From contig JABUSY010000021.1 in the NCBI GenBank assembly GCA_021442455.1, positions 80,630-144,629 of the forward strand: a stretch of 64,000 bases of DNA. Direction: 5' to 3'. Source of the stretch: Lachnospiraceae bacterium (GTDB taxonomy: Bacteria > Bacillota > Clostridia > Lachnospirales > Lachnospiraceae). Each line of letters opens with the position of its first letter. Position 1 is the stretch's first letter. Made by a program: the position numbers and the translations under genes. Positions 1 through 64,000 of the stretch are shown one piece after another. The notes under the pieces were generated by a model that saw only the letters and a list, made by a program, of their open reading frames with translations, was not told where the DNA came from and did not search any database.

Positions 1-439
1 ATGTCCTGTCCAGCACATATTGCATAAATTGTATTTAGGTTTTAGTATTAATCCCCTTATTACATGTTTTATCAGAATTTTAGTTGGCATTGTCATGGTA
101 ATGTGATAAACGTTCCTTTTTGTGATGAGTCAATGTTTTAAATTTCTTTGTTTTATCACAACCGCTTTCCAGCTAAGGAAATCGAGATATATAGGTATTA
201 CTATAACAAAAAATCTAGTGCATGTATAGATGAAATTGAATATTTATTCTGAATGATGAAATATGTTGCGACAATTGCGCTAAGATAACTAACCAGTATT
301 TTCAAAATCATGAGTGTGATATCATTGGATGTTGATTAGCAGTAGTGAAGTAATGAAACGGAACGGAAGTGAAAAATATGGATGCATTCGATGCTCAACG
401 CTATATTTTTAAATAAAAATATGAAAGAATTGCTCATGA

Positions 440-1015
440 GATTAGGGCAGTGACGAAAATTGTAAAATGTCCGGAGTATCACAAGCGACAGTATCGCGGT
501 ATCTTCACAATGGAAATGATCACGACAATAAGAGTTTGAGTCTTCTTCACAGATGCGTGGGTTCTGTAAATGACACAGATGAATCTAGTTGGAATAATTA
601 TTTTTAAGATTCATGTGGATTTGATTAGTTGAATGGTGGAAAAGGTATCAACAACGTAGTGTCAGATTTCAAATATGAGTTGTTATTTACAAACATAAAT
701 AATTATGCGACAAATAAAGTAAAATATTTGAAGGTTTTCACTTCAAACAACCAGATGAATCAGGTGGATGGTGTGATTCTGCTCGGAACAATTCTGACTC
801 GGGAGTAGAGGAAAGTGATTCGGGAGATGCTACTTCCTGTTGTGATATTTGGAAGAAAAAATAAATATGTTAATAGAATTATTGTTCTGTAAAGAGGACA
901 AGATTAACTCTAGAGAACAATTGCTTACGGATATAGGAGTGATGAGCTGACACGGAGATTTGAGCAATATGCTGAAAATATCCCTTGTTTTTTGTGCAAT
1001 CATTCAAACTGATTT
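440..1015 (+). pseudogene. LacI-family transcriptional regulator relic
   Basis: Frame-broken translation contains the LacI HTH signature 'MSGVSQATVSRYLHNGN' (about 467-520) and a core-domain-like 'VDGVILLGTILTRE*RKVIREMLLPVVIFGRKNKYVN' (about 766-870), with several stops. Confidence 0.75.
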
Positions 1016-1384
1016 TAATTTACTGAGGAAAGCGGACTTATCATATATTTTAAATATATAATCGATCTCATCTGAGATTAACAAATATAGATTGGAGAAT
1101 ATGCTTATCCTTTAAGAATAATATCACAATTAATTACAGAAATGAGGTGAAAGGGAATACTGAATATTATATCGACAGCTAATTTGTGCCACTAGACAGC
1201 ATCTGGTAATTACAGACAATGAGCAGGAAAGAAGCTCTGGAAGAAATCAAGGGCGTGTTCGTATCCTTCGCATAGAAGCAGATTATCTTTGAAACAGAAA
1301 GTGTGAACACCATGATTACTGTGTTCATGTTTGCTTAAATTACATTAGAAAAAAGATAAATATAGATGATGTGGGAACCTATGT

Positions 1385-1510
1385 CAGATTGGTATGCTTG
1401 TTCGTCAATGTAGTTCAAAGACTTCTCAGGTAAAAGTGAAATTTAAAGGAAAAATCGTTGATGCGAAGAAGTTGATGGTCTGGCTGATCTTCTTTGGAGT
1501 AAAAAAACAA
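1385..1510 (+). pseudogene. ptsH: HPr-like phosphocarrier relic
   Basis: Frame-shifted pieces 'GMLVRQ' (cf. GLHARPA) and 'SQVKVKFKGKIVDAKKLMVWLIFFGVKK' (cf. HPr 'FKGKTVNAKSIMGVMSLGAAKG'). Confidence 0.55.
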
Positions 1511-1679
1511 AAAATAAAGAGAAGAAGTAGATAGACTTCTATAACACTTTTTCAAAGCGAACCTGTGCCTTAAATTTCTATACCGAAAGAGTCAAAGATG
1601 AAAAAATATTATGGGGAAAAATTATTAATATAAAGAATCGAAAGAATATTATTTTTAGAAAAAATAATTTGAAAGTATA

Positions 1680-2430
1680 AGGTGAAAAACGCAGAAATTA
1701 CGTGCTATGAATAAGCAAAAACGCTAAGCCAGCTATGAAATAGATGTTCTAAAGGTTAGAGAGGGAAATACGGTAATATTGGAGATTCATGTTATGCTGT
1801 TGGAGGATGACGATTTCAAGAATGTTATACGTAATATGGTAATAATTTAGCAAGTAAATGTTGAATATTCCGTCGTGGCCAGGAGATTTTTTTGAGTTGT
1901 TCACGTAAATAGAGTATGAATATTTTCGTGTTTGGTCAGCAGATAATATTTCTGAAAAAGTCATATTCATTCTCTCAGGGGAAAAACTAAGAAGAAAATT
2001 TGATATATTTGGTGGTCATTGCCGTTAATGACTTGATATTCATTGAACTTGTAGAAGGCATTAGATTTGTAGAACAAGCTGGGATCGTTCAATTTTCATA
2101 TATCGATACCGATAAGGAGCATGAAGATATCCGCGCTGCTAGATATTTAAGATTATCTCAAAATGGATCTATCCGGATGGAGATTGTAAATGGGGCCACA
2201 GCGGCACTCTGATCTAAGACTCAGATAAAGAAATCTAATGGAGATGACACTATAAGGCTGAGTAAGGAAGCACATTACTCTTTAATGAGGGAAAAGATCA
2301 GTGTCTATACCAATATCGACAGTCTAGTCGATGCGCGATAGTGTTATCTAACTTTGCAGCATGTAGAGGTACTCCGGGTTTGATGGTGAAAAGTTCTGTA
2401 GATTTAGCTTGATGCATTTGTTGCTAGGCA
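1680..2430 (+). pseudogene. ptsI: PTS Enzyme I (phosphoenolpyruvate-protein phosphotransferase) relic
   Basis: 'EIHVMLLEDDDFKNVIRNMVII*QVNVEYSVVARRFF' resembles EI 'EAHLMMLEDPEFLEKVEELI..VNAEYAV'; 'ISVYTNIDSLVDA' resembles 'VEANIGSPEDVEA'. It lies directly after the HPr relic. Multiple stops and frameshifts. Confidence 0.6.
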
Positions 2431-2675
2431 ATGGTATTGGCAGTGAGAAAGTAAATGCGGAACGGCAGAGACAGAATTTAACTTCTGTATAAGCTAGCAG
2501 TGGAACTTTTTGGCGCCTTTTGCTACTTTTCTAGTTTTTCAGGCAGAGCGAAATATAATATTGTTGAAATTGAAAAATTGTGTATTTTCCGTTAGAATAA
2601 TGATAGAAGTTGGCAAAAATTCAAAAATGCCAGATGTCTTACTAATTGGATTAGGAGTCCTTAGGGGGAATAAAT

Positions 2676-4211
2676 ATGAATTTTACAGTTGGAGAGTATC
2701 TAAATCTGCTAGAAGGTGAAAATCAAGCAATCACCAGTGAGCTGTATCGGATGAGAGAGGAAGAGGTGTCTAGCATTACCTATGAATCCGCGAAGGCCGA
2801 TCCGGGCAGCTTGTTCATATGTAAGGGGGCGTTATTTAAAAAGACGTATTTAGAAGAAGCAGTTTTTAAGGGAAGTATTTGCTATATCAGCGAAAAGGAT
2901 TATGGACTGGAGCAGGTAGCGCATATTCTTGTGAAAAATGTACGAGCAGCAATGCCGCTTCTGGCAAAAAAGTTTTATCAAGTTCCGGAAGGAATACTGA
3001 AGTATATAGGAATTACGGGTACGAAAGGAAAAACTACAACTACGTATTACATTAAAAAGATTTTTGATGAATATATGAAGCAGACGGGTGGACGGGATAT
3101 TGCTTGCTTAACTTCTGTAGAAACTTATGACGGGAAGGAACGGAAATCGGCCCGCATCACGACGCCGGAATCTCTGGAGTTGTATCGCCATTTCAGGAAT
3201 GCATGTGACAGCGGAATTACCTATCTGGCAATGGAGGTGTCCAGTCAAGCTCTCAAATATGGAAGAGTTTCAGGCATTTCTTTTGATGTAGGAGTATTTC
3301 TAAATATCTCAGAGGATCATATCAGCCCAGTGGAGCATAAAAATTTTAAAGACTATTTTTGCTCTAAGCTTCGATTGTTCTCTCAAGTTCGAACAGCAGT
3401 CGTAAATTTGGATTCTGAATTCAGCCGTATGCTTTTAATTAAGGCCTCTTCGGCTGGCCGGATATTGACGTTTGGTACGAAACCTGGAGCCGATATTTAC
3501 GGGCATGATATATGTGTGGAGAATGGTACAGTGAGCTTTTTTGTCACTTGCGATCGTTTTGAAGGAAAATTTTCACTGGCCATGCATGGGATTTTTAATG
3601 TTGAAAATGCCTTGGCATCCATTGCTGTTGCTTATGCCTATGAGTTGCCGCTCGCGACGATGCAAAAGGTACTGAAAGAAGTGACTTTGAATGGGCGTAT
3701 GGAAGAATACAACAGCCGAAATCAGAAGCTGAAGGTTATAGTAGATTATGCTCATAATGGCCTGAGTTTTGAGAAGATTTTTGCTTCTGTCCGGATGGAA
3801 TATCCGGATTACAAAATTGTTTCCGTGTTTGGATGTCCTGGAGGAAAAGCGTTGAACCGGCGGAGAGACATGGGGTTGATTGCCGGAAAATTTTGCAGTA
3901 AAGTCTATCTTTCGACGGATGATCCAGGACCGGAAGAGATTAAGGATATCTGTATGGAAATCGGTCGTTTTGTTGAGGATACCGGTTGTTCCTACGAGTG
4001 TATTTTTGACCGGGAGGAAGCTATCAAAAAGGCCATAATGGAAGCAAAAGGAGATACAGTTGTGCTGGTGCTCGGCAAAGGTGGGGAAAATAATCAGAGG
4101 ATTGGTCAGATATTTTGCGCTTATAAATCTGATGCAGAGGTTGTGAGAGAATGTATCAGAGAATATGACAGCAAGCTTCTTGATGAAAGAATGGGGTTGT
4201 CTGTAGAATAA
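2676..4211 (+). CDS. MurE-like UDP-N-acetylmuramyl-tripeptide synthetase family ligase
   Basis: 511 aa; P-loop 'GITGTKGKTTTTYYIKKI', 'TTPESLELYRHF', 'MEVSSQALKYGRV', 'VDYAHNGLSFEKI', 'STDDPGPEEI', 'VLGKGGE'. Upstream 'AGGGGG' RBS. Confidence 0.9.
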   Translation: MNFTVGEYLNLLEGENQAITSELYRMREEEVSSITYESAKADPGSLFICKGALFKKTYLEEAVFKGSICYISEKDYGLEQVAHILVKNVRAAMPLLAKKFYQVPEGILKYIGITGTKGKTTTTYYIKKIFDEYMKQTGGRDIACLTSVETYDGKERKSARITTPESLELYRHFRNACDSGITYLAMEVSSQALKYGRVSGISFDVGVFLNISEDHISPVEHKNFKDYFCSKLRLFSQVRTAVVNLDSEFSRMLLIKASSAGRILTFGTKPGADIYGHDICVENGTVSFFVTCDRFEGKFSLAMHGIFNVENALASIAVAYAYELPLATMQKVLKEVTLNGRMEEYNSRNQKLKVIVDYAHNGLSFEKIFASVRMEYPDYKIVSVFGCPGGKALNRRRDMGLIAGKFCSKVYLSTDDPGPEEIKDICMEIGRFVEDTGCSYECIFDREEAIKKAIMEAKGDTVVLVLGKGGENNQRIGQIFCAYKSDAEVVRECIREYDSKLLDERMGLSVE

Positions 4212-4215
4212 AAAA

Positions 4216-4255
4216 CTCTATGCGAAAGGATATGTCCTTTGTCAATAAAATAGAG
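4216..4255. terminator. Nested hairpin between convergent murE-like gene and argG
   Basis: Outer stem CTCTAT/ATAGAG and inner stem AAAGGA-TATG-TCCTTT. No clear U-tract. Confidence 0.4.
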
Positions 4256-4300
4256 AGCATATTCTTCCACACAAAATTTTTTTTATTAATATATTTTACT

Positions 4301-5533
4301 TCATTTTATTGTTGATTCTTTTTCCATTTCCTGTAGTTTCATCGAGCGGACCTTCAGAGGTAGGCCAAACAGAGTAATGAAACCGCTGGCGTCTTGATGA
4401 TCGTATAGCTGTCCAGTTTTGAAAGAGGCTAGAGATTGGTTATACAGGCTATACGGGGAACTAGTGCTTGTTTTGATGATATTACCCTTGTACAGCTTTA
4501 TTTTAACTTCTCCGGTTACATATTTTTGAGTGCATGTTACAAAGGCCTGTATTGCTTCTCTAAGAGGAGTGAACCATTTTCCTTCATATACAATCTGGGC
4601 AAACTGACTTCCTAAATTCTTTTTTGTCTCCAATGTTTCTCGGTCGAGGATCAGTTCCTCCAGCTGGTCATGTGCCTCCATTAGGATAGTTCCGCCTGGA
4701 GTCTCGTATACGCCACGAGATTTCATACCGACGACGCGGTTTTCCACAATGTCGACGATACCAATGCCATGTTTGCCACCCAAAGCGTTCAGAGCGGCTA
4801 TAATTTCAGACACCTTCATTGCTTTTGCATTCAGAGTTTTAGGGATGCCTTGTTCGAACGTAAGAGTTAGGTATTCCGGTTCGTCTGGAGCTTTCTCCGG
4901 AGTAATACCGAGTACCAGCATGTGGTCATAGTTAGGTTCGTTGGCAGGGTCTTCCAGCTCTAGCCCTTCATGACTGATATGCCATAGGTTTCGGTCACGA
5001 CTATAGCTGTTGTTGTCAGAAAAAGGCAAGTCTATGCCGTGTGCTTTGCAGAATTCCATTTCTGCTTCGCGAGAATCCATTTTCCATAATTCCGGCATAC
5101 GCCAAGGCGCAATTACTTTCAAATCAGGAGCCAGAGCCTTAAAGGCTAATTCAAAACGGATTTGGTCGTTTCCTTTTCCGGTAGCTCCGTGACAAATAGC
5201 TTTTGCTCCCTCTTTGCGGGCAATCTCAACCAGTTTTTTGGCGATAACTGGACGGGCCATAGAGGTTCCTAGTAAATATTTGTGCTCATAGACAGCGCCA
5301 GCTTTCACGCAGGGCATGATGAAATCATCACAAAATTCATCAGTAACATCTTCTATGTATAGCTTGGTGGCGCCGGACAATTTAGCTCTTTCGTTCAGAT
5401 CGTTTAATTCGTTGCCTTGACCGCAGTCAACGCAGCAGCAAATTACGTCATAACCAAAATGCTCCTTGAGCCACGGAATAGTTGCAGTAGTGTCTAACCC
5501 ACCGGAATATGCTAAAATAACTTTTTCGTTCAT
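4301..5533 (-). CDS. argG: Argininosuccinate synthase
   Basis: 'MNEKVILAYSGGLDTTATIPWLKE', 'SYSRDRNLWHISHEGLELEDP', 'SPYSLYNQSLASF'. Start set at 5533 behind an AAGGAGGG-type RBS rather than at the ORF-track start. Confidence 0.97.
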   Translation of the reverse strand: MNEKVILAYSGGLDTTATIPWLKEHFGYDVICCCVDCGQGNELNDLNERAKLSGATKLYIEDVTDEFCDDFIMPCVKAGAVYEHKYLLGTSMARPVIAKKLVEIARKEGAKAICHGATGKGNDQIRFELAFKALAPDLKVIAPWRMPELWKMDSREAEMEFCKAHGIDLPFSDNNSYSRDRNLWHISHEGLELEDPANEPNYDHMLVLGITPEKAPDEPEYLTLTFEQGIPKTLNAKAMKVSEIIAALNALGGKHGIGIVDIVENRVVGMKSRGVYETPGGTILMEAHDQLEELILDRETLETKKNLGSQFAQIVYEGKWFTPLREAIQAFVTCTQKYVTGEVKIKLYKGNIIKTSTSSPYSLYNQSLASFKTGQLYDHQDASGFITLFGLPLKVRSMKLQEMEKESTIK

Positions 5534-5562
5534 GATAGAACCCTCCTTAGTTAAATATACGC

Positions 5563-5654
5563 ATGTAAAAATATACATCAATGCTAAAGAATATGCAAGG
5601 GTTAATATTTAAAAGTTAAAAAAACTTGCATATTTTGAGAAATAAATGTATAAT
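5563..5654. promoter_or_regulatory. Divergent argG/argC promoter region with putative ArgR operator
   Basis: argC promoter (+): TTGCAT 5626-5631, 17 bp, TATAAT 5649-5654. argG promoter (-): TTGCAT (complement of 5593-5598), 17 bp, TATATT (complement of 5570-5575). Palindrome ATGTAAAAATATACAT 5563-5578 covers the argG -10. Inverted repeat ATATGCAAG/CTTGCATAT contains both -35s. Confidence 0.75.
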
Positions 5655-5749
5655 TTATAATTGCGTATAATATGGACATAGGACATAAACGAATATGTGT
5701 GAGTTCATGCATTATTCAGATTATAGAAGGGAAAAGGGATAGGAGGACT

Positions 5750-6790
5750 ATGATTAAAGCTGGAATTATTGGATCTACAGGTTATGCGGGTGCTGAATTA
5801 GTACGTTTGCTTCTGGGACATGAGGATGTGAGAATTGTCTGGTATGGTTCTAGGAACTATATCAATGAGAAGTATTCAGGGGTTTATCAAAATATGTTTC
5901 GTTTGGTGGAGAATATCTGCCAGGATGATAATATAAAGGAATTGGCAAATGCTGCAGATGTGATATTTACGGCGACACCACAGGGTTTTTGTGCGTCTCT
6001 TATAAATGAGGATATATTGAATAAAAGCAAGATTATTGACTTGAGTGCAGATTTCAGGTTTAAGAATGTGAAGGTTTACCAAGAGTGGTATAAAATAGAA
6101 CATCGAGCGTCTCAGTATATTTCTGAAGCAGTTTACGGGCTGTGTGAAATTAACAGAGAGGCTGTGAAACAGTCTAGATTGGTGGCAAATCCAGGATGCT
6201 ATACGACCTGTTCGATTTTGAGTATCTATCCGCTTCTGAAGGAGAAAATGATAGACGGGAATACGATCATTGTCGATGCAAAATCAGGCACTTCAGGTGC
6301 TGGTAGAGGTACAAAAGTGGATACTCTGTTTTGCGAGGTGAATGAAAGTATTAAGGCATATGGGGTAGCTACTCACCGGCATACGCCTGAGATTGAGGAG
6401 CAACTGAGTTATGCGGCAGGATATCCAGTTACGATTAATTTTACACCCCATCTGGTTTCTGTAAATAGAGGGATTTTGATTACGGCTTACGCCTCTTTGG
6501 TAAAAAATGTTTCTTGGGAGGATGTACAGGAAATTTATAAGAAATATTATCAAGATGAGTGTTTTATTCGCCTTCTGGACAGAGATGTATGTCCACAGAC
6601 AAAATGGGTAAAGGGTAGTAATTATGTGGATATTAGTTTTAAACTGGATCATCGCACAAAGCGTATTATCATGATGAGCGCGCTGGATAATCTGGTAAAG
6701 GGAGCAGCTGGGCAGGCAGTGCAGAATATGAATCTGATGTTTGGCTTGGATGAGGCAAAAGGTCTTCATTTGGTTCCTATATTTCCGTAA
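5750..6790 (+). CDS. argC: N-acetyl-gamma-glutamyl-phosphate reductase
   Basis: 'MIKAGIIGSTGYAGAELVRLLLGH', 'VANPGCYTTCSIL', 'ATHRHTPEIEEQL', 'FTPHLVSVNRGIL'. AGGAGG RBS before ATG 5750. Confidence 0.97.
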   Translation: MIKAGIIGSTGYAGAELVRLLLGHEDVRIVWYGSRNYINEKYSGVYQNMFRLVENICQDDNIKELANAADVIFTATPQGFCASLINEDILNKSKIIDLSADFRFKNVKVYQEWYKIEHRASQYISEAVYGLCEINREAVKQSRLVANPGCYTTCSILSIYPLLKEKMIDGNTIIVDAKSGTSGAGRGTKVDTLFCEVNESIKAYGVATHRHTPEIEEQLSYAAGYPVTINFTPHLVSVNRGILITAYASLVKNVSWEDVQEIYKKYYQDECFIRLLDRDVCPQTKWVKGSNYVDISFKLDHRTKRIIMMSALDNLVKGAAGQAVQNMNLMFGLDEAKGLHLVPIFP

Positions 6791-6817
6791 AATATCATAG
6801 GTGGGAGAAAGTAAATT

Positions 6818-8041
6818 ATGAAAAAAATGGATAGTGGCGTGACGGCGGCTATTGGATTTCAAGCGGCAGGAGGAAGCGTAGGAATCAAACAAGGAAATGT
6901 AAAGGATATGGCACTGTTATACAGTATAGTTCCATGTGTAGTGGCAGGAACCTTTACAAGCAATATTATAAAAGCGGCCCCTGTGAAATGGGATCAACAC
7001 ATTGTTTATGACTGTGAAGCGGCTCAATCTGTGGTCTGCAACAGCGGTGTAGCTAATGCGTGTACAGGAGAAGAAGGCTACCGTTGCTGCATGGAAACGG
7101 CAAAAATTGCGGCTGAAGTTCTGAAAATTCCAGAAGATTCTGTCCTAGTGGCATCTACAGGGGTAATTGGGCAGCAAATACCTATAGATAAAATAATCGA
7201 GGGGATAAGAATGCTTGCCCCACTGCTGTCAAATTCTAGGGAGGCGGGAAGCTCAGCGGCTCAGGCTATCATGACGACAGATACCAGACAAAAGGAGATT
7301 GCGGTTTCTGTTGAAATAGGCGGAAAAATTGTGACTATCGGTGCCATGTGCAAGGGATCAGGCATGATATATCCTAATATGTGCACGATGCTGTCTTTTC
7401 TGACAACAGATGGGGATATTTCCAAGGCAATGTTGCAGGAGGCACTGTCTGAAGTTGTCAAAGATACATACAATATGGTATCTGTGGACGGAGATACGTC
7501 TACAAATGATACGGTGCTTTTGTTAGCCAATGGTCTTGCTGGAAATCCGATGATTACTAAAAAGGACAGAGATTACCAGAAATTTGTAGATGCTCTGTAT
7601 GAAGTTAATACAATACTTGCAAAAAAAATTGCCGGTGATGGCGAAGGAGCCACGACTTTGTTCGAGGTGAAAATTATCGGAGCACAGGATAGAGAGCAGG
7701 CGGTGGTACTGGCTAAATCTGTGATTACCTCTAACTTGATCAAAACTGCAATTTTTGGTCATGATGCCAATTGGGGTAGAATCTTATGTGCTATGGGATA
7801 TTCTGGTGCTAAATTCGATCCAGAAAAAGTGGATCTGTATTTAGAGAGTTCAGCCGGTAGGCTGCAGATTATTAAAAATTCTGTAGCTATTGATTACAGC
7901 GAAGAAGAGGCAACGGCGATTCTGTCTGAACCAGAAGTGAAGGTGCTTGCCGATCTAAAACAGGGAAAAGCGGAAGCTACTGCCTGGGGCTGCGACCTTA
8001 CTTATGATTATGTAAAAATCAATGCAGCTTACCGATCTTAA
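6818..8041 (+). CDS. argJ: Bifunctional glutamate N-acetyltransferase/amino-acid acetyltransferase
   Basis: 'GVTAAIGFQAAGGSVGIK', 'VASTGVIGQQIP', 'MTTDTRQKE', 'NDTVLLLANG', 'ANWGRILCAMGYSG'. Confidence 0.96.
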   Translation: MKKMDSGVTAAIGFQAAGGSVGIKQGNVKDMALLYSIVPCVVAGTFTSNIIKAAPVKWDQHIVYDCEAAQSVVCNSGVANACTGEEGYRCCMETAKIAAEVLKIPEDSVLVASTGVIGQQIPIDKIIEGIRMLAPLLSNSREAGSSAAQAIMTTDTRQKEIAVSVEIGGKIVTIGAMCKGSGMIYPNMCTMLSFLTTDGDISKAMLQEALSEVVKDTYNMVSVDGDTSTNDTVLLLANGLAGNPMITKKDRDYQKFVDALYEVNTILAKKIAGDGEGATTLFEVKIIGAQDREQAVVLAKSVITSNLIKTAIFGHDANWGRILCAMGYSGAKFDPEKVDLYLESSAGRLQIIKNSVAIDYSEEEATAILSEPEVKVLADLKQGKAEATAWGCDLTYDYVKINAAYRS

Positions 8042-8091
8042 CAAGTAGGGAATCAGTTACCTGTTTCCAAATCTGGTTAGTATATATAAAT

Positions 8092-9009
8092 GTGATTGAG
8101 AGGATAAATGGCATGGTTATGCAGAAGTATCTAGATAAAGCAGAGGCACTCATTGAAATGCTTCCTTATATTCAACGTTTGAGAAAGAAAATGATTGTGG
8201 TGAAATACGGTGGAAGTGCCATGATGGATGAAGAGTTAAAGAAAAATATTATAAAAGATGTAGTTCTGTTAAAGTTGGTTGGTGTTAAACTGATTATCGT
8301 GCACGGAGGAGGCAAGGAAATCTCTCGATGGGTTCATAAAGTAGATATGGAGTCTCAATTTATTAATGGCCTTCGAGTGACAGATCAGGATACAATAGAA
8401 GTGGTGGAAATGGTTCTCAATAAGATTAACAAGGAGTTGGTTACTCTGGTCCAGTCCCTGGGGGTTAAGGCTGTAGGTATCAGTGGAAAAGATGGAGGCT
8501 TGCTACAAGTGGGGAAGAAGCTATCAGGGGGAAAAGATATCGGATATGTGGGCGAGATCCGAAAAGTGGATCCAAAGATTCTCTATAATCTGCTAGAAAA
8601 GGATTTCCTTCCGATTGTATGTCCGATTGGAATAGATGACGCGTTTTGTTCTTATAACATTAATGCGGATGATACTGCCAGTGCTATTGCAAAATCTGTC
8701 AGCGCTGAACAGCTGGTGTTCGTGACGGATACAAAAGGAGTATTCTATGACAAGGATGATCCGTCTTCCATAATTCCGAAGCTGCATATTAAGGAGGCAG
8801 CCAGTCTCATTGATAATGGCAATGTAAACGGCGGTATGATTCCAAAACTGCAGAATTGCATTGACGCTATTAATCATGGTGTTTCTAGAGTGCATATCTT
8901 GGATGGAATGATTCCCCATTGTCTGTTGCTGGAAATATTTATGAATAAAGGAATTGGAACGGCGATTTTGATGGATGACGAGGAAAAAGTGTACAATGGA
9001 AATGATTGA
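8092..9009 (+). CDS. argB: Acetylglutamate kinase
   Basis: 'MIVVKYGGSAMMDEELKKNIIKDVVLLKLVGVKLIIVHGGGKEIS', 'NGNVNGGMIPKLQNCIDAINHGV'. Start may be the internal ATG at 8113 or 8119 instead of GTG 8092. Confidence 0.96.
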   Translation: MIERINGMVMQKYLDKAEALIEMLPYIQRLRKKMIVVKYGGSAMMDEELKKNIIKDVVLLKLVGVKLIIVHGGGKEISRWVHKVDMESQFINGLRVTDQDTIEVVEMVLNKINKELVTLVQSLGVKAVGISGKDGGLLQVGKKLSGGKDIGYVGEIRKVDPKILYNLLEKDFLPIVCPIGIDDAFCSYNINADDTASAIAKSVSAEQLVFVTDTKGVFYDKDDPSSIIPKLHIKEAASLIDNGNVNGGMIPKLQNCIDAINHGVSRVHILDGMIPHCLLLEIFMNKGIGTAILMDDEEKVYNGND

Positions 9010-10186
9010 TTATATGAAACAGACAGATCAGTATGTACTACATACATATAACCGCTTTCCTGTGGTTTTTGAAAGAGGGAAAGGCATCCGTCTCTATGAT
9101 ACAAACGGTAAAGAATATTTGGATTTTATGGCAGGAATAGCAGTATTTGCCTTGGGATATGGGAATGAAATATATAATGCAGCTTTGAAAGATCAAATTG
9201 ATAAGATCATACATACGTCTAACCTCTATTATAATATCCCAATGGCAGAAGCGGCTCAAAAGCTGGCAGAAGCATCTGGAATGAGTAAAGTTTTTTTTAC
9301 CAATAGCGGAACAGAGGCCATTGAGGGAGCAATTAAGGTAGCCAGGAAATATGCATGGCTCAAAGACGGTAGTACTGATCATGAAATAATAGCTATGAAC
9401 CATTCCTTTCATGGAAGGAGTTTGGGAGCGTTGTCTGTCACAGGGAATGCTTATTATCAGGAGCCTTTTAAACCACTGATTGGAGGCATACGTTTTGCTG
9501 ATTTTAACAATTTGGACAGCGTAAAGGAACAGATAACTCACAAAACCTGTGCGATTATCCTAGAGACCATTCAGGGTGAAGGTGGTATTTATCCAGCAGA
9601 AGAAGAATTTTTGAAAGGTGTGCGTGTTCTCTGCGATGAGAAAGATATTTTGTTGATTTTGGATGAAATTCAGTGTGGTATGGGTCGGAGTGGTTACATG
9701 TTTGCTTGGCAGAAATACGGTGTGAAGACGGATGTGTTGACTTGCGCTAAAGCATTGGGTTGCGGCGTCCCTGTAGGAGCTTTCGTTTTAAATGAAAAAA
9801 TTGCGGAACAATCTCTCGTGCCAGGTGATCATGGAACAACTTATGGAGGAAATCCTTTGGCTTGTCGGGCAGTCAGTACAGTGTTCGATTTGTTCGCTTC
9901 GGAAGACATTGTAGCACATGTGCAGGAAACTGCTCCCTATCTGGAAAAGAAATTGGATGAATTGGTGGATGAGTACGATTTTATTAGTGCCCGTAGAGGA
10001 AAGGGATTTATCCAGGGCTTGGTCATTGAGGGGCGAAAAATAGGTAAGATCGTTGGTAAATGTCTCGAAAAGGGATTAGTCGTTATCAGTGCTGGCACCA
10101 ATGTGCTGCGATTTCTACCTCCGCTGATTATCAGGGAAGCCGATATAGATGAAATGATCGAGAAGCTGAGAGAAGCGCTTAAATAA
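8996..10186 (+). CDS. argD: Acetylornithine aminotransferase
   Basis: 'FFTNSGTEAIEGAIKVARKYA', 'FHGRSLGALSVTGN', 'LDEIQCGMGRSG', 'GDHGTTYGGNPLACRA'. Likely start ATG 8996, overlapping the end of argB. Confidence 0.96.
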   Translation: MEMIDYMKQTDQYVLHTYNRFPVVFERGKGIRLYDTNGKEYLDFMAGIAVFALGYGNEIYNAALKDQIDKIIHTSNLYYNIPMAEAAQKLAEASGMSKVFFTNSGTEAIEGAIKVARKYAWLKDGSTDHEIIAMNHSFHGRSLGALSVTGNAYYQEPFKPLIGGIRFADFNNLDSVKEQITHKTCAIILETIQGEGGIYPAEEEFLKGVRVLCDEKDILLILDEIQCGMGRSGYMFAWQKYGVKTDVLTCAKALGCGVPVGAFVLNEKIAEQSLVPGDHGTTYGGNPLACRAVSTVFDLFASEDIVAHVQETAPYLEKKLDELVDEYDFISARRGKGFIQGLVIEGRKIGKIVGKCLEKGLVVISAGTNVLRFLPPLIIREADIDEMIEKLREALK

Positions 10187-10193
10187 CGGATGA

Positions 10194-10224
10194 AGAGAAT
10201 ATAGGGGGGATCCTATTCTCTTTT
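10194..10224 (+). terminator. Rho-independent terminator after argCJBD
   Basis: AGAGAATA - TAGGGGGGATCC - TATTCTCT followed by TTT. Confidence 0.75.
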
Positions 10225-12199
10225 GTTGATAGAGCTATGATCGGTTGAGATCAGTTTCAAGATTCGTTTGCATTGATCAATGAGTGTTTTATAAAAATCA
10301 GTACTATGTTTTTGCTTTACCAATACCTGATGACATATCATGGATACTGACAAAAGGCTTCGTTCTGTACAAAAAAAGATCTCTGAAGGTTATTCTTGGC
10401 TTTTGTTGTCGTCAGGAAGTGCTCCTAACTACACCAATAGATACATAGAAAACTCCGTATAGGATATAAATATAAAGCGAGTCGTTTTTGATGCTCTATT
10501 TTGGCTATTCGAGTCTTTGGTATTATCTCAGATAATTGTAATTGATAACATGCAAGTCTACCTTAATGTACAATAACAATAGGTTTCATTTTTGTTTGCC
10601 ATTGTGTGTAAGATTTTGCAGTTTACGTATTCCATAATTTTTTTATCGGTTATCCGTTTTATTTAAATTCAGGAATTGACTACCCTAGAAACATAGAAGC
10701 AAATCGTGAGAGAAAAGAAAATTTTTGTTTCTTTACTTTAGACTGTTATTTTTGAAATTCATGGATCAAATTCTCATCATCCTGTAAATTATACTCAACA
10801 ATTTGCTAGAATTAGTAAAATGATCAACTATTTTATAATTCTTTAACTGAGCACACTCATAAGGCCTCAGAATATTTTGTTAAAATGTCAGTGCGCTTTG
10901 AAATGTGGATCAAAAAAATCTATACATTAATTGGCGGTCGGATTAAAGCTTTTATCACCGTTTCAGTCATCTCGAGCATGAAACAACTGGGTTAGTCAAA
11001 AGTCATACTGCTAATTGTATAACTGAGAATGTTTTTATCTGGTAGAACTGTTCAGAGTAAAAAAGCAGCCGCTGTAGCGAAAAAACTGATCGAGATAACG
11101 TTATCTGTATGAGAAAAATCAGACTCTGTCAAAGGCAATTCTTTCAATTTTGCTTCTAAATTGTGGTGCTATGAAAGACTTTAACTTGCAATTTTGTATC
11201 AGTACTTCCATGGAGATTAACAGGGACAGTTTGATAATTTTCTATTCTTCGTGCCCTACAGGTATTGTTTGTAAGGCATAATATTTGTATCTTTCTTACA
11301 AAGCTGCTGCCAGTAATCTGGTTTGTAAAAATTTATAGTGCATTTTCTGTTCTGCCTCGTTCCGTATTTTCCTAGTTTTTTCTGGTGATCGGAAACGAGA
11401 AAGTGTCATTGTTATATATTTTTTCAGACAGCAATTGATATTGAAGGTCACCTGTTTTTTTTATCAAGGTATTTCATTCTTCTTGCTACAAAACCTGTAA
11501 TTTTTTAAAATAACAAGGTTTGATTAATGTCTTATCATTTGTTATCACAAACTGTGAGGAGCGATACAGAGTTGTATATTCTTGTTTTTGTTTCTGACTA
11601 TTTTTTGCTGCAATTAATATGGGTGAAATCAAAATTTAGTGACTTTATCTTCGAAGTCCGGGGATGAGAGACAACTATCCAGGATAGCGCTATCGGAGGG
11701 TATTTATATATATCTGTGAAGCGATGAATTTTTTTAGAGAACAGAGATGGTGTATGATGCTGTTAGTGACATGGGAGATGAGACAAAATGCGGATAAATG
11801 GAATTTGAATTCACTTAGGGCTGCAGAAAAGGTGGCAGATGGCTAAAATCTATATCGTTAAGAAAACCTAAGAGCTTATTCAGAGATTAGGAGATGTCAA
11901 ATTTGACAAAACGGGAGAAGTGAACCTGAACACGAGTTTTCCAATGAGCTTTTAATGATCTTTCCGTTGATGTAGTACAGTGAGTAGGGGGATAGTTTTT
12001 GACCATTGAAAAAATTTAAAATATTGAGGATATCAAAAAAACTTCTTGCAAAGATAGATGAAAAAATGAATATAGAAGCATACCAAAAAAGTATTGTTTG
12101 GAGATAATGCAAAGCTAATAGTAAAAGGAATCCATTTTTCTCTGAAACAGGAGAGCGTAGCATTGACTACGATGGAAAAGATTGAATGGTCTGAAGGTT

Positions 12200-12775
12200 T
12201 TCCATCAGATTAGGGAATTTGTTGTATTTCCATTGTGGTTTTGACAGCAAAGGGAGAGGATATGGACAAGATTTTGAGATTAGAGCATACCTTGAGATTG
12301 ATTATATCACAAAGCTCAGTAATATTTTGAAAGTGAAAGTTCGGATCAAGACGAATATACTTCGGCTTATGCAGACTATGCTAGTGAATGAGAAAAAGAG
12401 AGAATATTTATTGGATTCAGAGAGATTAGCCTTATGGTAAAAAATTGTGCGTTGGAGTGAACTGGTAAAAAGATTGTGTTTCACCGTTCGATAAATGCTA
12501 AAATTGATCACGATGACGCCTGTTTAATTTAAATAAAATCATTTTCAGGATTTTTGAATGCGGATCACAAATATTTTTAAGCGGTTGTGAATGATTTCGG
12601 CATAGGGATTTCAGAAAAATCTCTGAAGCATGTTTTTACGGTATTCTAGAGTGGATAAGAGTCGTCTACAGAAAATTGGTGAAACTTGGCTAGGGGATAT
12701 TTACAGCTTGTGTATCGAAGGTCAGGGCTTCTATGCTCAGAGTATTTTTGATATTTGGTAAAATGATGACGGGTT
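12200..12775 (+). pseudogene. Sensor histidine kinase relic (C-terminal ATPase domain recognisable)
   Basis: 'NDFGIGISEKSLKHVFTVF' (cf. DNGIGISEEDLPHIFERF) followed after a frameshift by 'RVDKSRLQKIGETWLGDIYSL' (cf. RVDKSRSRKTGGTGLGLSIV). Many stops. Confidence 0.65.
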
Positions 12776-13739
12776 GAATGTTCAGAAAGAGCTATAATAT
12801 TTTGATTCTCCTGGTTCTGACCGAGATTTATATTGATTTTAAATTCAGGTTATTTTTTGGTAGTGGATTTGAGTTATTTTTCAATAATTGCTTTTGGAGC
12901 AAGAGTTGTATATCCGGCGCTGAAAATTGCTATTTCAAAAACTTTTGCCTGAAGAAAATGCTTTGGAAAAAGAAAATGGAATTAAATATTTTATGGCTGG
13001 CTGTTATATTCTCCATTCTATAACTGATATGCTATTATTTTTTAATATATCTTTTTTGGGTGTTAAGAAATATAATAGAATTGGGGCTCTTTTTCAGTAA
13101 TTGACGGATCAGATGAAGGAGTTACAGATTATTTTTTATTATATTATGACAATAGCGATAGGTTTTTCGCATTGAAAACTTCGTGATGATGTGATACAAT
13201 CATTGTTACTCCTCTTTGGATACCAAAATTGAAATATGGTCAATCGGAAATAAATTAATAATAGTATTCCGTGAGATCTTCTAACTGCTATCAAACGACT
13301 GAAACTTAGTATATCCATGTTTCTTACATCTCTGCTGGAAAAGGTAGATCTTCTATGCGAAGCAGGAGAAACAGGAGACTTTTACGGTTCGGTTAGGATC
13401 TTTGTATTTGATGCGTAGAAATAAGGGTAAATGCCTTAAATAAATGTATTTGAAGAAGAAACGAAGTCGTAGTCGCCTACAGAGCTTGAAACGCAAGAGG
13501 GATAATATTAAATAATTATGATATATAGGTACTCTTCTTGGGCGGAGAGGAAGAATGGCGGTTGTTAAACTGAAAGTTTTTTGTGCCTGGACGAAGTAGA
13601 GGGTTGCATTCGGAAAAAAACTCATTTATACTGAATAAAGTAATTAGAAATTGTATTTTCTAGGATATTTGGAGAGTGAAAATGACTATTTTGTATATTG
13701 CGATTTTCGCGTATGAAGGAAAAAACAATTTTTAAGGTT

Positions 13740-14250
13740 TTGGATCAGTGGTATCCTATTTATATTTATAGATGAACATGGTGAAGGTACAGCTATTGGC
13801 TGATTGTAGTAAATGTGGATGACGGAAGTAGAGATAATAGTAATGAGATTTTGATAGCTTATATGGAAGAAGTTCTCTTTGTTGGTTTCATTCAAAATGG
13901 AAAATAAAGTCTCTGGAGTGTCGATACTGTATAATGTAATCGTTACAGCATATAGATTATATTTTTAGAGAAATAATGGATGATGGTAATATTTTACTGG
14001 GAAAATTTAAACAATTTTAGCTGAAGCTGAAGGCTTACAATATGCATCGAAAAGACAGCAGAAATAGCTGCTCATGGTTCTGATCACTCCAAAATGATGC
14101 AGTTTGTATTAAGTATTTCTTACTATGTGACAGCGACTAATACCGAATACTTCATATTGGATTTTCACGAAAAAATAGCTTTCGGTGCTAGATATCCATT
14201 ATCTTCCGCCAAGGAAGGGAGACATTGATTTCATTAATTTTAAAAATCTG
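13740..14250 (+). pseudogene. comEC: ComEC/Rec2 C-terminal metallo-beta-lactamase-fold relic
   Basis: Fragments 'LFIDEHGEGTAIG' (cf. FLDVGQGDGTVI), 'NVDDGSRDNSNEILIAYMEE' (cf. LIDGGSTDVSNLGRYVLIPYLK), 'AAHGSDHSK' (cf. AHHGSDHST). It lies immediately upstream of holA, the usual comEC position in related Firmicutes. Confidence 0.5.
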
Positions 14251-14334
14251 TAAGCTTGGCAGACAAGTTCTCAGGGAGTTCCAAGAGAGATGAAGAAAAA
14301 TTTGCTACAGCTGAAGAGAAGGACTGAAGAGTGA

Positions 14335-15336
14335 ATGAAAAGCTTAATAGAAGATATTAAAAATAAACAATACAAGAAAGTATATTTGCTTTATGGGCCG
14401 GAAGACTATCTGAAGAGAAAGTATAAGCTAAAACTTTTAGAGGCCCTGATTACGAAAAATGATATTATGAATTTTATCCGGTTTGAGGGAAATGATCAAA
14501 ATGAAGAGGAAATTATAGATCTAGGCGAGACAATGCCTTTTTTTTCAAATCGGCGTGTGATCCTCTTGGATCATACGGGCTGTTTGAAGGGAAAGTCAGA
14601 TTTAATTGTCAACTACATGACCTCTCTTCCGGATTATTTAGTGATAATCTTTGTGGAGGAGGAAGTGGATAAGCGAAGTCGAATGTTTAAAGTGATTCAA
14701 AAACATGGACGAACGGTGGAATTTCCTGTTCAGAATGAAGAAACATTAATCCGATGGGTTTTAGGAATTCTAAAAAAAGAAGGTAAAAAGATTACACGCA
14801 GAGATATGGAGTTGTTTTTGGAACAAACTGGAACGGATATGGAACTGATTGATAGAGAATTGGAAAAGCTTCTTGCTTATACTATGGGTAGGGATGTGAT
14901 ATCGGTGACCGACATCAAAGAGGTCTGCAAAGCTCAGATCACGAACCAGATTTTTGATATGGTTCGTGCCGTTTCGGAAAAACAAAGGGAAAAAGCGTTA
15001 AATTTATATTATGATCTTTTGGCGTTGAAGGAGCCACCTATGCGAATTTTTTATCTGTTGGCTCGTCAGTTTAACTTGTGTTTTCAGATCAAAAAGCTAC
15101 AGGAAAGTGGTTGTGATCAGAGAAGCATGGCTTCCAGGACAGGACTAGCTCCTTTTGTAGTGAAAAAATATATCTCAATAGTATGGAAATATTCCACGGA
15201 GGAGCTGTATAATGCCGTAGAAGATTTTGCACAAACAGAGGCAGATATAAAAACGGGTCGTCTGAATGATATGTTGAGCGTGGAGCTGATGATTTTTAAA
15301 TACAGTTCACAAGAAAATTCGAGAATGAAATGCTAA
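14335..15336 (+). CDS. holA: DNA polymerase III delta subunit
   Basis: 333 aa; 'KQYKKVYLLYGPEDYLKRKYKLKLLEALI', 'FFSNRRVILLDHTG', 'QIFDMVRAVSEKQREKALNLYYDLLALKEPPMRIFYLLARQFNL'. Confidence 0.9.
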   Translation: MKSLIEDIKNKQYKKVYLLYGPEDYLKRKYKLKLLEALITKNDIMNFIRFEGNDQNEEEIIDLGETMPFFSNRRVILLDHTGCLKGKSDLIVNYMTSLPDYLVIIFVEEEVDKRSRMFKVIQKHGRTVEFPVQNEETLIRWVLGILKKEGKKITRRDMELFLEQTGTDMELIDRELEKLLAYTMGRDVISVTDIKEVCKAQITNQIFDMVRAVSEKQREKALNLYYDLLALKEPPMRIFYLLARQFNLCFQIKKLQESGCDQRSMASRTGLAPFVVKKYISIVWKYSTEELYNAVEDFAQTEADIKTGRLNDMLSVELMIFKYSSQENSRMKC

Positions 15337-15350
15337 ATCCGGAATTTATA

Positions 15351-15614
15351 TTATGTAATAGAATTTACAGCTTTGCTTAAGCGGGAAATTTTTCTGGACG
15401 CATTATTTTTATGATAAACGCCTTTGGTAACAGCTTTGTTAATGTTTGAAATTGCATTGACAAGGGAAATCATTGCAATTTCTTTAGCGTTTGCGGAAAC
15501 AGCAGTTTTTACTTTTTTGATTGATCTTTTCACGGCTGATTTGATTGCTTTATTTCTTTCAACTTTTTTTGTGTTTACCAAAATTCTCTTTTTAGCAGAT
15601 TTAATGTTAGCCAA
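15351..15614 (-). CDS. rpsT: 30S ribosomal protein S20
   Basis: 'LANIKSAKKRILVNTKKVERNKAIKSAVKRSIKKV'. TTG start at 15614 behind GGAGG. Confidence 0.93.
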   Translation of the reverse strand: MANIKSAKKRILVNTKKVERNKAIKSAVKRSIKKVKTAVSANAKEIAMISLVNAISNINKAVTKGVYHKNNASRKISRLSKAVNSIT

Positions 15615-15795
15615 ACTGTACACCTCCAATGTTTTAAATTTAATGTTTCTGATTATTGAGGTAAATAGGAAAACCATAAATGCAACATACTTATTCAGTA
15701 TATGCTATTTAAAAGTATTTGTCAATATATAAAAAATTAAGTTTTTTGTTTGAAAATCAATATGCGATAGTGCAAGGTGGAAGGAGAATTATATA

Positions 15796-16650
15796 ATAAA
15801 CAAGTACAAAATTCGGATTGATTTGGCAATGAAAAATGAAGAGAAATATGAAAAAGACAATACAATATAAAAATTTCTGCTATGGCTATTCATAAGCGTG
15901 ATTATATCTGCACGATAGTTGTTGAAATAGAAAATGAGAAAGAAGCCCTTATAGACATTTATATCACTCTGGAAGTTTCCAATATGCTGTAGGGTGCTAA
16001 AGGTATCCTTGTGAGTGCGGTTTCCTTGGAACTGGCGGGACAATCTGAAGAGATACTTTTTCCTAATGTAGATTTTGTACTGTTGATAGATGTTGGGAGT
16101 CAGAATATCACGATTAACGCCCTTCGTTTCCATGGATAAGGGAAATATGAAAAATTACACACCATACCATTCTAGGATATGAGAAGTAGATTTTGGAGCG
16201 AGAATCAGGTTCCGATGAAAGAAGTGATCGCCACAATCAATCCGGACCTTATGATAATTATTGACGTGCTCGATATTTGCAGCACTAAGCGATAAGCGAA
16301 GGGGCTGTACAACCAAGTTGATTGATACGGGGATTCATCCGGATTTTGAGGTTGTAATTAGAGGTGTGAGTTAAATGAAAAAAGCCTGTATATCTCAGTG
16401 ATCGGCATAAGAATCTCGATAATGATTAGATGCTGGAACTATTGTGCGCGATGCTGTATCCAATTTGTTGCAGGCAGCGACAAATGGATAAATTTTTGTC
16501 AGAGCTGATCAAGCTCATTCGCAGTGGTTGATTGACCTGTAGTAGGACGGAGCGGATAGATTTAAGCACTTGGTGACAGATATAAATGGCATCTCCAGGG
16601 TGAGGGTGGTGTTTTGTAACGGATTCTCGATAAATGCGGAATGGCACAAT
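15796..16650 (+). pseudogene. gpr: Germination protease GPR relic
   Basis: Pieces in several frames: 'KIRIDLAMKNEEKYEKDN', 'VVVEIENEKEALIDIYITLEVSNML', 'VLLIDVGSQNITINALRFHG' (cf. VLVIGLGNREVTPDALGPHV), 'TINPDLMIIIDVL', 'TKLIDTGIHPDFEV' (cf. IQIADTGIHPGSGV), 'AGTIVRDAVSNL' (cf. ATIVRDAVS). Confidence 0.82.
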
Positions 16651-16699
16651 ATGGATTTTCTGCCAAATCCATATTGCCGATTTGAACTGTTTTTTCAGC

Positions 16700-16876
16700 T
16701 AGTATTTCCCTTTTAATACGCAGTGTATTTATCTGAAGAGATACATCTATAATCTTTCTGTATGGTCAAAATCACTGTTTCTGGAGAAGGGAGTCTAGAC
16801 TCTACTGTGGAGGAGGCAATGAATGTCATGAAGCTTTTGGCATTCATCCTGAACAAAGTCTTGTATGCCATTTAAA
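16700..16876 (+). pseudogene. spoIIP: Stage II sporulation protein P C-terminal remnant
   Basis: 'IYLKRYIYNLSV' (cf. PIYLRAYRYNMHL) and, after a frameshift, 'EGSLDSTVEEAMNVMKLLAFILNKVL' (cf. VGAQTNTVEEAMNAMEPLAHIL). Sits between gpr and lepA as in typical gpr-spoIIP-lepA synteny. Confidence 0.72.
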
Positions 16877-16922
16877 ACTTATGTATAATAAATGCTGATA
16901 ATAAAAATTGGAGGGGACTGCT

Positions 16923-18737
16923 TTGGCAGAGATTGATCAGAGTAAAATACGAAATTTTTGCATTATTGCACATATTGACCATGGTAAATCCACGCTGGCG
17001 GATCGGATTATTGAGATGACTGGATTGCTGACGCAGCGAGAGATGCAGGATCAGGTCTTGGACAATATGGATCTGGAGAGAGAACGAGGAATCACCATTA
17101 AGGCCCAGGTTGTACGGACAGTTTATAAGGCGAAGGACGGAGAGGAATATATTCTCAATATGATTGATACCCCAGGACATGTAGACTTTCATTATGAGGT
17201 TTCCAGGAGTTTGGCTGCCTGTGATGGATCACTGCTGGTAGTGGATGCGGCTCAGGGAATAGAGGCTCAAACCCTATCTAACGTTTATCTGGCTCTGGAA
17301 CATGATCTGGATGTATTGCCAATAATTAATAAAATAGATTTGCCAAGCGCCAAGCCGAAGCAGGTGATTAGTGAAATTGAGGATGTTATAGGGATCGAAG
17401 CCAAAGAAGCACCGCAGATTTCTGCGAAAACAGGACAAAATGTAGACTCTGTCTTGGAGGAGGTCGTTCAAAAGATACCTGCGCCCGCTGGTGATCCTGG
17501 GGCGCCTCTAAAGGCATTGATTTTTGGCTCTGTCTATGATTCTTATAAAGGAGTGATTATTTCCGCGCGCATTATGGAAGGTACGGTGAAGCGTGGAACA
17601 AAGATTTACATGATGGCTACAAAAGCTGTAGAAGAGGTTGTAGAGGTTGGCTATTTCGGCGCAGGGAAGATGATCCCTTGTGAAGAATTGCCCGCCGGCA
17701 TGGTCGGTTATATCACTGCAAGCATCAAGAATGTAAGCGATACGCGAGTAGGAGATACGATTACCGATAATTGTAGGCCGTGTGCCGAGGCGCTCCCTGG
17801 ATACAAAAAGATGAATCCGATGGTTTACTGTGGGATATATCCGTCCGACGGAGCAAAATATGGAGTGCTACGTGATGCGTTAGAAAAGCTACAGTTGAAT
17901 GATGCCTCTCTGTTCTATGAACCGGAGACCTCTATGGCCTTGGGTTTTGGTTACCGATGTGGTTTTTTGGGGTTTTTACACCTGGAAATTATTCAAGAGC
18001 GGTTGAAAAGGGAATATAACTTGGATTTGATTACCACTGCGCCAAGCGTTATATATAAAGTTTATAGGATTGACGGAAGTTGTATTGAGCTAACGAATCC
18101 GTCTAATCTACCTCATCCGTCGGAGATTGAATATATGGAAGAACCGCTTGTAAAAGCAAAGATCATAGTAACGACAGACTTTGTCGGACCAATTATGCAA
18201 CTCTGTGAGGAGCGAAGGGGGCAGTATCAGAGTATGGAGTATATAGAACAGACTAGGGCAGTGTTGCATTACTATCTGCCACTGAACGAGATTATTTATG
18301 ATTTTTTCGGCGCATTACAATCTCGTTCCAGAGGGTATGCGTCTTTTGATTATGAAATGATGGGATACGAGCGCAGCGATTTGGTAAAGCTAAACATTCT
18401 GGTCAACCGGGAAGAGGTGGACGCTCTTTCTTTCATCGTCTATAAAGGCTCTGCATATGAGCGAGGTAAGAAGATGTGTGCAAAGCTCAAGGAGGAGATT
18501 CCACGGCAGCTGTTCGAGATACCGATACAAGCGGCCATTGGTTCTAAAATCATTGCGCGAGAAACTGTGAAGGCAATGAGGAAGGACGTGTTGGCAAAGT
18601 GTTATGGAGGAGATATTTCGAGGAAGAAGAAGCTGCTTGAGAAACAAAAGAAAGGAAAGAAACGGATGAGTCGAATAGGGAATGTTGAGATTCCACAGAA
18701 AGTATTCATGAGCGCGTTGAAATTAGATGAAAAATGA
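16923..18737 (+). CDS. lepA: Elongation factor 4 (LepA)
   Basis: '[21 protein letters not shown]', '[13 protein letters not shown]', '[25 protein letters not shown]', '[25 protein letters not shown]'. TTG start at 16923. Confidence 0.97.
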
Positions 18738-18770
18738 ATTTTAGTATAAAAGGAGAAGATAAATGTCCCA

Positions 18771-19901
18771 ATGAAGGAGATGAAACTGTATGTGCATATC
18801 CCATTTTGTGTGAGAAAATGTAACTATTGTGATTTTCTATCTTTTGTGGCTGACAAGGAGATTCAGGAGAGATATCTGAAGGCACTGGAAGCAGAAATTG
18901 TTGGCGGATCAAAAGCGTTCATGGATTATGAGGTCAGTACGGTGTTTATTGGAGGAGGAACGCCGTCGTTACTGGAGGCTGATGGGATTGAAGGTATATT
19001 AAAGAGGTTGAAACAAAATTATTTCATCCGGGAAGAAGCAGAGATTTCAGTGGAGGTTAATCCGGGGACAGTGTCGGAAGAAAAACTGAAGAGATATAGG
19101 GAATCAGGAGTTAATCGAATCAGTTTCGGGTGTCAAAGTACGCTGAATGAGGAATTGAAGAGCTTGGGACGCATTCATACCTTTGAGGAGTTTATGGAAA
19201 GCTGGGAGTTTGCAAGAGAGGCAGGTTTTAAAAATATCAACGTGGATCTGATATCGGGGCTTCCAGGGCAGGATGTAAACTCATGGGAAAGATCTCTTCG
19301 AGAGATCGCATCTCTGAGCCCGGAACATATTTCGGTTTACAGTCTAATTTTGGAGGAAGGGACACCTTTTTACGAAAATCAGGAGAAGCTAAACTTCCCC
19401 GATGAGGATAGCGAACGGATGATGTATGAAAGTACTCATGACATTCTGGCGGTATATGGATATTGGCAGTATGAAATTTCTAATTATTCGAAGACTGGAT
19501 ATGAATGTCGGCATAATTTAGGATATTGGACCGGGGCAGAGTATTGGGGAATTGGGCTTGGGAGTTCGTCTCTGATTGGAAACATCAGGTTCAGGAATAC
19601 GAGTGATATGAAATGTTATTTGGAAAACAGCTACCATCCAGATCTGATTCAGGAAGAAACAGAACGATTGAATAAAATGGATCATCAGGCGGAATTTATG
19701 ATTTTTGGTCTGCGTCTGACCGAAGGAGTTGCAGAGAGAGAATTTGAAAAAAAATTTGGAATCCCGCTCCGGCAAGTCTATGGAAAACAAATTGAGAAAT
19801 ATTGGAAGGCAGGACTGTTGAAGCAGGAAAGGGGTAGAATTTTTCTGACCAGACGTGGGCTTTCGCTGAGTAATATGGTAATGTCAGAGTTTTTGCCGTA
19901 A
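18771..19901 (+). CDS. hemW: HemW-like radical SAM protein (coproporphyrinogen III oxidase family)
   Basis: 'LYVHIPFCVRKCNYCDFLSF', 'VFIGGGTPSLLE', 'VNPGTVSEEKL', 'INVDLISGLPGQ'. Confidence 0.92.
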   Translation: MKEMKLYVHIPFCVRKCNYCDFLSFVADKEIQERYLKALEAEIVGGSKAFMDYEVSTVFIGGGTPSLLEADGIEGILKRLKQNYFIREEAEISVEVNPGTVSEEKLKRYRESGVNRISFGCQSTLNEELKSLGRIHTFEEFMESWEFAREAGFKNINVDLISGLPGQDVNSWERSLREIASLSPEHISVYSLILEEGTPFYENQEKLNFPDEDSERMMYESTHDILAVYGYWQYEISNYSKTGYECRHNLGYWTGAEYWGIGLGSSSLIGNIRFRNTSDMKCYLENSYHPDLIQEETERLNKMDHQAEFMIFGLRLTEGVAEREFEKKFGIPLRQVYGKQIEKYWKAGLLKQERGRIFLTRRGLSLSNMVMSEFLP

Positions 19902-21123
19902 TTAAAGTTAAGGATCGAGCAGGGAGTCAGGAAGTTGAGGAAAGACAAGCCGGATATGGCCGATATCGGATTTATGATCAATAAGCCTTTCGCTCGTTTA
20001 ATTATTATAGTTATCGAATCTAGTGAGAGACTTGTTTCAAAAGTTCGGATGTATTGTATAGTTTTGCATTATTGAATTCAAAAATAGTTTTAAAATGTAT
20101 TTGTCTGTTTCTTCGTTTTATAATTATTCGACGGATAGCTTTAACCTGTACAGAGTCATGGATTTAGAAATTTGGATTAAGCTGGTAGAGGTGTAGTAGG
20201 TGCAATTTTCGCTATTTTTAAAATAAGATATAATTGTGCTTACACAAGGATACACTTAGCAATTCTTTCTCTGTTTTTTCTGAAATTCTTCCGAAATGTT
20301 TGTGTAACATTTATTCTAGGTTTCAGTGATATGTTAATCAGGCATGAGGTTGTTACAATGTGAATTTGATGAGCAATTAATAAAAATCTGCATTATTTCA
20401 AGAGCATTGCCGCATGCATGGGAAAGACTACTGCTGGTCGCCTACCTAATTAATTTTGATAAGCTTTTTTAAATGGTATCTTCATGGCATGGGTGATTAT
20501 TGCATTTGCTTTTATTTTTGTTTTTTGTCACAATTCTACTGAATTTCAGTTGTTTTTATAGAAATGGCTGAATATATTCTGGACATATTTGCGTACAGGA
20601 CGGCGCAAAGCTAGATTTTAAGCGGAGTTTGATAACTGGTTGGATTGAAGATTTGTTTGGGAGTTAATATTACATTCCAGTTGCTGCATTGGGAAAAGAG
20701 TTCAGGAGTTATTGTACTAATATTGCCTATCACAATTATGTGTATAGCGATTGCTGGATGGTTGACATTTCATCGAAAGAGATATCTTACTTTTTGTTTT
20801 TCGGGGGAGTTACTTTTTCATAAATTTTGATCTTTAAAATATTTTACTCATGTTCTAGTATGATGTGGTCGTTCTGCAAACAGTTTAAAGCAGTTTAAAA
20901 AAGAAAATGTTATTTTTCCATAGGTATAGCAGTTTTAAGTTATATTCTCAGTCTCTTTAATTTATTTAAAAGACTTTGTTGGAGTGTTCTATTCGTTCAC
21001 ACTTTCGAAGAACACGGGTGAAGAGGTTTACTAGAAAGACTTGGAGGAACAGTGACGGGTACTATGAAAGGCTTTGGTTAAACTTCTTTCAGACTGTTGT
21101 CCAAGTCTCTAAACTATTTTTCT

Positions 21124-21166
21124 CATCAGAGAACATTTAAAAGGGGAAAAAATCCCCCCCCTGATG
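21124..21166. other. Nested inverted repeat upstream of uvrA
   Basis: Outer CATCAG/CTGATG, inner GGGGA-AAAAA-TCCCC, with a C-run and no U-tract. Confidence 0.4.
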
Positions 21167-21190
21167 CTTATTGAATTTGCTATTGTTATA

Positions 21191-21229
21191 GAACAAATGT
21201 TTACATAATGAATAAAAATATGATATGAT
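21191..21229 (+). promoter_or_regulatory. uvrA promoter with putative LexA (SOS) box
   Basis: GAAC-AAAT-GTTT (21191-21202), close to the Gram-positive SOS box CGAACNNNNGTTYG, overlapping -35 TTTACA (21200-21205); 18 bp spacer; TATGAT -10 (21224-21229). Confidence 0.65.
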
Positions 21230-21278
21230 ATAAATGTGAGATACTATAGAGCCATTTGATTGATCCAGAGGAGATAAG

Positions 21279-24113
21279 ATGATAAAGAATCAGGGTGATC
21301 AATTTATTAAAATACGTGGGGCGGAAGAGAATAATTTAAAAAATTTGAATGTGGACATCCCAAGAAATGAATTTGTGGTGCTTACGGGCTTATCTGGTTC
21401 TGGGAAAAGCTCGTTGGCTTTTGATACCATTTACATGGAAGGGCAGAGACGTTATATGGAGAGTCATTCTTCTTATGTCCGGCAGTTTCTGGGGCAAATG
21501 GAGAAGCCTAACGTGGAAAGTATAGAAGGACTTCCGCCTGCCATTTCCATTGACCAGAAGTCGACAAACCGGAATCCGAGATCTACAGTTGGGACTGTGA
21601 CAGAAATTTATGATTATTTTCGTTTGCTCTATGCGCGTATTGGCATTCCTCATTGTCCAAAATGTAGACGTGAGATCAGAAGACAAACTGTAGATCAGAT
21701 GGTGGAAAAAATTCTCTCACTGCCTAAGCATACTAAGATTCAGCTACTGGCGTCTGTAGTACGCGGCCGCAAAGGGCGCCATGAAAAGATTCTGGAGCAG
21801 GCGAAACGAAGTGGTTTTGTTCGTGTGATGGTGGATGGAAACTTATATGAGCTATCAGGAGAAATCAATCTGGATAAGAATCTAAAACATAATATTGAGA
21901 TCGTGGTAGATCGGTTGATAATTAAGAAAGGTCTTGAGAAGAGGCTGACGGATTCCATTGAAACGGTTTTGGGGCTTTCAGATGGGCTTCTGATTCTAGA
22001 TACCATGGACGGAAAAACGCAAAGCTTTAGTCAAAGCTTTTCTTGTCCAGACTGTGGAATTAGCATAGATGAGATAGAACCCCGGAATTTTTCTTTTAAT
22101 AATCCATTTGGAGCTTGTACGGAGTGTTTTGGACTGGGGTATAAGATGGAGTTTTCGGAGGAACTGATGATTCCTGATTCGAGCCTTTCTATTTTGCAGG
22201 GAGCCATTGCCGTAATTGGTTGGAAATCCTGTATAGATAAAGGAAAATTCACCAGAGCGATTCTGGAAGGATTGGCGAATGCCTATCATTTTTCATTGAA
22301 TACGCCTTTTTGCGATTATCCGAAGGAAATACATGATGTGATTATTTACGGAAGTAAGGGTAAGAGTGTAAAGGTACATTACAAAGGTCAGCGGGGAGAA
22401 GGGATTTATGATGTGGTTTTTGAAGGTTTGATTAAAAATGTGGAGCGCCGTTACCGTGAAGCTGCTTCAAAGAGCAGTAGACAAGAATATGAGACATTTA
22501 TGCGTATCATACCTTGTCCGGTTTGCCATGGGCAAAGATTGAAGGCAACCTCTCTTGCTGTGACGGTAAGTGATAAGAATATTTTTACAGTGGCGAACCT
22601 ATCTATCGGAAAGTTGACGGCATTTTTGAAAGAAATAAAGCTAAGTGATCAGCAGAAGTTGATCGGTCAGCAAATTCTGAAAGAAATTAAGGTCCGAGTG
22701 AGCTTTCTAATGGATGTGGGTTTGGATTATCTAACTTTGGCCAGAGCAACCGCTACACTTTCGGGTGGAGAAGCCCAGCGGATACGTTTGGCTACCCAAA
22801 TTGGTTCCGGTCTGGTGGGGGTAGTTTATATACTGGATGAGCCAAGTATCGGCCTACATCAGAGGGACAATGAGAAATTGTTAGCGACATTGAGGCATCT
22901 GCGGGATCTAGGAAATTCTCTGATTGTGGTGGAACACGATGAGGATACGATGCGTGCGGCGGATTGTGTCATAGATATTGGTCCGGGAGCCGGGGAACAC
23001 GGAGGAGAATTGGTAGGTATTGGTACGGCAAAAGATTTGGTGAACAATGAGAGATCTATTACAGGAGCCTATCTGGGTGGAAAAATCAAAATTCCGGTAC
23101 CAGAAATCCGTAGGAAGCCAACTGGTTGGTTGAAGGTATTGGGGGCACGAGAAAATAATCTGAAGAATATTGACGTGGCTTTTCCTCTGGGAGTGATGAC
23201 TTGCGTTACCGGTGTCTCTGGTTCAGGAAAAAGCTCTTTAGTCAATGAAATCCTTTATAAGAGGCTAGCCAGAGATTTGAATCGAGCATGCCTGATAGAG
23301 GGCAGATACAAGGATCTAGAAGGCTCGGAGCAGCTAGATAAAGTGATTGATATCGATCAGTCGCCTATAGGCCGAACGCCTCGGTCCAATCCAGCTACCT
23401 ATACGGGTGTATTCGACATGATCCGCGATCTATTTGCCGTTACGGCGGATGCCAAAATGAGAGGATATAAGAAAGGAAGGTTCAGTTTCAACGTGAAAGG
23501 CGGCCGCTGCGAGGCCTGCAGCGGCGATGGAATTATAAAAATAGAAATGCATTTTCTTCCAGATATATATGTGCCTTGTGAAGTTTGTCAGGGAAAACGT
23601 TATAACCGTGAGACTTTAGAAGTAAAATATAAAGGAAAAAACATTTATGACGTATTGAACATGACGGTAGAGGAAGCATTGGATTTTTTTGAATATGTTC
23701 CTTTTATACACAAAAAAATAGAGACCCTGAACGATGTAGGACTTTCGTATATCCGACTAGGACAGCCCTCGACTACTTTGTCAGGCGGGGAGGCACAGAG
23801 GATCAAGTTAGCTACGGAGCTTTCTAAGCGAAGTACGGGAAAGACAATTTATATTCTGGATGAGCCTACGACGGGGCTGCATTTTGCAGATGTCCATAAG
23901 CTGGTGGATATTTTGAAGCGGCTGTCGGAGAACGGTAACACAGTGATTGTGATTGAACATAATCTGGATCTCATCAAAACTGCCGATTATATTATTGACA
24001 TCGGACCTGAAGGCGGAGACCGGGGAGGTATGGTCATTGCAAAAGGAACGCCGGAGGAAATCGCGTTGAATCCCGTATCTTATACTGGACAGTGTGTTAA
24101 AAAATATTTGTAA
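21279..24113 (+). CDS. uvrA: Excinuclease ABC subunit A
   Basis: 944 aa; two Walker A motifs '[26 protein letters not shown]' and '[15 protein letters not shown]', zinc-finger CxxC pairs, '[19 protein letters not shown]'. Confidence 0.98.
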
Positions 24114-24189
24114 AGGTACTCTTATTTGTCCTCATATTTTAGTATAAATATTTATGTAGGGTAACTGTTATTGAATAGACAGATAAGAA

Positions 24190-24996
24190 AACTACTATGA
24201 TATCTGTAACAGATATGGGGAGCGACCTTGATAGCAAACCAGTATTTTGATATATGCGAAAGGTAAAGGTATCGTATTGAGAGAGCTGTCGGTAGTGGTT
24301 TATAATAAAGCCTTTGTGTCAGCGTCAGAGTACGCTCTTTGATTATGTGATTACAGAGAAGATGCTTCGGTATTTTCTTCAGAAATTCATAGACGGAAAA
24401 TCTTATGATAGCCAAGAATTGTCATTTGTGTACTCAGTGTTGTGACGGAATTTGTGAAAGAGATTACCTATCAGGTGACGTCAGAGGTAAAATTCTGAAG
24501 AGGTTTCCCCTATAGTCGAGATTATCTGAATCGGTATAGATATCACGAAGTTATTCAGTAAGATAATCGTCGATATTTTGGGTAATACTGTGTTCAGAGG
24601 AATTGGTTGTATCTCCCTCAGTTCGTATTGTTGGTGAGAATTTCAACAAGGCGATATATCCGTTATGTGAATAAACTATGGGTTTGTTCGTCAGTGAACA
24701 GAGAGCAGAAATGGCAATAAAATCGGAAGAAATTACCAGCAGTCGGCGCTGATGATCATAGGTATTAAGGGAAGAGATGTAGTAATTGGATTGTCAAACC
24801 AGTGATACTTACCGGGGAGATTATAGAAGCTTTAGTGGGATATAGTTAGTTACTTTGTGGTGGCCGCTGTTCTATACTGTTCTAGAGAATAACTTCGTCA
24901 AAATTGGCGGTCAACGTATCAGAACGGCGGATCGTGTTAACCAGAGGGCGTTTTACTGAACGAGATAGAGAAAGTGATCAGTGAACGTATGGGAAA
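24190..24996 (+). pseudogene. mreB: MreB/Mbl rod-shape actin relic
   Basis: Frame-shifting pieces 'DYVITEKMLRYFLQKFIDGKS', 'GIDITKLFSKIIVDILGNTVFRGIGCISLSS', 'IIGIKGRDVVIGLSNQ' (cf. RGRDLVTGLPK), 'SERRIVLTRGR' and 'VLLNEIEKVISERMG' (cf. DRGIVLTGGGALL..LD.LI.ERTG). Confidence 0.75.
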
Positions 24997-24999
24997 CAA

Positions 25000-26100
25000 T
25001 ACATTATGAGGAAAATGGATATACGGTACTAAATTTTAAATGCGGGTAAAGATAAGATAACCTGCGTGCGAAGCGTTTAGTCCGAAAATTCTTCAGAATG
25101 GAACTTTGGTGCTGGAACGCTTATCCGAGCAATAGAGCGAATAAAGAAGATTAGAGCAGTACTGGCTGTTAAAATTATTCATTGATTTGCTGAGAATACT
25201 TTGAGAATGATGGATAATTGGAGGGAGCACTTTTCGGAAATTCAGAGAATCAGTGATGGGAAAGCAAATGATTAACAATATAACTTTTCCATAACAGGGA
25301 AAACCTGATAAGCTAACAGAAGGGAATTCAAGGAAAGTTGATTTTAAAATCGTGGATGAAATTTCAGAGCGCGTAGGTATTCGAATTGATTCGGAATACA
25401 GGATTCGTAGTAATCTTTATACTAAGTTATGCCAAGCGAACAGGGATAATATATATTTTTTAAAGGAAAAAGCTGCTCTACAGAACCAGAGAGCTTTTTG
25501 GAGTTAAAAAGGAAGTAATCGATCAGTATCTGCGAGATATGGTCATTGATCGGAAGATTATTGTAAAAAATGAACATATCTTATACTAGACAGTCTGATT
25601 TTCTGAAATTCAATACTACGAAAATGCTTCAAAAACTAAAGAAAGGGAGCGGAGGGTCGCTCTGGATATTATACAGATCAAAGTTGTTGCGTAAGCTGTC
25701 TGGAATGGAAAATGGATATGTTTTTTCTCGCTGTACCTATATTGAACGGGACTGGTCAGAGCATAACAAATGTTACTGGATATGAGGCTTCTACGATTCA
25801 CAAGTCGCTGAAACTGTTTAAAGTTGTAGAAAACTCAATTATTAATTTTGGGAAAATTGATAAAGGTGGCATATGAGGAAGGCAGCTTTCAATGCATGAT
25901 ACTGACCCGAAAGTGCTGGTATTTTTTAGACATAGATAATCAAGAGGAAGGTGAATCGTTATAGGACTCCTATTATAGTATTGACCAGTGCCTGAGACGT
26001 ATGCCATTTTTAGAGATGATCAGAGTTCGTTGCAGATGACAATCTATGCAATGGTTGTGGAAGAAGAGATTGTAGGGGGGAGAAAGATTGGCAAGAATAT
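25000..26100 (+). pseudogene. recD2: RecD2-like DNA helicase relic
   Basis: 'YEENGYTVLNFKCG', 'VDFKIVDEISERVGIRIDSEYRIRSNLYTKLCQANRDNIYFLKE', 'VTGYEASTIHKSLKLFKV' (cf. ATGYEARTIHRLLEL). Stops and frameshifts throughout. Confidence 0.72.
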
Positions 26101-26215
26101 CAATATGCTATATTTAAAGCAGTTTCCCTATCCGTGATGTGCTTCTGGAGTGATAAAGAGTTATTTATTATATATACAGAAAATGTGTCGGAAAAGGCCT
26201 GTAGCTTTCAAAAAG

Positions 26216-26345
26216 GTTAGTGTGTCTGTACTGCAGGCAATTTTTGAAACACAAAAATCAGGAATCTTATCAGAACTGTGGAAGGAAAAGACATAGTTAT
26301 GAGCGAACATTCACCCCATTTTCTTATTTGGGTCTGATTCAGGAA
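26216..26345 (+). pseudogene. comF: ComF-like amidophosphoribosyltransferase relic (N-terminal zinc-ribbon region)
   Basis: 'CLYCRQFLKHKNQESYQNCGRKRHSYERTFTPFSYLGLIQ' resembles the ComF 'CxxC...CxxC.KRHSYERG.A.F.Y' region. Follows the recD2 relic. Confidence 0.5.
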
Positions 26346-27706
26346 ATAGAGAAGATGGATTCAAACGCGGATATAACTAGATTAAAGAATGAGCCGTCTA
26401 GTTATTTTAATTGTCCAGCATGTCCGTGAAATACTGTGCTGTTTTGAGTATAAACAAACCACAGTCCAAAAAAAACAAAAAATTATGTATAGAGAAATCT
26501 AAATTTAGTATAGTCTTTTATAAATTGCAAAAATCTAAAGCTAGTTTAGGGGATATATTGCTGAGGAATAATGTCAAAACACCGGGAGTACTAGCAGCAT
26601 AGATATGTTAGTTTCATTGTTAAAAAAGACTTTAATTCTGTTTGAATTAGCCTCGGAGATATTGGTAATGATAAATTCCTTTTCATTTTTTTTGAAATAT
26701 GGTACAATATATAGGTATACACTAAAGAAGACAAGGTTGTTTTTAATGCTTAGGATTGTCCATTAGGAGAAAAAATAATGGAAACAAGATTTTGTTTTGA
26801 CAATCATTGTAGTTTATATTATAGATTTTTTGATAGCTTATTATGTGAATGATCTGCTGGATTCTTTTTTCGGCATTTGTTTTGAATTATGGATTTTGTG
26901 ATTGTTTATATGATTTTTAGCTTCAGATATCGCTAGCGTACAAGAAGAAGAAAATAGGAAGATGTTAAAAATATATTATGAAAACTGTTTCTTTTGAACG
27001 GATTGTATAACGGGGAAATGAATAAGTTTGTTGGGAAAAATGAAAAATATTGGTATTCTGAAAATTACAGCATTTTATAGAATGATGAGCTTTTCTCTGA
27101 CTATGGTCAAATTACGTTATTGCTAGAAGTTTTATCTTACCTTAATCTTTTATGGTGGCCATGCTTTGCTCAATTTTGATTGAGATACTAGGAAGTGTTC
27201 ATGATCGTTTTATATTGTTTTGGTATGAGATCTAGAAGTGGGTAAGATTTATGGTGTTGATGTCCCCTACTGACTAGTAAATAATAAGACAATATTGTTT
27301 TTCGGTAATCTCATGTGTAGCTGTTGTGTTAGTTGCTGTAAGAATTTTGGAAGTTATCTGAGACTTATCATCTGGGAAGATGTATCTTTGTAGCGGGTTG
27401 TAGCATTTTTTATGTATTTCTTAGAACTGCTGGAGAGATTGTTTATGAAGGTAGATATTCAGTGGTTAGTATTTCATTGTGGTTGTAATTTTCTTCGAAT
27501 TATGAGCGTTTAAATAACAATCATAGATAAGAAGTAGCTTTTAAAATTAATTTTGAGAGTATATATGGATATTAACAGAAAAAAACATATAAACGTTAAG
27601 GCTTTAGCAGCTGCATTCAATCTTTTGAAAGATGTGAGTTTTATGTCAAAATTTTAAAATGTCTAAAATTTTTAAAACTGGATCTGTGTTGAAAGGAAGT
27701 GTCACC

Positions 27707-28519
27707 TTGGAAACATTATGGAATGGGATACAGACAATAGAAATTATTGATATCATGCAGATATTTTTACTTGCATATTTTGTGTATTATTTAATTTTTT
27801 GGATAAAAAATACCCCTGTTTTAAAGGGTATGCTATTCATCATATTTTTTTGTGTTAGTGCAAATTTTTTGCATATGGATATTATTGTATGGTTGATGAG
27901 TAAAATGAGTGTTTTGGCGATGAATGCAATAATCGTTGTATTCCAGCCTGAGCTTAGAAAGGTTCTAGAACAGATGAGCCATAAGAATCCGTTGACTCTG
28001 CTTACAATAAACAAAGTGAATAATATGAGTTTTTTGGATCAGACGATCAATGCACTGGTGCGTGCTAGTTTTGAAATGGGCGAGGTTAAGACTGGAGCCT
28101 TGATCGTAGTGGAGCGAGAGGTAAAGCTGGAGGAGTACGAAAAAACGGGAATTCCTATAGATGCGCTTCTCACTGAAGAATTATTGATTAATATCTTTGA
28201 ACATAATACACCTTTACATGATGGTGCTGTTATTATACGTAACAATCGGGTGATGGCGGCTACTTGTTATCTTCCACTTTCTGATAACATGAAACTGAAT
28301 AAAAAATTGGGTACGCGTCATCGTGCCGGCTTAGGCATCAGTGAAGTTAGTGATTCACTGACGATTATTGTGTCTGAGGAGACAGGAACTGTTTCCTATG
28401 CCATGGAAGGAAAGTTACATATTGCGGTTCCTCCGAAAGAGCTTATAGAACAGTTATATAAAATTCAGAAACGATATCAAATAGCTTATATTAGTGGCAG
28501 AAGAAAGGGGAAAAAATAA
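27707..28519 (+). CDS. cdaA: Diadenylate cyclase CdaA (DisA_N/DAC domain)
   Basis: Three N-terminal TM segments, 'FQPELRKVLEQM', 'NTPLHDGAVIIRNNRVMAATCYLPLSDN', 'LGTRHRAGLGISEVSDSLTIIVSEETGTVSYA'. TTG start preferred over 27659. Confidence 0.93.
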   Translation: METLWNGIQTIEIIDIMQIFLLAYFVYYLIFWIKNTPVLKGMLFIIFFCVSANFLHMDIIVWLMSKMSVLAMNAIIVVFQPELRKVLEQMSHKNPLTLLTINKVNNMSFLDQTINALVRASFEMGEVKTGALIVVEREVKLEEYEKTGIPIDALLTEELLINIFEHNTPLHDGAVIIRNNRVMAATCYLPLSDNMKLNKKLGTRHRAGLGISEVSDSLTIIVSEETGTVSYAMEGKLHIAVPPKELIEQLYKIQKRYQIAYISGRRKGKK

Positions 28520-28521
28520 AG

Positions 28522-28866
28522 ATGCAAATCAATTGGCTCAGTAAACTGACAAAGTCTTTGATTGTGAAAATTGTTTCAATAATTATTGCAATTGCAATTT
28601 GGCATTTTGTAAATAATTTTAATAGTCCAATTCAGATAAAGAAGCATAGTGCCCAGCTAAAACTAACAAACAAATCTTATCTTTCTCAAGGAAATCATAT
28701 TTATCGAATTACGGATAACTATCAAACGCTTCCTGTTTATATCAAGGGGTATCGGTCAAAGTTACAAAAAAAATACTTTGAAAAGATAAAGGTTATGGAT
28801 GATCTATGGATCGAAAAAGAAATCTGTTTACCTGTTCCTACTTTAGGTCAGTTGTCCAGGCTTTAA
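28522..28866 (+). CDS. cdaR: YbbR-domain protein (CdaR-like), apparently truncated
   Basis: Position directly after cdaA; N-terminal TM 'LIVKIVSIIIAIAIWHFVNNF' followed by one YbbR-like unit 'TLPVYIKGYRSKLQK'. Only 114 aa, followed by non-coding sequence. Confidence 0.6.
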   Translation: MQINWLSKLTKSLIVKIVSIIIAIAIWHFVNNFNSPIQIKKHSAQLKLTNKSYLSQGNHIYRITDNYQTLPVYIKGYRSKLQKKYFEKIKVMDDLWIEKEICLPVPTLGQLSRL

Positions 28867-29620
28867 ATAATCAAATATTACGCTTTTCCGTACTATGATA
28901 CTGATTGATAATAGAAAATGTTGCAAGCCAGGAGTTCACTATGATAAGAATCAGGCAAAAACATAGAAAAAAGTATAGTCAAAGATCATAGTTTTCGTGA
29001 AGAAAGTTGCCGAAGATTAATGTGAAGGTTGGCATTTATGGAAGAAACGCTCCAGTGTAAGTCTAGTATAGCTTACAGAGGAATACTTGCTGATAGTTAT
29101 CCAATAAGTAAAATTCAGATTTTATTCTTTGAGATCCACTGATCTGGAATGATAATGCCTTTGACATATTCGGAGAGCAAAATAATACATTTGCATATCG
29201 GAAGATCAGATATCCTCTAGAATAGGCAAATACAGATCTTGGCATGAGGTTTTTTGGATAATTTAAAACTTGCCTGTTTGCGCTCAGCTTTCTGGTAGCA
29301 TATATGTTGGTGGATAAAGTGAATATCATCTTACATTTGAAGTAGACATGGACAGTGTTCAGAGTGAAAAAAATCATAATTAACCAAAAGCTTTAAGTAG
29401 TCTCATATATTATTTGTGAAGAAAAATTGCTGTAAGTTATTGTCAGAGTGATTTGAAGATGAGCTTAGTGTATGAAGTAAGAAAGAGATGTTTGTTAGGT
29501 CTATCTGATTTATATGTTTATATTTTCTACTGTACGTTGTTCCTGAAAGTTTACCTGTAAGCATGTTTTATTCATATCTGTTGTCAAGGAATTATATAGT
29601 AAATATAGTGGAGGATATTC

Positions 29621-30790
29621 ATGTATAAGAGGTTTAAAAAAATTATATGTGTGGGAATTGCTGCGTTTATTTGGACATTAACTTGTATAACGGCCTGGGC
29701 AGGAGTGGATATGGACGCCACTTTTCCAGTGTATTCCAACAGCTGGCAATACTGGCCAGCAGGTCCAGATATTGAGGGAGATACAGCGGTAGTCATGGAG
29801 TTAGAGACAGGAGCGATTCTTTATGATAAGGGAATGAACGCCCAACGGTATCCTGCTAGCATAACCAAAATCATGACAGCCATGCTGATTTTAGAGAATT
29901 GCGATTTGAATGAGCAGTTTATTATGACAGAGACGGGAATAACAGATGTATATTCGGGAAGCTCTAATTCTCTATCTAAGATTGGAGAAGTTTTTTCCAT
30001 AGAACAATGCTTACCAATGATTATGATTAAATCTGCCAATGATATTTCAACTCAAGTGGCGGAGTATATATTCGGTTCAGTTCAGAAATTTACAGACAGG
30101 ATGAATAGTCGAAGCATTGAACTTGGGTGTCAAAATACACATTTTTGTAATGCTAGCGGTTTAGAGAATAAGGATCATTATACCAGCGCTCATGACATGG
30201 CATTAATTATGAGGGAGGCATTAAAATATGATAAATTCAGGGAAATTATTTCTATGAACAATGTAACGATCCCTGCCACCAATATGTCGGGAAAACGATA
30301 TTATGAAACCCATATGCAGATGATAGTTCCAGAGAATCGTTATTATTATCAAGGTTGTTTGGGTGGTAAGACAGGCTATACGGATATATCAAAGAGTACG
30401 CTTGTAACGTGTGCTCAGCGGGATGGGATTACGTTGATCGGGGTTGTAATGGGAGGAATTGATAGTAACCTGGTCTGCGAGGATATGCAAGCTATATTGA
30501 ATTATGCTTTTCAGAATTTTATGAAAACAGATGCTTCTTATGGGTATGAGACTATATCCGGCGGTGTAGTAATAATCCCGCGGAATGTAAGGTTAGAAAG
30601 CCTCAAGATGCAGGTAAAAGAAATTGAGGAAGGAATGCTAATTAACTATAAATTGTTAAACCAGGTAGTGGGATCGGCTGTAATGACAGATCAGACTTAT
30701 GCGGTTTTTCAAAAAAAGAGAAGTATTCATACAGACAGTGAGCAAAATGATTTCGATAATGATAGAGATTTGGTATTCACTGTTTCATAG
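29621..30790 (+). CDS. D-alanyl-D-alanine carboxypeptidase (S11 PBP, DacF-type)
   Basis: SxxK 'SITK', SxN 'SAN', KTG 'GGKTGYT', 'MELETGAILYDKGMNAQRYPASITKIMTAMLILE'. Stop codon is TAG. Confidence 0.93.
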   Translation: MYKRFKKIICVGIAAFIWTLTCITAWAGVDMDATFPVYSNSWQYWPAGPDIEGDTAVVMELETGAILYDKGMNAQRYPASITKIMTAMLILENCDLNEQFIMTETGITDVYSGSSNSLSKIGEVFSIEQCLPMIMIKSANDISTQVAEYIFGSVQKFTDRMNSRSIELGCQNTHFCNASGLENKDHYTSAHDMALIMREALKYDKFREIISMNNVTIPATNMSGKRYYETHMQMIVPENRYYYQGCLGGKTGYTDISKSTLVTCAQRDGITLIGVVMGGIDSNLVCEDMQAILNYAFQNFMKTDASYGYETISGGVVIIPRNVRLESLKMQVKEIEEGMLINYKLLNQVVGSAVMTDQTYAVFQKKRSIHTDSEQNDFDNDRDLVFTVS

Positions 30791-31035
30791 CCTGATGAAA
30801 AAAATGATAAAATTGGCAATGGGGTTTTATTAGCAAAGTGGATTTTGGAAATATTCATTGTATAAAATTGTATAAATTGGATTCGTGATTATTACGGAGA
30901 TTAATATTTGTTGATGGATTTAGGTTTTTTTCTTGTTTGAATTAAGGGTTATTTATAATTTTATTATCGAAAAACTGAATTACTGAATAATAAACAACAA
31001 TATGCAAAATTCTTTCCAAAATAATACGAGTTATA

Positions 31036-33780
31036 TTAACCACTATATTGGGCAATATTTTTAGGTTTTATGAACTTTGTAGAAAAAATTATAGCTATCA
31101 AAAACCAGATTGTCCAACAAATAACGGTTATTATAATTGCTTCTTTGAATAATGGATGCTGATAGCTAAGATTAATATTATGTTCCCCGGAACATAGGGT
31201 TATTGCAATAAAGCCATAATCTGCACGGAGCAGTTCAGTTTTCTGCCCGTCTATGGTTGCTTTCCAGCCTTGTTCATATGGGATTGGGAAGAATAATAAT
31301 CCTTCTTCAGGCACTGATGCATTACAGAGCAGTCGGCTGTCATTTCCGGTATCATCTATTGATATCACAGCGTTAGAAGAATACTGGGTATTTGTAGAAT
31401 AATAAAAACGAAAGTTGGAGATGGAAGTTGTCAAGTTTTGCGCATGAGTTGTAAAATACAGGTTATTTACATCTTCCGGAAATGTTATTTTTACAGAAGT
31501 TGGCTTTCCAGCAATGACGGTTGCAATATAGGGAGATGCGTTATTAGTGGTACGAATTTCTATATTAGAAGATTCATTGGCAGTGATATCAAAAACCGTT
31601 GTTATTTTTTTGAGAGAAGAAGAACTGTTATTGAGAAAAGGTATGGCTGCAAAAGGGACAGACCATGATAAACTTCCATCATTCGAAGTTGAAATTATTT
31701 TCGGAAGGGAAGATTTGTCAATAGTTAAATCATTTGTAGCTATATAGGCATAATCGTCAATATTAGCGAACGATGAAAAAAAGTTCTTTCTTTTATCCAT
31801 AATTATGTACTGTGAAAGCAAAGCCTCTGTATCCACTGTATCTTTCATAGATTCGAACTCGAAAGAAGAAATAGTTTTGGTATAAAATTTTGCGAAGGAT
31901 GAATATTTCTGGTTTTTATACAGATAGAGACTGCCAAACTGGTGGATTAACTCATAGTTAGTGTCCGGAAAATTCGAATTTTTGGAGATCAGATATTTGA
32001 TACCCAGAAGGGTAGCATATCCACTATCTCCGACAATCTGCCGAAAATTTAAGTGGGCATTATTAATATAATATAAATTAGGCAGAAGTTTATCCACAAA
32101 TTCTAAAATATTTTTATTTTCTGTAGAATTATAGGTGCTAATTCCGCGATAATATTGCCCTAGAGCATCCATGCACTGAGAGCCTGCGGCATAATCTTTT
32201 TCCATTCGATAAAAAGTGCTGTCTGTTTCGTGAAGGTAGGTTAACAGTTCCTGAACATCATTGCCATATAAATTTTCAAAATAATCATCCCCCAGTTTGA
32301 TGCTTCCTCTGCCAGCTATGCTGCTATATGTATCACTAGCAACATTCAGGCCAATGGCTAGCATTAATAGTGTAAAGGCTATAGTTTGCATACGTTTAGT
32401 TTTTGAACGAGATAGCAGTATTAACAAAAAGATCATTCCTAAAGCGGTTATGTAAAGGAATATTGCATTGCAAAAAAAAGTTAGTGTAGAGGCTTTGCAG
32501 AGGGAAGACAGATATACGAATGTAAAAATCAGAGAGGCTATAATACCACCTATTAAATTGAATTTTTGGAATTTCAGAATATAATCTAGCATATAAGCAA
32601 CTAATAGAGCAAAAAAAGGCATGAGCACAAATGTATGCCTGGAAAAAGAATAAGTAAATGCATTAAATATCATGCTTCCAAACATGATTAATAGGGAGAA
32701 TCCCCCCATTGCTACGGCAATAAACCAGACTATTTTTTGGCGAAATTCGGTTTTTATTTTGGGAAAGGTGATGATAAATTGGATAAGTAAAATTAAAAAA
32801 AGAGATGAAAAAAAAAGGTTAGGTGCTTCATAATAATTGATGTATCCATGATAAGGAGCAGTCGGACTGCCAACTCCTTGCAAATTTCCAGAAAGTAGTT
32901 TATGTAGTAGTGTTTTGTAATAGTTAGAAGGATAAGGTGCAAAGGAGGTCAGACATCGCTCAAAGAAACTTTGCTTGTTGTTTATACGAGCAGAGACATT
33001 ATATATCAAGGCATATGAAGGCAGTAAGTTTAATAATCCCATTCCTACACCAAGCAAAAGAGAGGTACATTGCTTACAGAATGTATTCAAAAAAGAACAT
33101 CCCTTCTGTTTGCGGAGACTTAGTATTCTTAAGAAAATATAAAATATGGTTATAATTAATACCATATAAGAAAAATAATAGCTAGATAGTATCATCAGTG
33201 CTGTCCATAGGGAGACGCCTATGGACAGGTGTTTTTGGTGAAAAGATCTTTCCACCAGCATTAAGAGAATTGGGAGAAAAACAAGGATGATACTGAACTG
33301 ATAATGCTGTCCCCAAACGATTAAAAAGCCGTTAAAAGCATAAAGGTATGCAGCTACAATTTTCCCTTTTGCTGAAAAAGAAAAGCAAGAAAGGAATAAC
33401 CATATAGCCAGAGCAGAGAGAAGTATTGTTAAAATATGAATATATATCAGACATCTGGGCATCACTTGCGGTCCAAAGAGTATGCCAGCTAAATATATTA
33501 GCCAGAATGTAGGAGTAAAAAGATTCATCTGATATATACTTGTGCCGAAACCATTAGTAAAATCCCAAAAAGAAAAATTCCCGTTTCGGATATGATGGAC
33601 AATGGAGTTGTATTGCATAATATACTGTTCAGTGGTATCAGAGCCGATATCACGAAATAGAAATACATAATTTCCAAAGATATACTGATGATATACTGCA
33701 TAGGCAGTGAATAAAACAAGGATAGAAAGCAGTATTTTTGGATGTTTTTTAAGCCGATTTACTATTTTTTTATGATACAT
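31036..33780 (-). CDS. YfhO-family multi-membrane GT-C-like protein
   Basis: 914 aa, many TM segments; 'FLFRDIGSDTTEQYIMQY', 'WDFTNGFGTSIYQMNLFTPTFWLIYLAG', C-terminal 'EEGLLFFPIPYEQGWKATIDGQKTELLRADYGFIAITLCSGEHNINLSYQHP'. Confidence 0.88.
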   Translation of the reverse strand: MYHKKIVNRLKKHPKILLSILVLFTAYAVYHQYIFGNYVFLFRDIGSDTTEQYIMQYNSIVHHIRNGNFSFWDFTNGFGTSIYQMNLFTPTFWLIYLAGILFGPQVMPRCLIYIHILTILLSALAIWLFLSCFSFSAKGKIVAAYLYAFNGFLIVWGQHYQFSIILVFLPILLMLVERSFHQKHLSIGVSLWTALMILSSYYFSYMVLIITIFYIFLRILSLRKQKGCSFLNTFCKQCTSLLLGVGMGLLNLLPSYALIYNVSARINNKQSFFERCLTSFAPYPSNYYKTLLHKLLSGNLQGVGSPTAPYHGYINYYEAPNLFFSSLFLILLIQFIITFPKIKTEFRQKIVWFIAVAMGGFSLLIMFGSMIFNAFTYSFSRHTFVLMPFFALLVAYMLDYILKFQKFNLIGGIIASLIFTFVYLSSLCKASTLTFFCNAIFLYITALGMIFLLILLSRSKTKRMQTIAFTLLMLAIGLNVASDTYSSIAGRGSIKLGDDYFENLYGNDVQELLTYLHETDSTFYRMEKDYAAGSQCMDALGQYYRGISTYNSTENKNILEFVDKLLPNLYYINNAHLNFRQIVGDSGYATLLGIKYLISKNSNFPDTNYELIHQFGSLYLYKNQKYSSFAKFYTKTISSFEFESMKDTVDTEALLSQYIIMDKRKNFFSSFANIDDYAYIATNDLTIDKSSLPKIISTSNDGSLSWSVPFAAIPFLNNSSSSLKKITTVFDITANESSNIEIRTTNNASPYIATVIAGKPTSVKITFPEDVNNLYFTTHAQNLTTSISNFRFYYSTNTQYSSNAVISIDDTGNDSRLLCNASVPEEGLLFFPIPYEQGWKATIDGQKTELLRADYGFIAITLCSGEHNINLSYQHPLFKEAIIITVICWTIWFLIAIIFSTKFIKPKNIAQYSG

Positions 33781-33938
33781 TTTCGAACTCCCTTTTCCGG
33801 CATTGTCTGAGCCATTCTAGCACAATTTTTTTAAAAAAGCAAGTCATAGTATCATAGTACTTGAAGAGAAGACAAAAGTGTGGTACACTATGTATGATAT
33901 GGTCACAGTTATTCTGAATTTGCAGGAAGAGAAGAATA

Positions 33939-36092
33939 ATGAAAACGTTAATGATATTAGGAGCTGGTTATACCCAAATGCCTCTGTATGAAGTGGCAAG
34001 AAAACTTGGAATACGTACGATTGCTGCCAGTATACCTGGGCGCTATCCAGGGTTTGCTTGTGCAGATGAGAGTGTGTTTGTTGACATCGCTGATCCGGAG
34101 GCAGTAACGGATGCTGTGAGGGAAAAGAATGTAGACGGCGTTGTCACTTGTGGTATGGATTTTGCTATGCGCGCAATCGGAGCTGCTTGTGAAGCCCAGC
34201 GTTTGCCGGGCCCTACCCGTGAGGCGGCAGAAAAAGGATCAAATAAATATGAAATGAAAAAAGCACTGACCGCGGCAGGGGTTCAAACTGCCAAATTTTA
34301 TTGCATTCATAATAAAAAAGAGTTGGAAGCAGCCATGGATAGGCTGCCTTTTCCACTTATTGTGAAGGCAGTGGATCTCATGGGTAGTCGGGGAATCTTC
34401 CGCAGCAATACGAGAGAAGAGGCCAGGGAAAATTTTTGTAAAAGCATGGAAGTTACCAGGAAAGATTATTGTCTGATTGAAGAGTTTATTGAGGGTGAGC
34501 TTTTCGGTGTAGAAGCGATGGTTCAGAACGGTAGGATTCTGTTCATGCTTCCTAATAACACAGAAGTTTTTGTGAGCAAAACGCCGACACCGGTTGGACA
34601 TTCTGTACCTTTCAGAGAGTTGGATGTGCTAGGAAAACAGATAGAAAAGCAGACAGAACTAGCTCTCCGAGCAATAGGACTGGATAATTGTCCGTTAAAT
34701 TATGATTTGATAAAAAAGGATGGTAAGGTTTATGTGATTGAGTTGGCAGGACGTTCCGGAGCCACAGGTCTTCCTGAGATGACTGGTATTTATTATGGAT
34801 TGAATTATTATGAAATGATCATCCGGCTGTCTCTTGGAGAAGATGTAAGCAGTTATTTTGCTAAATCTCTTTCACGCACTCCGAATCTAACACATACGAT
34901 AATCTCTGTACGGCAGGGAGTTGTTAGGAATATTGTCAATGATAATAGAATGGACGAAGATTCGATTAAATTTTCCTTTAATATAGAGCCTGGAGATGAA
35001 GTACGTCCTTATACGAATGGGCGTGACAGGATTGGTCAGGTGATTATTAAAGGAGAAAGTTTAGAACAGTGTGAAAAGCGTTTGGAAGAAATCTTGCGTA
35101 ATCTTCATCTGGAGCTGAGAGGGGATCTGTCTCTCATTCAAACGCCCATTCAAATAATGGAAGAATATAGGGAAGATAGTAACCAGATTTATATAAAACG
35201 GGAGGATCTACTACCATTTTCGTTCGGAGGAAATAAAGTTAGATTTGCAGAAGCATTTCTGAAGGATATGGAACGAAAACATTGTGATGCCATGCTCATG
35301 TATGGAGGTTATCATTCGAATCTTTGTCGGATTTTAGCTGCTGCCTGTGCCAGGAGGGGTATTCCTTGCAGTATGATCCATAATGTGGATGACGTTGATC
35401 CAAAGGAAATAAGTTGCAATATGCATTTAATCAAGGCTTCAGGTGTGCGGGAATACAGATGTCGTAAGGGAGAGATAGCGCCGTTAGTTCAGGATGCTTT
35501 GAATGATTTCCGCGAAGAAGGATATAACCCTTATTATATTTATGGTAATATTTACGGATATGGAAATGTTACGGTGCCCATGGAATCTTATGTGGCGGTA
35601 TATCAGGAAATTTTACAGCAGGAAAGGGAACTGGCTTGTCATTTTGATTATATTTTTTTGGCTTCTAGCACAAATACTACGCAATCTGGACTGTTAGCTG
35701 GTCATTTGTTAGTGAGAGACGCGAGAAAGATTGTAGGCATATCAGTAACGCGAAGTTCGAAACGGGCTGTTAGGGTGATTCAGAGAAATCTACAAGAATA
35801 TCAGAATAAACGGGGAATCAATTTTCCAACATTCACAGAATCACTGATTTTGGTAGAGGATAAATATCTGGCAGGCGCTTATAGCCGTTGGCATGAAAAA
35901 ATCATGGACGTTATACAGAGTGTATACAAGACAGAAGGAATTGGCCTGGATCCTATATATACAGGGAAGGCTTTCTGGGGCATGTTGGAATATCTAAAGG
36001 AGAAAAAAATTACAGGAAAAAAAATTCTGTTTTTGCATACAGGAGGAACGCCATTGTTTTTCGATATTTTGCCGGCATTCAATAACCATTAG
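33939..36092 (+). CDS. Fusion protein: N-terminal ATP-grasp ligase + C-terminal PLP enzyme (ACC deaminase/D-cysteine desulfhydrase-like)
   Basis: N-half: 'MILGAGYTQMPLYEVARKLGI', 'PFPLIVKAVDLMGSRGI', 'LIEEFIEGELFGVEAMV', 'VIELAGRSGATGLPEM'. C-half: 'YIKREDLLPFSFGGNKVRFAEAFL', 'MYGGYHSNLCR', 'LHTGGTPLFF'. Single uninterrupted 717-aa frame. Confidence 0.88.
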   Translation: MKTLMILGAGYTQMPLYEVARKLGIRTIAASIPGRYPGFACADESVFVDIADPEAVTDAVREKNVDGVVTCGMDFAMRAIGAACEAQRLPGPTREAAEKGSNKYEMKKALTAAGVQTAKFYCIHNKKELEAAMDRLPFPLIVKAVDLMGSRGIFRSNTREEARENFCKSMEVTRKDYCLIEEFIEGELFGVEAMVQNGRILFMLPNNTEVFVSKTPTPVGHSVPFRELDVLGKQIEKQTELALRAIGLDNCPLNYDLIKKDGKVYVIELAGRSGATGLPEMTGIYYGLNYYEMIIRLSLGEDVSSYFAKSLSRTPNLTHTIISVRQGVVRNIVNDNRMDEDSIKFSFNIEPGDEVRPYTNGRDRIGQVIIKGESLEQCEKRLEEILRNLHLELRGDLSLIQTPIQIMEEYREDSNQIYIKREDLLPFSFGGNKVRFAEAFLKDMERKHCDAMLMYGGYHSNLCRILAAACARRGIPCSMIHNVDDVDPKEISCNMHLIKASGVREYRCRKGEIAPLVQDALNDFREEGYNPYYIYGNIYGYGNVTVPMESYVAVYQEILQQERELACHFDYIFLASSTNTTQSGLLAGHLLVRDARKIVGISVTRSSKRAVRVIQRNLQEYQNKRGINFPTFTESLILVEDKYLAGAYSRWHEKIMDVIQSVYKTEGIGLDPIYTGKAFWGMLEYLKEKKITGKKILFLHTGGTPLFFDILPAFNNH

Positions 36093-36164
36093 TGTGTTGC
36101 CATACCCTGAAACAGGTAGGTATTTGTCTTTGATTGGCTATCAGAGTGCAAATATCAGAAAAGG

Positions 36165-36866
36165 TTGGAAGTGTCAATGAAAAAAATAGCTATTTTACAG
36201 TCAAATTATATACCGTGGAAAGGTTATTTTGACATCATCAACATGGTAGATGAATTTATACTCTACGACGATATGCAGTACACCAGGCGTGATTGGCGAA
36301 ATCGAAACAAGATTAAGACGTCGCAAGGCTTACAATGGCTGACGATATCTGTGCTCAATAGTGGAAAATTTTTACAGAAAATTAATGAAACAGAGGTGAT
36401 TGATTCTCAGTGGTGTCATGACCATTGGCGGGCGATTTCGTTGAATTATGCAAAAGCTCCATATTTTAAAATATATGCAGAGCTCATGGAAGAAATATAT
36501 CATAGATGTGAGAAAGAAACACATTTGAGCAGAATCAATTATCTATTTTTGACTAAGCTCTGTGCTCTTCTGGATATACATACGAAAATTACCTGGTCTT
36601 CGGATTATAAACTGGTGGATGGGAAAACGGAGCGTTTGGTTGCTCTTTGTCAGTCTGCCGGTGGAAATGTATATCTATCAGGCCCTATTGCAAAAAAATA
36701 TATTGTAGATTCATTATTTGAAGAGGCTGGGATCACTCTACAATATATGGATTATTCTGGTTATCCGGAATATCATCAGCTGTTCGGACCTTTTGAACAT
36801 GGAGTAACCATTCTGGATCTGCTGTTTAATGAAGGCCCAAAGGCCCGTAGGTTTATGAAAAGCTGA
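36165..36866 (+). CDS. WbqC-like family protein
   Basis: 'KKIAILQSNYIPWKGYFDIINMVDEFILYDDMQYTRRDWRNRNKIKTSQGLQWLTI' is the characteristic WbqC N-terminus. Confidence 0.88.
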   Translation: MEVSMKKIAILQSNYIPWKGYFDIINMVDEFILYDDMQYTRRDWRNRNKIKTSQGLQWLTISVLNSGKFLQKINETEVIDSQWCHDHWRAISLNYAKAPYFKIYAELMEEIYHRCEKETHLSRINYLFLTKLCALLDIHTKITWSSDYKLVDGKTERLVALCQSAGGNVYLSGPIAKKYIVDSLFEEAGITLQYMDYSGYPEYHQLFGPFEHGVTILDLLFNEGPKARRFMKS

Positions 36867-36905
36867 TTTGGAAAGTCAAACGATTGAATTTAAAATTGTG
36901 AGAAA

Positions 36906-37277
36906 ATGCATATGAATAATTCCAAGAAAGTTGATAGAATTTCAGTTCCTATATTCATGCTACTTCATGTAAGTTTGTTGTTTTCTTCATTGAGTGGAAT
37001 CTGTTCAAAAATGGCGGCTTTTCAGAAGTTCCTTTCTTTACCATTTTTGTGGTGGTATATTACAGTTTTGATAATCATGTTCGCATATGCCATTGTATGG
37101 CAGCAAATATTGAAACGAATATCGCTGAGCATCGCTTATGCTAACAAGTCGGTGGGGCTAATCTGGGGAATGTTGTGGGGAGGTCTTATTTTTCAGCAAA
37201 AGATTACTTGGAATATGATATTGGGTGCAGGTGTAGTATTCATGGGAATTTGTTTGGTGGTAACTTTTGATGAGTGA
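36906..37277 (+). CDS. Small EamA/DMT-type membrane protein, ArnE/ArnF-like subunit 1
   Basis: 123 aa, four predicted TM segments; overlaps the next DMT gene. Confidence 0.7.
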   Translation: MHMNNSKKVDRISVPIFMLLHVSLLFSSLSGICSKMAAFQKFLSLPFLWWYITVLIIMFAYAIVWQQILKRISLSIAYANKSVGLIWGMLWGGLIFQQKITWNMILGAGVVFMGICLVVTFDE

Positions 37278-37626
37278 ATTTCTTGTTTCTGTTTGTGTTT
37301 TGTTGATTTCAGTCTTTATATCAGCCTTTTCTCATATTTTACTGAAAAGAGCTGCTAATCGATTTTATGAATCGAAACTGAAAGAATATTTGAATCTACC
37401 GGTAATTTTTGCATATGGATTGTTTCTCATTTCCACTGTTTTGACGATATTGGCTCTTAAGGTTATACCATTGTCATTGCAGCCAATTTTGGAATCTACT
37501 AGCTATATTTATATTTCAGTAATGGGATATTTTTTTCTGAAAGAACAGTTCAATCGCAAAAAAATAGCGGGCCTGGCTCTTATTTTGTTAGGTATTTTTA
37601 TATATTCCGTCAATATCGCAGGATAG
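37267..37626 (+). CDS. Small EamA/DMT-type membrane protein, ArnE/ArnF-like subunit 2
   Basis: 119 aa, four TM segments, 'LKVIPLSLQPILESTSYIYISVMGYFFLKEQFNRKKIAGLALILLGIFI'. Confidence 0.75.
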   Translation: MMSEFLVSVCVLLISVFISAFSHILLKRAANRFYESKLKEYLNLPVIFAYGLFLISTVLTILALKVIPLSLQPILESTSYIYISVMGYFFLKEQFNRKKIAGLALILLGIFIYSVNIAG

Positions 37627-37643
37627 ATAAAAGGAGAATATAC

Positions 37644-38603
37644 ATGTTAGTTTCTATCGTGATTCCGTGTTATAATTCAGAATATACCATTAGGCAGTTG
37701 GTAGAACTGTGTATGAAAGAATTTAATAAAATGGATGATTATGAATGTGAGATGATTTTGGTGAATGATTATTCCTCGGATAGCACATTCACGATGATCA
37801 AAAAAATGACTGAGAAATATCCTAATGTAATTGGAGTAAATTTATCGAAAAATTTTGGACAGCATGCGGCAATAATGGCCGGCCTTCAGTATATCAGCGG
37901 TGATTTGGTAATAGGTATGGATGACGATATGCAGAACCATCCGTCTCAACTTTGGCAATTTTTGGAAAAGGAAAAAGAAGGATATGATGTTGTGTTTGGG
38001 ATCTTTAAAAAAAGAAAATTTTCTGCATTTAAAAATCTAACGGGAGCAATTAGCCGTTTTCTGCTGTGGCATCTGTTGGAACGTCCTAAGAAAATTCAGA
38101 TGAGCAGCTTTTGGCTAGCCAAAAGATATGTGATCGACAGGGTCAAAGAATACGAAGGATGTAGCGTATTCATACAGCTTTTATTTTTTCGGACGACACA
38201 CAATATGGCTAACATTGATATCGAACATTACGAACGGGAGGCTGGTCAATCTCATTATAGATTTAAAAAAAGTTTAAAGTTGTTTATGTCTTTCATGAAC
38301 TATTCAGTTACTCCTTTGCGCTTGGCTACTTTTTTTGGCATGTTTTTTTCAATAATAGGTTTTATGGCGGCATTGGTAGTGCTAACTCATAAATTCATAA
38401 ATCCTGCTGTAGCAATTGGCTGGTCTTCATTAGTGTGTATTTTGTTAATTTTGTTTGGTATTGTGTTCCTGATGCTAGGTATTATGGGAGAATATGTCGG
38501 AAAGCTGATATTAACCAGTAGTAAGACACCGCAATATGTAATTCGAGAAACATTGAAGGGGAATGATAGTGAAAAAAAAGGAAAGAATGATGCTCGATTT
38601 TAA
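37644..38603 (+). CDS. GT2 polyprenyl-phosphate glycosyltransferase, ArnC/CsbB/GtrB-like
   Basis: 'SIVIPCYNSEYTIRQLVELC', 'VNLSKNFGQHAAIMAGLQYISGDLVIGMDDDMQNHPSQLWQFL' and two C-terminal TM segments. Confidence 0.88.
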   Translation: MLVSIVIPCYNSEYTIRQLVELCMKEFNKMDDYECEMILVNDYSSDSTFTMIKKMTEKYPNVIGVNLSKNFGQHAAIMAGLQYISGDLVIGMDDDMQNHPSQLWQFLEKEKEGYDVVFGIFKKRKFSAFKNLTGAISRFLLWHLLERPKKIQMSSFWLAKRYVIDRVKEYEGCSVFIQLLFFRTTHNMANIDIEHYEREAGQSHYRFKKSLKLFMSFMNYSVTPLRLATFFGMFFSIIGFMAALVVLTHKFINPAVAIGWSSLVCILLILFGIVFLMLGIMGEYVGKLILTSSKTPQYVIRETLKGNDSEKKGKNDARF

Positions 38604-39726
38604 CAGACCGTTGTATCTAGGAAAAGAATTGAAATATATAGAAGAGGCAGTACGAAAAAATCAAATTTGTGGTGACGGAGCTTTTACGAAACAATGTTCC
38701 GACTGGATGAAGCAAGAGCTTCATACGAAATATAGTCTGCTGACTACATCCTGCACTCATGCTCTAGAAATGGCGGCATATCTAGCAGATATAAAATCTG
38801 GAGATGAAGTGATTATGCCGTCCTATACTTTTGTTTCAACCGCTGATGCATTTGTTCTTCGAGGGGCAAGAATCGTGTTTGTAGATGTGCATCCAGAAAC
38901 TATGAATATAGATGAACGTCTGATTGAAGATGCTATTACCGAGAGAACCAGAGCTATCGTTCCGGTACATTATGCAGGTGTATCTTGTGAGATGGAAACA
39001 ATTATGAATATTGCAAAACGCTATGGATTGAAAGTGATTGAAGATGCTGCTCAAGGGATTCACGCTTATTATAAAGGGAAAGCTTTGGGAACGCTCGGTG
39101 ATTTTGGATGCTTCAGTTTCCATGAGACAAAAAATTATACTATGGGCGAGGGAGGAGCTCTTCTGTTTCAAGAGGATAAATACATGGAACAGGCAGAAAT
39201 TCTTAGAGAAAAAGGAACTGACAGAAGTAAATTTTTCCGCGGTCAGGTGGATAAATATACCTGGGTAGCTTTTGGATCTTCTTATTTGCCAAGCGAGTTG
39301 AATGCCGCATATCTTTGTGCTCAGCTGGAGGCTTCCGTTGAAATCGATAATAAACGAATGGCTATTTGGAATTATTATCATGAAAGTTTAAAACCACTGG
39401 AAGAAGTAGGATATATTGTGCGGCCTGAGGTGCCAGAGTACGCAGTTCATAACGCACATATGTATTATATTAAGGTTAAAGATTTAGAAACGAGAACCCG
39501 TCTGATCGCTTTTTTACGGGAACAGAAGATCTGCAGTGTCTTTCATTACATACCATTGCATTCTTCAAAAGCCGGAAAGAAGTTTGGACGCTTTCACGGT
39601 GATGATATTTACACGACGAATGAGAGTAAGCGACTGATGCGGCTACCCATATATTATTCTCTAAATCTAGAAGAAGCCGCATATGTAATAGCATCTATTC
39701 GTAAATTTCCAGATTTCAGATTATGA
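38590..39726 (+). CDS. wecE: DegT/DnrJ/EryC1 aminotransferase, WecE/RffA-like (dTDP-4-amino-4,6-dideoxygalactose transaminase)
   Basis: 'NQICGDGAFTKQCSDWM', 'GDEVIMPSYTFVSTADAFVLRGARIVFVDVHPETMNIDERLIEDAI', PLP Lys in 'GCFSFHETKNYT', 'EKGTDRSKFFRGQVDKYTW'. Very close to remembered E. coli WecE. Confidence 0.9.
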   Translation: MLDFNRPLYLGKELKYIEEAVRKNQICGDGAFTKQCSDWMKQELHTKYSLLTTSCTHALEMAAYLADIKSGDEVIMPSYTFVSTADAFVLRGARIVFVDVHPETMNIDERLIEDAITERTRAIVPVHYAGVSCEMETIMNIAKRYGLKVIEDAAQGIHAYYKGKALGTLGDFGCFSFHETKNYTMGEGGALLFQEDKYMEQAEILREKGTDRSKFFRGQVDKYTWVAFGSSYLPSELNAAYLCAQLEASVEIDNKRMAIWNYYHESLKPLEEVGYIVRPEVPEYAVHNAHMYYIKVKDLETRTRLIAFLREQKICSVFHYIPLHSSKAGKKFGRFHGDDIYTTNESKRLMRLPIYYSLNLEEAAYVIASIRKFPDFRL

Positions 39727-39747
39727 TGAGTTTCAAGGAGAACTGTC

Positions 39748-41562
39748 ATGGTAGAAAATACGCTGCTGCGTTTTGTGAAAAAATTAAAGCCATATACGAT
39801 CCTCAAAGGTCTGAGATACATGAAGCATTATGGACTGAAAGATTTTATTATTCGCCTTCAGGAACGGATGGAGCCGGAAGAGATACCTTATGCTCTGTGG
39901 TACATGCAGCATAAAGCATCAGATGAAGCTCTTGACAAACAAAAAAAACATAAATGGATTCAGCCTCCGCTGATCAGCATAGCTGTTCCGGCATATCATA
40001 CGCCGAAGGTTTTTCTGAGGCAGTTGCTAGAAACTTTGATCGAACAGACATATTTCCACTGGGAACTATGTATGGTCAATGCCAGTCCAGAGGACCAGAA
40101 CATGGTGGAAATTTTGGAAAAATACAGTAGAATGGATGAAAGAATTCGATTTCAGAACCTGGAAAAAAATCTGGGAATTTCAGAGAATACCAATGTTGCG
40201 TTTTCAATGGCTAAAGGTTCCTTTATCGGTATTCTGGATCATGACGATCTTCTGTCTCCTGACGCGTTGTATGAGATTGCGCTCAGAATACAGAAAGAAA
40301 AAGCAGATTTTATATATACGGATGAGGATAAAGTGACAGCGAATCTGCGTGAACATTATCAACCGCATTTGAAACCTGATTTCAATCTAGATCTTTTGCG
40401 TTCAAATGATTACATCTGCCATTTTCTCGTGGTGAAAAAGAGCCTGATTGAGAAAGCAGGCGGTTTCCGAAAGGAATTCGACGGTGCACAGGATTATGAT
40501 TTTATTTTCAGATGCAGTGAACTAGCAGAACACATAGTCCATGTACCAAGAATTCTCTATCACTGGAGAACCCATCAGGCTTCTACGGCAGACAATCCGA
40601 ACAGCAAGTTAGACGCTTACGAGGCTGGGAAAAGAGCTATAGAGGGGCATTTGACACGAATGCATACAGAAGGTATTGTTTCTTGTACAAAGGATTACGG
40701 ATTTTATGATGTACATTATCCAGTGAAAGGGACCCCTCTGGTTACGATCATCATACCGAATAAAGATCAAAAAGAAACGTTGACCCAATGTCTTAATTCA
40801 ATCCAGGAAAAATCTACTTATTTAAATTATGAAATCATTATTGTAGAGAATAATAGTGAAAAAAATGAAACTTTTGAGTATTATAAACAGATTGAAAAAA
40901 GGAAAAATATTCGGATTTTGTACTGGGAAAAGGGTTTCAATTTTTCTGCGATCAATAATTTTGCTGCGCAAGAGGCTAAGGGTGAATATTTACTTTTTTT
41001 GAATAATGATATAGAAGTTATAACTCCGAAATGGATTGAAAAACTGCTGGGTAATTGCCAGCGAGAAGAAGTAGGTATTGTTGGGAGTAAGCTTTATTAT
41101 CCGGATCACAGCATACAGCATGCTGGAATTATTATTGGTCTTGGCGGTGTGGCTGGACATGCTTTTCTGAATATGCCGGGCAGTCGCCGCGGCTATTTTC
41201 ATAAGGCTTCCATTCAAATGAATTATAGCGCGGTGAGCGCTGCCTGTATGATAATAAAACAGTCGTTATTTAAACAGTTAGGAGGGTTTGAAGAAAAGCT
41301 TGCTGTTGCTTTTAATGATGTAGATCTATGCTTGAGGACAGTAAAAGCCGGATATCTGGTAGTTTATCATCCTCATGTGGAAATGTTTCACTATGAATCT
41401 AAATCTAGAGGGAAAGAGGACAATAATGAAAAAATTCGTCGCTTTCAGGGAGAAATTGAATTTATGAGGACTCGCTGGGGCAGCCTTTTAAAAAAGGGGG
41501 ATCCTTACTATAATGAAAACCTGACTCTCAGTAAATGGAATTATTCTTTGAGGAGCAGATAA
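39748..41562 (+). CDS. Two-domain GT2 glycosyltransferase
   Basis: 604 aa; two GT-A domains: 'PLISIAVPAYHTPKVFLRQLLETL...GILDHDDLLSPDALYE' and 'PLVTIIIPNKDQKETLTQCLNSI...LFLNNDIEVI'. Confidence 0.88.
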   Translation: MVENTLLRFVKKLKPYTILKGLRYMKHYGLKDFIIRLQERMEPEEIPYALWYMQHKASDEALDKQKKHKWIQPPLISIAVPAYHTPKVFLRQLLETLIEQTYFHWELCMVNASPEDQNMVEILEKYSRMDERIRFQNLEKNLGISENTNVAFSMAKGSFIGILDHDDLLSPDALYEIALRIQKEKADFIYTDEDKVTANLREHYQPHLKPDFNLDLLRSNDYICHFLVVKKSLIEKAGGFRKEFDGAQDYDFIFRCSELAEHIVHVPRILYHWRTHQASTADNPNSKLDAYEAGKRAIEGHLTRMHTEGIVSCTKDYGFYDVHYPVKGTPLVTIIIPNKDQKETLTQCLNSIQEKSTYLNYEIIIVENNSEKNETFEYYKQIEKRKNIRILYWEKGFNFSAINNFAAQEAKGEYLLFLNNDIEVITPKWIEKLLGNCQREEVGIVGSKLYYPDHSIQHAGIIIGLGGVAGHAFLNMPGSRRGYFHKASIQMNYSAVSAACMIIKQSLFKQLGGFEEKLAVAFNDVDLCLRTVKAGYLVVYHPHVEMFHYESKSRGKEDNNEKIRRFQGEIEFMRTRWGSLLKKGDPYYNENLTLSKWNYSLRSR

Positions 41563-41575
41563 GGAGTATATACAG

Positions 41576-42538
41576 ATGGAAAAAGTCTCTGTAATTATAC
41601 CAAATTATAATGGCATGTCATATCTAAAAACATGTTTAAATTCCATAAAAAATCAAACATTTCTTGAATATTCTGTGATATTAGTAGACAACGGATCCTC
41701 GGACGGTAGTGTGAATTTAGTGCGCAACGAATACTCCTGGGTAAAGCTCATCGATTTGCCAAAAAATTATGGGTTTTGTCATGCTGTCAATGAGGGAATC
41801 AGGATTTCAAAGACGCCATATGTGATTTTTCTGAATAATGATACAGAAGTATTTCCAGATTTTGTGGAACAATTGCTAAAGGGCATAGAAGAGCGCCCTA
41901 CAGCTTTCTCTTGTAGCTCAATGATGATTCAAGACCAAGAGCGCAGTAAAGTGGACGATGCTGGTAATTTTTACAATGCGTTTGGTTGGGGGTTTGCCAG
42001 GGGAAAAGGAAAAGATATATCGAAGTATGACAAACCGAGCAGGATATTTGCTGCTTGTGCAGGCGCGGCTATATATCGAAGGGAATATTTAAATCAAATG
42101 GGGTTACTAGATGAGGAGTATTTTGCCTATCTCGAAGATCTTGATTTGGGCTACCAGGCGTGGATAATTGGTTATGAGAACTGGTATCTTCCAAAAGCAA
42201 AGGTGTATCATGTGGGCAGTGGCACAAGCGGATCGCGTTACAATGAATTGAAGATCCGATATTCTGCGAGGAATAGTGTTTATCTAATTCATAAAAATAT
42301 GCCATTGTTTCAAAGGATTTTAAATCTGCCTTTTCTGTTGATTGGTTTTTTTATTAAAATATTGTTTTTTACGGTGAAGGGTTATGGAAAAGAATATATC
42401 TCCGGCATAAAAAATGGTTTTTTTATCAGCTATAAAAAAGAAAATTATGAAAAAAAAGTGAGATTTCGATGGGGAAATTTGGGACATTATTGCAGAATAC
42501 AGATTGCATTGTGGATAAATTTATTCCGAAGGTTTTAA
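41576..42538 (+). CDS. GT2 glycosyltransferase (rhamnosyltransferase-like)
   Basis: 'VSVIIPNYNGMSYLKTCLNSIKNQTFLEYSVILVDNGSSDGSV', 'VIFLNNDTEVFPDFVEQLL', 'LLDEEYFAYLEDLDLGYQAW'. Confidence 0.88.
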   Translation: MEKVSVIIPNYNGMSYLKTCLNSIKNQTFLEYSVILVDNGSSDGSVNLVRNEYSWVKLIDLPKNYGFCHAVNEGIRISKTPYVIFLNNDTEVFPDFVEQLLKGIEERPTAFSCSSMMIQDQERSKVDDAGNFYNAFGWGFARGKGKDISKYDKPSRIFAACAGAAIYRREYLNQMGLLDEEYFAYLEDLDLGYQAWIIGYENWYLPKAKVYHVGSGTSGSRYNELKIRYSARNSVYLIHKNMPLFQRILNLPFLLIGFFIKILFFTVKGYGKEYISGIKNGFFISYKKENYEKKVRFRWGNLGHYCRIQIALWINLFRRF

Positions 42539-42621
42539 TGTTCCTAAGTAATCAGTAATAAGTAACGATATGAATTATGACTCAAAATTCTGGAATAAGA
42601 AAAGGAGACGGGTAATTTACT

Positions 42622-44025
42622 GTGATTAAAGATAATCAAAAGTACTTTAATCAAATGCATGTTGTGATCGATGCCATTGTGCTCATCTTTTCCTATGTGG
42701 TGGCATGGATCTTGAGATATCGAACGAACTTGTTTGGAATTCCGGTCCGATCGCTGGCTTTTAACTCTTATATGATGATGCTGCTATTGATAGTTCCAGG
42801 CTATTTGCTTTTTTATTTTTGGTTTAATTTGTATACGCCGAAGCGTGTGCAGGGGCGGCGCAAGGAGCTAGTTAATTTATTAAAGGCAAACACAGTCGGA
42901 TTGTTGATCATTATTCTCGTGCTTTATATGCTTAAACAAGAACATTTTGCCCGGAGTATGCTGTTCCTTTTTTATGGGCTGAATGTTCTTTTGGAGGTTA
43001 TTGTTCGAAATATTATTCGCTATATTTTAATGGAAATTAGGCGCCGCGGATTTAATCAAAAGCATATTTTGCTGGTGGGATACAGCCGTTCGACAGAAGA
43101 ATACATTGACAGGATTTTGTCATTCCCTGAATGGGGATATACGATCAGAGGAATATTGGACGACCATGCAATAGCCGGAACTAGCTATCAGGGAATCAAG
43201 GTGATGGGCCGGATTGAAAATCTGATGATCATTCTGTCTGCGAATAAACTAGATGAAATCGCAATCACTTTGGGTCTGAATGAATATTACCGTCTAGAAG
43301 AAATTGTTGCGTTGTGTGAGAAGTCAGGAGTGCATACCAAATTTATTCCGGATTATCATAACATTATACCTACGAAACCTTATACGGAAGATTTGATGGG
43401 ACTTCCAGTTATTAATATTCGTCATGTTCCTCTGAGCAATACATTTAATGCTATGATTAAACGGATGATAGATATTGTGGGAGCGCTGTTGTGTATTATT
43501 TTTTTTTCTCCGGTGATGTTGTTGGCTGTGATCGGTATCAAGGTTACTTCGCCAGGACCGTTGATTTATCGGCAAATCCGAGTTGGTATACATAACAGAA
43601 GTTTTGAAATGTATAAATTTCGTTCCATGAAGATTCAGAAGCCTGAGGAAGAGCGAAAAGCCTGGACAGTAAAAAATGATCCAAGGGTTACGAAATTTGG
43701 GAAATTTATGAGAAAAAGAAGCATAGATGAATTGCCACAGTTTTTTAATGTTTTAAAAGGTGACATGAGTCTGGTAGGACCAAGGCCAGAACGACCGTTT
43801 TTCGTAACAAAATTTCGTGAAGAGATTCCAAGATATATGATAAAGCATCAAGTGCGGCCAGGAATAACTGGCTGGGCACAGGTAAATGGATATAGAGGGG
43901 ATACATCTATCAGGAAGCGGATTGACTATGATCTGTATTATATTGAAAACTGCTCTGTGGGATTGGATGTGAAAATATTGTTTTTAACTGTTTTTCGCGG
44001 ATTTTCGAACAAGAATGCATACTGA
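42622..44025 (+). CDS. Undecaprenyl-phosphate sugar phosphotransferase (WcaJ/PHPT family)
   Basis: N-terminal TMs, CoA-binding-like domain, C-terminal 'MIKRMIDIVGALLCIIFFSPVMLLAVIGIKVTSPGPLIYRQIRVG...KFRSMK...RSIDELPQFFNVLKGDMSLVGPRPERP'. Confidence 0.92.
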   Translation: MIKDNQKYFNQMHVVIDAIVLIFSYVVAWILRYRTNLFGIPVRSLAFNSYMMMLLLIVPGYLLFYFWFNLYTPKRVQGRRKELVNLLKANTVGLLIIILVLYMLKQEHFARSMLFLFYGLNVLLEVIVRNIIRYILMEIRRRGFNQKHILLVGYSRSTEEYIDRILSFPEWGYTIRGILDDHAIAGTSYQGIKVMGRIENLMIILSANKLDEIAITLGLNEYYRLEEIVALCEKSGVHTKFIPDYHNIIPTKPYTEDLMGLPVINIRHVPLSNTFNAMIKRMIDIVGALLCIIFFSPVMLLAVIGIKVTSPGPLIYRQIRVGIHNRSFEMYKFRSMKIQKPEEERKAWTVKNDPRVTKFGKFMRKRSIDELPQFFNVLKGDMSLVGPRPERPFFVTKFREEIPRYMIKHQVRPGITGWAQVNGYRGDTSIRKRIDYDLYYIENCSVGLDVKILFLTVFRGFSNKNAY

Positions 44026-44375
44026 CAAAATAACGTTAACGTTAAAGGAATAGATGGAAGAGGAATAGAGAAATTTTCTTGCTATACCTTATTATCATTT
44101 TTCTTTCCAAATTCTTAATACATGCCGTTAGCGACTGTATTAGAAGTCTATCCAGCAAACTAGAGAAGAATATGTTAAAATGATATTAAAAATCGATGAT
44201 AGAGGGGAATGTCAACAGTACACACTAATGCATTGTAGAATCAGGCAGATGCTGTAAAGATAAATTTGTTGCTCTTTTTCGTAAACTATAGTATTATGTA
44301 AGAATAAGTAGGAGAAAATTGTAAATTTTACATATATGTATCTAACATGGAGTATGATAATAGGGGAATATTTGA

Positions 44376-45515
44376 ATGAGAAAACAAAAAAGATATAAAA
44401 GGAAAAAAATTCTGTTTATAGTTGAAATTATCGTATTATTGTTATTATCATTTATGTTAATTGTCTCTCTCTGGGCAGCGCATAAATTTTTACTGGTGAA
44501 TCATCAGGACCTGGATAAAAAACGTCTGTTCACAGCAGATGTCAGTCAGGCAGACGGAATTGAATTAATCGCACTTGCGGGATTGGATACCCGGGCTGAA
44601 TTGCAGGGAAAAAACAGCGATACAATTATTATTGCCTGTATCGATCATAATGAAAAAAACATAAAACTGGTTTCAGTATATCGTGATACCTATTTGAATG
44701 TAGGTCGTGATTATTATGGCAATGAAAATTATTACACAAAGGCCAATGCGGCTTATAACCTGGGTGGAGCAGAGCAATTCCTTTCCATGGTCAATCTTAA
44801 TTTAGATTTGCATATTACTCAATATATAAGCGTAGATTTTTCGGCGATGTGTATGATTGTTGAGTCGCTAGGCGGGTTGGACATCGATATAACTAGGGAA
44901 GAGTTGATTCATATTAATAATTATAATCTTGAGACAGCAAAAACTTGCAATATGACATATGAAAAGATCGAGATTCCGCCGAAAAATGAATTCGATGGGT
45001 CAATGACAAGAACATTTCATTTGAATGGAAGCCAGGTAGTTTCCTATGCAAGGATTCGTTATACAGTTGGTAATGATTTTCGTCGGGCCAGCCGTCAGAG
45101 GTTAGTGTTGTCGAAAATCATGGAAAAAGCGAAGGGAGCTGATCTGACAGTTCTGAATACAATGATGAATCAGGTGTTTCCTTTGGTAACGACTAATTTA
45201 AAGAGTGCAAATATTATTTTTATGTTCCAAAAGCTATTTACATATTCCATGTCGGAAGAAAATCAGGACGGTTTTCCGTTTGCACACATGCCGGATAAGA
45301 AAAATATTACCGGAAGCGATTGCGTGATTCCGGTAACCTTAGAATATAATGTCACACGTCTGCATCAATTTTTGTTCCCAAATGAAGCATATACTCCTTC
45401 AGCGGTCGTACAAGAATATAGCCAGCATATTGTTCGTGACAGTGGTTTGGGAGAAAAAGATATAAATAAGGCGCTGGAAATAGATGATGGTGCGAAGATT
45501 CCAAAATGGGAATAG
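44376..45515 (+). CDS. LytR-CpsA-Psr (LCP) family phosphotransferase
   Basis: N-terminal TM, 'IELIALAGLDTRAELQGKNSDTIIIACIDHNEKNIKLVSVYRDTYLNVG', 'GGLDIDITREEL', 'VVSYARIRYTVGNDFRRASRQRLVL'. Confidence 0.9.
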   Translation: MRKQKRYKRKKILFIVEIIVLLLLSFMLIVSLWAAHKFLLVNHQDLDKKRLFTADVSQADGIELIALAGLDTRAELQGKNSDTIIIACIDHNEKNIKLVSVYRDTYLNVGRDYYGNENYYTKANAAYNLGGAEQFLSMVNLNLDLHITQYISVDFSAMCMIVESLGGLDIDITREELIHINNYNLETAKTCNMTYEKIEIPPKNEFDGSMTRTFHLNGSQVVSYARIRYTVGNDFRRASRQRLVLSKIMEKAKGADLTVLNTMMNQVFPLVTTNLKSANIIFMFQKLFTYSMSEENQDGFPFAHMPDKKNITGSDCVIPVTLEYNVTRLHQFLFPNEAYTPSAVVQEYSQHIVRDSGLGEKDINKALEIDDGAKIPKWE

Positions 45516-45552
45516 ACAATGCAGGAGTAGGAAAAAGAAGAATATAGTTCCT

Positions 45553-46494
45553 ATGATGAACGATAGCAAAACGATAGTTGAAAATGTTATGAAAGAGTGT
45601 ATAGTTGATGTATTAATACCAGTTTATAAACCGGGTCCGGAGTTTACAGAGCTACTCCGGCGCCTGGATAATCAAGTTTATCCTATTCATAAAATATTAA
45701 TTGTTAATACCGATGAAAGTTACTGGAACGCCTTATATGAAAAAGAGTGTCCAGGCTGTGAGGTGATTCACATCTCAAAAGAGCAATTTGACCATGGTGG
45801 AACACGGCATTGGATGGCGGAACGATCTGGTGCAGAAGTCATGGTTTTTATGACCCAGGATGCGTTGCCAGTTGATGATAAATTAATTGGACATCTTGTA
45901 CAAGCATTTGAAAATGATAAAGTAAAAGCAGCTTATGCAAGACAATTAGCGAGACCGGACTGTGAGTTATTAGAAAAATATACAAGATATTTCAATTATC
46001 CTGACAATAGTAGAATTCAAACAAAGGAAGATCTTTCTGTACTAGGAATAAAAACTTTTTTTTGTTCTAATGTATGTGCTGCATATAATCGTGAAACTTA
46101 TATGGAATTGGGAGGTTTTCCATTAAAGACTATCTTTAATGAAGATATGATTTATGCAGGAAAATTAATTAATTTTGAGTATGCAATTGCATATATATCG
46201 GAAGCAAAAGTGATTCATTCCCATAATTATACGAATAGACAGCAGTTTCAGAGAAATTTTGCCTTGGCAGTGTCGCAGGTACAGCATCCGGAGTTGTTTT
46301 CAAAATACCCTTCCGAGCGAGAAGGAATAAAACTGGTTAAAAATATATCAAGCTATATTTGCAGAGAAAAAAAACCATGGCTTATTTTTCCATTACTTTT
46401 CAAAAGTGTTAGCAAGTATGCTGGGTATTTGTTGGGTAAACGATATAGAAAATTACCAAAATGGCTGATTAAAAAAATATTGAATGAATTTTGA
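45553..46494 (+). CDS. GT2 rhamnosyltransferase-like protein
   Basis: 'VDVLIPVYKPGPEFTELLRRLDNQVYPIHKILIVNTDE', 'FDHGGTRHWMAERSGAEVMVFMTQDALP', 'FFCSNVCAAYNRETYMELGGFPLKTIFNEDMIYAGKL'. Start placed at 45553. Confidence 0.85.
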   Translation: MMNDSKTIVENVMKECIVDVLIPVYKPGPEFTELLRRLDNQVYPIHKILIVNTDESYWNALYEKECPGCEVIHISKEQFDHGGTRHWMAERSGAEVMVFMTQDALPVDDKLIGHLVQAFENDKVKAAYARQLARPDCELLEKYTRYFNYPDNSRIQTKEDLSVLGIKTFFCSNVCAAYNRETYMELGGFPLKTIFNEDMIYAGKLINFEYAIAYISEAKVIHSHNYTNRQQFQRNFALAVSQVQHPELFSKYPSEREGIKLVKNISSYICREKKPWLIFPLLFKSVSKYAGYLLGKRYRKLPKWLIKKILNEF

Positions 46495-48110
46495 ATGATG
46501 TGAAATAAATATTTTGGACAGCTGATTAAGAAAAAAATGATTTTGAAAGTGTTATCTCAACGGGGAATGGTAAAGGAAAATTTACAGAATTTTTTTCTTT
46601 GTTTTCAGGATCTTATACAGAATAATTTTTTACTCTTGCTTTGATCATCTTACTAGATTATATTTGGGAACGTTTTTTAAAATGTCGAGAGATTTGAAAT
46701 GAGACTTTAATGGTATTTTGGAGGGTTGTGTGAAATATTGGATTTTAAATTACTATAAATATGATAGAGATAATACATAAAAGAAGCAGTATAAACATTT
46801 TTAAAGAGAGGTTATCTCATAGGAATATTTTATTTGGTTCATGTTTATCGAGATGATATTGTTCTTGAAGCAAATCTTGAAAATTTTTGCGTTATATATG
46901 TATTTTCTAGAAGATTATAGTCGGTTTCATTGATGATCTTGTCATCTAATTGTATCTCAATCAATGAAAGTATATTTAAGTAAATATGAATTAGATCATA
47001 TTAGGAGTTCAAAGATTTTGTATTGACTTGACAAAAAAAGTTTTGTTGGAATATCAATTTGGCATAATAGTTGATGTAATTTTGGGGTATGTCGGCAGAG
47101 AATTGATACATCAACCTTTTGGCTGATACATTACAGATACATTGTGTTTTTCAGGGGATCGTAACATGGCAATAGATTTTGCTAAATGTGTGAAATTAGT
47201 TAATGAAAATTTTATATCTTTAAATCACTGATTGAATTTTGAAGAAGATAGTGTACACTTTTCGCTTGTTTTGAATTTTGCCCACTGTAAGATCAAGAGG
47301 TCATGTGATAAAGGTATGTAGGAGGAGTTTCAAGAGGAATAGAAGCAGTTGATGCTTATCAGAAGATAGAAGATGCTTAAAAATCAGGGATTTTTATGAG
47401 TTTGATGATCTGATCCAGATAAGAATTAGATGCTTCCTAAAATCTTTGAGAAGCACATCATTATCAATAAGTGAAAATTTTTAATTAGAAATGCTTCCAA
47501 TGAGTATCAGAACAACAAGATGAGGATATGACTATAGAAGTTATTTAAAAACAGATGAAGAAATTGATACAGTCTGGGAAATACTTTTTTTACCATATGT
47601 AATAAATTGCATTGCAGTCATCAGAATGTTTTTGAAAATATCATAAAATATTTATAGGCTTGTTTTCTGAATCACTTTTGAAGGTTTCAATGTTTAGAAA
47701 AGTGTAATTATTATTGAAGTCGAAGTGATTAAAGAAGAGAATTTTTGGATATTAATCGGAAGAAGGACGTCAAAATTGTAGTGCTTACTGATCATATTTA
47801 TGAAACGGCTGAAGAAAGGGGAATGATGTAGGACCAAATCTATGTATTCATATCTGTTTTGAAGTAATGGTTTTATACACAATAATTCCATTTTAGTTTT
47901 CTGAAAATATGATACGGAAAGGACTGAAAGATTTTTCCATAACGGAAATAATTAACGTATGTTCAAGAAAATGATGTCGCTGGCAAATAAAGTGGAGAAT
48001 TATTTTCAGAAAAGCATCTGAATATTCGGGTGAAATATGGGGATCAGTTCTATGATTTTATTTGACTCTAAGACAATTTTGATAGAATGCATATAATAGG
48101 AGGGATTAAA

Positions 48111-48953
48111 ATGAAAATTCTGGTTACGGGAGTTGAAGGACAGCTTGGTTTTCATGTTGTAGAAGAACTTCAAAAACGTGGATATCAGGTGTTGGGTGTA
48201 GATATAAACGAGATGGACATCACTGATGCTTTACAAGTGCGTAAGGTAATTGAAAAGGCAAATGTGGAGGCTGTGATTCATTGTGCAGCATATACAGCGG
48301 TTGATGCGGCAGAAGATAATATTGAAATTTGCAAAAGAGTAAATGTCGGTGGAACAAAAAATATTGCACAGCTTTGTGGAAAATTGAGTTTGAAAATGAT
48401 TTATATCAGTACGGATTATGTTTTTTCGGGAGAAGGTGAGCGTCCTTGGAGATCCGACGATACGGCTGCTCCCTTGAATATCTATGGGAAAACAAAATAC
48501 GACGGAGAATTGGAAGTTCTGAAGTATGTTAATAAATATTTTATTGTAAGAACCTCTTGGGTGTTTGGAGAAAATGGGCATAATTTTATTAATACAATGT
48601 TGCGGATGGGTAGAGAAAAAGACCAAGTTAAAGTTGTAGCGGATCAGGTGGGTTCTCCTACCTATACAATGGATTTGGCAGTTCTTCTGGTAGATTTTAT
48701 AGGAACTGAGAAGTATGGTACATACCATGCAACAAATGAAGGATATTGTAGTTGGTATGAATTTAGCCAGGAATTATTTAGGCAGAAAGGAATGAAAGTG
48801 GAAGTTATTCCTTTGACTAGTGAAGAATTCCAGGCGAAAGCAAAAAGGCCTCATAACAGTCGTCTGGATAAGAGAAAATTAATTGAAAATGGGTTTAAAA
48901 GTTTGCCTTCCTGGCAGACAGCATTGAAACGTTATCTGAAAAATAAATTATAA
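48111..48953 (+). CDS. rfbD: dTDP-4-dehydrorhamnose reductase
   Basis: 'MKILVTGVEGQLGFHVVEELQKRGYQVLGVD', 'YISTDYVFSGEGERPWRSDDTAAPLNIYGKTKYDGE'. GGAGGG RBS. Confidence 0.95.
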   Translation: MKILVTGVEGQLGFHVVEELQKRGYQVLGVDINEMDITDALQVRKVIEKANVEAVIHCAAYTAVDAAEDNIEICKRVNVGGTKNIAQLCGKLSLKMIYISTDYVFSGEGERPWRSDDTAAPLNIYGKTKYDGELEVLKYVNKYFIVRTSWVFGENGHNFINTMLRMGREKDQVKVVADQVGSPTYTMDLAVLLVDFIGTEKYGTYHATNEGYCSWYEFSQELFRQKGMKVEVIPLTSEEFQAKAKRPHNSRLDKRKLIENGFKSLPSWQTALKRYLKNKL

Positions 48954-49806
48954 GTAGTGATATTCAATGGATATATGCATGTGTAACAAAGCAATACAAA
49001 GTTGGAATGCAAAACAATTATTTTTGATTTTTCTACTGTTTTATTTTTATAATGCAAGCAAGGTATTATAGTATAAAGACAGAGATATAATATAACTTCT
49101 ATAAATAGCGATTGCATTTTCAGGTGAACATCTTACTATGGCAGTGTATTTTGTAATAATGTCAAAGAAAATTATCCATGAAAATATATACTACCGTTTA
49201 TATTAATTCAACAGTTGATGTTGTGAAAATCGAAAAAAGATATCATCTTAGTTACTCTGAGAGTAGAAATTGAAAGAGGGGGGGACCTTGAATTCAGAGG
49301 CCATTTGTTTGCTAATGTGTTGAGGATTGTAAATCAATATGGCTATGAAACAATTAATACAGAAATCGTGCATAAATCTAGAATATTGATGAAAAAGATA
49401 CAAAACATTAATATGGATAGGATAAAAGGAATGTTTAAATAGAAAAAAGGAAAAAAACATAGAAAAAAGTATAAGTTGAAACGGAAGAAAAAACTGTAAT
49501 TTATAAACAATAATATCTTATGATTACGAAATGGAGCAATGTTCAGTGTGATTATGATAGATCAAAGAAATATTTTAGAAGAGTTTCAGGTAGTTTAAAT
49601 ATTTGTTTGCTGAGAAGACGCTTAGAGTGTGATTTGTGATATTGTAGGGGAATAGCTGTATATACTATAATACATGCTTATGGAATTACGGTTGCGTTGT
49701 TTTTAGAATAATGCTATAATGAGAATGAAAGTAAATTAATAAAGTTATTTATTTCATGTAAAAAAAATTTGGTTGAATTATTTGATTATGGAGGGATCTA
49801 TCAATA

Positions 49807-50889
49807 ATGAAAACGTATCTAGTAACGGGGGGAGCTGGTTTTATTGGTTCAAACTATATTCATTACCTGTTTAAAAAATATGATGATTCAATCAAAATTA
49901 TTAATGTGGATAAGCTAACCTATGCAGGGAACTTGGAAAATCTTAAAAGTATAGAAAATAGAGAAAATTACAAATTTATAAGAGCCGATATCTGTGATCA
50001 TGAAGTAATTAATAAAATATTTGAACTAAATGAAATCCAGAGAGTGGTACATTTTGCAGCAGAAAGCCATGTGGATAGGAGTATTAAAAATCCAGAGATT
50101 TTTATACAAACCAATGTACTGGGTACATTGGTGATGTTAGAGGCTGCAAAAGCTGCCTGGAAACTTTCAGATGGGACTTTTAAAGCAGATCATAAGTTCT
50201 TACATGTATCTACGGATGAAGTATATGGTTCTTTGGAAGAAAATGCAGCATATTTTTATGAGACTACTCCGTATGCGCCGCACAATCCGTATTCAGCTAG
50301 CAAGGCTTCTTCTAATATGTTGGTTAAGTCATATATGGATACTTATCAGTTTCCAGCTAATATTACCAACTGTAGTAATAATTATGGCCCTTATCAATTC
50401 CCTGAGAAGTTAATTCCTTTGATTATTAATAATGCACTCCAAGGAAAACAGCTTCCGGTGTATGGAGATGGGGAAAATATACGTGATTGGCTATATGTGA
50501 GAGATCATTGTAAGGCTATAGATATGGTTCAGGAAAAGGGGGATCTTTTTGAAATCTATAATATTGGAGGACATAACGAAAAACAGAATATTCAGATTAT
50601 TCATATTATTATTAAAATTTTACGAGAAATAATGCAGGATCAGGATCCGAGGAAAAAGAATATAGATGAAAATTTGATTACTTATGTGACAGATCGAAAA
50701 AGTCATGATAGACGATATGCGATTTCGCCTGACAAGATTAAGGCAGAAGTGGGCTGGTATCCAGAAACAATATTTGAACAAGGGATCAAAAAGACAATTG
50801 TTTGGTTTTTGGAACATGAGGATTGGCTGAAGAATGTCACCAGTGGTGAATATCAGCGTTATTATGAAGAGATGTACAGTGCCAGATAA
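49807..50889 (+). CDS. rfbB: dTDP-glucose 4,6-dehydratase
   Basis: '[21 protein letters not shown]', 'STDEVYGSL', '[12 protein letters not shown]', '[19 protein letters not shown]', '[14 protein letters not shown]'. Confidence 0.96.
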
Positions 50890-50942
50890 TTAAAAATCAA
50901 CACTTTTTTGTATATTTTTATCATGAAAGGAATAACAGAAAA

Positions 50943-51812
50943 ATGAAAGGTATCATTTTATCCGGTGGTTTAGGTACTCGTTTGCATCCATTGACCAAGG
51001 CTGTTTCGAAACAACTTATGCCGGTATATGACAAGCCGATGATCTATTATCCACTCTCTACATTAATGTTGGCTGGAATTCGGGAGATTTTGATTATTTC
51101 AACACCGAAAGATTTACCGGTATTTCAAGAGCTCTTAGGGACTGGAGAAGAATTAGGCTTGTCTTTTTCATATGAAATTCAAAAAGAGCCGCGTGGTTTG
51201 GCCGATGCTTTTATAGTCGGAAAAAAATTTATTGGAAATGATCCAGTGGCACTCGTACTTGGCGATAATATTTTTTATGGTCAAAGTTTTTCTAAAGTTT
51301 TATGTGTGGCGGCAGGACGCAAAGAAGGAGCAACGATCTTTGGATATTATGTAAGAGATCCTCGAAGATATGGTGTGGTCGAGTTTGATGAAAATGGAAA
51401 GGCACTTTCTATAGAGGAAAAGCCTGAACATCCAAAATCAAATTATGCTGTACCTGGATTGTATTTTTATAATAATCAAGTGGTAGAGATTGCTGAAAAT
51501 ATAAAACCTTCTGCTCGTGGGGAGATAGAAATTACCAGCGTCAATAATGAATATTTGCGCAAAGGGATTTTACATGTTGAGATTTTAGGAAGAGGATTTG
51601 CATGGTTGGATACTGGTAATCATGACTCTCTTTTGGATGCAGCAGATTTTGTAGCGGCTTTTCAGAAACGCCAGGGGCTTTACATTTCCTGTATTGAGGA
51701 AATAGCTTATAAAAGTGGGTTTATAACTAAAAAGCAGTTGATAAAACTAGCACAGCCTTTATTAAAAACTGCGTATGGACAATATTTATTGGAAGTTGCA
51801 GAGGGACTGTAA
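50943..51812 (+). CDS. rfbA: Glucose-1-phosphate thymidylyltransferase
   Basis: '[57 protein letters not shown]', '[15 protein letters not shown]', '[17 protein letters not shown]'. Confidence 0.97.
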
Positions 51813-51840
51813 ATATCGAATGTAATAAGGATAGAAAAAT

Positions 51841-52431
51841 ATGGGGAAAATAATAGTAGAAACAGGTAAAATTGAAGGTTTAAAGGTGATTACTCCAACA
51901 GTTTTTGAAGATAGACGTGGTTATTTTATGGAGACCTATAATTATAATGATTATAAAGAAGCAGGTATTGATATGGCTTTTGTACAGGATAATCAATCAG
52001 CTTCGAAAAAAGGTGTGTTGCGCGGACTGCATTTTCAGATCAATTATCCTCAGGATAAGTTGGTGCGAGTTATTAACGGAGAAGTGTTTGATGTAGCAGT
52101 TGATCTGCGTAAGGGATCGATTACTTATGGGAAATGGTAGGGAGTGATTCTTTCTGCTGAGAATAAAAAGCAGTTTTTTATTCCAAAAAATTTTGCACAT
52201 GGCTTTCTTGTTTTGTCTGACTATGCAGAGTTGTTATACAAATGTACGAGTTTTTATCATTCAAATGATGAAGGGGGAATCGCCTGGAATGATCCTGAAA
52301 TCAGTATTGAATGGCCCATTCCTGAAGGTATATCCGAAAAAGAATTGATTATTTCTGAGAAGGATCAAAAATGGACAGGCGTTAAAAGTTTATATAAACA
52401 GCGGAGGAATGATTTTGTTAGCTTATATTGA
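51841..52431 (+). pseudogene. rfbC: dTDP-4-dehydrorhamnose 3,5-epimerase interrupted by a single in-frame TAG (52138-52140)
   Basis: 'TPTVFEDRRGYFMETYN', 'KGVLRGLHFQINYPQDKLVRVINGEVFDVAVDLRKGSITYGKW*GVILSAENKKQFFIPKNFAHGFLVLSDYAELLYKCTSFYHSNDEGGIAWNDPEI'. Frame continues through the TAG to TGA. Confidence 0.9.
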
Positions 52432-53191
52432 GAATTTTATAAAGTACAAGTCTTTGCTGAATGAATTAATTATACGTGATATTAAAACGAGATACAGACG
52501 TTCAGTTATGGGGGTATTGTGGTCTCTTCTGAATCCTTTATGTCAGATGATTGTACTCAGTATTATGTTCTCCAATATTTTTAAGTCGGATATTGAAAAT
52601 TTCCCTTTATATATTTTAAGTGGACAGGTAATATTTAATTTTTTTTCAGAATCAACAAATAATGCAATGAGCGCTATCATTGATAACACTTCCTTAATTA
52701 AAAAGACATATATACCAAAGTATTTATTTGTGTTATCAAGAATTATGTCAAGTGCAGTCAATCTTTTAGCTTCTTTTGCTGCGCTGATTGTGGTTATGTT
52801 GTTAACGAGGACGGAATTCCATATTGCAGTTTTGTTGTCATTTCTTCCAATGCTGCTGATTGTTTTGTTTACTATTGGCGTAGGATTAATACTAGCAGCG
52901 TATGTGGTTAAGTTTCGTGATATTGCTCATTTATATGGAATATTAGTTACAACGATATTATATCTGACGCCAATTATTTATCCAATGTCAATGATTTCTG
53001 GTATTGTAAAAAAAATTGTATGGTTGAATCCACTTACTAATATTGTAATTATGTTCAGAAATTTAGCATTGAACGGAATTTTACCAGGAGTGTTTTCAAT
53101 TTTGCTTGCATGTATGGAATGTATAGTTGTTATTTTCGTAGGATTATATGTTTTTTATAAAAAACAGGATTCTTTTATATTGAATTTGTAA
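52409..53191 (+). CDS. ABC-2 polysaccharide exporter permease (Wzm-like)
   Basis: 'LLNELIIRDIKTRYRRSVMGVLWSLLNPLCQMIVLSIMFSNIF', 'YVVKFRDIAHLYGILVTTILYLTPIIYPMSMI'. Overlaps the 3' end of rfbC. Confidence 0.9.
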   Translation: MILLAYIENFIKYKSLLNELIIRDIKTRYRRSVMGVLWSLLNPLCQMIVLSIMFSNIFKSDIENFPLYILSGQVIFNFFSESTNNAMSAIIDNTSLIKKTYIPKYLFVLSRIMSSAVNLLASFAALIVVMLLTRTEFHIAVLLSFLPMLLIVLFTIGVGLILAAYVVKFRDIAHLYGILVTTILYLTPIIYPMSMISGIVKKIVWLNPLTNIVIMFRNLALNGILPGVFSILLACMECIVVIFVGLYVFYKKQDSFILNL

Positions 53192-53200
53192 AGGAAAACT

Positions 53201-53932
53201 ATGAGTGAATTAATGATTGAAATAAAGGAAGTCTCCATTCGATTTAAGCTGGAAAAAGAAGGCGTCAACAGTATAAAAGAATATATTTTATTCAAAATGA
53301 AAAGAAAGGTCAAATATGATGAATTGTGGGCATTGAAAAATGTGAGCTTTCAGATAAAACAGGGAGATTCTGTTGGATTATTGGGTTTCAATGGCAGTGG
53401 AAAAAGTACATTGTTAAAGGTAATTGCAGGTGTTTTAAAACCAACTAAAGGTGAAGTGAAAATTTATGGTACAATTGCTCCTTTAATTGAATTAGGCGCT
53501 GGATTTGATTTTGATTTAACGGGACGAGAAAATGTTTTTTTAAATGGTTCCATCTTAGGATATTCAAGAAAACAAATGATGAAGTATTATGATGATATAG
53601 TGGAATTTTCAGAACTCTCTGAATTTATGGATATACCAGTTAAAAATTATTCTTCTGGCATGTTGTCAAGATTGGCGTTTTCGATAGCGACCATTGGAAA
53701 GCCGGATATATTGATTATAGATGAGGTTTTATCAGTAGGAGATTTTCGATTTCAGCAGAAGTGTGAATGGAGAATCCAGAATATGATAAGTGATAAAACT
53801 ACTGTTCTTTTTGTATCTCATAGTATAGAACAAGTCAAAACTATATGCAAGCGTGCTGTTTGGTTGGAACAAGGTCAGGTGAAAATGATTGGAACTTCTG
53901 AGAAAATTGGAAATTTATATGAAGGCTCATGA
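53201..53932 (+). CDS. Polysaccharide ABC transporter ATPase (Wzt-like, no C-terminal glycan-binding domain)
   Basis: 'ALKNVSFQIKQGDSVGLLGFNGSGKSTLLKVIAGVLKPTKGEVKIYGTIAPLIELGAGFDFDLTGRENVFLNG', 'YSSGMLSRLAFSIATI', 'ILIIDEVLSVGD'; 243 aa. Confidence 0.92.
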   Translation: MSELMIEIKEVSIRFKLEKEGVNSIKEYILFKMKRKVKYDELWALKNVSFQIKQGDSVGLLGFNGSGKSTLLKVIAGVLKPTKGEVKIYGTIAPLIELGAGFDFDLTGRENVFLNGSILGYSRKQMMKYYDDIVEFSELSEFMDIPVKNYSSGMLSRLAFSIATIGKPDILIIDEVLSVGDFRFQQKCEWRIQNMISDKTTVLFVSHSIEQVKTICKRAVWLEQGQVKMIGTSEKIGNLYEGS

Positions 53933-53945
53933 GCAAAAGATAATA

Positions 53946-54554
53946 ATGAAAAAAATATTTAAATATATAATTATCGTAGTTATAATATTGGGGTTTTCCT
54001 TTTTATATGCTCATATTAATAAAGAAGTACCTATATTTGATAAGACAGTTGATAGTGCCACTTATGGAAATATGGGAGAAATGACAACAGGGTTGTGTGT
54101 ACAGCAGAAATTTTTATGCAGCCAGAATGTTCTGAATGGCATCAGTATTAAATGTGTGACATACGGTCATCAACTGACATCTGTGTACAACTATCAGATT
54201 CTTGATGGGAAGACAGGGAAAATATTACGTGAAGGTATATTGAATGCTAAAGAAGTAAAAAACAACCAGTATTTTACGATTTGGTTTGATCAAATAACAG
54301 ATTGTAAGAATAGAGAATTATTGTTTACCTTGGAATCAAAAGATGCCAGTTTTGGTAATGCGCTTACTGTATATAATATACCGAAAGGAAATGAGCAGGC
54401 AGAGCTTCGCTTGAATTCAGATGATTTTTCAGAAAACACACTTGCAATTAGGACAATAAGCACAGACTTTGATTGGGAAACTTTTGTGGGAGTGTCTTTT
54501 TATCTCCTGTATTTGTACATATTTATTCAGGTATTGTTTAAATTTTTTAGTTAA
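53946..54554 (+). CDS. Membrane-anchored protein of unknown function (N- and C-terminal TM, extracytoplasmic beta-rich middle)
   Basis: N-terminal 'MKKIFKYIIIVVIILGFSFLYAHI' and C-terminal 'VGVSFYLLYLYIFIQVLFKFFS'; preserved frame between wzt and a GT gene. Confidence 0.6.
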   Translation: MKKIFKYIIIVVIILGFSFLYAHINKEVPIFDKTVDSATYGNMGEMTTGLCVQQKFLCSQNVLNGISIKCVTYGHQLTSVYNYQILDGKTGKILREGILNAKEVKNNQYFTIWFDQITDCKNRELLFTLESKDASFGNALTVYNIPKGNEQAELRLNSDDFSENTLAIRTISTDFDWETFVGVSFYLLYLYIFIQVLFKFFS

Positions 54555-54571
54555 GAGATGGTAGCTGTTTT

Positions 54572-57004
54572 ATGAAAGAAAATAAATGTGAAGTGAAAAC
54601 AGAACGTTTTAATCTAGAAAATCATAAATTGTATATTCTTCAAGGAGTGGTCCCAAAAGGATATGAAGTGGAAGCAAGACTTGGAGGTGTGAGGTTACAA
54701 ATAAATACATTTGAGTGGAATAATGCCAGTGTCTTTGATACCCAAAATGATAAAAAGATTACAGTGGAGGTGCAGTTGCCAGATCTTTTGCCTAAGAAAG
54801 AAAAATTAGAGTTAAAAGTAGTGAAAAACAGAAAAAGTTTACCTTGGTTTTCAATTTCAACGAAGAAACTTTCCAAAAAAGCAGTAGAAGTTCCTTATTA
54901 TATAGAAGATGAAAATGTAAATTTTGAACAAAAAACTTGCAATATCAAAGGATGGGCGGTAGATACATCAAAAGTGAAAATCTTGTTGATCGATCAAAAG
55001 GGTGTTTCAATACGCTTTAAATTTCACAGAATGAGACGGCCAGATGTTGTAAGCGTATATAATGAATATTCTGTTTCTCCAGCATGTGGATTTTATATTG
55101 AGATTGATCATGTGAGTGGGAAAAAATATACTCTTATTTTTCAGTCTAAAACCCGACGGAGTGAATATCAAGTAATATTAAGCAGACGAGGAATATTAAT
55201 TAAAAAAATTTGGAAATATTATAGGAGAGGTAGTTATTATCTAAAAACACATGGTATTTGTGCTGTTTTTCATAAGATATTAAAAAATGTTAAAGCTAAG
55301 CGAAAAGGAATTTTGCAGTATCAGAAATGGCTTTCCAAACATTTGCCAGATCGAGCGGAATTGAATAAGCAGAAAAATGAAAGATTTTCCTACATGCCAA
55401 AATTTAGCGTGGTTGTTCCGTTGTATAAGACACCAAAAGTCTTCCTGAAAGAGTTGATTAGATCTATGCACAATCAGACTTATAGTAATTGGGAGTTGTG
55501 TTTATCTGACGGAAGCGGTAGTCAGTCTCCGCTGAAGGGGTTTTTGGAAAAGATTTGCCGAAAAGAGACTCGTATTAAATATGCGCGTTCAGTGACTCCA
55601 CTGAAAATCTCAGATAACATGAATAAGGCTATTGACATTGCTACCGGAGATTTTATTGTCTTTGCAGATCATGATGATGTATTGACCAAACACGCATTAT
55701 ATGAATGCGCTCGCTTGATAAATGAACACAGAGATGCAGAAATGATCTATTCGGATGAGGACAAAATATCAATGAATGGACATAATCTTTTTCAACCACA
55801 TTTTAAACCTGATTTTAATATTGATTTATTGTGTTCAATGAATTATATATGCCATCTCTGTGTAGTAAAAAAAGAGCTGCAGCAGAAGGTAGGAAAGTTA
55901 CGTCAAGCTTTTGATGGCGCACAAGATTATGATTTTATTTTGCGATGTGTGGAAAAAACGAAATCTATTTATCATATACCCAAAATATTATATCATTGGA
56001 GAAACCATGACGATTCCACATCAAAAAATCCAAAAAGTAAGTTGTATGCGTTTGAGGCAGGACAGCGTGCTATTCAAGCGTATTATAATAGAAATCGAAT
56101 TATGGCAAAAGTTGTTAAAGGGGAATATCTAGGTTTGTACAGAACAAAGTATCTTTTAGATTCGAAACCGTTTATTTCTATTATTATCCCGAATAAAGAT
56201 CATATAGAAGATCTGAAGCGATGTATTGATTCGATAGAATTGAAGTCGGATTATGAAAATTATGAGTATATTATAGTGGAAAATCATAGCACGAAAGAAT
56301 CTACTTTTAATTTTTATAAAAAGTTGGAAAAAGAAAACGCTAAAGTAAAAGTGATTTATTATCAGGGAAATGAGAAATTTAATTATTCGGCTATCAATAA
56401 TTTCGCTATAACGTATGCAAAGGGAGAATATTTGTGGTTGCTGAATAATGATACAGAAATGATCAATAAGGATTGTATAGAAGAACTGGTTGGCTATTGT
56501 ACACGTGATGATGTGGGAGTTGTAGGTGGTAGATTGTATTATGAGAATGATACCATTCAACATGCGGGAGTGGTTATTGGATTTGGTGGAGTAGCAGGAC
56601 ACTGTTTTCTTCAGCATCCAAGAGGTTCGGTAGGTTATTGTTGCAGAATCATCAGTGCACAGGATTATAGCGCGGTAACGGCTGCTTGTATGATGGTTAA
56701 AAGAAAAGTGTTTGAGGCGGTTCACGGTTTATCAGAGGAACTGGAAGTTGCATTTAATGATATTGATTTTTGTATGAAGGTAAGGAAAAAGGGAAAATTA
56801 ATTGTATATAATCCTTATGCGGAATTGTATCATTACGAATCGCAGTCAAGAGGATTAGAAGATACATTAGAAAAACAAAAAAGATTTCGGCGGGAAATCG
56901 AAATATTTGTGAAACGCTGGTCCGATATTTTACAAAACGGTGATCCTTATTATAATCCTAATTTAACTTTGGATAGTCAAGATTTTTCATTAAAGAGATT
57001 ATAA
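54572..57004 (+). CDS. Large two-domain GT2 glycosyltransferase with N-terminal extension; paralogue of 39748-41562
   Basis: 810 aa; 'FSVVVPLYKTPKVFLKELIRSMHNQTYSNWELCLSDGSGSQ', 'FADHDDVLTKHALYE', 'YSDEDKISMNG', 'FISIIIPNKDHIEDLKRCIDSI', 'LLNNDTEMINKD'. Confidence 0.88.
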   Translation: MKENKCEVKTERFNLENHKLYILQGVVPKGYEVEARLGGVRLQINTFEWNNASVFDTQNDKKITVEVQLPDLLPKKEKLELKVVKNRKSLPWFSISTKKLSKKAVEVPYYIEDENVNFEQKTCNIKGWAVDTSKVKILLIDQKGVSIRFKFHRMRRPDVVSVYNEYSVSPACGFYIEIDHVSGKKYTLIFQSKTRRSEYQVILSRRGILIKKIWKYYRRGSYYLKTHGICAVFHKILKNVKAKRKGILQYQKWLSKHLPDRAELNKQKNERFSYMPKFSVVVPLYKTPKVFLKELIRSMHNQTYSNWELCLSDGSGSQSPLKGFLEKICRKETRIKYARSVTPLKISDNMNKAIDIATGDFIVFADHDDVLTKHALYECARLINEHRDAEMIYSDEDKISMNGHNLFQPHFKPDFNIDLLCSMNYICHLCVVKKELQQKVGKLRQAFDGAQDYDFILRCVEKTKSIYHIPKILYHWRNHDDSTSKNPKSKLYAFEAGQRAIQAYYNRNRIMAKVVKGEYLGLYRTKYLLDSKPFISIIIPNKDHIEDLKRCIDSIELKSDYENYEYIIVENHSTKESTFNFYKKLEKENAKVKVIYYQGNEKFNYSAINNFAITYAKGEYLWLLNNDTEMINKDCIEELVGYCTRDDVGVVGGRLYYENDTIQHAGVVIGFGGVAGHCFLQHPRGSVGYCCRIISAQDYSAVTAACMMVKRKVFEAVHGLSEELEVAFNDIDFCMKVRKKGKLIVYNPYAELYHYESQSRGLEDTLEKQKRFRREIEIFVKRWSDILQNGDPYYNPNLTLDSQDFSLKRL

Positions 57005-60000
57005 GAAGGGTAAGGGGGAAGTTGCTATGTGCGTATAATCTTTTACTATTTCTATTAAAAATGGATGAGCACATACTCTTGATGTAAAAAAGTATATGCA
57101 AATCTAGTATAAGAAACGAAGTTGTGTACAACTAATCTAATGATTTACTGATGATACAGAACACAAATAAGATCTAGAGATGCAGTGATTCTCTCAGTTC
57201 AGATAGATTATATGTATATGGAAAATTAGAAAGAACAAGGTGTCATATTGTCTAAATCAACATTCATTAATTATAAATTTTAATGAAGAATTAGCGTATT
57301 TATACTATGGATACGATGTTGTGATAAAGTAGCGAAATGAAATGTTTTGGCATGAGATTTTAAGTGTGAATAAGTTCATAAGAATAAAATGAACATCTTA
57401 GATCAGTGGTGATAAATAGATTTTTAAAGCTTGGAGCAAATTATGACCAAACACTGCATGCGGAGAAAGTACTAGTGGTAATCGAGAATATCAGTAGCCA
57501 TTTACAAATCAGATGAAGTAACAGTGAGTTCAATACACAACAATGTTCAACAATAATGAAAATGAAAAAAATATGTGCAGCTAGAAAAATCAGAGAAATA
57601 AGAATTACTGCATTTATGTTTTTGGGAAAACAAAGCAAGAGCATCAATATAGCTCAAAGACGATTAGATAAATGATAAAATACTGTTGCAATCAAAAATG
57701 TAATGGGAATAAAGCGATAAGTGTGGTTATGGAATTTGAACATTGCATATAGGCGATTATATAGTTAAGGTGAATAAATGAGAGTGATATTATGACGGCT
57801 TTGTAGCAGAACGATACAAATGATGAATATACATTTTTCTTATAGACGATTCACATGCTTAGTAGAAATTTGTGATTTCCAAAGAGCAGTAGCAAGTTTT
57901 TTATCCAGGTAATCAGTGCCAATATTGTTGTTAGAAAATATAATAATTTATTTTGTAACTGGAATGGAGATATCCAGCTTTAATTTATCGACGAAGATTT
58001 ATCATTTATTGAGAAGTGCATTTTCCTCTGGTGATCCATATGGCTCAGTGTATAAGATAAAAGTAGTTGTAAAAGTATTGTGATTATAAAAAGGAATCCT
58101 TTGAGGTGAATTTATCAAATTATTATTTCAAGCTAGAATTGGACTCTGACAGATGATGATTTTTAGAAAATGTGATGTTTGATGAAAATGGGAACATTGT
58201 GATGCATAATCATGTATGCAATAAAAAAATTGAAAAAAATACGGGAATATATAATATGAAAAAAGATTGCTATTACGCTTGATATAGGACATGGTTTAAC
58301 AACAAAACAAAAAATTCGAATGTCTTTTCTACATTCAAATTGATGATATCAGTTAGGTTGTGGATAACGCGTTAAAAAAAGGTATAAGGAAGGTATTGTG
58401 AAGACATATTCTGACAACTTACTTTAAAGTTATATATATTTTTATTATTCTGTGGACGCGGAATAAAGATTGAAGCATAGATTTATATATATAGATCGTT
58501 CTCTTAGAAAAATGGAATATTGAGTGTTGTTACTTTAAAAGCAAAGATATTTTGGATATATATGTTATTTAGGATAAAAGCATCCAGTCCAATGTGGGAA
58601 TGTAACGGTTACTTTGCACAGCAAGTATTTTGACTTATGATGGTGTACATTTAAAAAAATATCAAAAGCGCTGTGTTGAAAAAGCTAAAGTTTACAATTG
58701 ATTGTATTGGCAAGCATATGATGATAGGGTGCATGTACTATTCGTTGATATAGTTGGTGTAAGAATATATGAATACGGTAAAAGTTATAGAATTATATTG
58801 TGGCAATGCTTTCAGTAAAAGGCAGTGAGGTACAGATTGAGAGTTAGATTCTCTGGTTTTGTTGATGAAATTCTGTTGCAATGTCTGGAATTCTCAAGAA
58901 ATTTTAGTGAATCAGCTGGTTTTATTTGCATATATTTTCGTAAAATTTGATAGACAATGGGATGGGTATAGAAAAAAAGGATATGAATTTTATTATAAGA
59001 GTCATATAATTAATTTTAGAAACAATTCTTTCGTGGAATCCTTATTTCTGGCAAATGCTTGATTTATTAGGTGAGTCTAGTGGATGCGCTCATTTCATTA
59101 TAATATTGAAAAATGTTGTTGGTATACTCAGAATTATAAAGGGAATATTGTTCTACCAAGTAAGAAGAAGTAAGATGCTTCGCATGAATCTAATACATTA
59201 GTGTTTCATAGTTATTTGCAACTATCTGAAAAAGATACAAAGTGAATTTATGATTATGTCAGTGAGGTATGAAACTCAATATCTCTGATCGTGCCAATTA
59301 TAAGTCTACTGGAGAGAGGAAAAGTATATAGCTTCACATATTTTCCACAAAATTATGATACTATATTTTATAGTAAATCAATATAAAAGTGAGTATTTGC
59401 TTACACTATCATGCGTATCATGATATTTTACAGTATCACTGCTAGCTATCATTTTTCCATTTGAGTAAATCGTATCCATTTTTTTTATGAGGTGCTTATT
59501 GGTCAAAAAAGGTTTGGATAATCGCTTGTTTGAAAAACGGTATATGTTAAATTATTAAATCTGTTTTATATATAATGAGGATTTTGTTAAAGCTGCATAA
59601 AAATCTCTTACCTTGTCCATTTGTTAATAGATTGTCATCATCAATAAGATTGCCCCACTGGATGGGACTGAAGATAATTAATTGTTTTTTATGTTTATCA
59701 GTTTGCAAAAGATCATCGTTTTCCATGATAATATTTTGTAACTTTTGAAAAGCTAATATTCATGACATGGATTTCAAAGACAACAGTCGTTGGAACTATC
59801 GTTAAATTTCAATTTGTCATGAGTTTGTTTTAGAACATTTTTAATGTTTTCTGTAATGTATTTTTCAGTATTGTATATAGTCGATCTGTGATTGATGTTT
59901 TTTACAAATTTTTGTTGTTGAAAAGCTTTTTCATCTTTAAGGTTAAGGTGTAGTTTTTTTTCGTTCGGTTAAATCTTAAAAAACGATCAGAGTTCGTACA

Positions 60001-60660
60001 ATTTATTAAGTGATACCGTGCATAAGCAATAATTATGTTTAACTATAATTATTACTATAGTATAAAAGTTAAAGATGTTGTTTATTGTGAATACTCAAAA
60101 TTCGTAAAAAAAGGCAAAAAAATTGACTTTGAATTAACTGTGTGTTAGAGTAAAAATAACATTGAATATTTAGATTTTATATGAGAGAAAAAATATACAA
60201 TGATCGGTGCGAATGTATGATATTTTGTATTTCCGTTTTCTAAAGAAGAGGAGGTTTTGCCTGTGATTTCTAAAAAGAGAATTTAATTTTCTTATATAAA
60301 ATCGGTTTAAATAAACGAAATTAAGGACATGAAGATGAACTTTTTGCTAGTTTAGTAGTAGCTGTTAATAAAATAAATTTGTTGCTATGGGGTCTGGTTC
60401 TTCAAGTGTGTTTCCTTTAAACACTTATTCAAAGAAAGTTAATATTTGTTGTAAAAATGCTTGTATTTGCATTTTACAAATTTGCTTCGTTGAGTGTAAA
60501 ATCAATATGATTAATAACAGTTTTAGGAATTTATTTTCTTTTTTATATCTTGGTGCAACAGAATTATTATGTTTGTTGAAAAATTAGAGCGTATACATAT
60601 ATTAATATATTACAAGATATTGTGTATGATGCTTGCTCGGTACTATTACAAAAATGATTC
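57005..60660. other. 3.6 kb eroded region with no intact gene
   Basis: Only short ORFs (67 aa or less); dense stops in all frames although short protein-like stretches persist. Confidence 0.6.
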
Positions 60661-60672
60661 AAGGAGGCTATC

Positions 60673-62496
60673 ATGTGTGGCATTATAGGCTATATTGGAA
60701 TGGATCAGGCGGCCCCAATTTTATTATCTGGTTTGGAAAAACTTGAATACCGTGGCTACGACTCTGCCGGTATTGCAGTCCACAACGAAACTGGTATTCA
60801 AATAGTCAAGGCTACTGGTCGTTTAAAAGTATTATACAATCTGACCCAGGGAGGGGCTTCTATTTTAGGAAACGCTGGCATTGGTCATACTCGATGGGGT
60901 ACCCATGGAGAGTCAACGGACGTTAACGCACATCCACATTTCAATAAAGATACTTCCATTGCAGTGGTACATAATGGAATTATTGAAAATTATATAAAGC
61001 TGAAAAAACAACTGGAAGCCCATGGATATAAATTTCTTTCTCAGACAGATACTGAAGTCATCGTACAGATGTTGGATTATTATTATAACGGATATCCACT
61101 TGAGACCATTACGAAAATTATGCATTTCATAGAAGGCTCTTATGCCCTTGGGATTATTTTCAAAAATCATCCAGGTGAGATATATGCAGTCTGCAAAGAC
61201 AGCTCTTTAATCGTCGGTCAGGGAAGCAGAGGAAATTTTATTGCTTCTGATGTGCCAGCAATTCTTAAATATACTCGTGAAATTTGTTATCTTGACAATG
61301 AAGACATTGTTCGCCTTACAGACAGTGGATTAACCTTTTATCATAATGAGGAAGAACTAAAGAAAGCATTTGTCACGGTAAGAATGGATCTGAACGCTGC
61401 TGAAAAGGGTAGCTATGCGCATTTCATGTTGAAGGAAATGCAAGAACAGCCAAAAGCCATAGCGGATACAATGAATCCCAGACTTCGTGATGGTTCGATA
61501 GTGATTAAAGAATTGGGGATAAGTGATAATAAAATTCGCCAAATTCAGAAAATCTACATCGTTGCCTGTGGTTCAGCTTATCATACCGGTGTGACTGCAA
61601 AATATATTTTTGAAGGGTTGGCCCAGATTCCGCTTGAAGTGGATTTAGCGTCGGAATTCCGTTATCGCAATCCAATTTTGGATAGAAATACGCTGGTTAT
61701 TGTTGTCAGCCAGTCAGGTGAAACGGCAGATTCCCTAGCTGCTTTGCGGAAAGCCAAAGCCAACGGGGGTAGGGTCCTTGGGATAGTAAATGTTGTCGAA
61801 AGTTCTATTGCGAGAGAGGCGGATAATGTGATGTATACTTGGGCCGGGCCTGAAATCGCGGTAGCAACTACGAAGGCATATAGCGCTCAGCTGATTGCTT
61901 TGTATCTGCTAGCCTTAAAATTTTCGCAGGTAAGAGGTTTTTTGGATGCTGAAAAAATAGCTTGCATGGTTTCAAATCTGCAGCGGCTACCAGAACAGAT
62001 TTCGCTTTTGCTCAGCCATAAAAAGGACATACAAAAAATTGCTCACCGTTACCTGAAGGCTGAACATATTTTTTTTATTGGAAGAGGCATTGATTATGGT
62101 ATTGCCCTAGAAGGTTCCTTGAAATTGAAAGAGATTACTTATGTTCATTCTGAAGCATATGCAGCTGGAGAATTGAAACATGGCACGATTTCATTGATAG
62201 AAAATGGACGTTTAGTAGTGGCTGTACTGACGCAGCCATTTCTATACAGTAAAACAATCAGTAATATTGTAGAGGTAAAAAGCCGAGGAGCTTTTGTTAT
62301 GGCGGTAACAAATGTCGGAAATACTGAAGTGGAAAAAGTGGCCGATTATGTGATTTATATACCGGAAACGAATTTGTATTTTGTTAACTCACTTGCGGTG
62401 ATCCCGCTTCAGCTTTTTGGATATTATCTTTCTATTGGGAAGGGACTAGACGTGGATAAACCAAGGAATCTGGCTAAATCTGTTACTGTAGAATAA
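60673..62496 (+). CDS. glmS: Glutamine--fructose-6-phosphate aminotransferase (isomerizing)
   Basis: 'MCGIIGYIGMDQAAPILLSGLEKLEYRGYDSAGIAV', 'GIGHTRWGTHG', 'QSGETADSLAALRKAK', C-terminal 'KPRNLAKSVTVE'. Confidence 0.98.
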   Translation: MCGIIGYIGMDQAAPILLSGLEKLEYRGYDSAGIAVHNETGIQIVKATGRLKVLYNLTQGGASILGNAGIGHTRWGTHGESTDVNAHPHFNKDTSIAVVHNGIIENYIKLKKQLEAHGYKFLSQTDTEVIVQMLDYYYNGYPLETITKIMHFIEGSYALGIIFKNHPGEIYAVCKDSSLIVGQGSRGNFIASDVPAILKYTREICYLDNEDIVRLTDSGLTFYHNEEELKKAFVTVRMDLNAAEKGSYAHFMLKEMQEQPKAIADTMNPRLRDGSIVIKELGISDNKIRQIQKIYIVACGSAYHTGVTAKYIFEGLAQIPLEVDLASEFRYRNPILDRNTLVIVVSQSGETADSLAALRKAKANGGRVLGIVNVVESSIAREADNVMYTWAGPEIAVATTKAYSAQLIALYLLALKFSQVRGFLDAEKIACMVSNLQRLPEQISLLLSHKKDIQKIAHRYLKAEHIFFIGRGIDYGIALEGSLKLKEITYVHSEAYAAGELKHGTISLIENGRLVVAVLTQPFLYSKTISNIVEVKSRGAFVMAVTNVGNTEVEKVADYVIYIPETNLYFVNSLAVIPLQLFGYYLSIGKGLDVDKPRNLAKSVTVE

Positions 62497-62523
62497 GCGA
62501 TTTTACTTTCGCTATTTTAAAAA
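62493..62523 (+). terminator. Weak hairpin downstream of glmS
   Basis: AGCGA-TTTTACTT-TCGCT followed by ATTTT. Confidence 0.35.
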
Positions 62524-62626
62524 TAATTCATCGCATATTCAACACAATTGCTCGCTATAATAGTCGTGCAAGTAAGAGAGTAATTGTATTGATTGTAGGG
62601 CAAATACCACAATGAGGTAAGTTATT

Positions 62627-64000
62627 ATGAGTGAAGAATTCAATAAAGAAGCACATCATGAAAATGTAGTCGATGATGCGTTGCATACCGAAGCATCGGA
62701 AAGAACGCAGAACCAGATGTCGTCTGATTTTCAGTCAGGCCAGGGGACAACATATAGCTGGGTAAATCCAAAGATTCGGCAAGGTGCGAGTAACAGCAGT
62801 AGTGAGGACAGATATCTCTGGAACAATGAATCGGAAAATTTTTGGAAAACAAATACAAACGCTGATCCTTCGCCAAGCCAGGATCAGGAGAAACAGAGTC
62901 AAGGAAGTCAGCAGATGCAAAATCAGCTCAATGATCAAATAAATGATCAAAATAAACAGAAAGATCAGTGTTCTACTTATCAGAAAGGCGAGGATACGAT
63001 GTCAGGAATAGCTGGACGTAAAACAAAAAAAGTTGAAGCTAAAAAGCTCATGAGTACCGGTAAGAGATGGGTGATAAATGTAGTCATGGCATTAGTATTT
63101 GGATTGATAGCCGGGTCTGTATTTTATGGAGTGAATATCGTGAGCAATGCATTCAGCAGACGGTCAGATGTTACAAAAAACACATCCATGCCTGCTCGGA
63201 TTCCTAATACGGATATAGTGGACAATTCAAAAACAGATTCGACCGACACGAATGCAAATTCAGGTTCTGTGTCGTCGGTAGTGGAAAATGCAATGCCTTC
63301 ATTGGTTACGATTGCTACGATGTCGCTAGAAGAGATGCGGAATTTCTTTGGAGGCACTCAGTCCTATCAGGTAGAAGGTGCGGGCAGTGGTGTGATTGTC
63401 GGGGAAAATGAGACAGAATTATTAATTGCAACTAATAATCATGTTATCAGCGGAGCCACCAGTCTGTCAGTGGGATTCATTGATGAAACTAGCACTGAAG
63501 CTAAGATTAAAGGTGCAGATGCCAGTAAAGATTTGGCAATTGTTACAGTCAAATTGGAGAATATTTCGAAAGAGACTATGAAGAAAATTAAGGTGGCAAC
63601 ACTGGGCAATTCAGATAAGTTGACTTTAGGCGAGAAGGTTGTGGCAATCGGAAATGCTTTGGGGTATGGCTAGTCAGTAACTAGCGGTTACGTTAGTGCG
63701 TTAAACCGTGATCTTACTTTCTCAGATAGAGAAGGAGGTACGTTTACATCTACTGGTTTGATTCAGACAGATGCAGCAATTAACTGCGGAAATAGCGGCG
63801 GTGCTCTGTTGAATATGAAGGGTGAGCTGGTTGGAATTAACGAAGTGAAGAGTGCTATGACCTCTTTGGGGACAGCTGTTGACGGTATTGCTTTTGCAAT
63901 TCCGATTTCCAAAGCCGAGCCTATTCTGAAAGAGCTAATGACTCTGACTACGCGTGAGAAAGTTAGTCGAGATCATAAAGCGTATCTTGGGGTAATTTGT
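62627..64000 (+). pseudogene. HtrA/DegP-like trypsin-family protease with one in-frame TAG (63671-63673); runs off window end
   Basis: N-terminal cytoplasmic region and TM, His motif 'TNNHVIS', Asp motif 'DLAIV', then 'AIGNALGYG*SVTSGYVSALNRDL...QTDAAINCGNSGGALLNMKGELVGIN' with the Ser motif in the same frame beyond the TAG. Confidence 0.88.

Follow-up and report, generated by a model that had tools for sequence, protein, structure and literature searches.

What is an ATP-grasp::PLP fusion doing next to a WbqC family protein, a sugar aminotransferase and a set of genes for loading, flipping and transferring a lipid-linked sugar? This combination lies at 31036 to 39726 of the window (the whole 64,000-nucleotide stretch of Lachnospiraceae DNA analysed here). 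The reading that we favor, with a probability of roughly 55%, is that the locus would build one modified amino sugar bearing an amide-linked group, probably an amino acid, load it on a lipid, flip it and attach it to a surface polymer.

Every gene named in the original prediction was found in place, and profile searches confirmed the families. A YfhO-type GT-C membrane glycosyltransferase, PgfM2-like (PF09586, 235 bits), occupies 31036..33780 on the minus strand; the genes from the fusion through WecE are on the plus strand. The 717-aa fusion (33939..36092) matches ATP-grasp, LAL_C2 and PALP domain profiles. The WbqC family ORF spans 36165..36866, with a likely start at 36177, and its product scores 262.6 bits against PF08889 (gathering cut-off, 21.3). 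Two small EamA/DMT proteins, each proposed to be half of a flippase, are encoded by genes with an 11-base overlap: an ArnE-like protein at 36906..37277 (EamA, E 7.6e-6; ArnE, E 2.5e-4) and an ArnE/ArnF-like protein at 37267..37626 (EamA, 32.7 bits versus a cut-off of 28.2; ArnE, 2e-5; ArnF, 8.5e-5). An ArnC/PgfS-like polyprenyl-phosphate GT2 (37644..38603) has ArnC (171 bits, 2e-50) and PgfS (165 bits, 3e-48) as its best NCBIfam matches, and two hydrophobic segments at its C-terminus that we read as transmembrane. The ORF for the WecE sugar 4-aminotransferase opens at 38563, has a likely start at about 38590 and ends at 39726; the protein exceeds both family cut-offs (TIGR02379, 617 bits versus 434.85; PRK11706, 614 versus 375). 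A profile also identified RmlD at position 48087. The predicted presence of rfbA and rfbB in the same cluster was borne out by RmlB, a dTDP-glucose 4,6-dehydratase and the proposed supplier of WecE (49807..50889, plus strand; TIGR01181, 473 bits versus 365), and RmlA, a glucose-1-phosphate thymidylyltransferase (50943..51812, plus strand; TIGR01207, 484 bits versus 361). The neighbouring ORFs scanned contained no N-acetyltransferase domain, in keeping with the earlier remark that no acetyltransferase is nearby.

Because its genome contains one ArnC-like transferase, one YfhO, one pair of EamA proteins and no GtrA flippase, all of the former being the copies described here, the locus is, on its gene families, a self-contained load-flip-transfer system. 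The ArnC-like transferase and the DMT pair fall below the respective equivalog cut-offs (ArnC, 171 versus 529 bits; ArnE, 24.7 versus 92; ArnF, 23 versus 99), and the PgfS score of the GT2 is likewise under its own.

The ATP-grasp ligase domain of the fusion (ATPG-A, hereafter ATP-grasp A) covers residues 1-394 (33939..35120). It scores 47 bits for LAL_C2 (cut-off, 29.4), with ATP-grasp_3 and ATP-grasp_4 also over cut-off, and matches PDB entries 4dim (E 1.5e-96) and 3vot, an L-amino acid ligase (E 4.8e-20); no characterised protein is closer to it than an L-amino acid ligase. Lys103, Lys143, Glu181, Glu182, Glu268 and Arg272 are invariant. ATP-grasp folds act on many carboxylate substrates, among which amino acids are not the only ones. 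A literature search on ATP-grasp enzymes in amino-sugar acylation returned nothing relevant.

The second half of the fusion, residues 401-717 (35139..36092), is a PLP fold-type-II domain of D-cysteine-desulfhydrase/CuyA-like character (PALP, 92 bits) that keeps the PLP lysine and the catalytic serine. ACC deaminases are distinguished by Glu295 and Leu322 (PMC4048297); the window protein and nearly all of its relatives have Thr at both sites, which rules out an ACC deaminase. Because of this Thr pair we assign the domain, by its predicted active site, to the D-cysteine-desulfhydrase type, with a score of 144.5 bits against that family (TIGR01275) that lies below the cut-off of 289.4. Of the "ATP-grasp::ACC-deaminase-like fusion" described originally, the 717-aa ATP-grasp::PLP architecture therefore stands and the ACC-deaminase-like active site does not. 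Among relatives, the PLP domain is fused to ATP-grasp A, fused to a different ATP-grasp (B), or encoded separately beside an ATP-grasp; this pairing by fusion with either of two ATP-grasps, or standing alone, is a new observation.

The original prediction had named co-occurrence elsewhere as the check that could overturn it, and the outcome was favourable. We sampled 41 non-redundant loci picked by ATP-grasp A alone and compared them with 37 control polysaccharide loci. An ArnC-like transferase was nearby in 37/41 (control 0/37, p=4e-18), WecE in 22/41 (0/37, p=2e-8) and a DMT pair in 21/41 (1/37, p=8e-7). YfhO was enriched as well (8/41 versus 0/37, p=0.006), being adjacent in a minority of loci only. 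Two compact sets (L092 and L103) have the composition RmlA-RmlB-WecE-ArnC-ATP-grasp-DMT1-DMT2, and a third (L016) has the same plus YfhO. With these conserved neighbourhoods and the enrichment over control, the claim that the genes belong to one system is upheld: they form one module that recurs in related gut bacteria, commonly in Blautia and among other Lachnospiraceae of the gut. Two results count against the proposed pathway: RmlA and RmlB lie within 6.5 kb of ATP-grasp A in just 9/41 loci, a frequency that does not exceed the control, and WecE is missing from the fetched flank of many loci that have both ATP-grasp A and ArnC. A 607-aa frame in one locus (L014) was rejected as a gene, being the antisense of the GT2b gene.

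The position beside the main ATP-grasp behaves as a swappable slot: WbqC or ATP-grasp B fills it, a sister group has a PaaK-like ligase there, and a hexapeptide transferase was seen in a single case. WbqC was present in 22 of 38 loci and ATP-grasp B in 8, and the two were never found together (0/38; p=2.6e-4); switches between them were seen inside Blautia, Oscillospiraceae MAGs and the Scatomonas group. That three unrelated enzyme types fill one slot was newly noticed here. Because WbqC shares the slot with ATP-grasp B and the PaaK-like ligase and never co-occurs with the former, it probably forms amide or acyl bonds, and standing in for a second ligase is a likelier role for it than that of the possible helper suggested originally. 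Elsewhere, WbqC stands beside a DegT aminotransferase or a PIG-L deacetylase in 17/20 loci, versus 15/37 in the control (p=0.002). In Rhizobiaceae and Azospirillum it accompanies an ArnC-like GT, an ArnF-like EamA protein and/or WecE, plus an acetyltransferase. An acetyl- or formyltransferase coexists with WbqC in some loci (L160, L166 and L211), which means that the 4-amino group is not necessarily the site on which WbqC works.

WbqC first came to notice among the clustered O-antigen genes of E. coli (PMC5532660), and a search of the literature on its function yielded nothing relevant. Sequence comparison of the protein with PDB gave no matches, and profile comparison nothing meaningful. An AF2 model of the window protein (pLDDT 93.9) has BshC, the bacillithiol cysteine ligase, as its top PDB fold match (E 4.5e-3, TMq 0.56). 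BshC was absent from the best 50 fold matches of a second, lower-confidence model (L061), which gave just weak Rossmann/nucleotidyltransferase-like matches. Profile-profile alignment of WbqC with BshC gave no significant match (P 0.027), scoring no better than an unrelated family, a member of the PLP panel, and we do not count it as evidence of homology. The PIG-L neighbours of WbqC recall BshB, whereas BshC is twice the length of WbqC. We treat the modelled resemblance as a lead only, not reproduced.

Onto the observed gene content, conserved module and swap pattern we place a pathway in which every chemical step is a prediction, as are the substrates, the identity of the amino acid and the polymer that accepts the sugar, originally suggested to be a rhamnan or teichoic-type polymer. 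By family membership, RmlA and RmlB would produce dTDP-4-keto-6-deoxyglucose and WecE would aminate it to dTDP-4-amino-4,6-dideoxygalactose, the product proposed originally and the one to which these families point. The ATP-grasp domain would then join the 4-amine in amide linkage to what is most likely an amino acid, one that the fused PLP domain provides or modifies. From the slot swapping, WbqC may add a second linkage, amide or acyl, to this decoration; in relatives that step would be taken by the second ATP-grasp and perhaps, in the sister group, by the PaaK-like ligase. As the family and sole-copy assignments suggest, the ArnC-like enzyme would load the sugar on undecaprenyl phosphate, the only EamA pair would flip the Und-P-sugar, and YfhO would carry out the final transfer outside the membrane.

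How firmly should the ligases be tied to this sugar? The ATP-grasp, the PLP domain and WbqC might instead serve another polymer component (a uronic-acid amide or a free dipeptide, for example), while the sugar handled by WecE, ArnC, the DMT pair and YfhO keeps a free amine like L-Ara4N. Sequence does not reveal ATP-grasp substrates, ArnC/ArnE/ArnF systems do deliver a free amino sugar, and ATP-grasp A occurs with ArnC but without nearby WecE in L060, L065 and L067. We nevertheless consider this unlikely, given the presence of WecE near ATP-grasp A in 22/41 loci against none in the control, and compact operons that interleave both gene sets (L092, L103 and L013). Still less probable is that the fusion, like BacD or BL00235, releases a free dipeptide, or a modified amino acid, that never joins a glycan: dipeptide makers are the closest characterised relatives of the ATP-grasp, but its partners are ArnC, DMT proteins and WecE, not peptide transporters or resistance genes. 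That the genes share no function and came together by accident in a variable polysaccharide locus is contradicted by the neighbourhood data and barely credible. Unrelated genes do accumulate in such loci, and single members are lost in relatives (L031 lacks nearby WbqC and ArnC); the set nonetheless survives independent rearrangements (A::PLP, B::PLP or separate PLP), is enriched with p down to 4e-18 and consists of sole copies in its genome.

A real possibility, if not our preference, is that WbqC and ATP-grasp B alternate by adding different groups in different strains and do not catalyse the same type of reaction. Gene replacement is how surface glycan loci vary, the slot can hold a PaaK-like ligase too, or in one instance a hexapeptide transferase, and acetyltransferases sit alongside WbqC in L160 and L211. 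On the other hand, two of the other enzymes seen in the slot are ligases that activate carboxylates, and WbqC is over-represented next to enzymes that produce amines. We hold as tentative, and somewhat doubtful, a broader proposal, in which the WbqC family represents a novel type of amino-acid or acyl ligase for amino sugars, interchangeable in function with ATP-grasp ligases and possibly distant kin of BshC. Together with the ATP-grasp/PLP fusions, these proteins would assemble aminoacylated 4-amino-4,6-dideoxy sugars for delivery through a transmembrane glycosylation branch that uses DMT flippases and is widespread in gut Lachnospiraceae.

If the favored reading of an amide-decorated, lipid-delivered amino sugar is correct, Gram-positive transmembrane glycosylation would gain a new flippase type and new chemistry in the form of amide-linked, probably amino-acid, groups. 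The uncharacterised WbqC family, which extends from Bacillota to Rhizobiaceae, would gain a specific testable reaction, the slot swapping being the first testable hint of its role. Little is known about the surface glycans of Blautia and other gut Lachnospiraceae, and such a decoration could alter surface charge, like D-alanylation and L-Ara4N.

Judged by its genes, the module is a real and widespread variant of multi-component transmembrane glycosylation, and one that is itself new. The CsbB/GtcA/YfhO systems of Gram-positives and their relatives (reviewed in PMC8035078) share with it a GT-A with C-terminal TM segments, here a predicted polyprenyl-phosphate transferase, a small flippase, here a candidate one, a YfhO-type GT-C and a Bacillota host. 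Their known flippases are GtrA or Wzx and their known sugars Glc, Gal and GlcNAc, whereas here the candidate flippase is a DMT/EamA pair in a genome without GtrA, and the sugar would be a 4-amino-4,6-dideoxy sugar with ligases joined to its pathway. The ArnBCADTEF system, which places L-Ara4N on lipid A, has in common an ArnC-like transferase, a pair of small DMT proteins as flippase, a DegT aminotransferase and, as proposed here, an Und-P amino sugar; acylating the amine ahead of loading would follow the same logic as formylation does in Arn. Unlike Arn, no ArnA, ArnD or ArnT is found among the annotated genes of this locus; the dTDP-sugar would come from RmlA/RmlB, YfhO would replace ArnT, and ATP-grasp, PLP domain and WbqC stand where Arn has formyltransferase and deformylase. 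Enterobacterial common antigen synthesis also employs a WecE making dTDP-Fuc4N, but there WecD acetylates it and a cytoplasmic GT uses the sugar, while no WecD-like acetyltransferase was seen here. Known L-amino acid ligases (BL00235, BacD) and 4dim, which covers the full domain and is annotated by homology only, share the ATP-grasp with LAL_C2; those ligases make dipeptides, whereas here the domain has a sugar-pathway partner and is fused to a PLP enzyme. With D-cysteine desulfhydrase, CuyA and ACC deaminase the PLP domain has in common its fold, PLP lysine and catalytic serine, its Thr pair being as in the D-cysteine desulfhydrase type; it differs in scoring under all family cut-offs and in its fusion to an ATP-grasp. 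The E. coli O-antigen cluster in which WbqC was first noted is, we assume, that of O121. The O121 O-antigen contains Qui4N with an N-acetylglycyl group (PMC3210612), so a 4-amino-4,6-dideoxy sugar carrying an amide-linked amino acid does occur in nature.

Both the coordinates and the gene identities given in the original prediction held up in an ORF check and profile searches. YfhO is encoded on the minus strand (31036-33780), and the plus strand carries a 717-aa ATP-grasp::PLP fusion (33939-36092), WbqC (36165-36866), two small overlapping EamA/DMT proteins, DMT1 and DMT2 (36906-37277 and 37267-37626), an ArnC/PgfS-like GT2 (37644-38603) and a WecE ORF (38563-39726). From the fusion to WecE, neighboring genes overlap briefly or are separated by no more than 85 bases. 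Downstream in the window lie glycosyltransferases, WcaJ, a LytR-CpsA-Psr protein, RmlD/RmlB/RmlA and an ABC exporter; thus, the module is set in a wall-polysaccharide locus. The same fusion (68-70% identity) occurs in two of three searched genomes of the genus, and public matches to these two congeners' fusions are titled Candidatus Scatomonas. The third congener (locus L013) encodes the ATP-grasp and PLP enzymes as separate genes in the same cluster type.

To map these genes in other genomes, we gathered 79 loci from public genomes solely by similarity to the ATP-grasp domain, and retained 41 after dropping near-duplicates and loci with short flanks. Compared to 37 control loci around another polysaccharide gene (PF02397) in genomes of the same phylum, the proposed grouping recurred: ArnC-like GT2 genes were found near the ATP-grasp in 37/41 loci versus 0/37 (p = 4e-18), WecE in 22/41 versus 0/37 (p = 2e-8), each DMT protein in 21/41 versus 1/37 (p = 8e-7), and YfhO in 8/41 versus 0/37 (p = 0.006), these Fisher p-values being indicative since the controls span a wider range of genera than the ATP-grasp loci. 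RmlA and RmlB were not significantly enriched within the same distance (9/41 each, versus 3/37 and 4/37). L092, L103 and L016 each have a compact RmlA-RmlB-WecE-ArnC-ATP-grasp-DMT1-DMT2 set, joined in L016 by YfhO. The window genome, estimated to be 98% complete, has one ArnC-like gene (the next match scores 27 bits), one YfhO, no EamA proteins other than the DMT pair, and no GtrA-type flippase detectable by genome search. Within these four families, the genome thus offers no rival candidates for loading, flipping or transfer.

The N-terminal 394 residues of the fusion form an ATP-grasp ligase with a LAL_C2 domain (hereafter ATP-grasp A). Its nearest solved relative is 4dim (E 1.5e-96), which is annotated by homology only; among characterized relatives, the L-amino acid ligase BL00235 (3vot, E 4.8e-20) is nearest and BacD more distant. 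The remainder is a fold-type-II PLP enzyme that keeps the PLP lysine and catalytic serine; it may catalyze an elimination, a racemization or some other reaction. This domain had been described as ACC-deaminase-like, a label that its active site contradicts: it and nearly all of its relatives have Thr at the positions of Glu295 and Leu322, both of which are needed for ACC deamination, and an E295S/L322T double mutant of ACC deaminase acquires D-cysteine desulfhydrase activity (PMC4048297). In Scatomonas-type loci, PLP follows ATP-grasp A in one fused protein; in Blautia it is instead fused to the end of a second, different ligase (ATP-grasp B), and A is unfused; in L093, L098 and L013 it has a gene of its own, next to an ATP-grasp, ArnC and the DMT pair. 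The A-fused and B-fused PLP domains are sister clades, indicating that one PLP enzyme became joined to two different ligases, which in turn favors a single pathway for PLP, A and B.

The gene position, or slot, beside ATP-grasp A is filled by different enzyme types. Among 38 loci with sufficient flank in the clade containing the window, 22 have B, eight WbqC, none both and eight neither (Fisher p = 2.6e-4, counts that ignore shared ancestry). The two alternate within Blautia (L053 versus L047), within Oscillospiraceae MAGs (L062/L063/L066 versus L056-L059) and around Scatomonas (window, L029 and L030 versus L035), a distribution that requires several switches. Most loci of A's sister clade have a PaaK-like ligase (a phenylacetate-CoA ligase relative, E 4e-13) in this slot. 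Across all loci, B fills it 26 times, PaaK-like ligases 15, WbqC eight and a hexapeptide transferase once, with nine empty; two kinds occur together only in L093 and L098, each with two tandem ATP-grasp modules. Of the three common occupants, B and the PaaK-like enzyme are both carboxylate-activating ligases, so this gene swapping suggests that WbqC, too, probably forms an amide or acyl bond.

In other Clostridia, the sister-clade ArnC-ATP-grasp-PaaK-like set is conserved (L071-L107; e.g., L079 4185-6693), usually with no WecE or DMT nearby, and probably serves a related decoration that differs in its acyl group. The tandem arrangement in L093 and L098 reads YfhO-YfhO-PLP-ArnC-ATP-grasp-DMT1-DMT2, then ArnC-ATP-grasp-PaaK.

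The AlphaFold2 model of WbqC (mean pLDDT 93.9) has as its top PDB match BshC (4wbd; E 4.5e-3, probability 1.00, TM 0.56 over the query). The matches ranked below it are weak, cytidylyltransferase and tyrosyl-tRNA-synthetase folds among them. BshC, the bacillithiol cysteine ligase, is thought to couple cysteine to the glucosaminyl-malate amine, and its in vitro activity was still undemonstrated as of a 2015 review (PMC4360819). BshC was not among the best 50 fold matches for the model of a distant WbqC (L061, pLDDT 86.9), and a WbqC-BshC profile comparison gave no significance; we therefore treat the predicted resemblance as a lead.

DegT aminotransferases and PIG-L deacetylases represent two routes to an exposed amine. 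One or the other occurred in 17 of 20 Bacillota WbqC loci from a family search versus 15 of 37 controls (p = 0.002), PIG-L alone in 7 of 20 versus 3 of 37 (p = 0.024) and an ATP-grasp in 5 of 20 versus 1 of 37 (p = 0.017), counts biased slightly upward since some seeds were drawn from these loci. The PIG-L pairings (L119, L120, L121, L122, L163, L167 and L168) recall bacillithiol BshB/BshC. The nearest non-Bacillota WbqC relatives, in Rhizobiaceae and Azospirillum, neighbor an ArnC/PgfS-like GT, an ArnF-like or other EamA protein and/or WecE (rffA), so this association, judged from gene neighborhoods, spans phyla without the ATP-grasp. These loci also contain an acetyltransferase (NeuD/VioB-type where tested), and an acetyl- or formyltransferase accompanies WbqC in L160, L166 and L211. 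The enzymes in these last three loci would fit an N-acylated amino acid, but equally allow WbqC to act elsewhere. L160 (1194-6432) encodes RmlB-WbqC-ArnC-PglD-like acetyltransferase-radical SAM-methyltransferase-DMT1-DMT2-WecE with no ATP-grasp, as well as an additional short piece of WbqC at 1194-1364. WbqC homologues (53% and 48% identical) also lie beside sugar-modification genes on two contigs classed as viral (L123 3001-3690; L124 2412-3098), and BFVD holds several viral WbqC-like folds.

In the pathway that we propose, RmlA and RmlB would produce dTDP-4-keto-6-deoxyglucose, which WecE would convert to dTDP-4-amino-4,6-dideoxygalactose. ATP-grasp A would form an amide using an acid that the PLP enzyme either provides or modifies, and WbqC a second amide or acyl bond. 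The ArnC-like enzyme would load the sugar onto Und-P, the DMT pair would flip it and YfhO would transfer it outside; the sequence is compatible with ligase action either before or after loading. There are precedents for 4-amino-4,6-dideoxy sugars with an amino acid in amide linkage: in E. coli O121, Qui4N bears N-acetylglycyl, and such a sugar in Hafnia alvei 1205 bears an N-acylated alanyl group (PMC3210612).

The module is intact amid what looks like ongoing genome decay. The window genome is 1.38 Mb, compared to 2.3-2.5 Mb elsewhere in the genus; a cdaR-like gene (28522-28866) is truncated to 114 of about 440 aa; and long ORF-poor stretches (10186-14335, 24113-27659, 46494-48087 and 57004-60673) hold remnants of genes intact in relatives, as checked for 24113-27659. 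The genome's sole rmlC (51841-52404) is open throughout apart from a single in-frame TAG at 52138, and shares about 76-78% identity with Blautia RmlC. Either dTDP-rhamnose synthesis may have been lost with RmlA/RmlB kept intact for WecE, or the stop may be an assembly error.

We found no published description of this gene combination in the open-access literature. Systems of the CsbB/GtcA/YfhO type have a GtrA flippase, whereas the window's module is without one. Its ArnC, ArnE and ArnF scores fall far under the equivalog cut-offs and no ArnA, ArnD or ArnT was seen within the locus, indicating by these sequence comparisons that the module is distinct from the Arn system.
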